Below, piece after piece: positions 1-64,000 of a stretch of 64,000 bases of DNA. Below the pieces are notes generated by a model. That model saw only the letters and a program-made list of their open reading frames with translations. It did not search any database and was not told the origin of the DNA. The stretch is taken from contig OZ023214.1 of NCBI GenBank assembly GCA_963995525.1, forward strand, positions 13,595,267 through 13,659,266, written 5' to 3'. Origin of the DNA: Escarpia spicata. Taxonomy: Eukaryota; Annelida; Polychaeta; Sabellida; Siboglinidae. The position numbers were made by a program, and so were the translations under genes. Numbering within the stretch: position 1 is the stretch's first letter; the number at the start of each line of letters is the position of its first letter.

Positions 1-316
1 AAAGCACTACCTGCTTGACCAACTCACCTCGTGTACAAAATTACAGCGCGTACCATGACGTCACTGCATCATGACATCACATGAAGGGATTACATTACAT
101 ACGCGCAAGTTCAATACAAGATCTAACCAAAGTACTACCTGAATAACCAACTCACCTCACGCACAAAATTACTGCGCATACCATGACGTCACTGCATCAT
201 GACGTCACATGAAGGGATTACATTACATACGCGCAAGTTCAATACAAGGTCTAACCAAAGCACTACCTGAATAACCAACTCACCTCGTGTACAAAATTAC
301 TGCGCGTACCATGACG
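1..316. repeat. 128-bp tandem repeat, about 2.5 copies
   Basis: Units start at 1, 129 and 257 with the shared beginning aaagcactacctg (one base varies). They hold near-identical text, including a run ending in ttcaatacaagatctaacc. The third copy breaks off near 316. Each unit carries ccatgacgtcactgcatcatgacgtca or a one-base variant, so perfect CRE palindromes TGACGTCA occur at 56-63, 184-191 and 200-207. The array probably continues to the left of the window. Confidence 0.9.
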
Positions 317-2036
317 GCATACAGGGTGCGTGTGCTTGCGACAAACAAACATGTCCAGACACGCCTCGAGTACGGGTTTTATAAGAGACACCAAATTTAT
401 AATTCCAAAATGATCGCTCTGTTCGAAAAAACGAGGCTATAGGCTCTGACATAACATAGTCCTATATGTAATCTACATTTCGTATATATTACTTCAAATA
501 AAATGGTCTCCGTTGAATTTATAACCCTTTTATTATATATTACGCCTTATTACAACACCACCTTTTCGACATGTCATAGTCAAACAAATAAAGGCTCGGT
601 CCCTTGGCGAAGCCTCGGCCTCCAGGTCAAGCAATCTCGTGTGTGATATATTCAAATGCTGTTCGTTATATGTTATTTTATTCAAAAAGTGGTGGCATAC
701 CTTTGCGATAAAAAAAAAATCCCTATGCTTTAACATGGTGAAAATTCGAAAAGTGGTCGGATACCTTTGCGATAAAATTCCCTATGCTTTAACATGGGAT
801 AAAAATGGCCTATGCTTTAACATGGGAAATACTTTTCCAAGCTCATTTGCATAACTAACCACGCACACAAGACCCAGCTCGCTCGTGATTGGTCATTTAC
901 ACTTCCTTCAGGGCGCGCCAAAGACCTCATTTGCATAATTGGCGCGAAAGTGTTTTGGCGTGGTCTGAAAGAAATCCCTATCTCTTAACATGGGGTTGCT
1001 CCTTTGATAATCCAACATCAATCATACACCACCTATATTACTACTAAGATGTGATGGCGGTATATGAGGATCTAGAACAATGAGTCTCCCGCTGCAGTCA
1101 CGGAGGAGTGCGTGCGGAAAAGGGATGGCCGGATAATTGTCCAATTTGAGGTTATTTTTTTACTAATATTGGTGTTTTTATTAGCGAAATGTTGGCTAAG
1201 GAGTACAATTGGAATAAAAATAGAAATTATTGTTTAACACTTGGTCCAGTTTTTGACGATTTGATACTGGTAAAACTATTTACCGTGAAATATCGGTCTA
1301 GTGGTAGATTTCGGCACTAACGCGGTACACAGTGAGATTACTCAAAAATGGCAGACATGACACATCTGAAAATGTAAATTGACTGTGAAGTATTTAAAAA
1401 GAATACGGATTGTTAAAAACGTACTCGAACCGGAAATGCTGACTTTAAATAAAACAAGACAGACGTATCCATTCAATATACACGTATTCATCCAAGTAAT
1501 GACCGACAGCAATTTTTCGGCGTGAGTTTAATGTAGTTACGCAATACAACAACATAATCGAGAGCGTGTGCAACTATTTAATCGAAAGTATGCAGTGTAG
1601 TGTCCCGGGATTCACTTATAATTTCTTAATCAAACGTGTCCGATTGGATCATTTATGGGGGAATAATTATTTACGTCATGGTACGGGTATCGCATACAAA
1701 TTGACGGCTTGTGCGCAGACGTCGTTGTCGTATTTACCATTGGTTTCAAATATCGTAACCGACAAGTTCATGAATTTCCGGTGAAAGTTTACCTTTTTGA
1801 TTGTCAATTGTGAAAGATTTGGTGTTGGGTGGTTTTGGGATTCAAACCATGTTTTCGTGTTTAACGGATCCATTAGCTACGCTACATTTTACCATTCACG
1901 TTGTACAATCCCCGCCGTATTCTTTTGACGTTCTTGTCCCCATGTTAGGTAATATATGTGACAAAACAAAGGGCAACGTTAGTCAAACGAGAAAGATTGA
2001 CCTGACACGTATATGCCGCCTTAGTAATGTAAAGGC
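317..2036. other. Non-coding stretch, no gene recognised
   Basis: No reading frame here resembles a protein family I know. Around 690-835 a short phrase (tttgcgataaaattccctatgctttaacatggg) recurs in three imperfect copies. Two CATTTGCATAA-type octamer-like words flank 845-935. The 72- to 127-codon frames between 1566 and 2184 have no homology I recognise, and the longest runs into a GT microsatellite. Confidence 0.6.
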
Positions 2037-2110
2037 GTGTGTGTGTGTATGTGTGTGCGTGCGTGCGTGCGTGCAGGTGTGTTCGGGTGTGTGTGCGCGT
2101 GCGTGCGTCC
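2037..2110. repeat. GT/GC dinucleotide microsatellite
   Basis: Alternating gtgtgtg and gcgtgcgtgc runs. They produce a spurious CVCVCV reading frame. Confidence 0.9.
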
Positions 2111-2370
2111 TTTCCTTCCTTTTAACCATTATCCCTGGTTCCCACGGCTCCGAAACGTCGCTTCGCCTGCCCAGAGTAACTTAGGGAAAGGTTGAGAGCC
2201 ATTTTTCACGTTTTCAGCAATAAACCAAAACCTATTATGGTTTTTAACATAACAAACTGCATTATCTTGGTTTCCAAGGATTTAGGCGCAACAGATGTAT
2301 CATTATTATTATTACTATAAATAATCGTGTATTCAAGACGTTGTCAACGGACAGTGGCAACATTAATAAT

Positions 2371-2503
2371 AACAATATTAAGGTAACTTCTTTTGAGCCT
2401 AAATCCTCGGAAACCATGCTCAGAGGCGCATAAATAAAAAAGAGTTAGTCAATATCAGAATTAATAAGCCATATTAAAGTCATCAACAGATGGATCGATA
2501 CGC
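2371..2503. repeat. Dispersed repeat, copy 1 (partner at 36545-36680)
   Basis: The text from aataacaatattaaggtaac through cagaggcgcataaata and agtcatcaacagatggatcgatacg matches 36545-36680 in order, with scattered substitutions. The shared blocks include ggtaact.cttttg.gcctaaat, cggaaac.a, tcagaggcg and atcatcaacagatg. This is an old interspersed repeat in the same orientation at both places. Confidence 0.75.
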
Positions 2504-2763
2504 CAGGGGGCTAAGGTGGATACGTAAGGTTATAAAGGTAAGTTTTTAAATGACGCTGAAATTGTATAATATTTTCAACTGATCTAACACTAAGATGGAG
2601 CAAATTCCAGAGAGTTGGTGCAGCAACTCATGCAAAAATGCTCTAGTTCCAATATTAGTATTGACTCTAGAAACAAAAAAGTAAATCAGAACTAGATGAT
2701 CGAAGCTAGAAAGGCGTTTTTACAGGAGTAAGCAATGGACACCCGCCCTATAAGGGCTTATGA

Positions 2764-2769
2764 GACAGT
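2764..2769. repeat. Target site duplication, left (GACAGT)
   Basis: GACAGT directly abuts the left terminus AGTAGTATGTAGGC of the palindromic element. The identical hexamer follows the right terminus at 16070-16075. Confidence 0.8.
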
Positions 2770-2844
2770 AGTAGTATGTAGGCATAGATGCGGCTCGCCC
2801 CGCCCCTTTTTAGGCCTCGCTCTATGCATAAAAAACGTGCTAAT

Positions 2845-3075
2845 CGTTTTCGGGAACATACTTATAAAAAAAGATCAAAGGGTTTTGTGTAACCTGATCG
2901 TTTTCGGGAACATACTTATAAAAAACGTGATTGATGGCCTGTCACTTTTGATTGAAGACCTTGAGGCGCCGCCTAACGGTCATCCCAGTGACCATTTTAC
3001 CCTAGCGGTCAACGTAGGACCTACCGAATCATATATATATGGGAACATACTTATAAAAACGTGATTGATGGCCTG
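2845..3075 (+). repeat. Subterminal repeats of the element, left
   Basis: The phrase gggaacatacttataaaa occurs three times (near 2855, 2908 and 3040), preceded twice by atcgttttc. The phrase cgtgattgatggcctgtcac with ttttgattga occurs twice. Mirror copies lie at 15765-16000. Repeated subterminal motifs are typical of transposase or integrase binding ends. The spurious 109-codon frame here is made of these repeats. Confidence 0.75.
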
Positions 3076-3149
3076 TCACTTTTGATTGATTACCCTTCCC
3101 TTGAGGTGCCGCCACCTAGCGGTTATTTCAGTGACTAATTGCTTACGTA

Positions 3150-3205
3150 TAATTATAATTAATAATAATTAATTAATTAATTAAATATTATTAATTAATT
3201 AATTA

Positions 3206-3236
<31 letters not shown>
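3150..3236. repeat. AT-rich microsatellite, left arm
   Basis: Runs of taat/aatta followed by (TA)n. The counterpart in the right arm is 15611-15690 and is slightly shorter. Confidence 0.9.
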
Positions 3237-3237
<1 letters not shown>

Positions 3238-3593
3238 GCTTATGTAAGCCTGTATATAACCACAACGGTTATAGCGGCGCTGCGCTCTAAACCCATTGTG
3301 TGAAAATAACCCCGCTGTACCCTATGTAGCAGCAGCGGCGCTCGCAGCAGTAGCAGCAGCCGTGACCTATGATCTGGTGGCCTAGTTTCTAAATATAGCC
3401 GTGCGGCGTAGCCGGAACGGTTTTAATATCAGGCGGCGTACAGCGTAGTTGGCGCTGTCAAACCGAAACGAATTATGTATTCAGCGATGAAACGTTTAAA
3501 AGCTGTACTCAGCGGCCTGTTAAGGCAGGGTGGTTATGTGCGGTGGATAGACGAATGGAAGCAAAACGGTGTAAGATTATTTGTTTTATTACA

Positions 3594-4247
3594 TTAGAAA
3601 GCATCACGGTGGCGTGAGAGCGCCCCAGGGGAGCGCGAACAGGCCATAATGGGTGCGCGACTCCACCCGAGCTGGCAGGCGACGGCGGTGGCAGGATTCG
3701 CGGGTGCACACGACATACAGGTTTGTTGTAGAGTGTTGTGTGTAGGCAGGTGTATTTCCTTTCCACGTCGAGGCAGGTGGATTGTGTGAAATAATGCATA
3801 TGAATAATGAGGAGTTTCCCAAGAACTAAATCACTGTTATTAATATAAAAGTAATTAATAAAGAATAGTTTAATACAAGAATAGCATATAAATAATATAA
3901 AAGTAATTAATATAAAACTTACCGATAGGATAAAAGACGAAATACCGCTGTACTAAATAAATAAAATAAAATAAAATAAAACTTACCGCTGTTCTTTGCA
4001 TATGAATAATGGAAGAGAACTAAATCACTGTTATTAATATAAGAGGAGAACTAAATCAATAATTAATAAAGAATAGTAATTAATAAAGAATAGCATATTA
4101 TTAATATAAAAGTAATTAATAAAGAATATAAAACTTACGGATAGGATAAAAGACGACTTACCGCTCTACTAAATAAATAAAATAAAATAAAACTTACCGC
4201 TGTTCTTTCGTGGAAGGTTGCTCAGACGTTGTGCTGCAGGTAGCCAT
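3594..4247 (-). CDS. Putative two-exon small gene in left arm (function unknown)
   Basis: On the minus strand an ATG at 4247 opens a 50-nt exon (4247-4198) encoding MATCSTPSEQ and more, ending at a GTAAGT donor in phase 2. An acceptor (gtgatttag) at 3826 opens a 232-nt exon (3825-3594) that stays in phase and stops at TAA, giving 93 codons in total. A polyadenylation signal AATAAA sits at 3585-3590, four bases past the stop. The predicted second exon contains a CMSC (CxxC) motif. Two other frames of the same exon are also open (72 and 96 codons), so the true frame is uncertain. The mirrored copy in the right arm has exactly the same exon lengths, which supports a real unit. I recognise no family. 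Transcription runs outward, towards the element end. Confidence 0.35.
3950..4200 (-). repeat. Tandem donor-bearing AT-rich block
   Basis: Read on the minus strand, a phrase with agcggtaagttttattttattttatttatttag recurs, along with taagtttta, ctttattaattac and gatttagttct. Each copy contains a consensus-like splice donor (ggtaagt) and an acceptor-like tttattta-g. It lies within the intron of the small minus-strand gene candidate. A related module occurs at 6176-6340 and 11546-11705. Confidence 0.6.
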
Positions 4248-4302
4248 GATTGAATGAAAATGAGCAACGACCGTTGCATGCATGCATTATTTCCTAAAGT
4301 CA

Positions 4303-5090
4303 TTTATGCGTTAAGCGCGCATGCGCGAAAATGACGTAAAAACATTGAATGCAAGAGATCGAAATAGCAATAAACGAAAATATAAATGCATGAAATGATG
4401 CGTTGTATAATATTATTTAGGGATCGGGCCTTTTGTGGTGTATAAATAATACAGAAACTCGATGTAAAAAGTCACATTTGTGAAAACGAATGTACTAAAG
4501 AGAACGCTGATTTTTTTTTCCTGCAGCAGAAACCGAATGGTGACGCAAAACAGCTGTGGCGCTTGATGTTATGCGTTAAGTGCGCATGCGCGAAAGCGAC
4601 GTAAAAACATTGAATGCAAAGAGTTCGAAATAGCAATAAACGGACATTTTAATACATGAAATGAAGCGTTGTATACGCTTAGTTAGGGCTAGGGCATCTT
4701 GTGGTGAATTAATAATAGAGAAATTCGAAGTAAAAGTCACATTTGACAACGAATGTACTAAAGCGACCGCTAATTTTTTTCTTCCTGAAGCGGATAACTA
4801 GAAACCGAATGGTGACGCATAAACAGCTGTGACGTTAATCGAGGGATCGCATATCGCGATCGGAATGTGAAGCTAGAACAATGCCATTTCAAAAACGATA
4901 CACGAACTATTAAAAGCATGAATTGAAGCGTTGTTTAGGATCAGTGGGAAATAGGATTCTGTGTAGTGCCATTATATTATAGAAATTCGATGTAAATAAA
5001 CGTTGGTGAACGAAAAGCACTACATGACCGTTCATTTTTTTCCGAAAGCAAAGACATCCGAGACTAGTCAGTTATGCGTTAGGCGAAATG
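4303..5090 (+). repeat. Three degenerate tandem repeats of about 265 bp
   Basis: Three copies begin near 4303, 4566 and 4830. Shared phrases include atgcgttaagcgcgcatgcgcgaaa, gaaatagcaataaacg, catgaaatgatgcgttgta, gatgtaaa.gtcacattt.., gaacgctgattttttttcct and gaaaccgaatggtgacgc. They occupy the space between the two diverging gene candidates. This could be a duplicated promoter/5' region or repeated intron-exon junctions, since each ends in a pyrimidine tract followed by cag/aag. Confidence 0.65.
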
Positions 5091-5175
5091 TTGTAATAGA
5101 ACCGTAAATTACATAATGGCATGGTGTTCAGCTTACGAAACGAACTTATTTAAAGCATGACATTTTCTTCTGTAG

Positions 5176-5830
5176 GAGGTGCGTCGCGTACTGCTGGACA
5201 GGTTAGCGAACAACGAGAGGATGCGTGCAAGGTATGCGGAGGTTGCCTTGTTCGTACAAACACTGCTGGACGGGGAAGTGGCGGATAGTGAGACGAAAGA
5301 TGCTGTGCTGATGGCCCGAGTTGCTAAAAAAAAGGGCGGACTAATCATAATAATGTGTGTTTGTAGGCGGCACGACAGTGCACCAGGCGTGAATGTATGT
5401 GCGAGTTCCTAGATGCTGACGGTGGTCGTAAAGATTAGTAGGACCTGCTTTGTGCTGTAGGGGTGCGTGCGTAGCGATAACGAGTTGGACGTTATCATCG
5501 AGGAGGCGCTAGGCGTACCACACATCGAATTGCCGACGTACGAGAGTCTGTACACGGTGTCGCCAACACCGCCGGAAGTGATACAACGTCAAGGCGTCGC
5601 GACGGCTCGGGGTCAGTTGGCCTTCCGCTATGAGCGGCACGCGATGTCCCTCCTCGCCGAACACCTCAGTGAGATGATTCTGGAGAGGGCGCGCGATCGA
5701 TGCGGCGCTGTATCTGGTCCAGTTCGTTTCGGACTGGCTGCTAGGCACGGACTGGCGCGACTACATCAACCGCGCTCTGCTGGAGTCGACCGTTCATACG
5801 TACATTCAGCGCAGGAGCGGACTCGAATAG
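5176..5830 (+). pseudogene. Spliced gene candidate of unknown function, left arm, broken
   Basis: Three acceptor-like sites (ttcttctgtag at 5175, tgtgtttgtag at 5366, tttgtgctgtag at 5460) each precede coding-like sequence rich in charged residues. The first block encodes a helical stretch starting RRVLLDRLANNERMRARY and is open from 5176 to 5412. The last block is open from 5461 with DNELDVIIEEALGVPHIE. Coding character moves to the +1 frame at about 5695-5705, where a clean helical and tryptophan-containing stretch continues to a TAG at 5828-5830. A polyadenylation signal AATAAA is at 5870-5875. The same frame change is present in the right arm, so either both copies inherited it, or conversion spread it, or a tiny intron is missed. 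No family recognised. Codon use is GC-rich compared with the AT-rich surroundings. Confidence 0.5.
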
Positions 5831-5869
5831 AACATTATGCTTGCTTTGTTTGCTATAACATTGGTTAAA

Positions 5870-5875
5870 AATAAA
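5870..5875 (+). terminator. Polyadenylation signal AATAAA
   Basis: AATAAA lies 40 bases after the TAG stop of the plus-strand gene candidate in the left arm, just before the 21-bp minisatellite begins. Confidence 0.5.
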
Positions 5876-6175
5876 AGCCGTTGTTTTGAATGTTGTACTA
5901 CGATGGCGACGCTTAATAAAACGTTGAAAATGTACTTTCCGTTCGACAGTCCCACACAGCTCCCTGAAAGTACCACACAATTTCCTGACAGTCCCACACA
6001 GCTCCTTGACAGTCACACACAGCTTCCGACAGTCACACGCAGTTCCCTGACAGTCCCACACAGTTACCCGACAGTCACACAAAACTCCTGACAGTCCCAC
6101 ACAGCTCCATAATAGTATTACACAGCTTCCTGACAGTCCCACACAGTTCCTGGCAGTCCCACACAGCTCCATGAC

Positions 6176-6340
6176 ATTTATTTTATTTAGTTCTTATTAT
6201 TTAGCAATAGACCGGTAAGATGCCTTTTACACGAGTCCTATTAATTATCTTTATTAATTAATAAGAACCTCATTAGTCATGTTTTGATTTAATTTGGGAA
6301 CCTCCTCATTAGTCACAGCGATATAGCGGTAGGATCTGGC
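6176..6340. repeat. AT-rich module inside the minisatellite, left
   Basis: This is the reverse complement of 11546-11705. It contains gaccggtaagatgcc, ctttattaattaataagaacctcattagtca and gggaacctcctcattagtca. It resembles the donor-bearing AT block of the arms (ggtaag, ctttattaatta, cctcattat), suggesting a duplicated arm fragment. Confidence 0.7.
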
Positions 6341-6424
6341 AGTCCCACACAGCTCCATGACAGTCCCACACAGTTTATGACAGTCCCACACAGCTTCCCG
6401 ACAGTCCCACACAGCTCCCTGGCT

Positions 6425-6660
6425 ACATGTTTCCCTTCCATACATTGTCTAACTTGTGACATGTTTGCCTTCCATACATGATCTAGCTTGTTACATGTTT
6501 GCCTTCCATACACGGACTAGTTTGTTACATATTTACCTTCCATACATGAACTAGCTTGTTACATGTCTGCCTTCCATATATGGTCTAGCTTGTTACATGT
6601 TTGCCTTTCATACATGGTCTAGGCTGTTACATGTCTGCCTTCCATACATGGACTAGGTTG
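6425..6660. repeat. 34-bp minisatellite, left (about 7 copies)
   Basis: The unit read on the minus strand is gtaacaagctagaccatgta followed by tggaaggcaaacat, 34 bp. It is the reverse complement of the array at 11221-11455. Units abut each other with no unique spacers. Confidence 0.9.
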
Positions 6661-7734
6661 TTACAGCTCCCTGACAGTCCCATACAGCTTCCGACAGTCA
6701 CACGCAGTTCCCTGACAGTCCCACACAGTTACCCGACAGTCACACAAAACTCCTGACAGTCCCACACAGCTCCATAACAGTATTACACAGCTTCCTGACA
6801 GTCCCACATAGTTCCTGGCAGCCCCACACAGCTCCATGACAGTTCCACACAGTTCCCGACAGTCACACACAGCTTCCCGACAGTCCCACACAGCTCCCTG
6901 AAAGTATCACACAGCTCCCTGACAGTCCCACACAGCTCCCTGACAGTCACGCACAGCTCCCTGACAGTCCCACACAGCTCTCTGACAGTCCCACACAGCT
7001 CCTGACCATCACACACAGCTCCTGACAGTCCCACACAGTTCCCTTACAGTCCCACTCAACTCTTGACAGTCAAACACAGCTCCCTGACAGTCCCACACAG
7101 TTCCGGTCAGTCCCACACAGCTCCCTGACAGTCTCACACAGCTCCCTGACAGTCCCACACAGCTTCCCGACAGTCCCACATAGCTCCCTGCAAGTACCAC
7201 ACAATTCCCTGACAGTTCCACACAGCTCCCTGACAGTCACACACAGCTCCCCGGCAGTTCCCTGACAATCCCTGACAGTCCCACACAGCTCCATGACAGT
7301 CCCACACAGCTCCTGACCATCACACACAGCTCCTGACAGTCCCACACAGTTCCCTTACAGTCCCACACAACTCTTGACAGTCAAACACAGCTCCCTGACA
7401 GTACCACACAGTTCGTTCCCTGTCAGTCCCAAACAGCTCCCTGACAGTCTCACACAGCTCCCGGACAGTCCCACACAGCTCTCTGACAGTCTCACACAGC
7501 TCCCCCTGACAGTCCCACACAGCTCCATAACAGTATTACACAGCTTCCTGACAGTCCCACACAGTTCCTGGCAGTCCCACACAGCTCCATGACAGTCCCA
7601 CACAGTTCCCGACAGTCCCACACAGCTTCCCGACAGTCCCACACAGCTCCCTGAAAGTACCACACAATTCCCTGACAGTCCCACACAGCTCCTGACAGTC
7701 CCACACAATTCCCTGCCTGTCCCATACAATTCTT

Positions 7735-7785
<51 letters not shown>

Positions 7786-8095
7786 CTCTCTGACAGTCCC
7801 ACACAGCTCCCTGACAGTCCCACACAACTCCCTGACAGCCACACACAGCTCCCTGACAGTCACACACAACTCCCTGACATTCCCACACAGCTCATGACAG
7901 TCAGGCACAGCTCCTGACAGTCACACACAGCTCCCTGACAGTCCCACACAGCGCCCTGCAGTCACACACAGTTCCCTGACAGTCCCACACAGTTACCCGA
8001 CAGACACACAAACTCCTGACAGTGCCACACAGCTCTCTGACAGTATCACACAGCTCCCTGACAGTACCACGCAGTTCCTCGTCAGTCCCATACAG

Positions 8096-8335
8096 GGGTT
8101 CTGTATGTATGTATGTATGTATGTATGTATGTAGGTATGTAGGAGCCGTCGCACCACGGCGCCGATACTCGTCTAACTCGTATAACTAACTAATTAACTC
8201 GTCTAACTCGTAGAGGGGTGGCGGGGGGTTCTGTATGTATGTATGTATGTATGTATGTAGGTATGTAGGGTAATAAAAACATACAATTCACACTTGTTTC
8301 CATCGTTTTTTATTACTACTACTATACACGTAAAA
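8096..8335 (+). repeat. TATG/ACTCGT module, copy 1
   Basis: (TATG)n, then gtaggagccgtcgcaccacggcgccgatactcgtctaactcg, then gaggggtggcggggggttctg and a second (TATG)n, ending in tacaattcacacttgtttcc and cgttttttat. Reverse-complement copies lie at 8852-9060 and 9796-10008. Confidence 0.85.
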
Positions 8336-8340
8336 GCGCG

Positions 8341-10008
8341 CAGTCCCACACAGCTCCCTGACAGTCACACACAGCTCCCCGGCAGTACCACACAATGCCC
8401 TGACAGTCCCACACAGCTCCCTGACAGTCCCACACAGCTCCTGACCATCACACACAGCTCCTGACAGTCACACACAGTTCCCTTACAGTCCCACAACTCT
8501 TGACAATCAAACACAGCTCCCTGACAGTACCACACGGTTCGTTCCCTGTCAGTCCCACACAGCTCCCTGACAGTCCCACACAACTCCCTGATAGTCTCAC
8601 ACAGCTCCTCCTGACAGTCCCACACAGCTCCATAACAGTATTACACATCTTCCTGACAGTCCCACACAGTTCCTGGCAGTCCCACACAGTTCCATGACAG
8701 TCCAACTCATTCCACACAACTTCCTGACAGTCTCACACAGCTCCTCCTGACAGTCCCACACAGCTCCATAACAGTATTACACATCTTCCTGACAGTCCCA
8801 CACAGTTCCTGGCAGTCCCACACAGCTCCATGACAGTCCCACGCAGTTCCCGATAAAAAAACGATGAAAACAAGTGTGAATTGTATGTTTTTATTACCCT
8901 ACATACCTACATACATACAAACATACATACATACAGAACCCCCCGCCACCCCTCTACGAGTTAAACGAGTTAGTTAGTTAGTTAGTTATACGAGTTAGAC
9001 GAGTATCGGCGCCGTGGTGCGACGGCTCCTACATACCTACATACATACATACACGCAGAACCCCTGTATGGGACTGACGAGGAACTGCGTGGTACTGTCA
9101 GGGAGCTGTGTGAGACTGTCAGGGAGCTGTGTGGCACTGTCAGGAGTTTGTGTGTCTGTCGGGTAACTGTGTGGGACTGTCAGGGAACTGCGTGTGACTG
9201 TCGGAAGCTGTGTGTGACTGTCAAGGAGCTGTGTGGGACTGTCAGGAAATTGTGTGGTACTTTCAGGGAGCTGTGTGGGACTGTCGAACGGAAAGTACAT
9301 TTTCAACGTTACACACAGCTCCCCGGCAGTACCACACAATGCCCTGACAGTCCCACACAGCTCCCTGACAGTCCCACACAGCTCCTGACCATCACACACA
9401 GCTCCTGACAGTCACACACAGTTCCCTGACAGTCCCACAACTCTTGACAATCAAACACAGCTCCCTGACAGTACCACACGGTTCGTTCCCTGTCAGTCCC
9501 ACACAGCTCCCTGACAGTCCCACACAACTCCCTGACAGTCTCACACAGCTCCTCCTGACAGTCCCACACAGCTCCATAACAGTATTACACATCTTCCTGA
9601 CAGTCCCACACAGTTCCTGGCAGTCCCACACAGTTCCATGACAGTCCAACTCGTTCCACACAACTTCCTGACAGTCTCACACAACTCCTCCTGACAGTCC
9701 CACACAGCTCCATAACAGTATTACACATCTTCCTGACAGTCCCACACAGTTCCTGGCAGTCCCACACAGCTCCATGACAGTCCCACGCAGTTCCCGATAA
9801 AAAACGATGAAAACAAGTGTGAATTGTATGTTTTTATTACCCTACATACCTACATACATACATACATACATACATACATACAGAACCCCCCGCCACCCCT
9901 CTACGAGTTAAACGAGTTAGTTAGTTAGTTAGTTATACGAGTTAGACGAGTATCGGCGCCGTGGTGCGACGGCTCCTACATACCTACATACATACATACA
10001 TACAGAAC
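8341..10008. repeat. Centre of the palindrome: about 944-bp duplicated minisatellite block
   Basis: The text from 8362 (acacagctccccggcagtacc) to about 9060 recurs from 9304 to about 10008, an offset close to 944. Each copy is a 21-bp minisatellite followed by the reverse-complement TATG module. Between them (9060-9303) is a minisatellite in the opposite orientation ending in cgaacggaaagtacattttcaacg. That is the same junction between array and arm found at 12918-12940. The centre therefore contains a second array/arm boundary, a trace of rearrangement. Confidence 0.8.
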
Positions 10009-11220
10009 CCCTGTATGGGACTGACGAGGAACTGCGTGGTACTGTCAGGGAGCTGTGTGAGACTGTCAGGGAACTGTGTGTGACTGCCGGGCACTGTGTG
10101 GGGCTGTCAGGGAGCTGTGTGTGACTGTCAGGAGCTGTGCCTGACTGTCATGAGCTGTGTGGGAATGTCAGGGAGTTGTGCGTGACTGTCAGGGAGCTGT
10201 GTGTGGCTGTCAGGGAGCTGTGTGGGACTGTCAGGGAGCTGTGTGGGACTGTCAGAGAGCTGTGTGGGACTGACAGGGAACGAACTGTGTGGTACTGTCA
10301 GGGAGCTGTGATTGACTGTCAAGAGTTGTGTGGGACTGTAAGGGAACTGTGTGGGACTGTCAGGAGCTGTGTGTGATGGTCAGGAGCTGTGTGGGACTGT
10401 CATGGAGCTGTGTGGGACTGTCAGGGATTGTCAGGGAACTGCCGGGGAGCTGTGTGTGACTGTCAGGGAGCTGTGTGGGACTGTCAGGGAATTGTGTGGT
10501 ACTTTCAGGGAGCTGTGTGGGACTGTCGGGAAGCTGTGTGGGACTGTCGGGAACTGTGTGGGACTGTCATGGAGCTGTGTGGGACTGCCAGGAACTGTGT
10601 GGGACTGTCAGGAAGCTGTGTAATACTGTTATGGAGCTGTGTGGGACTGTCAGGAGTTTTGTGTGACTGTCGGGTAACTGTGTGGGACTGTCAGGGAACT
10701 GCGTGTGACTGTCGGAAGCTGTGTGGGACTGTCAGGGAGCTGTGTGAGACTGTCAGGGAGCTGTGTGGGACTGACCGGAACTGTGTGGGACTGTCAGGGA
10801 GCTGTGTTTGACTGTCAAGAGTTGTGTGGGACTGTAAGGGAACTGTGTGGGACTGTCAGGAGCTGTGTGTGATGGTCAGGAGCTGTGTGTGACTGTCAGA
10901 GAGCTGTATGGGACTGTCAGGGAGCTGTGTGTGACTGTCAGGGAGCTGTGTGGGACTGTCAGGGAGCTGTGTGATACTTTCAGGGAGCTGTGTGGGACTG
11001 TCGGGAAGCTGTGTGTGACTGTCGGGAACTGTGTGGGACTGTCATGGAGCTGTGTGGGACTGCCAGGAACTGTGTGGGACTGTCAGGAAGCTGTGTAATA
11101 CTGTTATGGAGCTGTGTGGGACTGTCAGGAGTTTTGTGTGACTGTCGGATAACTGTGTGGGACTGTCAGGGAACTGCGTGTGACTGTCGGAAGCTGTGTG
11201 GGACTGTCAGGGAGCTGTAA
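10009..11220 (-). repeat. 21-bp minisatellite array, right of centre
   Basis: The same unit as on the left, but reverse complement (ctgtgtgggactgtcaggga). Further blocks lie at 11457-11545, 11706-11862 and 12833-12925. The reading frames over it are repeat artefacts. Confidence 0.95.
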
Positions 11221-11455
11221 CAACCTAGTCCATGTACGGAAGGCAGACATGTAACAGCCTAGACCATGTATGAAAGGCAAACATGTAACAAGCTAGACCA
11301 TATATGGAAGGCAGACATGTAACAAGCTAGTTCATGTATGGAAGGTAAATATGTAACAAACTAGTCCGTGTATGGAAGGCAAACATGTAACAAGCTAGAC
11401 CATGTATGGAAGGCAAACATGTCACAAGTTAGACCATGTATGGAAGGGAAACATG
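11221..11455. repeat. 34-bp minisatellite, right, short block
   Basis: About seven copies of gtaacaagctagaccatgta plus tggaaggcaaacat. This is the mirror of 6425-6660. Confidence 0.9.
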
Positions 11456-11545
11456 TAGCCAGGGAGCTGTGTGGGACTGTCGGGAAGCTGTGTGGGACTG
11501 TCGGGAACTGTGTGGGACTGTTATGGAGCTGTGTGGGACTGCCAG

Positions 11546-11705
11546 AACCTACCGCTCTATCGCTGTGACTAATGAGGAGGTTCCCAAATTAAATCAAAAC
11601 ATGACTAATGAGGTTCTTATTAATTAATAAAGATAATTAATAGGACTCGTGTAAAAGGCAACTTACCGGTCTATTGCTAAATAATAAGAACTAAATAAAA
11701 TAAAT
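11546..11705. repeat. AT-rich module inside the minisatellite, right
   Basis: Reverse complement of 6176-6340, including actaatgaggttcttattaattaataaag and ttaccggtctattgc. Confidence 0.7.
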
Positions 11706-11862
11706 GTCACGGAGCTGTGTGGGACTGTCAGGAAGCTGTGTAATACTGTTATGGAGCTGTGTGGGACTGTCAGGAGTTTTGTGTGACTGTCGGGTAACTG
11801 TGTGGGACTGTCAGGGAACTGCGTGTGACTGTCGGAAGCTGTGTGGGACTGTCAGGGAGGTG

Positions 11863-12832
11863 TAACAACCTAGTCCATGTACGGAAGGCAGACATGTAAC
11901 AAGCTAGACCATATATGGAAGGTAGACATGTAACAAGCTAGATCATGTATGGAATGCAAATATGTAACAAGCTAGTCCGTGTATGTAAGGCAAACATGTA
12001 ACAAGCTAGACCATGTATGGAAGGCAAACATGTCACAAGTTAGACCATGTATGGAAGGGAGACATGTAGCAAGCTAGACCAAGTATGGAAGACAGACATG
12101 TAACAAGCCAGACCATGTACGGAAGGCAAACATGTAACAAGCTAGTCCGTGTATGGAATGCAAACATGTAACAAGCTAGTCCGTGTATGGAAGGCAAACA
12201 TGTAACAAGCTAGTCCGTGTATGGAAGGCAAACATGTAACAAGCTAGTCCATGTACGGAAGGCAAACATGTATCAAGCTAGACCATGTATGAAAGGCAGA
12301 CCTGTAACAAGCTAGACCATGTATGGAAGGCAAACATGTAACAAGCTAGTCCATGTACGCAAGGCAAACATGTAACAAGCTAGTCCGTGTATGGAAGGCA
12401 AACATGTAACAAGTTAGTCCATGTACGTAAGGCAAACATGTAACAAGCTTGTTCGTGTATGGAAGGCACACATGTAACAAGCTAGTCCATGTACGTAAGG
12501 CAAACATGTAACAAGCTAGACCATGTACGGAAGGCCAACATGTAACAAGCTAGTCCATGTACGGAAGGCAGACATGTAACAGGCTAGACCATGTATGAAA
12601 GGCAGACATGTAGCAAGCTAGACCATGTATGGAAGGCAGACATGTAACAAGCCAGACCGTGTATGGAAGGTAAACATGTAACAAGCTAGTCCGTGTATGG
12701 AAGGCAAACATGTAACAAGCTAGACCATGTATGGATAGCAAATAAGTAAAAAGCTAGTACATGTATGGAAGGTAGACGTGTAACAAGCTAGACCATGTAC
12801 GGAAGGCAAACATGTAACAAGCTAGACGTACT
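11863..12832. repeat. 34-bp minisatellite, right, expanded block (about 28 copies)
   Basis: The 34-bp unit (gtaacaagctagtccatgta, cggaaggcaaacat) runs for almost 1 kb. The left half has no counterpart at this place, where only the 21-bp array is found. This expansion, inserted in the outer 21-bp block, is the largest asymmetry between the halves. Confidence 0.9.
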
Positions 12833-13032
12833 GCCGGGAGCTGTGTGTGACTGTCAAGGAGCTGTGTGGGACTGTCAGGAAATTGTGTGGTACTTTCAGG
12901 GAGCTGTGTGGGACTGTCGAACGGAAAGTACATTTTCAACGTTTTATTAAGCGTCGCCATCGTAGTACAACATTCAAAACAACGGCTTTTATTTTTAACC
13001 AATGTTATAGCAAACAAAGCAATCATAATGTT

Positions 13033-13687
13033 CTATTCGAGTCCGCTCCTGCGCTGAATGTACGTATGGACGGTCGACTCCAGCAGAGCGCGGTTGATGT
13101 AGTCGCGCCAGTCCGTGCCTAGCAGCCAGTCCGAAACGAACTGGACCAGATACAGCGCCGCATCGATCGCGCTCCCTCTCCAGAATCATCTCACTGAGGT
13201 GTTCGGCGAGGAGGAACATCGCGTGCCGCTCATAGCGGAAGGCCAACTGACCCCGAGCCGTCGCGACGCCTTGACGTTGTATTACTTCCGGCGGTGTTGG
13301 CGACACCGTGTACAGACTCTCGTACGTCGGCGGTTCGATGTGTGGTACGCCTAGCGCCTCCTCGATGATAACGTCCAACTCGTTATCGTTACGCACGCAC
13401 CCCTACAGCACAAAGCAGGTCCTACTAATCTTTACGACCACCGTCAGCATCTAGGAACTCGCACATACATTCACGCCTGGTGCGCTGTCGTGCCGCCTAC
13501 AAACACACATTATTATGATTAGTCCGCCCTTTTTTTAGCAACTCGGGCCATCAGCACAGCATCTTTCGTCTCACTATCCGCCACTTCCCCGTCCAGCAAT
13601 GTTTGTACGAACAAGGCAACCTCCGCATACCTTGCACGCATCCTCTCGTTGTTCGCTAACCTGTCCAGCAGTACGCGACGCACCTCC
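13033..13687 (-). pseudogene. Spliced gene candidate of unknown function, right arm copy
   Basis: Mirror of 5176-5830. It has the same acceptor-like sites, the same charged helical stretch, the same DNELDVIIEEALGVPHIE block and the same +1 frame change near 13160-13170. The stop (CTA on the plus strand) is at 13033-13035. A few amino-acid changes separate it from the left copy, for example leucine to proline in the peptide after PHIE and alanine to glutamate just before the frame change. The function is unknown. Confidence 0.5.
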
Positions 13688-14600
13688 TACAGAAGAAAAT
13701 GTCATGCTTTAAATAAGTTCGTTTCGTAAGCTGAGCACCATGCCATTATGTAATTTACGGTTATATTACAACATTTCGCCTAACGCATAACTGACTAGTC
13801 TCGGATGTCTTTGCTTTCGGAAAAAAAAAATGAACGGTCATGTAGTGCTTTTCGTTCACCAACGTTTATTTACATCGAATTTCTATAATATAATGGCACT
13901 ACACAGATCCCTATTTCCCACTGATCCTAAACAACGCTTCAATTCATGCTTTTAATAGTTCGTGTATCGTTTTTGAAATGGCATTGTTCTAGCTTCACAT
14001 TCCGATCGCGATATGCGATCCCTAGATTAACGCCACAGCTGTTTATGCGTCACCATTCGGTTTCTAGTTATCCGCTTCAGGAAGAAAAAATTGGCGTTCG
14101 CTTTAGTACCTTCGTAGTCAAATGTGACTTTTACATCGAATTCCTCTATTATTAATTCACCACAAGATGCCCTAGCCCTAACTAAGCGTATACAACGCTT
14201 CATTTAATGTATTTAAATTTCCGTTTATTGCTATTTCGAACTCTTTGCATTCAATGTTTTTACGTCGCTTTCGCGCATGCGCACTTAACGCATAACATCA
14301 CGCGCCACAGCTGTTTTGCGTCACCATTCGGTTTCTGCTGCAGGAAAAAAAAATCAGCGTTCTCTTTAGTACATTCGTTTTCACAAATGTGACTTTTTAC
14401 ATCGAATTTCTCTATTATTTATACACCACAAAAGGCCCGATCCCTAAATAATATTATACAACGCTTCATTTCATGCATTTATATTTTCGTTTATTGCTAT
14501 TTCGATCTCTTGCATTCAATGTTTTTGCGTCATTAACGCATAAATGACTTTAGGAAATAATGCATGCAATGCAACGGTCGTTGCTCATTTTCATTCAATC

Positions 14601-15254
14601 ATGGCTACCTGCAGCACACCGTCTGAGCAACCTACCACGAAAGAACACCGGTAAGTTTTATTTTATTTTATTTATTTAGTAGAGCGGTAAGTCGTCTTTT
14701 ATCCTATCCGTAAGTTTTATATTCTTTATTAATTACTTTTATATTAATAATATGCTATTCTTTATTAATTACTATTCTTTATTAATTATTGATTTAGTTC
14801 TCCTCTTATATTAATAACAGTGATTTAGTTCTCCTCCATTATTCATATGCAAAGAACAGCGGTAAGTTTTATTTTATTTTATTTTATTTATTTAGTACAG
14901 CGGTATTTCGTCTTTTATCCTATCGGTAAGTTTTATATTAATTACTTTTATATTATTTATATGCTATTCTTGTATTAAACTATTCTTTATTAATTACTTT
15001 TATATTAATAACAGTGATTTAGTTCTTGGGAAACTCCTCATTATTCATATGCATTATTTCACACAATCCACCTGCCTCGACGTGGAAAGGAAATACACCT
15101 GCCTACACACAACACTCTACAACAAACCTGTATGTCGTGTGCACCCGCGAATCCTGCCACCGCCGTCGCCTGCCAGCTCGGGTGGAGTCGCGCACCCATT
15201 ATGGCCTGTTCGCGCTCCCCTGGGGCGCTCTCACGCCACCGTGATGCTTTCTAA
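14601..15254 (+). CDS. Putative two-exon small gene in right arm (function unknown)
   Basis: Mirror of the left-arm minus-strand gene. The ATG is at 14601, exon 1 is 14601-14650 with a GTAAGT donor, and exon 2 is 15023-15254 after the acceptor gtgatttag. The stop is TAA at 15252-15254 and AATAAA is at 15258-15263. Exon lengths (50 and 232 nt) equal those of the left copy and the phases agree. The product would be a 93-residue, proline- and arginine-containing protein with a CMSC motif. Other frames of exon 2 are open, so the choice rests on splice phase and the position of the poly(A) signal. No family recognised. Confidence 0.35.
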
Positions 15255-15257
15255 TGT

Positions 15258-15263
15258 AATAAA
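15258..15263 (+). terminator. Polyadenylation signal AATAAA
   Basis: Lies four bases after the TAA stop of the right-arm small gene candidate. The mirror is at 3585-3590. Confidence 0.45.
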
Positions 15264-15610
15264 ACAAATAATCTTACACCGTTTTGCTTCCATTCGTCTA
15301 TCCACCGCACATAACCATCCTGCCTTAACAGGCCGCTGAGTACAGCTTTTAAACGTTTCATCGCTGAATACATAATTCGTTTCGGTTTGACAGCGCCAAC
15401 TACGCTGTACGCCGCCTGATATTAAAACCGTTCCGGCTACGCCGCACGGCTATATTTAGAAACTAGGCCGCCAGATCATAGGTCACGGCTGCTGCTACTG
15501 CTGCGAGCGCCGCTGCTGCTACATAGGGTACAGCGGGGTTATTTTCACACAATGGGTTTAGAGCGCAGCGCCGCTATAACCGTTGTGGTTATATACAGGC
15601 TTACATAAGC

Positions 15611-15690
15611 ATATATATATATATATATATTAATTAATTAATTAATTAATAATATTTAATTAATTAATTAATATTAATTATAATTATACG
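15611..15690. repeat. AT-rich microsatellite, right arm
   Basis: (AT)n followed by ttaattaattaat runs; mirror of 3150-3236. Confidence 0.9.
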
Positions 15691-16069
15691 TAAGCAATTA
15701 GTCACTGAAATAACCGCTAGGTGGCGGCACCTCAAGGGAAGGGTAATCAATCAAAAGTGACAGGCCATCAATCACGTTTTTTATAAGTATGTTCCCATAT
15801 ATATATGATTCGGTAGGTCCTACGTTGACCGCTAGGGCTAAAATAGTCACTGGGATGACCGTTAGGTGGCGCCTCAAGGTCTTCAATCAAAAGTGACAGG
15901 CCATCAATCAAGTTTTTTATAAGTATGTTCCCGAAAACGATCAGGTTACACAAAACCCTTTGATCTTTTTTTTATAAGTATGTTCCCGAAAACGATTAGC
16001 ACGTTTTTTATGCATAGAGCGAGGCCTAAAAAGGGGCGGGGCGAGCCGCATCTATGCCTACATACTACT

Positions 16070-16075
16070 GACAGT
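16070..16075. repeat. Target site duplication, right (GACAGT)
   Basis: Identical to 2764-2769 and directly follows the right terminus CTACATACTACT of the palindromic element. Confidence 0.8.
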
Positions 16076-17079
16076 TAGTTTTCCCATTGCCGACCATGTT
16101 AACGTTTTGTCTGATTATAAGAAAACGTGACCTACACAAATTCTTAAGCTTCTCACCTGTTATTATCATCATCATCTCACTGACATGGTGGTCGAGTTTA
16201 GTCAAAATCTAATACTTCTAGCTCTCATAAAATGCCTGTGTGTGTGACCCCCGTCAATATTTACGAATGCCGGAAAGCATTACACCGCCAAAGGATCGAA
16301 CAGGCAAATTGCTGCCAAATTTCCTTTCGCTTATTCAAATCATCTAGAAATCCACCATTTTACAGTCAACACCTTCTACAATCACACCTGGAAATCTGAC
16401 TACTCAAATGCACTTATGTCAGAGCAGGTGAATTATGTAAAAAAATCATGTCTCAAAATACACTGCACTTTTTGTTAAAAAAATAATAAGTCTAACTGTA
16501 TAATGAGCCAAAATAGACATGGCAATTTAGGAGAAAAATGTTCAAACCAACATATTTTATAGGCACCAATATTACAATCACTCTGCAATTTTATTTTTGG
16601 TAATCCGTCCACATGTTTTATGCACATTTCAAAGGGGCCACCAAACTGGGCAATGCATCAGAAAATTTAATTTCACTGTTGAACAATTTGTAATCCAGCA
16701 CAACATTCTCAGGTGGCACGTATGAACTCCTAATACAGTTGATTGGGTTATGTGATGCTATATAATGTTTTTTACTTCCCCAACCTACCAATTAACTGAC
16801 ATGTATATATTGCATGATACGGTTTATTATTTTGTGATCGTAAATATTTCGGTAATTTCTTTCGTTCTCACACAAACGTATCAGTATTTGTCTATTTACA
16901 TTGGTTTAATTTCCAAGATGTATAAACTGTACGTTGTCTAGTTTGGTTAACTTAGTTAGATACTAGGCATTTACCTCGTGTGTACACACTGACATAATAT
17001 TATACATTTACACTCATCATGTGAACGTTTGTATGAATATGATACTACCGAAAAAACTAAAGATATATCCAAATGAGAA
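16076..17079. other. Non-coding stretch
   Basis: AT-rich sequence without open frames or repeats I can name. It may include the 5' region of the LINE that becomes recognisable at 17080, but I cannot prove it. Confidence 0.5.
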
Positions 17080-18730
17080 ACCATGAATGAGCAAAAATTA
17101 AAAACAGCTGCTGAAAGCTAAGAAACACGCATTTCAGACCGGTGACAGAGTTAAATTAAAAGTGGCACAGGCAAATTTGAAATCAGGGGTAAGGAAATGT
17201 AAAGAAGAATATAAAAAACAAGATACAATCACAGTTTCAGGTGAACAACACAAAACAAGCCTGGTGCAGTGTTAAATCAATCCTCGGTTGCCGCAAATCT
17301 CACAAATGTTACAGTGTTACTAACTCGATCGACTTCGCTAAAGACCTAAACACTTTTGTATTGTCGATTTGATTTTTAAAACGAGAGAAATTGTGCTTTT
17401 CAAGATGCTACTTTACTCCCAGACCACTCATTCGAACTATCCACATATGATGTAGCCAGCGTTTGTAAGAATCTAAAAACAAACAAAGCTGCTGGGCCTG
17501 ACAAAATAACGGGTAAGCTACTTAGGTGTGTCGTGAGCAGCTGAGCGGTGTCTTTCAAATGCTGTTTCAATTGTGCGTTGAGCTGAGTGAGGTTCCACTT
17601 CAGTGGAAAACATCCGAAATTATACCCGTTCCTAAAAAGCTTAACCCAGTATATCTCAACGACTACAGACCTATCGCTCTTACATCACTGGGGATGAAAT
17701 CGTTTGAGAGAATAGTGCTGAAATATTTGTTACCCGAGGTTGAACACCTACTTGATCCTCTGCAATTCGCATACAGAACTAAACGCAGTGTGGAATATGC
17801 CACCTTGTCTATACTAAATGTCATTCACGAACACCTTGAACGTCCACGTTCGTATGCTAGAATCCTATTCATAGATTTTTCATCAGCATTTAATACAATT
17901 CAGCCGCATTTGGTGATTAGAAAACTGATTGGTCTCGGAGTTGGTAAACAATTTGTCATGCTTATCCATAGTTTCCTCACCCGCTCAAGGGTGTGAGCTG
18001 ACACCATTTCTATATGCCATGTACACACATTCTTGTAGAAGTACTTGTTCAAGCTGCCACTGTTTCAAATATGCTCTGCTCTTGTTGGTCTGATCTCAAA
18101 TGACGAGAGTGAGTTCAGAAGCAATGTAGATCATTTGGTATCATGGTGTATGAATGTTATCAAGACAAAAGGAAATTGTAATAGACTTTCGATCAGGTGT
18201 ACATCGTCCCAATCCAGTCAACATCAAAGGGCAAAACATTTAAATTGTTCATACATACAAATATCTTGGTACTACAATTGATGACAAGCAAAGGTGGGAT
18301 GATAATACAATGACTCTATACAAAAAAGGCCAGCAAAGATTCCTGGGAAAACTCAATGCAGTGCATGTTGACAGAAATATCCTGTCTCTGTTTCACAATT
18401 CATTTGTGAAGTGTTATGACTTTTGGGCTTATTTGCTGGTGGGGAAATCTCTCGGTCAAAAGCAGAGGGAAACTAAATAAGCTATATACCACTTCTTGCA
18501 AGATTGCTGGATGTTGTACACTTGAAACCAGTTTACAGCAATTGTACAAGTCGAGAACCCTGCAAATGGCAAAGAAAAATGTATCTGACCCCACCCACTT
18601 CTTACACGACCAGTATGACCTTCTCCCCCTTGGAAGGAGGCACGTAATGCCAACTGTACGAACTCAACGTATGCTGAAATCGTTAATTCCATCTTCTATC
18701 AAGTTCCTGAACCAGTCATGGATACATCAC
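17080..18730 (+). pseudogene. Decayed non-LTR retrotransposon (L2/CR1/Rex-like) reverse transcriptase
   Basis: A broken pol gene read in shifting frames. First comes the linker after the endonuclease (KHAFQTGDRVKLKVAQANLK, near 17128). Then follow the RT start with NKAAGPDKITGKLL (17480), NDYRPIALTSLGMKSFERIV (17660-17720), QFAYRTKRSVEYA and the catalytic-region motif ILFIDFSSAFNTIQP (17866-17910). The clean frame ends at TGA 17994. Further down are KEIVIDFR-like text (18175), FHNSFVKC..MTFGLICWWGN (18390-18450) and the C-terminal HFLHDQYDLLPLGRRHVMP (18595-18655). The YxDD segment is missing, by deletion between 18000 and 18045. The clade is judged from motif style only. It is dead: several stops and frameshifts. 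Confidence 0.85.
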
Positions 18731-18819
18731 ATCATTGATCAATATTATAATTGTCTTTTAATATTGCCATATTGTTTTAGCATATTTATTCATACTGTTT
18801 TAATGTGTTTAATGCATTT

Positions 18820-19122
18820 ATCGATAGATTCTAGTGGCAATGAGGTAGAAATGTTAAAAGATAAACTAGAAAGGATGGAAGCACAATATCAAGCATAACT
18901 TGATGAGAGGGACTGCATAATCAAAGAATATAAAGGAGAGAGAGAGAGATCAAAACATTTGATAGTGACGAGGTTGAATTCCTGAGGGTGAGGAAACGAA
19001 AGAGGAGATAACTGGAAAAAAGAACGAGGAAAGAAATGGAAGAATGGGATCACAAAATGAATAAACGCAGGCCACAGGAGATACATCACGTACCTAAATG
19101 TTGGATTAATAACATTTAACAT
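18820..19122 (+). pseudogene. Remnant of a charged coiled-coil protein or ORF
   Basis: After 18820 the translation reads as a highly charged helix (EVEMLKDKLERMEAQY), interrupted by a stop at 18896. Beyond it the frames continue with LDERDCIIKEYKGE, then DEVEFLRVRKRKRR and KEMEEWDHKMNKRRPQEIHH, ending at TAA near 19118. It directly follows the LINE. It may be a piece of a host coiled-coil gene carried along or an unrelated relic. I do not recognise it. Confidence 0.35.
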
Positions 19123-20055
19123 ACACAGATCCACTCGTCATGTGTTGATATATGTCGCTGTATGTCACATTGAAGTAGTATAGTATTTTAATTGCATGAT
19201 TGTGTTATGATGTCATCAGTATGTGTACATCGTTACATTACCTACTGCACATAATGATACCTCTACCTTATGTAAATCACAACTTCCATTACTCGTTGCA
19301 GACATGGAGACTATTTGTAATTGAATTGATCAACAAATTACATGAATTGTAATAATTAACAAATTGATTTTAATTTAATAAATGAATTTTGTCAGTACTT
19401 TGGATTGCTTCAGCAGCTACAGTTATTAAATAAATATATCTATTCTAAGCGATTGACTGTTCATTATACTATTCTGATTGCGCCTTGTTTATGGCAAAGG
19501 TCCATTTGCATTAATTGCTGCTCAAGCAATTGTGACTTGCACAGTATACATCTGTATTTAGTTTCCTCGTATGTTTAGAAAGTCTGTCGGGTTGATGTGT
19601 TGACAACAAACAGTTGTGTTGGTAGTTATCTGCAACAAATAATATCACAAGCTAACTGTTTTACAAAATATACTTTTGGGTTAGAGCTTGGGTTTTGGGC
19701 TAGGGGACAAGACCTGGCTACCCACATTTTACAACTTTGCCGTTTTATTTTAGTAATTATATTCCATAGTTCATCACAAATATATTGGCTAAAATAAAGT
19801 GAAAATATTTTATAGCAGTAAATTAATGGCAATGAACTATGGGCAATAGATATGACCAGGCATAAGTGTGAGGGAAACGTTTTTGGTGACATTGCCATAT
19901 CCCAGGGGCTCTCATCATATTTATATGAAATTAGCCATCTGTCACAAAGTATACATTTTTTAACGTGATGAACATGTTTTATCACATAAAAAACTTCTTT
20001 TTGCAGTTCCAAAACGTATTTTACTTGGATAAGGCTTTCGTCAAACGTATCACGT
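19123..20055. other. Non-coding stretch
   Basis: AT-rich, no supported gene. The 128-codon minus-strand frame at 19626-20012 has no domain I recognise. Confidence 0.5.
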
Positions 20056-20123
20056 TGACGTCATCAGTACGGATGAAGTTGAATAACGTCATCGTACACG
20101 TGGGGCAGTGTACGATGACGTCA
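20056..20123. promoter_or_regulatory. CRE-type palindromes with perfect 14-bp hairpin
   Basis: TGACGTCA occurs at 20056-20063 and 20116-20123. Between them acgtcatcgtacac (20086-20099) and gtgtacgatgacgt (20108-20121) form a perfect inverted repeat with an 8-base loop (gtggggca). CREB/ATF proteins bind TGACGTCA in animals. Whether this site is used is unknown, and no gene start is visible nearby. Confidence 0.5.
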
Positions 20124-20569
20124 TTCGTTTTGGATACACAAAATGAGTTTTTGATTTGAAAAAGAACTATCCTGAAGATTGTTCATTAATGTTTTATCAC
20201 ATTTCTGAGTATCATAAAATGCAATTTTCATGTGAAAAATTTGTGTTTCAGTGTGTCCATAATTAATTCAGTTACAACAATTATAGTTATTCTGATATAT
20301 TAATTTAATGATGAATACGATCAGGGATGTCACTGAAAATTTCAAATTGCAGATATATGTTGTTATATATTTTTATCACATGGCGGAACACAGGAGAAAG
20401 TGAAAAGTGAAAACAATATAAAAATCGGTAAAGTACTTTTCGAGATATGAATTTGTGAAGATGTAAAATTTAACACATTTTTCAGATTGTAAGATTATCT
20501 CTTGTACAGTGCCAGTGAACTGGAAAATGGCACCAAAACGAAACTATAAAAAACAGTTCTGTTCAATGT

Positions 20570-21320
20570 TTTTCGATGGAATTTGGCACATTGATAGATT
20601 TAGATTCCATCATTTAATATATGTATATCATATGTGTAGAAGGAACTATATGTTAATTAATAAATTAATTTAAGAAATTAATTAATAAAAAAAAAAAAAT
20701 GTTTTAGTGATTACTGTGCAAATAAAAACTGAAGCACTCAGAAATCAATATACACCTACAACTCGAGTAGACAGAAAAATACAATATAAAAATATTAATT
20801 AATTAATAGAACAAGACAACATTTTGTAGTGATCAGTGTAATATAGCAAATTAAAACTGCATGGTTCAGCATTCAATTTATGTATACCATTTGTGTAGAC
20901 AGAACAATACATGAATTAATTAATCAATTAATTAATAATAACAAGATTAATTAATGACTAACAAGATGGATTATTTTATAACGATCATAGTGTGTAATGT
21001 AACAATCGCTAGCTAAGGAATTAATCAATTAGTACGTATTCTTTTTTGTAAAAAATACAAATATTTATTAATTGATTACAAAAATAGTCAATTAATTAGC
21101 ACAGTGTATCATCGATCAAATGAAAGCTAAGTAGCCCAGTAATCAAATGTGAATTACAGTTTGTGTATTATAGATGGAACAATGAGGTAATACAACAATA
21201 TTAAATAGTTAATAGAACGATACGAGTTATTTTGAAGTGATTCTTGTGTATATATATAAAAATACAATTATTATATGAAAACCTTCCTTCATTAATATAT
21301 TATGCCATTGTTCTAAGCTG
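20570..21320. repeat. Degenerate AT-rich tandem repeat, unit about 165 bp
   Basis: A phrase order recurs about four to five times with strong decay: ...tatgtgtagacagaacaatacatg, aattaattaataaa, acaagatgtttt.tagtgat.agtgt, aaatta.aactg.a..., ending in a new gtgtagacagaac. Copies are seen near 20630, 20765, 20893 and 21170. This is an old satellite-like array. Confidence 0.6.
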
Positions 21321-22890
21321 AACAATACAATTTTAAATTACTAGAATCATACTCTGTGACAAGAATACTGAGTAGTATGTATTATGGTAATATGATTTAA
21401 AGACGAGAAATTGTAATACAGGCCTACTATACCTGCATATAAATGATTCTGCTAAAACGAAACAAAAACCGTGATATGGTGCTCATCATCATGTAATACT
21501 GACAAACAGTAGCCGACGGATATTGCCGAAACCGCTCACGGAAACATCCGAACGTTCGAAATTGGAGGGTGGGTGTCTTCTAAGCTCTAGGGGCACTTGA
21601 GCTGGACCAACAATGGTGCTTTTCTTTACGTATTTTAAAAGTAGAAATGTTATAGATTATCTTGGCAAAACGACATCAAACTTACATTTTCACAAGTATG
21701 GGAACGAAACATCAGTTGTTTTCGTTGTATTTTTTCACAACGTTACACTAAACTCCCTACAATGTCGTTTTAGGTATAAACAGTTTATTATATTACCTTT
21801 AATTTGATGTATCACATTATTATGTCAGATATCGAGCTCATGTGCCAATTTTTCGTTGAAGTGAGTGCCCCTAAACGGGAAGCCGGGCCGCCTCAAAACG
21901 ATCGGATGCAAATCACCCGACGGGTAGCAGCTTCAAAGCAGGCTTATGTAATAACCGTTTCAAGTTGCAGCGAAATCAATAATCCTAAAACACTAATGAT
22001 AGTAGTGTAATTTTATTCAAAAGAAACAAAATTGATGACCAATACGTTGTTACGTGGAAAGAAATTGAAAGTCGGCAAAATCTTAACGGATTCTCGTCCG
22101 ACTGAATTAGCGGCGCCGTTTCTTGACATCCATAGGCTGACCCTGTTGTTTAAAACAAGATGTGGAAATCATAAATTATATTAGCCATTAGATAATACAG
22201 GTGCACCTGGGTTTTGAAACGTTAAATTTCCCTCTATCAGATTATTCTACATACAATATGACAAGCCAGGCAGCAGCTGCATTGTCAGTCCTGACACTGC
22301 CACTGCCACTGCCACTGTCTCTGCGTCACTGTGACAGTGCATCGTCTATCGAAGTTGCCGTGGCGGGTTTTCGTGACATGTTATTTATTTTACGCAAAAC
22401 AACTTTTTTAACAATTAGTTTGCATTAAACTGTTGAAACAACTTTTCCTGATATAGAATGTCGATACTTTGCGCAAACATTTGTTCAGAATTGTTTTCCA
22501 AAACACTTTAATTCAATTAGTCATACATTGATTTGAATGAAACTGAAAGCGTCAGTGTCAGTGAGTGACCGTGACGATGCAATGACATCTACAAAAATTA
22601 GCTTACCAGACTATACGGTTGAGTAGCTCTAAGGATTTCCAACACCCAATACTTCCTGGTTGGTTTATTCTTCGGAAAACAGTGAAACAAATATTTTATG
22701 TTAGTGTGAACTCCGTGAATTGTTGACGCAATTGGGAACACAACAACAAAACGCCATACTTGCTTAGCGTTATGGGGGTTTCCCCGTGGAGGACATCGAA
22801 GCCTCGCTTTCGATGAAAATGCCGTTACGCGTAAATAGAGTCTATAAATAAGTTTGATAAAACGTAATAAATAATAATTGGACATCTAAT
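21321..22890. other. Non-coding stretch
   Basis: No supported gene. There is a small (CACTGC)n run at 22291-22318 with several gtcagtg/cactgac words around 22285-22575. Confidence 0.5.
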
Positions 22891-22891
22891 G

Positions 22892-23460
22892 TCATTCTTG
22901 AAACTTCCAAAACTCGCTTGCAGAACGTTGGGAACGGCGTGGTGCGTACTGGTTAAGCAATGCCGCAAGGAAATCTGGTGTAGCATCGTAGAGTACCCTG
23001 TGCACATAACAAAACATTATATTATTGTACAAAATCCGTCTTCTTCCAGGAAGCCAGTGTAGTTGCTGCAATATTGTTGTTATGGACTGCCGACCGTCCC
23101 GCCGAATCTGCTTGACAATGCGAGCGGCTGACAGTTGAACTATTCCCAGACGGTGCAAGAGACGATTGATTATTGCAAATAGCATCGCATTACCATAGAC
23201 AAGTCGTGATGTCACTAGTCCGTGAATTAAACGCCATCGACAGAACAGTATGAATGATGAATCTGACATCTCAGCGGATGTCTCAATGACCTGGCCAGAT
23301 TTGTTGATGCGGCTTAACCTGATAGGGAGTATGCAAAATTGGTGACCGGATAACAAAGGCTTCTGATTTGTTCTCGTTCACGACGCGTCCGTTGTCACAG
23401 AGCCATGTTTTCACCTCCTGTATGCAGGCCTCTATGCTCGCGAGCGCTTGAATGTTCCCA
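22892..23460 (-). pseudogene. LINE reverse transcriptase C-terminal fragment, antisense
   Basis: Read on the minus strand the translation holds the thumb/connection region common to L2/CR1/jockey-type elements. It runs from CIQEVKTWLCDNGRVVNENK (23440-23365), then in a shifted frame LVTSRLVYGNAMLFAIINRL, LLHRLGIVQLSAARIVKQIR, TILQQLHWLPGRRRILYN and PRRSQRSASEFWKFQE at the end near 22895. The upstream polymerase core is missing (5' truncation is usual for LINEs) and one frameshift near 23350 breaks it. Confidence 0.85.
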
Positions 23461-23792
23461 GAATGTTCAACCGTCCCGAATTGGTCGCGACAGTCCCGAT
23501 TTTGTGTTCTGGGTCGGGACCCTGGATGTTTTCGGGCAAAAACCGATGAACTGCGCGAAAACCACTGAAAATAAACGAAAACATCGATTTCTGCAACGCT
23601 GAGAAAAATTTGACGTCACTCGCAATATATGCGCGCAACCGACTCGACCGCGTACATGCGTACCCGCGTAACCGTTTTCCGTTGTAACCTGAACTATTCA
23701 AAAATACAATCAGTGAAGTGAGCGGAAGAGCTGATTTCTGCTTTTTCTGAAGTGAACTGCGTTTGTTTGCTGTGCAATAATATTTGGTCATC

Positions 23793-25443
23793 ATGTCTGC
23801 AAAGCGTGCTCGTGCTGTTGATGGAGTTGCTGACGGCGGATCACTAAAGAACAAATCTGCGAAGCATTACTGCTCCTTTAGTTCTGCTTGGCGGAACCGA
23901 GAGTTCACGGTGGATGTTGGCGTCTCCGCTGGTCGGAAAACATTCTCCGGGAACGTTCTGTCAGGGACTGATGGTGACAGTGACGCTTTCTGCTCCCTCT
24001 GTAAGCTGAAGTTTTCTGTTCGCCATGGAAGAGCAAACGATGTCTGCAAGCATTTCGGCACGGCGAAACATATATCGAGTGTGTCCGCGCCAAAATCTAC
24101 GAAATCCTTCGACTTCGGCGATACATGCAAAAACTGCTAAAAGTAAAGCTGTTCGAGACAAAGCAGAGGAAAAAAATTGCAAGTTATGCGAGCTGAAGCA
24201 GTTCGTAGCTGAGCACAACCTAGCATTTCGTGTTGGTGACCATTTCACTATACTTGTGAAGAATATGTTTTCGGATTCTGAAGAGATTTTTCCGATCCAA
24301 CAGTGATGAAAGCTGTTACGCGTTTCGTAGATTTGCCAACTGCTAATGATGGTACAGCTGCGGCGATTTTTGACAAGATAGATAACTGTCTAACGTCCCG
24401 CAACATCAAATTGGAGAAGCTGGTATGTCTCAACAGTGACACTTGCAATACAATGAAGGGTCAGCGGAATGGAGTCGTCCGACACTTGCGCGATCGGTAA
24501 CCTGACATGACATCTGGAGAATTTTGCGATAAAGACTGGTGGATATCAACTCGCATTTCTGCTCCCCACTGTGAATACATTCAACGTGGCATTCCCGGCC
24601 ACGAACACCACGACCATACGTTTGCTTCACCCAGAGATGAAGAAGTTGACGAAACGGATGCTTCGATTCTTCGTCACTGCTGACAGAATCAACCTGGCTG
24701 ACATCACGGCTACCGAGTACGGGGACATCGACGATCAGCTGATGGATGACGATCTGGATGTTGGTGAGACTACCCGTACATTGGGTGCGGAGATGATAGA
24801 CGATGGGATGGAGCACCTGGTCCCGGCATTTTTTGATCATGTTGGTCAGTTCTACTGTATATTTGTGAAAACATTGATCAAGAAATTCCCATTCCAATCG
24901 ACTCTCCTGTCTGACCTTCGGGTTCTGAACCCCTTGGAGCGGCTGTCCTACCAGGATTTGCCCAATGTTGTCGTCCGGCTGGCAAAGCATCTCCCTCAGC
25001 TTCAACTGGCGGACAAGTTGGACCAGCTGAGGACAGAAGCAGTCGACTTCCAAATGGCTGATGGCGAAGACCTCCCGCAAAACAATGATGTCGATGATTT
25101 CTGGGCCAAGGTCCACGAAATTAGAGGCATGGGCTCAAGCCAACCAACGTACGCTACAATATTGGTACTCCTTCGTGCCATTCTTGCACTTCCTGCCAGC
25201 AATGCTGACAGTGAACGTTGCTTCTCCATGGTTCGCAAGATAGACTCAGAGGAACATAGCCACCTTGAGCGTAGCACCGTCGCATCTCTTCTCACACTGA
25301 AGGTTAATGGTGATGATGACTGCCATGCTTTTAAGCCCTCTCCTGAAATACTGAGGCTTAACACGTCAGCTGTACGGCAGGGTAATAAGGACCATGGTAG
25401 CTATGATAAGCCCGCTGAGGTGCAAGCTGAACTTGAAGCATGA
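23793..25443 (+). pseudogene. hAT-superfamily transposase, broken
   Basis: The ATG at 23793 opens an N-terminal part with a BED-like zinc-finger pattern (CSLCKLKF...CKHFGTAKH, 23990-24068). A frameshift near 24115 moves the reading to the next frame (KSKAVRDKAEEKNCKLCELK). A second break near 24303 continues with KLVCLNSDTCNTMKGQRNGV, the conserved sDgantM-like segment. A stop at about 24498 and probable loss of the middle of the catalytic domain follow. The C-terminal third (24571-25443) is a clean 290-codon frame ending with the hAT dimerisation motif LPASNADSERCFSMVRKI (25188-25240). hAT enzymes move DNA by cut and paste with 8-bp duplications. I could not define the terminal inverted repeats. 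Confidence 0.85.
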
Positions 25444-25852
25444 TAAGGACATTAGATGTCTGATGATCATGAGTAATTTTGCATTTCAATGATTTATTTA
25501 TTACAACTACATACTTGCAAGTATTTGCATCCATAAGTCTAAGTCATATGGCTCAAATGATATACTCACAGTAATGTTTCATTTCCTGCTGTGGTTCTTG
25601 AACTTTATTGCTGTACATAAATTGGGTATATAATGGAATTATAACTGTGGCTGTTTGCGCCGTGCTGTGTTATTGTCTTGCTGTTCATGCTGGCTGCACT
25701 GACCTATTGCATGCATCATTGTGAATTACTGTACAACAATTGTGTAGATAATGGCATAACAACTTCAATATAACGCCTTCATCACAAACATATGGCAGGC
25801 TGTATGCATCGTGCTGTATGATTGTCTTGCTGATCATGCAGGCTGCGCTGGC
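25444..25852. other. Intergenic stretch with a diverged 60-bp duplication
   Basis: The text gctgtgttattgtcttgctg with tcatgctggctgcactgacctattgcat (25663-25711) recurs at 25812-25862 (gctgtatgattgtcttgctg, tcatgcaggctgcgctggcctattgcat). Otherwise nothing. Confidence 0.6.
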
Positions 25853-26677
25853 CTATTGCATCAATATTAATATAAAATAAACAGTGATCGATGGGGGACA
25901 GTAGCGATTTGTGTGCGTGTATGACTCGGGGGGGGGGGGGGGGCAGCCATTTTGTCCCGACTTGTGCCTGATCAGAGGTTGGACAGTCTGTGGTCCGTTG
26001 GTGAAACATATGTACAGCTGAGTGTCGTCGGCATAGAGGTGGTGTTGAATGTTGTGCTGGTGTAGTGGTTTCGTTAAAGGAGCAATGTACACGATAAAAT
26101 GTATCGGTCCAAGGGCAGACCCTTGCGGTACTCCTCTCGTTATGATGTTCATTTCAGACACGCCAGTCTTCACACATGTTCCACATAAGTTCGATTACAC
26201 AAACTAGCAAAACTGTCCGTCACCTGACGGGATGCCTTGGTAGTGTTGCAGTTGGGCAGTTGTTGGGCAACGAAGCGTGATGTTAGAGATTGGGCGGTAG
26301 GTGGTGAGTACGTTGATGTCAGAGACTCGCGTCTTCAGTATTGCTTTTACAACAGCGTGCTTCATAGATGGAGGAACAACCGCAAACGATAACGAGGCAT
26401 TGATGCTACGGGCCAGGATCGAAGACAGAGCATCAATGTGACACTTCAGGAGCGATGTTGGCAGTGTGTCCAGTTCATACGACTTCACAGCAGATTCCAG
26501 CACTATGCGCTTCACGTCCGATGGCAACGCCGATTCAAAGACATTGAAACGAGCAGTCACAGCTGTCGCCGTGTCATCAGCTTGCTGGTTAATGATCAAT
26601 AAATAAACAGACAGACAGACAGAGAGATAGACAGAGAGACATGTAGTGTTGAGCAGTAATATCAATAAAGTATACAT
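25853..26677 (-). pseudogene. LINE reverse transcriptase fragment with internal deletion, antisense
   Basis: On the minus strand, 26677-26204 encodes the start of an RT domain (LDTLPTSLLKCHIDALSSIL, VPPSMKHAVVKAILK, TTYRPISNITL). Then 26173-25853 encodes the palm core (RGVPQGSALGPIHFIVYIAP and LYADDTQLYICF with the catalytic YADD). The part between (fingers and the first catalytic aspartate) is deleted at about 26200. A G-homopolymer of about 17 at 25929-25945 sits in the distal part. The motif style fits L2/CR1/jockey-like elements. Confidence 0.85.
26600..26640. repeat. ACAG tetranucleotide repeat
   Basis: acagacagacagacagagagatagacagagagac. Confidence 0.85.
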
Positions 26678-26993
26678 ATAAATATATAACGTAGTTAACC
26701 TAAAAGTTAAATTAAGGTTCTACAACATATGGTGTAGGATACTCCTATTATGACTAAAAAGATAGTTGCTATGATAGGGGCCACATTGGGGGTTTAGTAA
26801 TTGTCTATCTTCTATCAAAGAGGTGTTCTATATCTACGTTGGATCCAGATAATTCTCATACAATTATTTTCTATAATGTGATTTTTTATTATTATTCATT
26901 CCATCATATCACCAGTCCGATGTTACACGGTCATCGTTATAATATAGTTTTCGTACACGTGTATATGTGAGTCGTAATTTAAATTTATCCTTG

Positions 26994-27036
26994 TGGGGTC
27001 ACAGGAAGACGGCAACTAACATGCCACGTGACCCCA
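26994..27036. other. Short inverted repeat tggggtcac/gtgacccca
   Basis: Nine-base arms at 26994-27002 and 27028-27036 with a 25-base loop. It lies in an otherwise unannotated stretch (26680-27180) with no gene I can support. Confidence 0.4.
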
Positions 27037-27183
27037 TGCAACACAACACTACTTTTTTTAAACGATTGTTTTGTGTATTGATTATGTTGCTGTTTGTTGT
27101 TGTTGTTACAAAATGAAATTTGATTTGATCGAATTAAAACAAAATTTTTGTATTCCATTGATGCATCATTGTCCTGCTCTATA

Positions 27184-27600
27184 AAATGGTAATTAGGCTG
27201 ACACTTCTCTACGGCTATGAATCGTGGCCACTATCGACAAGGGATGAAAGACGACTGGCAACAACGGAAATGAGAATGATTAGATGGGCAATGGGTGTAA
27301 GCCTGCAGGAGCACCGGAGGAATGAGGACATATTGAAAGAATTGTTGTCATCATGAGCAGAAGAAGGCTGGCGTGGTTTGGTCATGTGAAAAAAGGAACG
27401 AAAGGGAAGACACAAGAGCCACCGTGGAGATGAAGATAGAGGGGAAACGAGCGAGAGGGAGGCCCAAGTTGAGGTGGCAGAACACAGTGAAGAAAGATTT
27501 AAAGGCATGGCAGATGAAGCGCGAATGGGCTCAGGAGTGGAAGAGACTCTGCAAGACCCGCCACCCCGCACAGGGAGAAGGCGGAGAAAGGTGAGAAAAT
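27184..27600 (+). pseudogene. 3' end of an RTE-like LINE
   Basis: The translation LLYGYESWPLSTRDERRLAT, TTEMRMIRWAMGVSLQEHRR, EDILKELLSS, then in a shifted frame KIEGKRARGRPKLRWQNTVK and WAQEWKRLCKTRHP matches the C-terminal end of RTE-type retrotransposon proteins (LLYGsEcW... tEMRMlRWm.GvsL.d..RNE.I... GkRprGRPk.RW). A TATG microsatellite follows within 30 bases, as is common at the 3' ends of such elements. It is strongly 5'-truncated and carries frameshifts at about 27355. Confidence 0.8.
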
Positions 27601-27626
27601 TGATGCACCATTGTTAAATCTTACTT

Positions 27627-27693
27627 AGGTGTATGTATGTATGTATGTATGCATGTATGTATGTATGTATGTATGTATGTATGTATGTATGTA

Positions 27694-27726
<33 letters not shown>

Positions 27727-27735
27727 ATGTATAAA
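27627..27735. repeat. TATG microsatellite at LINE 3' end
   Basis: (TATG)n with an internal (GT)n. It continues the tail of the RTE-like fragment. Confidence 0.9.
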
Positions 27736-28140
27736 TACAGTTTATGTTTGTGCATAGATGTATGTGCATTCACGTGTGCTATAATTAATACTTGCTTAGT
27801 TGTAAAGTGGTGACTGTGTGGGTGTTACAGTGTGGGTGCTATAGTGTGGGTGCTGCAGTGTGGGTGCTAAGTGTGTGTTTATGGAAGTTCGTGTTTCCAG
27901 AATGAGCGGTTATTCATGATTATGGGTGTATGTGTAGCAGTTTACAACTGCATATGGTGCTGATGATCGAAAGGCTGTCTGTAAATCTTCCATCTCAGTC
28001 TACGCCAGCTGCGGCATCATCAATGCATGGTACATCACCGTCTTCATCGGTTTCAAGACCGCTCACACTATGGTCCAAAGTGGAGGTCAAATATACATGC
28101 GAAACACTTACTGCTTGTTGGAATGTTGTTAGCCAATGAC
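27736..28140. other. Intergenic stretch
   Basis: A short tandem phrase (cagtgtgggtgcta) recurs at 27820-27870. No gene is supported. Confidence 0.5.
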
Positions 28141-28149
28141 GATCCAGCA

Positions 28150-28322
28150 CACCTGGGCAGGGCAGGGCGGGGCAGGGCGGGGCAGGGCGGGACGGGGCGG
28201 GACGGGGCGGGGCGGGGCGGGGCGGGGCGGGGCAGGGCAGGGCAGGGCAGAGCAGGGCAGGGCAGGGCAGGGCAGGGCAGGGCAGGGCAGGGCTGGGCTG
28301 GGCTGGGCAGGGCAGGGCAGCA
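28150..28322. repeat. GGGCA/GGGCG pentamer array with G-quadruplex potential
   Basis: About 170 bases of (GGGCA)n and (GGGCG)n on the plus strand, with a few GGGCT. Runs of three or more Gs separated by two bases satisfy the G-quadruplex pattern many times over. All six frames are open here and give meaningless Ala/Gly/Arg or Pro/Ala/Cys strings. Confidence 0.9.
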
Positions 28323-29049
28323 ACACCCACCATAATGTCCAAGGTTCATGCCACAACTGCTGCTGACGTAGCCACAACTTACAAAATAGCCACCACAAAT
28401 GACACAAACACCATTAATGTCACACTGATCCTGCCATTGTTCATCCAACGTGTAAAAGCTCCTAAATAGAAAGAAAAGGTTATGTGTAGACTATGGAGTA
28501 GGTGACTTCTTTGCATGCACGCCAAAATGTATTAACTGGCAATGAGCTTATATCATCTGAGCTGAAATATTCGTTCAGGACCTCTGCCATTTAAGACCCA
28601 CCAGTTTCACAAAACCCAGTTTCCAGTGTTATTTTCGATGGGCCTACCTTATTTCTAAATTATTTCTGTTAACACCTTAAATAAGCATATGTATAATTCT
28701 TGCTGTATTTTTTTAATTTACCAATTTTTGCTCAAACGGTTTGCGGGATTTTCTAGCTTCAGCTGTAGCTGTATTGAGTGCATATTTGTAGTGTGTGTAC
28801 TCGTCTACGTTTCCGGTATGTTTGATATAATGCGTTTGTTTGTAAGCAATATTTCGCCTTGTTGACATATGTTGTTTCTGCACGCATGCAAGCACGCACA
28901 CACGCACACTCACACACACACATACACACACATATATATATTTATATATATCAATATATCAATATATATATATATATATATATAGCAATCACTGAGGAAA
29001 TTCCACTTTACTTCTAAATAAAGCCTTCCAAACCGCAGGACTATTCAGA
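28323..29049. other. Intergenic stretch with CA and TA microsatellites
   Basis: (CA)n at 28895-28932 and (TA)n at 28933-28984. No supported gene. Confidence 0.6.
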
Positions 29050-29839
29050 AGTGCATACCTTCGAACCTTCAATGGGTTCCGGAAAACCGACATATGGCCG
29101 ATTGACAGGCATGTCTTCCCTCATCACGATTTTTCCGCAGCAGCACCAGCAGACATCGAGCTTAAGGAGGATGTGGCTTCACATGCAGCAAGCGATAGAC
29201 TGGCTCCTCAAGCAGTTCAACAAACGGACAGAGACATTGTCCCACATGCAGCGCTTGCATTCGGTGTTGCCGAGGCTCCGCGAGACACTGTTCTGAATGG
29301 AACTGGCATCGACTTGGCACCAGTTCCAGCATGTGGCAGTTTGGCATCGAATGCTGCCCCTGACGTGCTGGCCCCAACGGTAGCCGACATGGACTTGGCA
29401 ACAAATGCTGATGGCAACGGTATGAGATCTCCAAAAATCACAGCTGTCCCCATCACAACCGGGTCGCCTATTCCCAAAGTGTGCGAACAAACACCGACGT
29501 GGAAAGACCTACATCATCAAACTCAGCCCCTACAAACGAGAATTGGAGCTGAAGAAGAAAGCCAGCAACAGGTCGCCTAATGACGAGCCACAGCCCTGCA
29601 CGAGTGGAATAGCTCGCGGAAGCAAGTTGAAGTCCGCGAAGCCATTGCGACACCTCGCGAGCAGCAAATCGACTTCTAAAGTTGATATGACACCATGCCT
29701 GTATTGCTGTGAGCCTTTTTCGGACAGCAAAATTCGGGAGAAATGGATCAAATGTGGGGAATGCAAAGCGTGGGCACATGAGGACTGTACAGAATATGAA
29801 GGCGGTGCATTTACATGCGAAATGTTTGTTGATGAGTGA
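29050..29839 (+). pseudogene. C-terminal part of a pogo/Tigger-type DDE transposase with PHD-like zinc motif
   Basis: The final open frame (about 29490-29839) reads KTYIITLSPYK-like text (here KTYIIKLSPYKRELELKKKA), a linker characteristic of DDE_1/CENP-B-like transposase tails. It is followed by a cysteine-rich module PCLYCCEPFSDSKIREKWIK, C-x2-C, WAHEDC and FTCEMF, i.e. a truncated PHD-like finger ending at TGA 29837-29839. Upstream (29173-29480) the sequence is open in another frame with no clear motif, so the catalytic domain is lost or mutated. Downstream, the phrase ggggcccactttg occurs twice (29861 and 30056), perhaps marking the element end. Confidence 0.6.
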
Positions 29840-29860
29840 CTTGCGACAATGTTTCAGAAG

Positions 29861-30085
29861 GGGGCCCACTTTGCCTTCCCGTTTTTTAAAAACACGTTTC
29901 TGGGTGGTGTTTTCAGACGCCCATTGTCAATAACAAAATTGTTCGTATTGCACCACAAGTTTACATGTTGTTAGGTAAAGGTTGGAACGTAATGTTTCTG
30001 AAAATAAAATGTAAATTTTTAAATATTTGGAAAATGTGTGCTGTTTTTAGCTTAGGGGGCCCACTTTGTGCGACCTTCCCCTACT
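29861..30085. repeat. Duplicated ggggcccacttt motif after the pogo-like gene
   Basis: aagggggcccactttgccttccc at 29859 and tagggggcccactttgtgcgaccttccc at 30054, same orientation. This may be a terminal sequence of the transposon, partly duplicated. Confidence 0.5.
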
Positions 30086-31042
30086 CGCCAACTACACTGT
30101 ACATCTCCTATAAATGTTACCTTCTGTGACGTTGTCACAGCTGGAAGAGTGGCAACACCAAGCAGTCAAGTAAACAGTCATTGTATGGCTTAATGGGAGT
30201 ACTGCTACCAATTCACATAGAACAAACTTCATTCAGAACGACTGTACTATAATAAGCATACCAATAAACGACCACAGAAGTGTAGACGTAAAACGTTTAC
30301 AATGCTGCACATAAGATAAGTAAGACAGATCAATGAGAAACGTTTGATTTCGATGCGACACTGTCCAGCCGCGAAGTTTATTGAATATTCACTGCGCACT
30401 TGCATTTCCATTATGAGACAAGCACAAAATAATGTCGTACGCTGTATTTCGTTTACTTATTACTATGCTAATTATTATTATGTTGTCATTCTAATTAGAC
30501 CTCACAGTTGTATTAACAACAGGGCATATGCGACACGCGTACGAACTGATATGCCAATTTGTTGGGTATATAACTTTATAGTGAGGATTAATGGAGCTTA
30601 TCGATGGCATTACGAGATGTTGGCGTGTTCGGCGAGGTGACGTCAGATAACAATGGAGCGGTGACATCGTCGTATTATCTCCCGGCTCATAGCCCACTCA
30701 GAACAGTCCTGAAACACAACGAGTCAAATAATAAATCAATTGATCAATTAAGTGTTGTCGACTGCAGGATCTATTTTACACTTGCATACTTTCAATTCTA
30801 TAACTACATTACTGACGTACAAGTGTGGCAAAGATATTAGTGAACATGAAGGAATATTCCAATAAATATTATAAGGACCGAATAGGAACATTGCGCTACG
30901 TTTTAGCGACACGGCTGATTAGTTCAGATTGTTTGTTTAGAATAAATACAGTTTTTAAATACTGAACTATATAATAACAGTGATCATTTCACGATAACTT
31001 ACCAAAAAGAAAAGTGTTTCCTCCCTTCAATCAACAGGAATT
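30086..31042. other. Intergenic stretch, 3' flank of neuropeptide gene
   Basis: No reading frame with a recognisable domain. I did not find an AATAAA on the minus strand shortly after the neuropeptide stop codon. Confidence 0.5.
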
Positions 31043-34000
31043 TTATACGGCGTCGGCGACGCTGTCTTCCACACCAGTCGCGGCTGTTGCAGTCTCTGCA
31101 ATAAACATCGCAACATGCAGATATTGATTGACCTTCACTGCATTCATATTGTCAAGCGTCATCCAGATCCAGGACATATTCACCATTTTCACACAGCCTA
31201 AACTCAGTCAGAAACATCAAAAAACGGTGACCATGCATATGGGCGTGTCCAGGCGTCTGATAACGACGATGTCAATCTGCGCTAAAGGACGGTCTGAAAA
31301 CGAAGACGTCCAACGAAGGCGGACGGTCTGAGAATGAGGACGACCAACGCAGACGGACGTTCTCAAAATGAGGACGTCCAAGGTAGACGGACGGTCTCAA
31401 AATGAGGACGTCCAACGAATATGGACTGCCTCAAAATGAAGACGTCCAACACAGACGGACGGTCTCAAAATGAGGACGACCAAATTTTAGTAAAATGTGC
31501 GATTTGTTATGTATGTACATGTGTACGAAACATATGTATGATTATGCTGTCAGACTGTCAAAGAATACTGACAGCAAGGACTTCCAACTAGGCAGACGGA
31601 CAGTCTTACATAAAGGATGTCCATCCGCGTGGACGAGTAGTCGGACAGGACAAATAACGACATCCAACGCAGATAAACAGTCGCCTGACGAGGACATCCA
31701 ACCGAGCAGACGGACAGTTTAAAAATAGGACGAACAACCGAGCAGATGGACAGTCTCACACATAGGATAACCTACCGAGCAGACGGAACAGTTTCACAAA
31801 GTGGACGAACAACCGGACAGACGGACAGTTTCACAAAGAGGAAGAACAACCGAGCAGACGGACAGTCTCACAAAGAGGAGGATCAACTGAGCAGACGGAA
31901 AGTCTCATAAAGAGGACGTCCAGTTGGAAAGGACAGTCGGGCAAATACGACGTCAAACCACGCAACAGGACCGAACATTCAACAGATCATAAAGCATAAT
32001 TCAACAATGTGAATACAATTGCACTCCGATATTTCGTCAGTAAATATGTATAATGATTCCTCTGCTGACTCTGTTGTCAACATACCAACACTAAACGCTG
32101 ACAATACAGTTCACTTACCCAATTCATTATGTGCGCTGTGTGAGACGATTCCATTATCATCCAAGTCAAGGGACTTTTTAGAGAGTCCACGGAAAGCGCT
32201 CAGATGACCAATTGTATCAAATGCACTCATCTTTAATCCACTTAAAGCACGCTGGTGCCTAATTAGATTACCTAATCCCTTCTTAGGGTCTTGGGACAGA
32301 ACTCCCTGTAATTCGAGCATAGCATTGAGTACGTTTATTGTCTCTTTCGCTGAATCACCACGATCGTCATGTTCCTGACCGAGCCGATCGTCGTGTTCCC
32401 GACTGAAGTCAGAGCCGAACTTGCTTGAGGACCCGATTTTGTCGAAGGGTCTCTTCTCCCTACCGCCGACGTGGACTGGTTTACTCTGTACTCTCTTCTT
32501 TAGTCCACCGACAGCGTTTTGGTGCGCAATTGTATCAAATACTCTCTTATTTAGACCATCGAAAGCACTGCGGTGCGCAACTGTATTATGGAATGCTCTT
32601 TTCTTAAGTCCACCGAATTGGCTTTGGTGCCCAATTGTATCGAATGCTCTTTTCGTGGGGCCATACAACAAAACTCCCAGAAATTCTATGGTATCAATGA
32701 TTGCTTTTGATACCTCTTTCACTGAATCACCATTATCGTTATGTTTCTGATGAAGGTCTGAGGCGAACTTGCTTGAGTACCCGATTTTGTCGAAGGGTGT
32801 TTTCTTTAGTCCATCAAAAGAGCTCTGATGCCCGATTGTATCAAATGCCTTCTTATTTATTTTATTATTATTATTAAGACCAATATGACGCCCAACTGTA
32901 TTATCCGATGTTTCTGTACGATTGTGCGACGGTATCTGAACGAGATCAGAGGCGAACTTGCTTGCGTACCCGATTCTATCGAATGGTCGCTTCTCCTTAC
33001 CTCCGACGTTGACAAGTTTACTATGTACGTCGTTAAACTTCACCGATCGCTTTAGCCTTCCAAAAGAGCTGCCGTGTCCAATCTTGTCGAACGCCCGTTT
33101 TAAGTCGACGGGATTGTCAGCGTCCAAGTCTCGATCTGGGTTGACGTACGTCCCGCCAAGAGAGTGGAGCTGCCGACCAACGTCTGGCAAGTTGGCGTCG
33201 CCTAGTGTGTCGAGCTGACTTTCACCGAACGGGTCATCGGCCAAGCCAGATAGTAGTTCCTGCGAACAAACGAGAACAGTGTATTGTAATAGGTGATGGA
33301 AATACGTGTACATACTACGTTGATATATTCAGGTGTAGAGTAATGTCTCAACAGTGTAACTGCCATCAATGGTACCATCCACATTGTGATGATCTTTACA
33401 TAAATATAAAGGTAATTTATTATATAGCGTGGTATCCAATCGTGATGACTGCACAAAGTGTTTTATACTTCACCCACAGGCAGACCTAATTTGAACACAA
33501 TCTTAAGATGGCCTCGGTCAGCCGCAGTGTAATTACTATGCACTGTGCAAAGGTTAGTCGTTCACATGACTGTCTGTAGCTAGGTCCTCTTTCATACAGC
33601 TGACTGAACTGGCGCAACGTCAAGTGAATGAAATAGTCGCTAAATATCTTCATGTAGTCAAAATAGCTTGCTGACTAACTTTGTGTCAAATTTGATATTA
33701 AACAAACATGGCTCCTAATGCACCAAATTCACACAGAAGAGTTCATATCCACTCGGAGATTAAGATCAATAGTCAATTCAAAATTACACACGCAAATTTG
33801 TAAAATAGTATTTACTACGTCATAATAACAATAATAGTAATTATATCAGTGTGTATTTTACGTCGAAATCACTAGTATTGAGGCGACATAAATGCTACAT
33901 TGTACATGCTACGTTTCTTGTCTTATTAGTCGCCTCATTTGAGTTGTCGTGAAGCTTCCGCAGTGGAAACTGAGTTGTTTCGCATTGAAGTGTTAGGCCG

Positions 34001-34136
34001 CATCCACTTGTTGGAATAAACGTGGAAACTCAAAGCAACATCGACAACTCACCTCCTGACTGGCGACCACTTCCTGGTCTCCGAAAGTCACCCCGAAAGC
34101 CGTCATCAGCAGAAAGACAACTGTGAGTGTCGCCAT
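31043..34136 (-). CDS. Pedal peptide/orcokinin-type neuropeptide precursor, complete three-exon gene
   Basis: Secreted prohormone cut at dibasic sites into many related peptides. Coding exon 1 (34136-34053, 28 codons) starts MATLTVVFLLMTAFGVTFG, a signal peptide, and ends at a GTGAGT donor in phase 0. Exon 2 (33259-32119) follows the acceptor tttgttcgcag, carries the peptide repeats, and ends at GTAAGT in phase 1. Exon 3 (31095-31043) follows the acceptor gtttattgcag and encodes a short acidic tail to TAA at 31043-31045. The exons sum to 1278 nt, 425 residues plus stop, with all phases agreeing. An in-frame ATG 10 codons upstream (34166) is possible but less typical for a signal peptide. The family is expressed in neurons and acts through secretion, and in molluscs pedal peptides modulate foot muscle and cilia. 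Intron 2 holds a 34-bp minisatellite and intron 1 a SINE-like piece. The family call is strong; the role is inferred. Confidence 0.88.
31285..31960. repeat. 34-bp minisatellite in intron 2 of the neuropeptide gene
   Basis: The unit is gacggacggtctcaaaatga plus ggacgtccaacgca. It is clear from 31285 to 31490 (starts at 31321, 31355 and 31389, period 34), is interrupted near 31490-31570, and becomes more degenerate to about 31960. It is unrelated in sequence to the 34-bp unit in the palindromic element. Confidence 0.85.
32119..33259 (-). CDS. Main exon of neuropeptide precursor: about ten FDxIGHxSxF-type peptides
   Basis: Between KR or KK sites the exon encodes two alternating peptide classes. 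Class A includes AFDKIGHGSSFGRL, AFDTIGHQSSFDGL, AFDTIGHQSQFGGL and AFDTIGHLSAFRGL. Class B includes PFDRIGYASKFASDL, PFDKIGYSSKFASDL and PFDKIGSSSKFGSDF. Three decayed copies are AFHNTVAHRSAFDGLN, VFDTIAHQNAVGGL and GLGNLIRHQRALSGL. Class B peptides lack a nearby downstream dibasic site, so they would be released with long acidic tails or need another protease. No glycine precedes the basic sites, so the peptides are probably not amidated. The consensus fits spiralian pedal peptides (FDSIGHxSxFxG type). Confidence 0.85.
33565..33665 (-). mobile_element. Diverged SINE fragment in intron 1 of the neuropeptide gene
   Basis: On the minus strand ttcattcacttgacgttgcg followed by cagtcagctgtatgaaagag aligns with the body of the SINE at 40040-40085 (ttcactccacgacgcaac, cactcagctgtatgaatg). 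The tRNA-like head is not recognisable here. Confidence 0.45.
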
Positions 34137-34251
34137 GTTCACGTTGTCTGTGGCCCTTAACGCCATGTCCTTCTTACGTCTGTTCGTCGCGTCTTCTGCC
34201 CACAGGAGCCGCCCTTGTTGCAACAAGCGAAGAGTGCGAGCGACCTACGGG

Positions 34252-34257
34252 CTTATA
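34252..34257 (-). promoter_or_regulatory. TATA-like box (TATAAG) of the neuropeptide gene
   Basis: The minus strand reads tcttataagcccgtagg, 116 bases before the ATG at 34136. Transcription would start about 25-30 bases downstream, giving a leader of roughly 85-90 bases. There is no other TATA-like word closer to the gene. Confidence 0.5.
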
Positions 34258-34289
34258 AGAGAGAAACGCCTGCAATGACGAGCACCATG

Positions 34290-34425
34290 TATACCGGCTG
34301 TTAGCGAGGGGCTTCGTTGGGAGGACGGGTGGAGGGGTGCACCGGCTGTTAACGAGGGGGCCCTCGAGTGCCATATGTGGGGCGGCGCACCGGTTGCTAA
34401 CGAGGGGACTCGCGGACGGCGACCA
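34290..34425 (+). repeat. Three short GC-rich repeats upstream of the neuropeptide promoter
   Basis: The phrase accggctgttaacgagggg occurs at about 34294, 34341 and 34390 with one- to three-base changes, period about 47-50. It lies just upstream of the TATA-like box and could be a regulatory array or a minor tandem repeat. Confidence 0.6.
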
Positions 34426-34429
34426 GATC

Positions 34430-35055
34430 GTAAACCGGAGATGTCGAAAACAGATGCCGTCAAACATGTAAAAATGAATTGTATTGATTACTATGGGTCA
34501 AGGATTCAGCACCTCGTTTGCCACATAAAATTATATATACTATTGATGTATCTGCTGAGAAAGACTGCACGGTTTCGTCAAACCTGGGGTTATTACAACA
34601 ATTAGATATGTCGTTGATTGACATAAATTCACAAAGACCGAAACAAATTCTAACTTAATATATATGATAATACTCATATTTTGTGGTACGTTCCTAGTGA
34701 CACGAACAGCTGGTGGACACTATAAAACACGCGGTCAAGGGAAACGCCGCTAATTCAGTCGGCCGACTATCACTTTGCATCCACGTAATTAGGTATTGGT
34801 CATATATTTTATTATTTTGGAATACAATTATCAACATGTTCCGTCTACAAACTGTGAATGCTGAGCTAATTAAACACAATTCTCACATCAAAATAAGTAA
34901 AATAAATTAATTGACTCATAACTTCGCTGAAAATCAAATTAAGCCAATTTAAACAGAAAATATGAAACAAAGAATTTGCAATTTAAAATTGTCATTGACA
35001 TCACTATCATGGGACATGTGTAATTTGAGGTCATACAAAAAACAACACCGTTGAA
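34430..35055. other. Intergenic stretch
   Basis: AT-rich, no gene supported. Confidence 0.5.
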
Positions 35056-35059
35056 TGGT

Positions 35060-35940
35060 CAAAGTGTACATTTTCCGGGCGGTCACTCACTCAACCCTTA
35101 ATTGACCGAGACGAACGTTGGGGTGCACATCTGGATGAGTTGTTAGCTCCCACCGGTCTCTGTCTCGTGTTGCTGCAGGTCTTTGTGCGGCAACTCAGTC
35201 CATTCTGTGATGTTGTCGAGCCACATCTTTCTCGGTCTTCCCCTTTTTGAGTAATTCGTTGGCGATGAAGTTGAGGCGTGTGGCGTGTCCATATCACTGT
35301 AGCTTTTTTGTGAGTATTTAATCTCGGAAGCCTGCTCCTCTCGGTTTCTGCATTTCAATTCCAGCTTTGACGACCGTAGGTCACTATGGTCACCACTAGG
35401 CTCTTAAACAGTTTGATCTTTGTTGCAGTAGTGATGTTGTTGTTATTCCTTATCTGTTTAAGTCTTGCCATAGCTGATATTGATTGGCGTATTCTGGCTT
35501 GTATTTCCTCATTTCAGCTACATTCCTATGATATAATAGCAACCAGGTAGTTGAACGATCTTACTTGTTCGAAATGTTTTCCGTTAATCATTACCCTGTT
35601 GGTTTTCTCGTTGCAACTCTTTGTTATCATTTTGTGCTTATCTGAGCACATTTCCATGCCATATGCCTTTTCTCTCGTTTCGAGTTTTATTGTTAGTTCC
35701 TGTAGTTCATTTTCTGTTCCCCTGTAAGGTCATCAGTAATGCAGATATTATTTATTACTCTCCCATTGATAGAGACTGTGCTGTTCAGTGCTTCTTGCAG
35801 GATGTTTTTAGTAACTGGTTAATAGTACTGGTGATAGTAGGCATCCTTGGCGTACCAAAACATTTGTTCGAAATGGGGGACCTATTTGCCATACATTGAG
35901 TATTGTTTTAAAATTTGCCAAAGCCCTTCTTACGAAACAC
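35060..35940 (-). pseudogene. LINE reverse transcriptase C-terminal half, antisense, decayed
   Basis: On the minus strand the order is VRQGCLLSPVLL (35865-35830, the conserved RQGCxLSP motif), a frame-broken palm region, EIQARIRQSISAMARLKQIR (35515-35455), TTATKIKLFKSLVVTIVTYG, and at the 3' end GRPRKMWLDNITEWTELPHK (35255-35190). This is the layout of CR1/RTE-like pol ends with the GRPRxRW..NI.eWTgl motif. Many stops and shifts; the catalytic FADD region is not intact. Confidence 0.8.
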
Positions 35941-35944
35941 TCAA

Positions 35945-36300
35945 GGGGGTGTCCACCTAGAGTAGTCTGGGGGGGGGCACAAACCTCCACTGGCGGCCAT
36001 ACAATGGTGTAGAAAATGTAGAAAAATGTTCGCTCTCGCGCCGCCATAACTTCAGTTTCCGCTGTCTGGGCCCGACCGGTGACATATGGAGACGGGGGTG
36101 GGTGTGTGTGTGGGGGGGGATGCTGTTGAAAATTGTTCGCCGCCGCGTCGCCGTAATTTCTGGTTATTGTAACCTGAACGGGGGCACGTTCCCAGGCGTC
36201 TATGATCACGCGGGCCCATTCAAAAAGGTCTACGTCATGCAAAATTCAAAAGGTCTAGGGGGTACGTGCCTCCAGGCCCCCCAACGGTACTCCGTTGAGC
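35945..36300 (-). repeat. GC-rich dispersed repeat (GGCGGCGCAGCGGCGAA family), copy 1
   Basis: On the minus strand gaaattacggcgacgcggcg followed by gcgaacaattttcaacagca and a C-run matches 53525-53830 and 56890-57045. The shared phrases are ttacggcggcgcagcggcga, a.cattttcaacagc.cccccc and cgagacag. It sits next to, or inserted into, the antisense LINE. Confidence 0.65.
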
Positions 36301-36544
36301 AATTTTACCGTTCAGAGGATTATTGCCGTATATGTGCTTGATCTGTACTATTCGAATTAGAGCGAATTATATTTCCGTCAAGGTTTACCGTTATCGATGA
36401 TATGAGTACTAGGTCCTTAAAGCATTCTTTTCGAAATTCATGTCAAAGGTTCTCACATTTTATAGGGTAGATCAATTGTTCGCAAAGTAAAACGTAACAA
36501 ACGTACGTATGAATACAGTGGGAAACCGTCTTCTAGGTTTCCAT

Positions 36545-36680
36545 AATAATAATAGGTAACTACTTTTGCGCCTAAATAATCGGAAACTAAAGTCAGAGGC
36601 GTATCAATACAAAAGCATTAGCCAATCTCAGAATCGATAAGCCTACTAAAATCATCAACAGATGAGTCAATACGTACCCC
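36545..36680. repeat. Dispersed repeat, copy 2 (partner at 2371-2503)
   Basis: aataggtaactacttttgcg, cctaaataatcggaaac, gtcagaggcgtatcaataca, gccaatctcagaatcgataagcc and aaaatcatcaacagatgagt correspond in order to 2371-2503. Confidence 0.75.
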
Positions 36681-36809
36681 GGAATGATTTCTGCGACCTT
36701 CCAATTCGTGCTGCCTATTTACATTTCGCTGAATCTCACATTAGGTATAGTCAGATATATCGGTAAATAGTAGCGAAGGACGTTCGTTCCGTCTTACCAT
36801 ACAGTTAGG

Positions 36810-36925
36810 CTTTTTGATCAATCTCCGCTTTGCTGATAACATTGACCTTATAGGGAGAACAGAAAAGGAGCTACATGAAATAACAGCTAAACTTGAAACT
36901 CAAAACGAAACTGGTACTGATTAAA
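36810..36925 (+). pseudogene. Small reverse transcriptase fragment
   Basis: The translation FLINLRFADNIDLIGRTEKE and LHEITAKLETQNE is the FADD-box region of RTE/CR1-like LINEs, with the second catalytic aspartate changed to asparagine (FADN). Only about 38 residues remain. Confidence 0.75.
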
Positions 36926-37037
36926 TATTTTTGAAAACGGCATATTTGATTTATGCTCAGCGGAAAGTGTAGTGGCTGATGCACCGTCAGAAGGATTGGC
37001 AGTCTGGCTAGTGTTTATAAAGAGGGCAGTTAACGTG

Positions 37038-37039
37038 CG

Positions 37040-37113
<74 letters not shown>

Positions 37114-37222
37114 TACAGACATACAGACAGACAGACAGACAGACATAGACAGACACACAGGCAGACAGACACACATACAGAGACACAGACAGGCACACAC
37201 ACAGACAGGCAGACAGACAGGC

Positions 37223-37259
<37 letters not shown>

Positions 37260-37262
37260 GTT
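37038..37262. repeat. ACAG tetranucleotide microsatellite
   Basis: (AGAC)n with ACAC and ATAC interruptions. It creates the LSVCLSVCLSV frame on the minus strand. Confidence 0.95.
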
Positions 37263-37925
37263 AGAGAGGCAGACATATATATGTTGACCATAGATACATG
37301 TACGACTCCCATTTTGACATAACATGTCGCTAACATGGGAAACCCCTTTTAACAAAAAATAAATCGAATACATTCTAATAATAATAAATTTTAATAAAAA
37401 TAATATAATTCAATGTTAGTAAGTAAGTACAAAATTAATACATAATGACATAACATATTGTATACGACTATGTGTTACATACATAACAACTGTGGATAGT
37501 GCAGTGGGATTTATAATTCGTAATTCAGTAATAGTTTTTAAAACAAGTGCTGAAACTAGATAAACTGTATGTATACATTTATCAACGATAATGCTTGGAG
37601 TATTGTTAACTGCTTCTATTATCTTGCGTCGTATGTATTTTTCGTGATTGCATCTGGACATTCAGAAAAAAAGTCACAGCTATAACCAACAAGGTCAGCA
37701 GGTCGCCTGCTATGCAGCTAACAGCTCAACATGAACATAAACATAAGATTGTACAACAGTTACGTTCTGAGTAATACATATATTGCACGTCTTGTGTACT
37801 GGACAATGACAGAAATGATAGCACACAAGTTACCTTCCAGAGCATTATGTCTCGGGAAGTTCGTACGTGTATTCTAGTATAACAAAATCCCCAAACGAAG
37901 TGTTTAATTGGAAAATCAACACAGC
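37263..37925. other. Intergenic stretch
   Basis: AT-rich, no gene supported. Confidence 0.5.
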
Positions 37926-37929
37926 AATA

Positions 37930-38195
37930 CACATAGAGGGAGGGAGAGATGGCTTGGGCACGTTTGCCGAATATGCCGTGGAACAGTGTTCCAGACAGCT
38001 ATATATTGGACAGAAGACGGGAAAGGAGATGTGGTTTCAGAAACGTCATACGGGAAGAACCATCATGAGTGAGTTGACAACGCGCAGTCTAACCTGGGCA
38101 ACCATGACGAGGCGGGCTGCTGGTGGACACCAGTGACGTGATCTTGCGGAAGCTTTATGTGCCATCTGCGGCACGAAGAGGAGTCAGTGATATTT
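37930..38195 (+). pseudogene. LINE pol C-terminal tail
   Basis: RERWLGHVCRMPWNSVPDSY and ILDRRREGRCGFRNVIREEP, then in another frame DLAEALCAICGTKRSQ, match the extreme C-terminus of RTE/CR1-like elements (RWLGHVlRMp... ALCA.gg.KRS). Only the last about 80 residues remain. Confidence 0.7.
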
Positions 38196-39940
38196 ACTGA
38201 TCTTAAAACATCCTCCACAATTTATTTAGCCCACCGCCAGTCAGCTTCGTGATAATACGTGAAACACTACGCCTGAATGTCTAAACTCGCAAAGAACTGA
38301 TAGCTGTAAATCCTAAATATACTATACCTCGCTGTCATCATTTTAGAATTCCCGGAAGTATTCGATGGCCGACAACACGGACACGACTATTCAGATGGAC
38401 CACGCTACAATGGCGGAATAACTACTTAAATGAAACATATGCGGTGTACTAAGTGGGCGGCATCCAATGGAAATACACTCGAATATAACTAAGCATGCAT
38501 AAAATCGCACATTGATCTTACTAGAAATGCGCTATTATACTGGAAATGGCAATGCATTTCAAAACTCGCAAAGAGCTGATAGTTATAAATCATTTCTAAA
38601 TAAAAATACTTTCTTTAAAAGCCTAACTTGTGTATTGTGCAATGAATCTATTTAAAATATAAACCATTCATGTCCCTTGTGATGGCAAACTATAATATGA
38701 TATTATGTTTATAAAACACCGGAGAAGACGCAAATGACTTGAGTGCTCTCGAAAACGGAGAACACGTATGTACCATACGTGTCGCTGGGTTCGTGTTGCT
38801 GGCTGCACGTAAAATAAGCGAAATATCGCAATAAAAATGTACTAAGTAAGCTAAATAATCATAAACAAAAACAACTGTGTTCAGACGTACGGTTTCAAGC
38901 ATTAATTTTATGAAGCTACGCAATTACTTAGCGTCACGTGTTTGCGTAAACTACTATGTTTGCTTATAGTTAAAAAACAATCGCGTCATTTAGTAAGACA
39001 ATCATCTTAGCGTTACGAACGTTCTTAGCCGGTTCATGAAACCTGCCCCTGCACCTTTGCAAATTACATACAACAAATTGCGTTCAAGTTGAACGAAGTG
39101 GCGGCTTTGTCCAATTGCATGTGCTGCAACACCACTGCCAAGTACAATTACAGTGAAATGTATATCGCAAAGGTAACAGTTAGTATTTAGTTCACGTTCC
39201 TAACAATTCAATTTAGCCAAGTCAAACTCAGTTTTGGGGACTATGTTCTTTATCGTCCCAGTCGGTTGTCATGGGGTTTGAAAAAAATTGTATTAACGCG
39301 ATGTCCGCGTCGTGACAAAACAAAATAGTTTTGGACATTTGCGACATTCGTGGGTGATACGTCAACTGCGCGGCGTGTACTTCATATTAGTGTAATCACT
39401 GATGCTATTAATTGGTTGGGGAAGCGACGACGTTATTGGTCGACGTTTATGTCGATCTCGATTAATAACTTACACAACCAATTAATAAAACGCCTTATTA
39501 CAAGCTCTATCCAGTAGCGTAGTGCCAGTTATGACTGTGAAATGAATTCAGACGTGCCCGACCATATTTAATACTCCGCCACCGTTTCTGTCTATTACAG
39601 GGCTGCAATTCACAAATGTGTAATTTGGTGCATAACTTCTTCACCCTTAATCCTCGATATGTTTTTGTTGCATGCCGTTCCGTGACGGTAGTAAGTTTAT
39701 TTAACACGCATTATCACCAGCGTGTATCGTTGTGACAGCGCCCCCTTCTTGCAATAATATTACTAATAATAAAAACAACAATAACTGTTCTGTAGCGGCT
39801 CAATCCCCAGAACTGAGGCTTACAGAGGCGCAGTAATCTAGAACCGATCGTTTCAGCATGTAGGGAGAGCTATACAGAAAGACTGTTTGTTTGCGAAGTT
39901 CCCAGAAACATGATAAAGGTTACTAATGATATTTGAAAAA
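38196..39940. other. Intergenic stretch
   Basis: No gene supported. The phrase aactcgcaaagaactgatagctgtaaatc (38284) recurs as aactcgcaaagagctgatag ttataaatc (38564), a short diverged duplication. Confidence 0.5.
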
Positions 39941-39944
39941 CGAA

Positions 39945-40105
39945 GGAGCGTGGTGACCTAGCGTTTAGAGTGTCGGACTCTCAATCAATAATTTCTGGGG
40001 CGAACCCTTTTGCTGTCGTTTCGAACCTTGGAAAAGTTCGTTCACTCCACGACGCAACAAATCACTCAGCTGTATGAATGAATACCGGACAATAGAAAGT
40101 AAGTT
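39945..40105 (+). mobile_element. tRNA-derived SINE
   Basis: The head gagcgtggtgacctagcgtt followed by tagagtgtcggactctcaatc has the tRNA 5' half with an A box (gacctagcgtttagagtg) and anticodon-like stem. A B box-like gtttcgaacc lies at 40018-40027. The body continues with ttcactccacgacgcaac and actcagctgtatgaatgaat, ending near accggac. The stretched spacing between A and B boxes suggests decay. SINEs are copied by LINE machinery and transcribed by RNA polymerase III. Confidence 0.7.
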
Positions 40106-40439
40106 TTTAAAGTGCTGCAGTTGAACGATTGCTGCAACAAAGGAACGACTCGTGGGCCTATATGGGCATTGTAACGTCTGGCAATGATTCGGCCTATAGT
40201 CGAGTTGCCATTTTTGGAACCTGGAAATGGTTGGTAGTGTAATGTTTTGTTTGTTGAATCATGTAATTTATGGGTCCCTCAACTCAAATCAGCGGGATGG
40301 CAACTCGCCATCCTTGGGCAACTTGTGGGAACCAGGCAAATCCAAGATGGCAGCCGTGAACCTAGGTCAAATTAGAAAATGTGTTACACCTTTGCACTGG
40401 AGCATGCTAGGAACATGATGTTGGTGCCTATACACATGT

Positions 40440-40905
40440 TTTAGCATATGAGGAATTCAATGGAACCATTTCCAATGATATCCGACTATGTTCACGTGAC
40501 ATAAATTCAACATGGCCGTAATTTTCACCGAAAATAGCAAAAATCGAGCATAACTTTTAATTGGTTTATGCTAGAGACACGATTTTCGTGTCCATTCCTA
40601 TGTTTTGACATATCAGGAATTCAATGGAACCATTTCCAATGATGCCCGACTATGAACACCTGACCAAAATTCAAAATGTTCGTCATTTTTACCGAAAATA
40701 GCCAAAAATCGAGCATAACGTTTGATTGGTTAATGCTACAGACACGATTTTTGTGTTCATCCCTATGCTTTGCCATATCAGAAATTTAGTGGAATAATTT
40801 TCAATTACGCCCGACTATGAACACTTAAATTCAAAATGGTCGTCATTTGTACAGAAAATAGCAAAAATCGACCATGACTTGTGATTGGATGATGATAGAA
40901 ACATG
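40440..40905 (+). repeat. About 165-bp tandem subrepeats in the left arm of the PIN-gene element
   Basis: atatcaggaattcaatggaa with catttccaatgatgcccgactatga, accgaaaatagcaaaaatcgagcataac and tgctagagacacgattttcgtgt recurs three times from 40446, 40610 and 40780. Inverted copies are at 41880-42230. Confidence 0.85.
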
Positions 40906-41738
40906 ATTTCGGATAGGACACAGTATAGTATCGCAGCCTGACACTGCATGCATACCAAGCAGTTGGAGGGATTTCGGACCAAGGAGGAAAGAACTTTCAT
41001 TGATGTTGAGGATAGCCCCAGACCATTGGTCTAGCTGCACACGGGTTGTCGTCTGCATACTCCACACCCAGAAGATAAGCATAACAAAGACGTCAGTGTC
41101 ATCGCTGATCATTCTTACAGTTTTCTTACCATTCTTCACAGCCTCCAGAAGATAACTACTGGTAATAATATCTGCTACATCATGGCTGTATACGCCCTCC
41201 TCTCTTCCAATCATCGTCACATTATTGCCCAAATTGAATGTGGAGAGAACCCTAATGAGAGCCTTCTTATTTGCCTCGTCTTCATGATAGCATCGCGGCA
41301 TGAGAGCTTGCTGGATATTGTGATATTGTAGTCAACAGCCCATTTACCTGCAGGCCGGATTCGTTCATGGTCTTTTGCTGACGGGTCATCATAGCGAACG
41401 AAGATGACCAGCACTTCTGTTGATTGGTACTGGCTGAGTTCGTCCTTCATACTGTTGGCGAGATCTGAAGCAGACCCAGCACAGGGCCAAACAATATGAT
41501 ATAGAAGTTGCTGGCCAACGACGATTACTATGTCTGGAGCTGTTGGTTGAAGATCATCCACTTTCAGTTTAGAGACGAAAGTGGATTTTGTCCCAGTGCT
41601 CAGATATCCATATTCATATATGATTGATGCAGGGACAACGCACAGTTCATAGTCAAACATTTTTTTAATTCGACTTGCCGGTGCTGACCGTGATGAGACG
41701 ACTAAATGGTGATGCCATGCCATAGAGCGTCTTATCAC
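40905..41738 (-). pseudogene. PIN/FEN1-like nuclease-fold protein of mobile-element type, frameshifted
   Basis: On the minus strand 41738-41217 encodes WHHHLVVSSRSAPASRIKKM, PDIVIVVGQQLLYHIVWPCA, LVIFVRYDDPSAKDHERIRP and VDYNITISSKLSCRDAIMK. The reading then shifts frame near 41295 and continues as NKKALIRVLSTFNLGNNVTM, RMISDDTDVFVMLIFWVW and SLQLLGMHAVSGCDTI, ending in the arm repeat. This protein type (VIFDRYdd.SAKDHER... SDDTDVFVLL... LLGMHAvSGCDT) is found in many invertebrate and fish genomes as unannotated multi-copy genes. Its DxD-rich layout resembles PIN/FEN1-like folds. Here IVVG replaces the usual IVDG, so one acidic residue is lost. The C-terminal part after SGCDT is missing. Confidence 0.65.
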
Positions 41739-42439
41739 CTATGGCCACGCCACATTTGATTGAAAAATAACTTTCCACATTAACTAGTGCCAACGCCAAG
41801 TCAAAGAAAACATTTTCTATCATTGTACAACATTTATTTAACTTTTAATTAAGGTAGGTCAAGTGTGTACCAATACTGTGTTCTTGCCCAAATGTTAAGA
41901 CATAGGTAAAGACACCAAAATCGTGTCTCTGGCATATGTTCGGTAAAAATAGTGACCATTTAAAAATTTTGGTCAGGTGTTCATAGTCGGGCATCATTGG
42001 GAATGGTTCCATTGAATTCCTGATATGGTAAAACATAGGGATGGACACCAAAATTGTGTCTCTAGCATACACCAACCAAAGGTTATGCTCGATTTGTGCT
42101 ATTTTCGGTGAAAATGACGGCCATTTTTAATTTTTGTCATGTGAAAACATAGTCGGACATCATTGGAAATGGTTCCTTTGAATTCCTCATATGCCAATAT
42201 GCCTCATATGTGTATATACACCAAAATCATGTTCCTAGTAATGTAACACATTTTCTAATTTGACCTAGGTTCACGGCAGCCATCTTGGATTTGCCTGGCA
42301 CCCATAAGTTGCCCAAGGATGGCGCATTTCCATCCCGCTAATTTTAGTTGAGGGACACATAACGTACATGATTCAGCAAAAAGCACTACCAATCATTTTC
42401 GGGTTCCATACTGAACATAGTAGGGCAGCAACTCGACTA

Positions 42440-43600
42440 ATTATCTTTACGATGATATAGAAACACATTAGATTCCGCGGCTGGAACTCCACAAGTTGGA
42501 ACTCCACGAAATATTGAGCCCCCCCAAGTTCTCCACCCTCGTACGAATTTCGAAAATAAATCTATGAACCTATCTCAATGGGCCCTGTAGATCATATGCA
42601 AAATTTCAGCCCGATACATGCAAAACTGACGGAGATGTGGGGGCACAAACAAATAGAGAACGAACTGTTTTATAATTATAGATTATAATTGAAATGAAAA
42701 CACAACACATAACAAATGATTGACATTTTAGTTAAATTTCGTGACCGAAGATGTAGAATAGTTCAAAACCAATACTTACATACGTGGTACATGACAATTA
42801 CGTTTACATCAAGAACATCCAAATTCATTTCCAAATAAACAGTACACGATTTTCTGACAAACGATGTGTAAGGAATTAACAAATTGTGTGTCGTTCACTG
42901 GGTTATCAACGCAAAACAGGACACCTTGCAAATCGAAAGCAAAGACGGCGGACGAGGTCGGGAAGATCGTACGATTTCAACAATGTTTAAATTCTTCTTT
43001 TCTTCCCTTGTCTTCCTGTCTAGATCGTTGAGAATTTGTGGTGCAGAAAGGTTGAAAAGCGAGTGGAATTATTTATCGAGGATATTATTGTTGTCTTAAT
43101 ATTATTCATAAAGTAGCAGTAGGCATACATTGAGTAACAATTGTGCTTAAAGTTAGGTAAAGTATTTTAGAACACTTTAGCCTAGTGAGTGATAATAGGG
43201 TCATTTAGGCTTCGATAAGTATGTAAACAAGATTGAACAAACCTGATTATGTGGTAGAATATATAGGAAATAATGTAACATAAAACTACTTATATAAGAT
43301 AATATCTGAGTAAGCCAGAACCTGCTAGATACTTTGATTAGCAATCACATAAATAAGGCAGTCTAACGTAAAGTAATTGATTGTATTTATATTAAGTCAC
43401 TCGTGACACTGCCAGTAACGTTAGCGTTTTGTGATAGGGTAGATAGTCAGCTGCGTAATTACAATCTGCTGTAACATAAAGTGTGCTGTAGTACACAGGA
43501 AACAGTCTTTCTAAAGACTATCTTAGTTTTAAAAATGTAACGTTTGTGCACAGTAAACAGTCTTCTTAAATACTATATAGTGAATAATGTAAATACAGTT
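42440..43600. other. Intergenic stretch
   Basis: No gene supported. 42490-42660 contains text common to retroelement 3' flanks (gaactccac twice, gggcacaaacaaa.agagaac) but I cannot classify it. 43100-43660 may be the 5' leader of the LINE that follows. Confidence 0.4.
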
Positions 43601-43661
43601 GACTAAACTATTTTGAATAGCTAATTAAATTATTATCATTATTATTAAATCAATTCTGATA

Positions 43662-46110
43662 TGGCGCCTTGCAAGCGGCAAGTCAAAGCAAAGCAACACT
43701 TGGTGTGCGGTCACTGCCACAGCTGGGTGGATTTACCTTGTCTGTCTGTTGGAAGTCATGGGCAGATACTAAGGAAGAGGGATTCACCTTTCAGTGCGTG
43801 GGGTGTTGGAAGGTGGAATGTCTGCAGAAGGAGGTAGTTAGGTTGACAGATATTGTGAAGGGGATGGAGATGAGAATTAGCAAGGAGACAGTTGGAATGG
43901 AGAGGGACGACAGGGAAAGAGTTGGGAATACTGTGAGACTAAAGGAACAGAGTAGTGGCAAGAAGACTGAGGAAAGGAGACAGAGAGGATAGAAGATGAT
44001 TGAAGGGGAAGAGATTGGAGAAACGACGGCAGGAAGCGTGACAGGCGTGAAGGTGAGAGGGGAGAACGTGACCGTAGCTAAGGAGGTAGGAGGAAAAATG
44101 AGACGGGAGGGGGAGAAGAAAATGCGATGGGAGGAAAGTTGACGGAACGAAAGGAAGTGAAAGTAAATGTGACAGAAGAGAAGTCGATAAAGGGGACGAT
44201 GTCAGGAGGAAAGGTGACAAAGAAAAAAGTGGCAGGAAAGAATGGAACGGAAGAGAATGCGTCAGGAGAGAGAGAAGACGATAGGGTGGAAAGATAACAA
44301 CCAGACAGATGCAAACCTGAGGAGCTATTCTGAGACGATGACAGAGGGACCAATGAGAAAAGAGAGGGTGTTCATGAAAGACTCTATTCTGAGAAAGACA
44401 GATAAGACACTATAAGATAAGTGAGGGGGAGGACGTCATTGTTTCTTTACTGGGGGCTAGACTAGTACACGTAGGGACAAATAATGTAGACAGGGAGGGA
44501 ACAACTGGGATAGGACAGAAGTACAGACAGTTAGTGAGGAAGTTAAAGACGACAAGAGTTGAACATATTATTCTCTCAGGAATTTTGCCAGTTTTGGGAG
44601 GAAGGGGGTCAACCTGTAGAAACTGCAAGAGGATGGCGAGCAACGAACTAGTTGAGCAGATGTGTGAAGATTAGGGGGTGTGATTCATAGATATATGGAG
44701 ATTCTTTGTTGGGAGGGAAGATGAGAGATGGCCTCCATCTAAGTGGAAAGGGGCAGCAGTTTTCTCAGAGAACCTGCTGCGATACGTTGGCAATCGAACA
44801 GGTTGCATGTATTTAAGTTAGATGCGCAGGGGGGATTAACAGAGAAACCTAAAAATGGAGGGATAGATAAAGACAACTCAACTAAATTAGAAAAGGACAG
44901 CCGGGAAAACTGTTCTGAAGCTGGATATAAATGCGTTTGTTTAAATGCAAGGAGCATAGTAAACAAAAGAAGTGAACTAAAACATTATGGTAGAAGATAT
45001 TGACCCCCACATAATGGGTATAACCGAATCATTGGCCACCACTGATATATCAGATGCCGAAATAGGACTGACAGGCTATGTAATATTTAGGAAAGATTGA
45101 ATAGGAAGAAGGTGGAGTTATTTTATATATTAAAGAATCTATCCAGGCTTATGAAATAAAATTTGAAAGAGAAGCATATTGCTAAGAAGCTGTTTGGTGT
45201 AACATAGTTACAGGAAACTCAACGTTAACGGTTGGGTTAGTTTATCGAAGTCCAAACATAAGCATAGAAGAGAATGAAAAAGTACAAAACGCTATAAGGG
45301 AAGTGAGCAAACGGTACTGTATTTTTATGGGGATTTTAACCATGGTCATATGCAGTGGAAATCTCTACAGAGTACGGGGAGTGAGAATTTTTAGTTCTAG
45401 TACAAGATAGTTTCCTTTCTCCACGTGTGCTAGAACCAACCAGGGGTGAGAATGTGTTAGACATAGTTTTGTCCTCACAGAATGAAGTGGTTTACAATGT
45501 CAATATATGTGAGCCACTGGGGAGTAGTGATCACAACCAGATACATTTACCATCAAAATAAAATCAGAAAAGAATAGTAAAAAGCAGTAAAGGAGAAATG
45601 TCCACAAAGGAAGATGTAAGGACATGAGGGATTATTTAGCAAAGATAGACTGGAATAACACACTGAAGAATAAAACAGCAACAGAATACTGCGATATCTT
45701 AAAGGGGGATATTGAATGCATCGTCGATAAATCTGTTCCCTTGAAAAAACATGGGAAACTGTCCAGAAAGAAACACCTATCGAAAGAAGTCATTAAAAAA
45801 ATTAAGTACAAACAAATTATGTGGAAGTCATATAGACGAACTGGAAATGATGAAGACTGCAACATTTATAAAGAAGCACTTAACCAAGTTACAACTGGAA
45901 TTAGAAATATATAAAGAGTTAGCCTGTAATATAAAACATGACAGCAAGAGTTGTTATGCATATGTTCGGAGCAAACAGAAAATTCAGGATAAGGTCGGTC
46001 CTCTGGAAGATAGTGCTGGAAATATAATATCAGAGGGATTCTTAATGGCAGAAGACATGAATGACTATTTTAAGTTCGATGTTTACCGGGGAAGATATTA
46101 GTTCTCTGCC
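43662..46110 (+). pseudogene. CR1/L2-like LINE: PHD-like ORF1, SGNH esterase and endonuclease, cut before the RT
   Basis: The order is a zinc-binding PHD-like start (HLVCGHCHSWVDLPC, then FTFQCVGCWKVECLQ after a shift, 43705-43825), followed by a long charged spacer. An SGNH-hydrolase segment follows (ARLVHVGTNNVDREGTTGIG, HIILSGILPVLGGRG, 44457-44610). Next is an AP-like endonuclease with CLNARSIVNKRSELK (44940), MGITESLA, CIFMGDFNHGHMQW (45320-45357, one-base shift) and EPLGSSDHNQIHF (45512-45550). The linker RDYLAKIDWNNTLKNKTATE (45629) ends near NDYF..VFTGEDIS at about 46100. No RT follows. At least eight stops or shifts. Loss of the 3' half is unusual, because LINEs normally lose the 5' half. 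Confidence 0.8.
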
Positions 46111-48985
46111 TGTTACAGCTTGGCCGAGAAAATTCGATAACATTTTACGTAAAATAACAACAACTTTATTGGCGTGGGAGGACAGCATACAAGGCGCGGG
46201 AACTCGCACAGTTCCGGTGACGCGTAGTAAAACGATCAGTTCGATCTAACATAACATCATCACGAAACATAGTAAGTTCACAGCTGATAACGTCCATTGT
46301 CATCGTAAAGTCCAGTTAAGCTAATGTCACTGTGAACAAATGTCCTTAACCAACCTGCTATGAAACATAATTATTATCGGATTAATTATTTATCACAACT
46401 ACGGAATTGAAGGGTAGACTACCTCCAGATTCCCTGTGCGACCACGGCCGTTATTCTTATTGGCCTTCGACAATTGGTCGCACTGATCACTTAGTTCATG
46501 ACATAGTCTGCTTGCCAAGCTGGTGCTACACGCGATCTGCCAGATTTCCTAGCAGGTATAGTAAACTGCGGCAACACCGTGGAGCGTGTTGACACAACAG
46601 TGTCACTAGTCTCTGTCACAACATTGTCATGCTCTACAACAGTCGGCTGTGATCATACACTTGCATGGGTGCATCTAGTGTTGCTTAGTGTTGTGTTGAT
46701 TATGTATAAGAAAGTTCTCATTTTCACAAAGGACAGTAAATGAATGGAACGTAATATATGCTGATTGTGTGGGTGCTAGTAGTGAGAATGTTTAAATATA
46801 AAAATGTGATAAAAAGGGTTGGACTCTCGATAAGCCATCTAGGGTTAATTCTCTGTGTGACAATCTTGTTAAATCCTGTTAAAAGGATATCCAAGTAATT
46901 TACTTCGTACTGGTGATACTAAAGAGGCAGACAATCAAATCTAGCATATAATATGAGATTTAAGCGACATTTGTTTGTGACTGTGTATGTTGAAGGATTC
47001 GGTTTGGCGTAAATAGAAAACTTCACCGACTTTCGCCCAGTGCGCGCGTTAACAGAATAAGATTGCCCATGCCAGAAAACAATATATGCCTAATGTGGCA
47101 TGAATTTGAAATGACGTCACGGTGTCTTTCAATTTAGTGCAACCTTTTGCACATATTAATCTCGCATGCATCTTGTAAGGGCAAGCAGAAAAATACAAAA
47201 TAACGTGATAGTGTAGAATTGTTAAATAATATTCGTATTGCTATGCCATTGGAATGAGGATAGACATAAGCATTATTGTTTCAGCGCCAATTCCATGTTG
47301 ACAAGTCTATGACGAAGTGGCCATTTTCCCGACGTTTTTGCCACGCGCATGGTTCCGATTGTTAGGTTACCTTTTACCTATTACGTGCACATTATGTTTT
47401 ATGTTCCGAAAATCTGATTAAAAGGTGAGAATGTTTATACATGTGGTGTGTTCTGATAAAATATAGGTCTTACGTCCTATTCTAGGTGTCCATGAAAATG
47501 TGGCGCTTAAAGTTCAAGACGTCTACCTAAGAGGAAGACATTAACCTATCCGCATACACAATCTCGATTATAAATAGATACGTTGTCGCCTAGGTAAGTA
47601 ATTGCGCAGGCCGTAATAGGATGTTCGCCCAGGTCAAGAAAACCTCCTCACCACACAAACAACGAACATTCACGTTGTCACGTGGGCGAAGTCTGCGCAT
47701 GCTCGGCTGATCTCAATCTGATTAGGGATTACTAGACGGGTTGTAGGCGTTTCTGAAATCAGTTGACATTTAATCTAGCATACTAATTACGAGAACACGA
47801 TTACCATCAACATTCCTTAGGTAAGTAACACGCGATCAGACAAACACGTCATGTCTCATCCGCACATTAAAAAGGAGTGACTTGGTAGAAGACAGAGATA
47901 AAAATGCGAAACCGGAGACGAATTCATACCCAAGTTTCACTGGCCAGTGGCTGTCAATTTGATGCGCAACGAAAGTGGCCGACGTAGGCGTAGATGATTG
48001 CGACTTGGCGACCGAGTTGGAGGAGACTTCAACACCGGACAATATTATTTAATATTGCATGAAAGAGTGTCGATACGCACTGCCATGTAAAATACCCTAC
48101 CAACTAGTATGAGTATGAACTACTGTAAATATACACAGCATGATATAAAATAAGTAACTGTCCGCCTTTTTGTTTCCTTGGTTAGCAACGCTGCGTTAAA
48201 CATCGGTACAGTGAGCTAGTTTTCGGTGAGCAAAGTTCTGTCCGTATACGTATGCGTATACGAATCTTGACATGAAACCTATGGCGAACACGTGATTGAC
48301 AAACTCAGCTACCGCTTATACTAACAAGTTACGGAACGAACGATAAGTTGAGAGTCAACGTATATAGGTGAAGCTGCCTATTGACAAAAAAGTCAAAGCT
48401 GTAGCACATTAACAGATACTGGCTTTGTCTGTTTTATAAACCAGTGTTTTCAAGTTAAGAATGCAATCTTCGGTACGTCAGTGCGCAACACAATTGGTTT
48501 TGTATATGTTTATGCTTGCCAAACAATGACCAATCGATATAAGTTAGTGGTGTCGTCTGTCATGTGCTTGTGCTCATGCTAGCTTCAGAAACCACTAGTT
48601 ATATATATTGTATTTAATTTTATATAGCGTCCACTATTGACATCAGATTTGGATGTTATACAGACAAGTTGATTAAGGGACAAACTATAGGTACTGATGG
48701 ATACATGAACCACCAGACAGGAGAGTTATTAGTTCATGGCTGCAGATATCCTGAACATTACGTGTAATATCAACCACGATTAGCCAAAAGGAAAACAGTC
48801 GTATCTTGGAAGGCGACGAGATTATTAGCTCAGCAGATTAACTTCACCGTTTGGCAAGGTGATCTGGCAGGGTTTTTGAGTCTGACGTGATCAGCAGCGC
48901 TTCCTGGCGCGCGAGGATAAACCACATACTTATTTTAATAATGGCATTATGCAGTAACATATATATGTGTGTACGTATGTTAATA
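46111..48985. other. Intergenic stretch
   Basis: No gene supported. It contains the dispersed repeat at 46809-46890 listed separately. Frames up to 68 codons have no motifs. Confidence 0.5.
46809..46890 (+). repeat. Dispersed repeat, copy 1 (partner 58151-58250)
   Basis: ataaaaagggttggactctc with gataagccatctagggttaattctctg and gacaatcttgttaaatcctgttaaa matches 58151-58250, where about 20 extra bases are present in the middle. Confidence 0.75.
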
Positions 48986-49009
48986 ATTATGATAGCCGTC
49001 TCAAATTTC

Positions 49010-49100
49010 TTATCATCAAATATCGTGTGACCAAATGTCTTGTGACCAAGTGTCGTGTGACCAAACGTCTTGTGACCAAGTGTCGTATGACTCAATGTTG
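49010..49100. repeat. 15-bp tandem repeat
   Basis: gtgaccaagtgtcgt/gtgaccaaacgtctt recurs about six times. Confidence 0.85.
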
Positions 49101-49705
49101 TATGTCAAGAGTTTTCTAGAGTACCCGGTAATGCTACAAATAGATTCGTTGGGTTAATAATATAATTATGCCTATCTTGTCTAAACATGTATTCTGCAAA
49201 ACAAATGTACTTTTGCATTATACTTCGTTTCAACTAGGTAGCGCCTGAGTCACTCGTCAAGTATGTCAGAGTTGATGTTATCCAGCTGGCCTACGCATGT
49301 TGCGTCTTGTGACTTAAAATAAATAGACCCGACTTCGTTACTCAGGTTACCATCTTCCATGCATTTGTAAACAGGCAACTGGTAGATAGCATGGGGGTGT
49401 CGAAATCCCATCAGCCCGGTGTCGCGCTTACATTTATCCGGCCGTTAAATTTTATATGGGTGATGTTTATGTGCATATGTAAGGCATAATATTTGGCACC
49501 AGTAGATCACGTAGTGATAAATAATATTCATCAGTTAAATATGTTTCGTTTGTTGTCGTAATACGAGCGTTATAGTTAGAGTACATAATTATAATTTGCT
49601 GTTTCAGATTTGTGACCAAGTATAAGAATAAGCGTGGAGAGGAAACTGTTTTACGACAGATATTATTGTTGATGTTTGTGGGAAGCAAACATTTTATAAT
49701 TTATG
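49101..49705. other. Intergenic stretch
   Basis: No gene supported. Confidence 0.5.
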
Positions 49706-49840
<135 letters not shown>

Positions 49841-49849
49841 ACATACATA

Positions 49850-49980
49850 ACGCCCGGATAAATGAAAGCGCGACAGTCATAGCTGGTGCTAAATACATTC
49901 CTCTAGATACATGCACGCGCAGAAACGTCACCCGGATATTATTTAACGCCCAGATAAATGTAAGCGCGACACCGGTCATC
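49850..49980 (+). repeat. Two copies of a short repeat
   Basis: aacgcccggataaatgaaagcgcgacagtcat (49849) and aacgcccagataaatgtaagcgcgacaccggtcat (49945), about 96 bp apart, possibly one tandem unit. Confidence 0.6.
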
Positions 49981-50325
49981 CCATCCCTACCCACTGTCGG
50001 ACCACCTAAACCTTGTAGGGACTTCCTTCGTATTGATATTTTTACACGTGTAATTGCATGTGAGTGCATACGATATACGCCCTATTCTTTGCCATTTAAA
50101 TAACCGCTACCACGAGTGCCACCTTTATTAATAATTATAGTATAATAATAATATATTTACAAAGTAATTTAGCTAATAATACATAAGCATACCATAGTAA
50201 AGATTATATTCAAAAGTTCATACAGTAGCTAACCTATATACATGTGCACATATACCCAAAAAATTACGAAATGCATTGATAGACATTAGAATATTTTTTT
50301 AAAGACGACATTAAATCTGCCAAGA
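49981..50325. other. Intergenic stretch upstream of the lectin gene
   Basis: AT-rich with no supported feature. No TATA box was identified close to the lectin start. Confidence 0.4.
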
Positions 50326-50455
50326 CCTGTCTGTCTGTATGTCTGTCTGTTTGTATGTCTGTCTCTCTCTCTCTCTCTCCCTCACGCACGCACGCACGCA
50401 CACACGCACACACGCACACACGCACACACACACACACGCACGCACACAAACACGG
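50326..50455. repeat. TCTG, CT and CA microsatellites
   Basis: (TCTG)n at 50328-50362, (CT)n, then (GCAC/CA)n to about 50450, in the 5' flank of the lectin gene. Confidence 0.9.
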
Positions 50456-50580
50456 CGTACATTAATGATACCGCTTTTAGGTTATATCCTGCGATATTAC
50501 GTTAGCCATTATCTTATTTCGTTGATCTCATTATTCAGCTGACGACACGTAACACACCAGGAGACGCAACGCCCATCAAG

Positions 50581-51886
50581 ATGCTTTACTTCGCGTTCTT
50601 CTTCTGGTGTATCTGCGGTGTCCGTGTTTTCGCTCAGGTGACTACGAATCAGTACGCAAATGACAACATAAATGATCATCAAGTGGCGCTTATGGAGGAG
50701 ATGCTTCTTATGCTAGACACGATGTCTAATCGAATACAACTAATGGAGATGCGACTAGAGTCGATACAAAATGTGCAACAGTCAATGGAGGGTCGACAGA
50801 AGTCAATGGAGGGTCGACAGCAAAGTACTGAGAGTCGACAGAAGTCGATAGACAGTCGGCTGCAGTCAATGGAAAGTCGACAGGTGTCAATGGAGAGTCG
50901 ACAGACGTCGATGGAGAGTCGACAAGTGTCAATGGAGAGTCGACAGGTGTCGATGGAGAGTCGACAGACGTCGATGGAGAGTCAAAAAGTGTCAATGGAG
51001 AGTCGACAGGTGTCGATGGAGAGTCGACAGGTGTCGATGGAGAGTCGACAGATGACAATGGAGAGTCGACATGTATCGATGGAGAGTCGACAAGTGTCAA
51101 TGGAGAGTCGACAGGTGTCGACGGAGAGTCGACAGCATGCTGCGGAGAGTCGTCAGAAGTCAATGGAACGTCACGTCTTTGGGGATAGTGGAGGTAACGA
51201 AAAAAGTTTGACCTATTTACATAGTGCAACGGTTACGTATACAAACAATTCATTTGCTTGTCAAGTTGTCATACATGAAATCAGTGATATAAAATCCCAG
51301 ACCAACGTACGTACGTAGTTTGACTTGTGTCCTAGTGTATCACAAATATAAAAGTGTAACCAGGTTGCTTGCAACATGAATTACCTTTGTATAACTGCCC
51401 AATCGCAAAGCCAATACCACCAACAGTAACACATATATTGTTAGTTGATGTAACATCATGTTGTAAGGACTTGATGTCGTCATCATGCAAACAATCAAAC
51501 AACTGATTCAATCGACACCGCCATAGTTCAGTAATATTATCAGCGTCTGTGATCCCGTCAATAGGCCTACTATTTGGCAAGGGTACTTTGCAATTATTCA
51601 TATGGTTAATTTCTTTCCAAAATCGATCAGGCCTACCATCTTGAAGTTTATAGAGGCTAGAGAGTTGCCGATCAGTTGATGTCTGTTGTTTTAAAAAAAA
51701 TCAGCCCAAATTTAATTTATAGAGTCAAATACTGGGTCATATTTCAGCTTATCAGATTCAACCCACATCAGGAAGCTTTGTCTTGCCTCAATATACTCAT
51801 TCCAACAGGTCGCCCTTTAAAAGCACCATGATTAACTACCGACGCATGTCTGTGCGATTTACTACTATTGGAATTGTTCACCTATG

Positions 51887-51979
<93 letters not shown>

Positions 51980-51990
51980 TGTGTGCGCGC

Positions 51991-52021
<31 letters not shown>

Positions 52022-53203
52022 TGTGTGCGACTGAATCACAAGCTGAAAATGAATTATTATTATTATAAACATTTTTTGAAAAAGAAATGGTAAATTGTAC
52101 TCAAATGTTACGTCTTTATTGTGTTTACTGCAAACAGAAAGCGTTTCGATTGTTGTCAGTGTGCTTAAAGTTCACAGTTCAGCAAATGAGGAAATAATCG
52201 CCCTTACATCCTTCTTATGATATGTACCACGCATTACTGTAGATACCAGATGTCGATCGACCGACGATGGTGAACGAATTTGCTACAAGCTGGTTCACAA
52301 AAAGATGACGTGGTCAGAAAGTAGAACTTACTGCCAGAGTCTGGCCAATGAAGCGGACCTCGTCTCAATTGAATCACAAGCTGAAAATGAGTTCTTACTC
52401 GACATGACAAGGGGTGAATTATTATAGCTTGGATACCACTTTGCAATTTGTCGTTTGCTTTGTCGGTGTATTTTTTGTATACTTCAACCAACGTTTCTAT
52501 ATAAATGGTTAATGATACTTTCAATATCTTACATTATTATGCAAACCGTGATCAAGTCAAAATGAAAGATAGTTTTGAAGATTACTACCTGTTTGTGAAG
52601 ATGCCTTTAAATTTCAATTGTGTACACCTGTGGATAGGTTTTGTGCAGGCATTTTGATTACGAACACAGTACCATTCGTTTTTGTTGGAAACACCAATTA
52701 ATATGTCATGTTACTTCAGTGCGCATTTCAAACAACAATTGTATACCATTTCGCGGAGTAATGACACATTTTCACGCATTCCAGATGGTTAGTGCTGAAC
52801 ATCTGAGCGTGACTGACGTCACATCATAAATTCATCAAATCGTTTTGCCTACATGTGATGCTACAGCGACTCAGTTTTTAAATAACAACCTTAATTCAAC
52901 ACGAATAGTCCATAATTAAAACGCTTCTTATTGGCTTTCCATTACCTTCATCAATTCTTTTCAGATTTGGAGCGACACAGCTGTGTGAATTTCTTCACGT
53001 CGGGCAAAAGAACGTCGGGAAATATTTGGGTTTGGCTTGCGACGGGACAACCGTTCACGTACACGGCTTGGAGGCCCGGAGAGCCGAACAATCACGGCGG
53101 TGGCGAAGATGCATGCATGTTTGCACACAGCGATTCGAATGGTCCAACTTGGAACGATCTGGCTAGCACGGCAAAAATTTGCGCATTTTGTGAGATTCAT
53201 TAA
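50581..53203 (+). CDS. Secreted C-type lectin with heptad-repeat stalk, complete three-exon gene
   Basis: A carbohydrate-binding protein, probably a secreted oligomeric pattern-recognition or mucosal lectin. Exon 1 (50581-51193) encodes a signal peptide ([20 protein letters not shown]) and a coiled-coil stalk. Its donor GTAACG leaves phase 1. Exon 2 (52243-52413, after acceptor attactgtag) encodes the first half of the C-type lectin domain with [19 protein letters not shown] and [13 protein letters not shown]. Its donor GTGAAT leaves phase 1. Exon 3 (52965-53203, acceptor aattcttttcag) encodes [37 protein letters not shown] with the EPN sugar-specificity motif (mannose type), and the calcium-binding WND, ending CAFCEIH and TAA. 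The exons sum to 1023 nt, 340 residues, all phases agreeing. The EPN and WND motifs suggest calcium-dependent mannose/GlcNAc binding. Intron 1 carries an antisense LINE piece and a GT microsatellite. Confidence 0.88.
50785..51162 (+). repeat. Coding 21-bp repeat: 18 heptads MESRQVS in the lectin stalk
   Basis: Residues about 69-194 are 18 tandem heptads, consensus MESRQVS, with variants [35 protein letters not shown] and MESRHVS. Each is a 21-bp DNA unit (atggagagtcgacaggtgtc). The seven-residue period, with M and V at about a and e/d spacing, fits an alpha-helical coiled coil that would oligomerise the lectin heads. Copy number is likely polymorphic. Confidence 0.9.
51335..51840 (-). pseudogene. 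LINE fragment in intron 1 of the lectin gene, antisense
   Basis: On the minus strand [20 protein letters not shown] (about 51808-51749), [20 protein letters not shown] (about 51682-51620) and then [40 protein letters not shown] are the endonuclease-RT linker of a LINE. No catalytic motif is included. Confidence 0.7.
51883..52029. repeat. GT microsatellite in intron 1 of the lectin gene
   Basis: (GT)n followed by (GC/GTGC)n. Confidence 0.95.
52031..52060 (+). repeat. Partial duplicate of lectin exon 2 inside intron 1
   Basis: tgaatcacaagctgaaaatga at 52032-52052 is identical over 21 bases to exon 2 at 52370-52390 (coding ESQAENE). It directly follows the GT microsatellite and breaks off into a TTA run. 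Confidence 0.75.
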
Positions 53204-53384
53204 AGTGAAGCCAAAACGCATATGATCCGGCCACAACTATGCAAACACGATAACTAGCGATGGTTATAACCATGGACAGAAATTGGCTTACAACGTTTAA
53301 TTGGCATATTAGAGGCTAATGTTGCTATACGCAAGGTAGAATGTCTATTTACTAATTAAAATTGTATTATGCAGTGACCGACTC

Positions 53385-53518
53385 ACGCACGCACGCACGC
53401 ACACACACACACTCATACACACACACACACACACACACACGCATACACACACAGACACACACTCATACACACACGCATACACACACACACGCATACACAC
53501 ACACGCACACACACACAC
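53385..53518. repeat. CA microsatellite, 3' of the lectin gene
   Basis: (AC)n with CGCA and TACA interruptions. Confidence 0.95.
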
Positions 53519-53524
53519 CAATAG

Positions 53525-53830
53525 GCGCGGGAACAGGGGGGCGGGGGGCAGCTTTTTTCAACAGCACTCTCCCTCCCGTGTTCAGATGTCATTAATTCAC
53601 AGCCGAGGCAGCGGAGATGTTGAAGTTGCAGCGGGCGCAGCTGCGAAACATTTTCAACAGCACCCCCCCCCCCCGCCCCACCACTCCGTCATATGATGTC
53701 ACAGTCGAGCCAACCGAGACAGCCACAAGGTGAACGAAGATGTGAAGATACGCGGCGTAGCGGCGAAAATGTTTCAGTGGTGCTGACCTCCGGTAGCCCC
53801 CCCCAATATGAATTTCGTTCCAGCGCCTAT
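53525..53830 (+). repeat. GC-rich dispersed repeat (GGCGGCGCAGCGGCGAA family), copy 2
   Basis: gcgaaacattttcaacagca with a C-run, then cagtcgagccaaccgagaca and gatacgcggcgtagcggcga aaatgttt. Related to 35945-36300 and 56890-57045. Confidence 0.65.
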
Positions 53831-53839
53831 GCCTCCCCA

Positions 53840-53909
53840 CACACGCGCGCGCGCGCACACACACATACACACACAAACACATACACAAACATACACATGT
53901 ATACACACA

Positions 53910-53946
<37 letters not shown>

Positions 53947-53965
53947 GCACACACACACACACAAC
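53840..53965. repeat. CA microsatellite
   Basis: (CA)n with GC and TACA interruptions; all frames are open and meaningless. Confidence 0.95.
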
Positions 53966-53969
53966 CAAA

Positions 53970-55768
53970 ATTTACTTAAACATTTTAGTAGCTTTTGGAA
54001 AATCATTAATATATATTATAAATATATAATATAAATGTGAAGTCACTTGGTATAACATTTCCAATTCTTTATATCCCGCTTTCCGTATTTGAACCAGCTT
54101 CGTGCTGTGTATCGTGCATCACAATAAATGCATCGCAAGGGTGCACAATATGTATTGATCATAGTGTGTGAAAAAGGTCACGTGATGGAAACCTAACACG
54201 TTTACCTTAATATGATTGTCAGGGGTAAACTGACATAAACGTCACTGACTTCGTGTTTACCCCCTTCAAACATTGTATACCCACTTGTGTGTGTATATTG
54301 TATTTTGTAGATTGTGTATAATTATATCGCATCAAATATATATATGTATATGGTTATGTATGTGTGTATATATACACGGTTGTATTTTTCTTTTATCATG
54401 TTGCCAATGTTTGAATAAACGAATCATTCATTCATTCAAATGCCTACAGGAGGAATATTATAAGAAACCAGTGATACCACGCAAAACACATATCCAACGT
54501 TACTACGCGAAACGCACAGTTAAGATTGGCTTATTGTACGCAATACAACATGGACATGCCCTAAGTAATGACCCTATCATGCGTACTCATTTAACATCAA
54601 TTTACACAATAAATAATACGCAACATCGTAAAATTCATTAGTATGCGATATCTAAGCCGGTGTATCTTATCTAGGTTTGTAGTGGGGAGCATTTCTTTTT
54701 GATCACGTGTAAATTACATAAATGCAATATGTATGCAATGTTCCCCTGGTATATGTCAAGCGAGGCGGGCCGCCTCGCCGTTTTTCTATGCGGCCTCGCC
54801 CAAAATATGCCGAAATTGCCGCCTCATAGTTATCTTGTACGCCCATTTTTTTTTCTTTCTTTCGCGGTATATTCAGCGTCGGCGAGCGGCGCGAAATGCA
54901 ACACAAAGTCACTTATATTCCTGCAAAATCGCAGATTTGTAGCAACATCGTTTAATCGTCTTAACGACGCTCAGAGCGGTTGGGAATGAAATCCATTGGA
55001 CAACGTGAAAGACGTCAGTTGTCAGTGGTGGGAATAAAAACCGTGCAGGCTGGTGGCACTATGTCACTAGTCGGCACTTGTCGAATCCGGACTCTGTTGA
55101 AGCCCAAATAAAAACCCTGCATCCTATTCACTAGTGGCACTTGTATTGAATCCGGACCCTGTTGAAGCTCAAATAGCGACCCGGTTTGCGCAAGTCAGTG
55201 CCGCCGCTGCCGTGCGTTACCGCACAGCGCGCGTAAAATGAGAGTGAGATATATATATAGCACCATATGTTGAAACAAACCGGGCGCTATATACGCTTCA
55301 AAGGGGCATAAGACGCAATATTCTTAAAGGTAAACATGTCTAGGATAATGTTGAATGATGGAACTATCTCACTGAAGTATCAAAATTAAGTAAAACTCAA
55401 GTTAAAACGGTGAAATCAAGGTGGGTCCGGATTCTACACAAGTCAAGTGCCCACAAAGACAAGCACAACGGCACAAGTCTATTCAACTAATCATAATGTT
55501 CTGTGCTGGTTTTTTGTGTGCAAAATAAGGAATGTGATTCGTAAGATACCTTTGTGCTACATATTTAATACATATCACGGCAAAGTTATGCCAAAAAACT
55601 TTGGAAAGTTGATTTAAGTGAAGTACTTACGAATTCGAATATAAACCACCGAAGTTCACATCTCATAAAAGACGCCTATTGTCCAAAACCGTATGTACTA
55701 ACGGGTTATCAATAACTTGGGTTAGACATGCAATGATAATGTTTGCACAGAAATTTGATATACTAAAC
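53970..55768. other. Intergenic stretch
   Basis: No gene supported. The phrase gtcactagtcggcacttgtcgaatccggac (55063) recurs at 55130 as cactagtggcacttgtattgaatccggacc, a short tandem duplication of about 70 bp. 54750-54960 is GC-richer but has no motif I know. Confidence 0.5.
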
Positions 55769-55770
55769 AA

Positions 55771-55890
55771 GTATGTTTCTATTAATCGCAAGAACGTTTC
55801 TCAAATTGTGTCCTTTTTATAAAACAGTAAAAGTTGTTTTATAAAAAGGACATAATTTGAGAAACACTCTTGTGATTAATAGAAACATAC
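55771..55890. mobile_element. 120-bp near-perfect hairpin (MITE-like)
   Basis: gtatgtttctattaatcgca (55771) pairs with the end at 55890 (agaaacatac). The arms of about 55 bases meet around ataaaacagtaaaagttgttttat. Only a few mismatches. A TA lies outside each end region, but the target duplication is not certain. Confidence 0.8.
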
Positions 55891-55999
55891 TTTTGTGGCA
55901 TTCCAGAAATGACTGTTTAATTAATTGCATAGCATGTTAGCAACAAATAAAATAATTTTTTTGTAACATAAACCACCAATTTACCATAATATTATGATA

Positions 56000-56540
56000 T
56001 TATAGTCATCTAAAGCCGGTGATGATGAAAGAGTCTTCCGATGATACCACTGGATGCTTCCCAGAGAAGTCGAGATGGTGTACGACTGAACAGGTCTGCC
56101 AAGGAGTAAAGTGTATGACGCTTTGGGCTGTCCTTAGGACTGGATACTGCGCTATATAAGAACTTACCTTTTATTTTTTTACTGACTCTGTCAGCGTTGT
56201 AACAAGACAAGTACCAGTGGTCAAGTGGAAACCACACATGTACTGAGTACCAGTGGTATAATGGAAACCACACCTTAACACGATGAAACGATAATGATTA
56301 CTGAATTTTAGCAGTCATGATTACTACATTTACAAGTAGTGTCTTGTTGTTTTAAATCCCCTCTATATTCAAGAGTAAAGGTTAAAACATATCTCAGAAT
56401 GCACCATTTTAAAGCTTTTTTAAATCTCCGGGGGAGCATGCCCCCGGACCCCCCTAGCAACGCTTTGCGCTTGCGGATCGTGTATAGCCCACCCCTGCCA
56501 CCTCGCCCATCATTTTACCCAGGGGAACACTTATTATGTC
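56000..56540. other. Intergenic stretch with a short duplication
   Basis: gtaccagtggtcaagtggaaaccacac (56211) and gtaccagtggtataatggaaaccacac (56247) form a 36-bp tandem pair. No gene. Confidence 0.6.
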
Positions 56541-56560
56541 AAATATATAGTTGTATATAT

Positions 56561-56675
56561 GTGTGTGTGTGCGTGTGCGTGTGCGTGTGCGTGTGCGTGT
56601 GCGTGTGCGTGTGCGTGTGCGTGTGCGTGTGCGTGTGCGTGTGCGTGTGCGTGTGCGTGTGTGTGTGTGTGGTCG
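56561..56675. repeat. GTGTGC hexanucleotide array
   Basis: About 16 copies of gtgtgc, flanked by plain (GT)n. Confidence 0.95.
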
Positions 56676-56723
56676 ATTCTCACGATATATATATACTATG
56701 CATGTCTTTGGTTGGTCTGTACA

Positions 56724-57205
56724 TATACCTGCCAAGTTTTTTCTTGAAATCCGAGAGATTTTCCTTAGCAGTTCAACGAGCTGTACGTTTCTGATATAGA
56801 CATTGGAAGACGGGAGGGGCAAATAGGCGGGACCGGGGGGGGGGGCTTGGGCACGTGCCGCCCCTAGACCTTTGGAATTTGGCCGCGCTATGCCCGAGCT
56901 GCAGTGGTGTGCCCTCAAGTTACGGCGGCGCAGCGGCGAAACAATTTCAACAGCACCCCCCTCTCTCTATACCGATATCATCAGTCAAGGCTCAAGCCGA
57001 GACAGCAAGAAGAAGCTGAAATTACGGCGGCGCAGCGGCGAATAATGTTTTATACCATTTGGTTCGGCCACCTGTTGACGTTTAGGTTTTTGTTGTTGGA
57101 GATTTTTAGCAGAAATCCAGGAGATTTGCCTGTATTCCGGTAGAATGGGAGACACATCCAAAATCCGGGAGACTCCCGAAATTTCCGGGAGACTTCGCAG
57201 GTATA
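56724..57205. mobile_element. Small TIR element with TA-type ends
   Basis: Left TATACCTGCCAAG and right CGCAGGTATA are inverted. Inside the left end ttcttgaaatccgagagattttccttagcag mirrors the loose right-end phrases ccgggagactcccgaaatttccgggagac. It contains the third copy of the GGCGGCGCAGCGGCGAA repeat (56890-57045). The flanking TA could be the target duplication. No transposase gene is present. Confidence 0.55.
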
Positions 57206-58150
57206 GTCATAACAAATGCGTTGCTATACTTATCCGACAGGTGGTGACACTAGCGACCGCGTTTCACGACCTTCACCCGTCTTACGTTTATTTTTAGGTT
57301 CTGACTTTGTTGCCGGTGTCATTCAGCAAGTATCTACTTCGATATTCACCGTTCGTAAGAAATGTCATATATAGAATAATGTTCTACGATTGGTAGCATT
57401 ATATTTCATAATTTGTTTGCACAGCGCGATAATAACTGACATTTCGTAGCGCGATTTGCAGGGCGTGATTATGTAATACGATCGGCTGCGTGTTTGGCTA
57501 GCACTAACAACATGCCCGCGGCTGTCTGTGGTTGGGCAATGACGCCGAACCCATGCCAAAGGCCAACTGTGTAACGCTTGTCAGGGTGCAGCACGTGTGC
57601 TCACATCTTGAAAATGTCGGTGCTTGCCTCGTGTAAACACAGTTTGAACACACTTGCGGGGCAGTGGGCCAATGCCATTACTCAAATCAAATGCAGGGAA
57701 CGGGCAACGTTTGTCACAAAATTGACAACACAGACTCAGGGTCCTGGACCTGGCAGGGGTTCAGAGCAGTTAAAAATCCAATACCTGGGCTGGGCAGTGC
57801 AGTGCAGTAACCGGGCAGCGATGCACGGTAATAAAACGTTACCAAATGTAGGCTAACACACTAACAGCTGGTACAGATAGAAACAAATGTTTTTTTAATT
57901 AACCTCTAACATTTCTGATGTTTACACTAAGTGTAATTGGGACCTGGGGCTGGCTCAACAAAATGGTGATTGTAATTTTGATTACTTTGGCAATGCGATT
58001 GAGTATGATTATTTTGTCTTTTTGCCATTTTGACCAATGTTATTGAGCATAAGTACAATTAATCAAAAACAATTATTGATCAAGTACACAAAATCGAAGA
58101 CACACTGATATGGTATATTGAGGGTGTTAATAATAATATATAAGATAACA
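57206..58150. other. Intergenic stretch
   Basis: No gene supported. The 92-codon plus-strand frame at 57578-57856 is without motif. Confidence 0.5.
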
Positions 58151-58250
58151 TAGATAAAAGGGTTGGACTCTTGATAAGCCAAAGTCTTCCTTGTCCACCT
58201 GGCACCTAGAGTTAATTCTCTGGGTGGCAATCTTGTTAAATCTTGTTAAA
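58151..58250 (+). repeat. Dispersed repeat, copy 2 (partner 46809-46890)
   Basis: ataaaagggttggactcttg, gataagcc, agttaattctctgggtggca and atcttgttaaatcttgttaaa. It has an additional agtcttccttgtccacctgg-type segment that the other copy lacks. Confidence 0.75.
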
Positions 58251-59368
58251 TAAGTCTTGAAGAATTAACCCTTTAAGACCTATGGAGTAGTGTGACCTTA
58301 AAGTTCTGTTAGGTGGCTGTAGTACCAGAGTGACCATAAAATACTGGGGTATTTGCTGTTTCTGCTGGCTGCTCATACATTAATAAAATGCAAGAAATAA
58401 ATATAATTTACGAATTGGCTCCAACATCAATTATTAATGGTTACAATTCCTGATGAGTACTAATTGCGATGCCCCACATCAAAACCGACCACAGTATATC
58501 GAGTGTGATTTAAAGTGACACTTTTCGTAGTTTTGGCTATTTTTGGTAAAGTACAAGTACCGGATTTGCGTAATGAGTGCGTGCGTGTACTAGGCACTAG
58601 AAACCTGCTCTTTCATATCATAATTATGCACATAATTAAAAGTTATACTGAATGTACATCACATAGTCATATTTTTATAACATGACTTAGCACATGCAGT
58701 ATGTTAGTAGATTGAAATTAATCAGTAGTTCTCCCGGAATACAGAAGCTTTAAACCTTTGAACTTAATAATTTTTGCAGTGGCCTTAACCACTACCCTGA
58801 CCCTGGTGTACATCATCAATATCAATATCTAATGTGTGTAATAAGTCTGAGTCAGATGAAAGTGCCAACCTATATATTTCAATAGTTACGGCAGAGGAAC
58901 CAAACACCTTCACCTGGAGGGTGCAAACCTTGAAACCTCTTAATATCCCCACACATACCTTTGGCTTGCACTACATTATGTGCCGTAGACGAAACCACTG
59001 TCTCCTTAATACTAATCAGTGTGGCTGTCTACAACTGTCTCCCATCAATTAGTACACTTTACTACAATTTATCAAAATCTGCAGGAACCCAGATTTGTTG
59101 TACAGCTTTTATATTAGAAGTTTTTGAGATACAGTGTAGCTCTTTGGAAACATCTGAAATGCTGAAAGGTCAACTGACAGAACTTTAGGTTGATTTACCC
59201 CTTGTTAAAATTCTTAAAACTCCTCTTTAACCATTTAGGCCCTGTTATGTTTTAAGCAAGCTAAAGCCCTGCTTATCTAGTTATAAGTTAAATTGTTAAA
59301 TAACAATTTGATAGATCGGATGTTGGTTTAGATGGCACTTTTTTAAGTCTTACTTGTTTCTGTTACAG
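58251..59368. other. 5' flank and probable first intron of the avidin-like gene
   Basis: No coding feature supported. Because coding exon 1 is preceded by a good acceptor at 59368, an untranslated exon probably lies upstream in this stretch or before it. Confidence 0.45.
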
Positions 59369-59383
59369 ATCCAACTTGTGAGA

Positions 59384-59681
59384 ATGCTCTTTTATCGTGT
59401 ATCTGTGACATCAGCTTGCTTGCTGCTTATGTTAGAGATTTGCTTGGGTAAGTGACAGTGACATGGAAATGGAACATGTATACATTATTATTAATACATA
59501 GACAACTTAGATAAGTGTTTATACCAGTGTTTGCCATGCTTAAAAAACAGCTGGTTATGTTTGTGATAATACCACTGTAACTGTTTTTACATTACTATAT
59601 AATTTTAATATATGAGTGTATAAAAATAATATGTATATATATTATTTTAATATATGGGTGTATACAAATTATACATATATG

Positions 59682-59712
<31 letters not shown>

Positions 59713-61296
59713 ATATATATACATATTTACTTGCAGCAGGCCCAACATTTGCAGCATTTGGGGGCAAAACCAATTGATCTTGACTTTTGACTATAATAGA
59801 TATTTTATTTATTGGGGTACCATTTTAATGGCATGTTCAGTTTGGCTATGTACCATTTTTTGTCCATTTGGGTAAATTTTCACATTTTACCTATTCTTTC
59901 AAAAACTCTTCAGTAAGTTTTTCTTTGATTTTGCATAGACATTTCATGTGGTAGTGCCACTAAACACAAGAAATCTGTATTTGATTGAATCATTCTAAAG
60001 GCCTCGTCGGACCCCGAAACTGGTAAATTTTAACATTTTGCCTATTTTTTTTAAAAACTTCAGTAACTTTTTTTCTGATTGTGCATACACATTTCATGTG
60101 GTAGTGCCACTATACACAAGAAATCTGTATTTGATCAGCGCCCCCAAAATTATAATTTTTCCTGCTATTTCCCTACTGCTGTAAGCCTCCTGCAGCTAAT
60201 GATCTCTATTTATAACTGGATTGTGGACTTAGCCCTGATCACTGGGGTGGCTGAGTGGAGCGGCCATCTGTAAACCTGTATAGTGGACTAGCCTTGGCTC
60301 ACTGCTTGCCATTGTCCCAGTGTCAAACAGAATGCCTCCATGTGGACTGTAACTATAATATGTAATGGGAATCCCTATTGCACTGGCAGAACTTGAGAAA
60401 CTTTAAAACAGCAATAGACATAATTATCAATGCAATATAATGATATGATCTGGATTAAAATAAAATAACTTAGGTATAAAATAATATATAAAATAACTTT
60501 GGGGTACTCAAAAAGGTTAAAGCATATTTAGCCAAAATGTTATGGAATATTATTAAGATGTTTTACTATGCATGTTCCAGCTATTACTTCACTCCAATTC
60601 AATCAGTATTATGTCATTAATTGCTACTATTTTAAGTCAAAATGCATGCTATGTATATATGTACCTTGTGAACAAATAAAGTTTTATCACAGATCATCTC
60701 TTTCTTCTTTCCATTCTGGGGGAGGGTGGTAGGGGCAAAATGAGAACAGAAAGTGTGTGCACATTTTCTTAAATGGCTATAACTGTGCTACATGCGAGAT
60801 TGCAGCTCACCAACTCTCCAGCAAGGTTTCTACAACCACTGGAAATTAGCCTAAATAGCAGAGTATCGGGATAAAATTCTACAGTAATTTTAATAACACA
60901 TTAACTAATATATATACAATCTTCACGAAACAGTCTACTCGAATATTTTATTTCCAGTTGTATCTTCACTGGCATGCATGTACCGGTAGTTTCCACTAAA
61001 CATGTCAATATTTTACTTCCATCATAACCCTTAATGATCTGTAACTATGACCTCTTGGCTCATTTTTAAAAATCAAAGGCACAATGCCAGGGAATTGTGG
61101 CAAAATTAAAGACTAATGATTGTTTGTTTGTTGCCAGGTGCTCAGTGTGAGGACCTGAATGGACGGTGGTACAACCAGCTTGGCTCTGTCCTGGTTCTAG
61201 GACACACCCTGGACGGGGAGTTGACAGGAACCTACCAGACACGGGTGGAACGGGAACAGGGAAGTGCAGGCAATGCACACAGTCACACAGTGGTTG
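59384..61296 (+). CDS. Avidin-like biotin-binding protein, first two coding exons (partial)
   Basis: Avidins are secreted beta-barrel proteins that bind biotin tightly. Exon 1 (59369-59447, after acceptor tttctgttacag) has its ATG at 59384 and encodes a signal peptide MLFYRVSVTSACLLLMLEIC. The donor GTAAGT leaves phase 1. Exon 2 (61138-61296, after acceptor tttgttgccag) encodes CEDLNGRWYNQLGSVLVLGH, then GELTGTYQTRVE, to a GTAGGT donor in phase 1. NGRWYNQLGS aligns with GKWTNDLGS of chicken avidin and GTYQT with GTYIT. The residues equivalent to biotin-contacting N12, L14, S16, Y33 and T35 are all present. The remaining exons (strands with the binding tryptophans) lie beyond the window or are hidden by the repeats after 61370. 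No polyadenylation site is seen. Confidence 0.85.
59873..60137 (+). repeat. Two tandem copies of about 150 bp in avidin intron 1
   Basis: gtaaattttcacattttacctattctttcaaaaactcttcagtaa... ttcatgtggtagtgccactaaacacaagaaatctgtatttgat at 59873-59985 recurs at 60023-60137 with few changes. Confidence 0.85.
60138..61137. other. Remainder of avidin intron 1
   Basis: No repeats or exons recognised. The phrase gtggctgagtggagcggcc at 60246 resembles a tRNA D-arm but has no matching acceptor stem or TPsiC arm. Confidence 0.5.
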
Positions 61297-61372
61297 GTAG
61301 GTTCATAGGACTTTCCTTGGATCTATATACATGAGCTGAACTGTTAAAATCGGGTCTGGCCGAAAGTGAGCT

Positions 61373-61795
61373 GATTAGTGAGGTGATTGTGTTAGTGGGA
61401 TTAGTGAGGTGATTGTGTTAGTGGGATTAGTGAGGTGATTGTGTTAGTGGGATTAGTGAGGTGATTGTGTTAGTGGGATTAGTGAGGTGATTGTGTTAGT
61501 GGGATTAGTGAGGTGATTGTGTTAGTGGGATTAGTGTTGTGATTGTGTTAGTGGGATTAGTGAGGTGGCTGTGTTAGTGGGATTAGTGTTGTGATTGTGT
61601 TAGTGGGATTAGTGTTGTGATTGTGTTAGTGGGATTAGTGTTGTGATTGTGTTAGTGGGATTAGTGAGGTGGCTGTGTTAGTGGGATTAGTGTTGTGATT
61701 GTGTTAGTGGGATTAGTGATGTGACTGTGTTAGTGGGATTAGTGTTGTGATTGTGTTAGTGGGATTAGTGTTGTGATTGTGTTAGTGGGATGTTT
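61373..61795 (+). repeat. 28-bp minisatellite downstream of avidin exon 2
   Basis: gtgttagtgggattagtgag plus gtgattgt, about 14-15 copies with two main variants (gaggtg and ttgtg). Confidence 0.95.
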
Positions 61796-62054
61796 CCTGT
61801 ACATTACTGTTACGGAAATAATTTTGGACTTGTACGGTGACCTTAATTGTGAGATGGCTGAATTATCAAGGTAACCATAAAGCAAAGTTCAACTGTATTA
61901 GTGCAATATCTTTGGGGGGGGTGTCGTTCCGTCTCCAAGGTTAATTTGCGTCTTTCTATATTTATTTGCCCCCTTGTACCATTGTCCTCTGATCTGCCAG
62001 TCAGTTGTGTATTTCAGAAACACGTTGTACCTACATGTTTTCGATACTTACTCA

Positions 62055-64000
62055 CTTAGTCCTCTTCACACGGAGTTGCGCATAAAGCCACCACCAAAGC
62101 TCGCCACTGTGATCTATCTGTCGCATATCTTTCGAGGTATCCCCAGGTCCATCCCTGCTCTTTCATCTCTTTCTCTACCATCCACGTCCAGGTCTCTCGG
62201 TTTGCCTCTCTTTCTCTGGCAATCAGGAGTCCATCTGAGGGCTACTCTGGGTAAGGCTGTAGTTGGCATTCGTAGAACATGTCCAATCGATCTCCACCTA
62301 TGCCTCTGGATTTCTTGGGTGATGGATTTGGCAGCAGTCCTCCTGTGTAGCTCGGCGTTCATGATGATGATTGGCCAAAATATGTTGAGAATTTTTCGAA
62401 GGCATCTGTTCTGAAAGACTTCTAGCTTGTGGCTGATCGCTTTGGTCTGATCTTGATATTTGTGCTGATGAGTCTTGATCTCCACTTACTTCTGAGCACT
62501 GCAAATGCTTGGTTGTCCTTTGAAAGCCTCTCTTTCTGTGTCCCCACTGGTTATCATTTTGGAGCCCAGGTACGTGAAATATTCTCGATTTCTTCACCAT
62601 TAATCATGGTGACTGCTTCCATTCTACTGTTCATCCTTAAGTGCTTTATTTTCTTGGTGTTGAACTTGAGTCCAATCTGGCTTGCTGTTCTTGCCATGCT
62701 GTCTGCCTTGGCTTGCTTATCCTTGTGTCGATGTGAGAACAGCGTTATATCGTTGGCAAAATCCAGGTCTTCTAAATGGCTTGTAAGGGTCCACCATATA
62801 CCTCTTCTTCCTTCACTGACCACACTCTTCATAATCCAGTCTATCCCAATGATGAAGAGAAAGGGGGATAGTATACACCTCTGTTTCACCCCGGTGCTGA
62901 CTTTAAAGGTATTGGTCAATTCATTGTAGCAGATGAAAAGTCACTGTACAGCATCTTCACTATGTTCACTAGTTTCTGAGGGACTCCTTAGTGGCACGAT
63001 ATCCTTCACAGGGATTCACGATGGATGCTGTTGAATGCCTTCTCTAGGTCTACAAAATTGGTGTATAGTGGTGCATTCCACTCTTTACTTTGCTTCAAAA
63101 TCTGTCTCATCATGAAGATGCGGTCAGAGCAAGACCGTCCCGATTGAAGGCCCACCTGTTCTTGTCGGATGTGCTTGTCAAGTGTTTCTGCCAGTCTCTT
63201 ATAAATGATCTTGCTGAATACCTTGCTGGTGAGGGACAGCAAGGTGATGCCCCTCCAGTTGTTGCAGTTTGATAGGTCTCCTTGGGCAGTTTGACTATCA
63301 GTCGTCTTCCATACTTTTGGTGTTGTTTCATTTTTTCCAAATATTACTAAAAAATCTCTGTCAGTAACCTTGGTGTCTGTGTATCTTCTGCCTTCAATAT
63401 TTCTGTTGTCTGTCCATCCACTCCTGCTGCCTTACCACTCTTCATTCCCATGGTCGCTGCTTTCACCTCTTCTATAGTTGGTGCGTTTATGTTGATGTCC
63501 AGATCCTCTATTTCTGCAGTGTCAGGGGGTTCTGGCCTGTTCAGAATGGTCTGAAAGTGTTCTTTCTTACCAGCTTCACTGAATGTGATGTTGTTTTCCT
63601 TGTCTTTCACTGGTACATCATTGTTGCTGAAACTTCCATTGAGGGTTTTGGTAATTTGGTACAGAGTCTTTTGGTCTTGTCTTTTGGCCGCTTCCTCTGC
63701 CTCATCTGCGAGTTTTTCCACGTACGTTTTCTTGTCTGTCTTTGCAAATCTTTTTACTCTTGTCTAGTTATGTGTATTTTCCCTTCAGTTGGTACAGAAC
63801 CTTCTCTGATCTGGTTGAACTTCTGTTATGTTTGGTTTCTTTCCTTTCAAGTTTCAACAGTTTTCTGCCAAGTTTTTGCCTGGATCCCTTCTTCTTTTTA
63901 TATCCTAAGACTTTCTCTTCTGCTTCTCTGAAAGGCTGATTGAAGGCGCCAATATTCATTTCCTGTTGCTCTCCCAGAACTTGGAAGCGGTTCTTGAGTT
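62055..64000 (-). pseudogene. LINE pol gene, antisense, runs out of the window
   Basis: Minus-strand order from the right edge: a charged linker (63959-63768), TLYQITKTLNGSFSNNDVPV and MKSGKAAGVDGQTTEILKAE (63660-63390), LSLTSKVFSKIIYKRLAETL and VDLEKAFNSIHRESL (63240-63010). Then CILSPFLFIIGIDWIMK and DLDFANDITLFSHRHKDK (FANDI in place of the catalytic FADDI, 62870-62740), and ISHKLEVFQNRCLRKILNIF with HRWRSIGHVLRMPTTALPRV (62440-62270). The layout is that of RTE/CR1-like non-LTR retrotransposons. Several frameshifts and the FADD-to-FAND change mean the copy is inactive. Confidence 0.85.

Follow-up and report, generated by a model that had tools for sequence, protein, structure and literature searches.

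A palindromic 13.3-kb insertion in Escarpia spicata as a non-autonomous derivative of resident Maverick/Polinton elements

A 13.3-kb palindromic insertion in the genome of the siboglinid annelid Escarpia spicata is best explained as a non-autonomous Maverick/Polinton derivative, one of about a hundred, that would be copied and inserted by the enzymes of full Mavericks and whose arms would be re-made by folding, a reading in which we place considerable confidence. Long palindromes are generally regarded as unstable in chromosomes, and this genome nevertheless carries roughly a hundred of them with kilobase arms. Their sequences permit us to ask how such palindromes arise, and the pattern that they display suggests that one arm is copied from the other while the element is mobile. 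Maverick derivatives that are palindromic or non-autonomous were not found described in the literature searched, subscription papers and repeat databases lying outside the scope of that search.

The insertion occupies positions 2770-16069 of the window, the 64,000-nucleotide stretch of contig OZ023214.1 (assembly GCA_963995525.1) that was analysed, and it runs from AGTAGT to ACTACT with GACAGT directly outside each exact end, just as a sequence-only reading of this DNA had placed it (Table 1). The terminal sequence AGTAGTATGTAGGCATAGATGCGGC has only two exact matches in the window, at 2770-2794 (+) and 16045-16069 (-), against a shuffle expectation of 0 (100 shuffles). The near-perfect inverted arms of about 3.2 kb described in the sequence-only reading are real, with 97.6% identity between 2770-6033 and 12830-16069 (3,271 aligned columns, 41 mismatches, 10 gap openings), but the mirror is longer than was claimed: extended inward, the alignment continues to 8340 on the left and 9798 on the right at 97.2% identity; of its 5,254 ungapped columns 148 are mismatched, and 25 gaps interrupt it. 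The single large gap, of 1,002 bp, is filled in the right arm only and corresponds to the 34-bp array there. The mirrored arms amount to about 11.8 of the 13.3 kb, so that nearly the whole element is indeed inverted repeat; the palindrome extends into the minisatellite core, and the interior consists mostly of 21-bp and 34-bp minisatellites. GACAGT is also a 6-mer of the interior minisatellite, a coincidence that we take to be chance because the duplications of other copies are unrelated to it. Folded as RNA, the terminus is unremarkable (z -1.47).

Table 1. Features of the palindromic insertion, in window coordinates
Feature	Position	Strand	Remarks
Target-site duplication GACAGT, left	2764-2769		Abuts left end
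Left palindrome half	2770-8340	+	Maverick terminus, polB-side remnants, minisatellites; 97.2% to right half
Terminal region, starts AGTAGT	2770-3040	+	Homologous to 256-bp terminal repeat of C1 Maverick (L016/L017); arm 1-271 vs L016 148-420, 92.7%
Outward-reading open frame, candidate only	3512-3952	-	147 residues; identical copy in other arm, 14896-15336 (+)
Deletion point, left arm	5102-5106		C1 Maverick 0.94 kb longer here, including RPA-like gene; arm 2337/2333 vs L016 2444/3381
Gene B remnant, left arm	5461-5829	+	Opening part ends near 5707, closing part begins at 5708 in a different frame; about 230 bp of middle gone
Conserved motif	5907-5930	+	3' of gene B, ahead of polB in relatives; mirror copy 12933-12956
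21-bp minisatellite, core GACAGTCCCACACAGCTCC	5945-8095	+	Broken by AT-rich block and 34-bp array (6424-6665)
Central part, partly duplicated minisatellite	8341-9797		Part of the arm's inner edge present a third time, inverted, at 9280-9310
Right palindrome half, inverted	9798-16069	-	From mirror alignment; extra length is the right-only 34-bp array
34-bp minisatellite, about 28 copies	11861-12827		Right half only
Gene B remnant open frame, right arm	12998-13402	-	Carries the deletion identical to that of the left arm
Target-site duplication GACAGT, right	16070-16075		Abuts right end

A tblastn search of the element with 13 protein queries, taken from two resident Mavericks (E <= 1e-3), matched nothing but two pieces of gene B per arm and, over short stretches, one frame overlapping the terminal repeat. 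At this threshold the element yielded no match to PolB, the rve integrase, the packaging ATPase or the RPA-like protein, nor to the unassigned frames of the relatives, which may include those for capsid proteins and protease, while the same search recovered PolB in L016 and integrase and ATPase in L017 as positive controls; the earlier observation that no polymerase, integrase or ATPase gene is visible is thereby borne out. Five arm pieces had no match in Pfam, no relative of the outward-reading frame was found, and the IMG/VR viral contigs contained neither an exact copy of the element end nor a relative of gene B, the outward frame or PolB. The structure predicted for gene B from 3 sequences is all helical, with a mean pLDDT of 51 that is too poor for a fold search.

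The ancestry of the arms can be read from full elements in the same genome. The C1 Maverick, 16.4 kb long with PolB, an integrase carrying rve and chromo domains, a 256-bp terminal repeat and the duplication CAGGTG, is an autonomous relative sharing the ends, of the kind that the sequence-only reading had thought worth seeking, and the first 150 bp of the palindromic element are 94.0% identical to it. At their polymerase-side end the resident Mavericks are colinear with the arm, and relative to the C1 Maverick the arm lacks the RPA-like gene (frame at L016 2578-3285) and the middle of gene B, which amounts to two deletions; gene B adjoins polB in the relatives, and its remnants are kept in both arms. 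The 6-bp duplication and the (AGT)2//(ACT)2 termini are those of Mavericks: this terminal motif is reported to be the most common in vertebrate Mavericks (PMC8097293), and a Polinton target duplication of 6 bp is given elsewhere (PMC10045372). The PolB, rve integrase and packaging ATPase of an autonomous Maverick are not encoded, and the element has what is expected of a non-autonomous derivative, namely ends in common with an autonomous resident, colinearity interrupted by deletions, and several copies with different duplications. Because ends, duplication and colinear arm all match Mavericks of the same genome, the sequence comparison supports the view, raised in the earlier reading, that the element is a non-autonomous palindromic derivative of resident Mavericks/Polintons, and the alternative offered with it, a new class of giant foldback element, is not needed to account for arms and ends.

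The gene-B deletion junction provides a marker for related copies. It occurs 227 times in the 1.06-Gb genome (control, 0), and 82 of the 100 junction matches listed, all of them exact, lie in convergent pairs, which places the element in a family of roughly a hundred. Further copies exist, with 6-bp duplications of their own: perfect duplications flank 12 of the 13 junction-bearing copies whose ends were read, and in the 11 copies of the end test all are perfect and all are different. The one junction-bearing copy without a duplication, C5, has mirrored flanks and was kept out of the end test, but was included in the site-pattern test described below. C3a, which has two junctions, the left one 7.5 kb from the end, is counted with the derivatives and stands outside the end test; C4, in which one segment is missing from one arm, stands outside the inner-arm comparison and the site-pattern test. 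C6, C2s and the C9 pair show no junction in the portions read, and C13a and C11 are included on the basis of their ends. In some derivatives 3.3-kb arms flank a one-way core, as in C2 and C13, while in others, including the window element, the core is mirrored.

The two ends of a copy resemble each other far more than they resemble the ends of other copies, with 98.3% identity within a copy vs 84.4% between copies (11 copies; 0 of 20,000 permutations), and in 10 of the 11 the best-matching end is the copy's own partner. When 7 copies are compared, their inner arm segments agree to about 98%, with mean identities of 98.8 within a copy and 98.2 between copies; since these values are so close, it is the ends and the pooled site patterns that carry the case for re-making. 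In the latter, where the pooled pairs are non-independent, 84 of 86 informative counts on arm differences group by copy and 2 across copies (68 and 2 without the 6 pairs of C5). The window element and its sibling C3b, compared over a longer stretch, give 4 sites by copy and 0 across, with 12-14 differences private to each single arm; in the short subset of the site-pattern test this pair alone gives 0 and 1. Ends that match within a copy and arm differences that are private to a copy therefore make it appear, as far as sequence can tell, that the arms are made identical during the mobile phase. The simplest alternative, that one old palindrome spread as a unit, its arms never re-made and its ends altered by mutation, draws on the small differences between inner arms of different copies and on the inner-arm tree, in which the window element and C3b interleave. 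It is nonetheless quite unlikely, given ends that match within copies yet differ by about 16% between them, and given that only the 2 of 86 informative counts reflect arm differences common to several copies.

Other explanations would make the palindrome a product of the assembly, of the chromosome or of a different transposon. Fold-back errors may exist in this assembly, because the flanks of C2s, C5 and C6 are themselves mirrored, 99.98-100% identical over 404 bp to more than 6 kb before the mirror stops, and N runs lie near two of these three; that the window element is an ordinary element, one half of which was mirrored by folding back of a read or of the assembly graph, is, however, very improbable, since here the mirror ends exactly at the termini, the flanks are unrelated, both copies of GACAGT are undamaged and the two arms are set apart by the substitutions and indels counted above, and in 11 other junction-bearing copies the inverted ends likewise match and the duplication is perfect. 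An element might also have become palindromic only once inserted, through inverted duplication in the chromosome and gene conversion from arm to arm, and be immobile as a palindrome, which would suit the C9 pair (L012, L013, L035, L036), whose mirror takes in 3.4 kb of flank at 98.1%. For the family at large this is unlikely: the flanks are ordinary and the duplications perfect in 12 of the 13 junction-bearing pairs, the identical deletion junction recurs in convergent pairs across the genome, and the many differences private to single arms argue against steady conversion in place. Lastly, inverted arms that are long and repetitive within, and that enclose minisatellites, recall a Foldback-type DNA transposon of the P or Mutator superfamily, but target duplications of 8-9 bp are typical of Foldback elements, no P- or Mutator-type transposase was noticed in a copy with these arms, and arms and ends that derive from Mavericks with PolB and an rve integrase make this origin scarcely credible.

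If the element is a Maverick derivative mobilized by full Mavericks, their polymerase and integrase would replicate and insert it in trans. Protein-primed strand displacement would release a single strand whose arms could pair to give a panhandle or hairpin, and in the folded strand one arm would template the other, so that the arms would be identical at insertion and a terminus captured from another Maverick could spread to the opposite side. Panhandles are described as origins in protein-primed systems (PMC4046053). The inverted repeat would lengthen stepwise, from the 256-265 bp of the terminal repeats in the two full resident Mavericks, through 3.3-kb arms around a one-way core, to a mirrored core. 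Against this account, complete folding at the centre in each round does not agree with C2 and C13, whose cores run one way. If true, this would be indirect evidence for extrachromosomal Maverick replication via strands folded on inverted ends, and a case of helper-switching transposon satellites. Perhaps these elements are true Maverick satellites, the palindrome re-made in every round and the helper's terminus copied to the other end outside the chromosome; we regard this stronger version as tentative and somewhat doubtful. Were it true, a satellite could change helpers yet keep two matching origins, and its inverted gene-B sequence could yield double-stranded RNA against those helpers.

Among known systems, protist Polinton-like viruses share with the element 6-bp duplications and long terminal repeats, which run from hundreds of bp into the thousands, but those covered in the available part of the source carry capsid and replication genes, and no palindromic derivative lacking such genes is among them (PMC12220804). 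IS3EU and GingerRoot elements also make a 6-bp duplication, with TA..TA termini and, in GingerRoot, occasionally TG..CA (PMC10045372); membership was rejected on the AG..CT termini found here. Inverted arms of 5.6-6.3 kb compare with 46-1,447 bp in vertebrate Mavericks (PMC8097293). The Maverick/Polinton group (polintoviruses) agrees with the element in duplication, ends and polB-side arm, and differs in possessing PolB, integrase and ATPase and in the minisatellite core that the element has. Foldback elements (FB, Galileo, Tetris) likewise carry tandem repeats inside long inverted arms but differ in ends, ancestry and duplication length. The Ad12 SYREC particle contains a symmetric (palindromic) defective adenovirus genome. 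By analogy, both it and the element may be seen as one genome end present twice, mirrored, and copied by the protein-primed polymerase of another genome; the element, in contrast, is chromosomal and inherited, its family numbers about a hundred insertions and has deletions and minisatellites of its own, and if the satellite reading holds it would be the transposon counterpart of these symmetric defective adenovirus genomes.

The end sequence of the palindromic element occurs at two places only in the window, both of them element ends, where chance would predict none. The outer 3.2-3.3 kb of both sides are inverted repeats, 97.6% identical, and the mirror extends inward as far as 8340 in the left half and 9798 in the right half, which are 97.2% identical across 5,254 ungapped columns. 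In 500-base bins, arm identity is 97.3-99.6% across the eight bins of 2770-6769, and the single low bin (82.6%) falls within minisatellite, which, with units of 21 bp and 34 bp, makes up most of the interior. At the centre (9280-9310) part of the inner edge of the arm recurs for a third time, inverted, and terminates exactly at the self-complementary AACGTT. By eye, the arm (3900-4240 and 14640-15000) shows tandem pieces in which splice-donor-like GTAAGT motifs are repeated, and an AT-rich block (6176-6340) shows a diverged copy of them. Elsewhere in the window, remnants of reverse transcriptase (PF00078, two places) and hAT transposase (PF05699) occupy 17526-17996 (+), 62554-62919 (-) and 24571-25443 (+). 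A 400-residue open frame at 32111-33313 (-), without a match in a Pfam scan, contains FDxIGxxSxF-like peptides, repeated and flanked by KR, and we take it to resemble neuropeptide precursors such as those of the pedal peptide/orcokinin type.

Coordinates of the element, of two full relatives in the same genome, and of arm segments (counted from 2770) aligned with L016, one end of the second relative
Feature	Position	Detail
Palindromic element	2770-16069	GACAGT directly outside either end
Full relative L010/L011	C5:33770076-33786541	terminal repeat 265 bp
Full relative L016/L017	C1, 16.4 kb	terminal repeat 256 bp, duplication CAGGTG
Arm vs L016	1-271	92.7% identity
Arm vs L016	441-820	81.8% identity
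Arm vs L016	1799-2337	85.6% identity
Arm vs L016	2333-2605	82.7% identity
Arm vs L016	2666-2938	84.1% identity
Arm vs L016	2939-3058	84.2% identity
Arm vs L016	3140-3173	97.1% identity

The origin of the arms can be traced through an open frame at 5461-5865, whose only protein match, P0001, led as a query to P0002 and P0003. The last of these is encoded on a contig of 3,450 bp that is assigned in its record to a bacterial endosymbiont of the tubeworm Escarpia laminata and that we infer to be host DNA. This contig carries the gene termed gene B, then a large open frame. Among 7,995 candidates scored for this frame, 630 are relatives at E <= 0.001; of the 120 listed, many bear the DNA polymerase B label (PF03175), and two of four scanned reach the Pfam cut-off for it. 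A 28-base motif following gene B is common to arm and contig (96%). Of the two full relatives, L010/L011 has an RPA-like gene, gene B, PolB homology split over two frames (49% and 51% to P0008), an rve integrase with chromodomain and an ATPase of the Adeno_IVa2/Pox_A32 kind, and L016/L017 has PolB (56% to P0004, 61% to P0110) and an rve+chromo integrase. PF03175 scores under the Pfam cut-off in both, and we would call them Mavericks by the gene set named, their ends and their duplications. PF08646 (Replication factor-A C-terminal domain) scores above cut-off upstream of gene B and polB in L010 (2286-3089), L016 (2578-3285) and L012, from a further gene-B locus (2012-2788). Beside the right Maverick terminus, an accessory frame (L011 5748-6413, -) has a weak NADAR match (E 7.7e-5, below the Pfam cut-off) and a 48% identical relative in L017.

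The arm is colinear, piece by piece, with the polB-side end of L016, which has in addition a 0.94-kb stretch that holds the RPA-like gene (frame 2578-3285) and 230 bp in mid gene B. Maverick protein queries, which match their counterparts in L016/L017, found in the element two outer gene-B pieces per arm, plus short matches of a frame overlapping the terminal repeat, and nothing else. It is clear that the arm descends from the polB-side end of Mavericks.

The first 371 bases of the element have at least 60 genome matches (a lower bound, with 40 of 1,193 candidates scored), many as convergent pairs. Gene B has at least 150 (150 of 1,447 candidates scored), most of them without a stop; this abundance suggests that Mavericks have recently expanded here on a large scale. 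The 32-bp junction across the gene-B deletion has 119 occurrences in forward and 108 in reverse orientation (<=3 mismatches), and its backwards control has no genome match. The 100 junction places listed are exact matches only, so that any partner with a mismatch is missed. Of these places, 82 fall into 41 convergent pairs no more than 30 kb apart, with spacings of 2.7-23 kb (median 7.4 kb). Ends were read for 20 pairs, ours included, two being gene-B loci (L010/L011; L012/L013 with L035/L036): 16 have perfect 6-bp duplications, and in the other four (C2s, C5, C6 and the C9 pair) the flanks are mirrored where the ends were read. Duplications flank 12 of 13 junction-bearing pairs, counting C3a, a copy with two junctions (the exception is C5), and all four pairs picked by junction alone.

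Some mirrored flanks may reflect the assembly. Three copies (L018/L033/L034, L019/L020/L029/L030 and L027/L028/L031/L032) have flanks mirrored at 99.98-100% over 404 bp to >6 kb, after which the mirroring stops, with N runs close to two of them; these are probably assembly fold-backs at palindromes. At the C9 pair (L012, L013, L035, L036; about C9:15407018-15434918), a 28-kb inverted repeat (98.1%) carries gene B and frames resembling PolB in each arm, with 3.4 kb of flank mirrored along with it. Another terminus lies 6.6 kb on (L036, 6993), and the AACGTA that follows it is also the 6-mer preceding the left end. Either a Maverick has undergone an internal inverted duplication, or two haplotypes were joined in error.

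Across 11 junction-bearing copies, the 150-bp ends average 98.3% identity within a copy, against 84.4% from one copy to another; the best match of a left end is its own partner in 10 of 11 cases, and the observed sum was reached in 0 of 20,000 permutations. Inner arm segments of seven copies are alike throughout (on average 98.2% between, 98.8% within), so the ends have been replaced, and in pairs. In site patterns over 719 columns, 84 counts join a copy's two arms and 2 join arms across copies, the seven copies being compared in pairs that are not independent. Between our copy and its sibling C3b (2,113 columns), 4 counts fall by copy and 0 across, and the changes confined to a single arm number 12, 13, 13 and 14; a shorter subset gives 0 by copy and 1 across, so this pair is weak on its own. 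These patterns indicate that the arms were alike at each copy's insertion and have diverged since, here by ~0.6% per arm. Arms of ~3.3 kb flank minisatellites of a single orientation in C2 and C13, and core minisatellites lie in both orientations, with inverted matches inside the core, in C3b, C4, C10 and C9; the mirror seems to have grown stepwise.

The comparisons establish descent from Mavericks, insertion with 6-bp duplications, and ends and arms that are alike per copy. From this we infer that resident Mavericks supply the enzymes in trans and that one arm is copied from the other during protein-primed replication. In excerpts of PMC4046053, panhandles of terminal repeats are described as replication origins of protein-primed systems, and the gene for the terminal protein usually lies directly upstream of polB or is fused with it; gene B, by its position next to polB, is therefore a candidate terminal protein.

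In vertebrate Mavericks the repeats measure 46-1,447 bp (mean 402), the most common end motif is (AGT)2//(ACT)2, and duplications are of 6 bp (PMC8097293). The group and its relatives are also described in PMC6431247, PMC10045372 and PMC12220804, the last of which, in the sections consulted, gives repeat lengths from hundreds to thousands of base pairs and a search accepting up to 8 kb, so long repeats are not in themselves new. In the sections consulted of these four papers no palindrome lacking movement genes is described, and we accordingly file the element as a non-autonomous Maverick derivative with a palindromic build for which we found no description.
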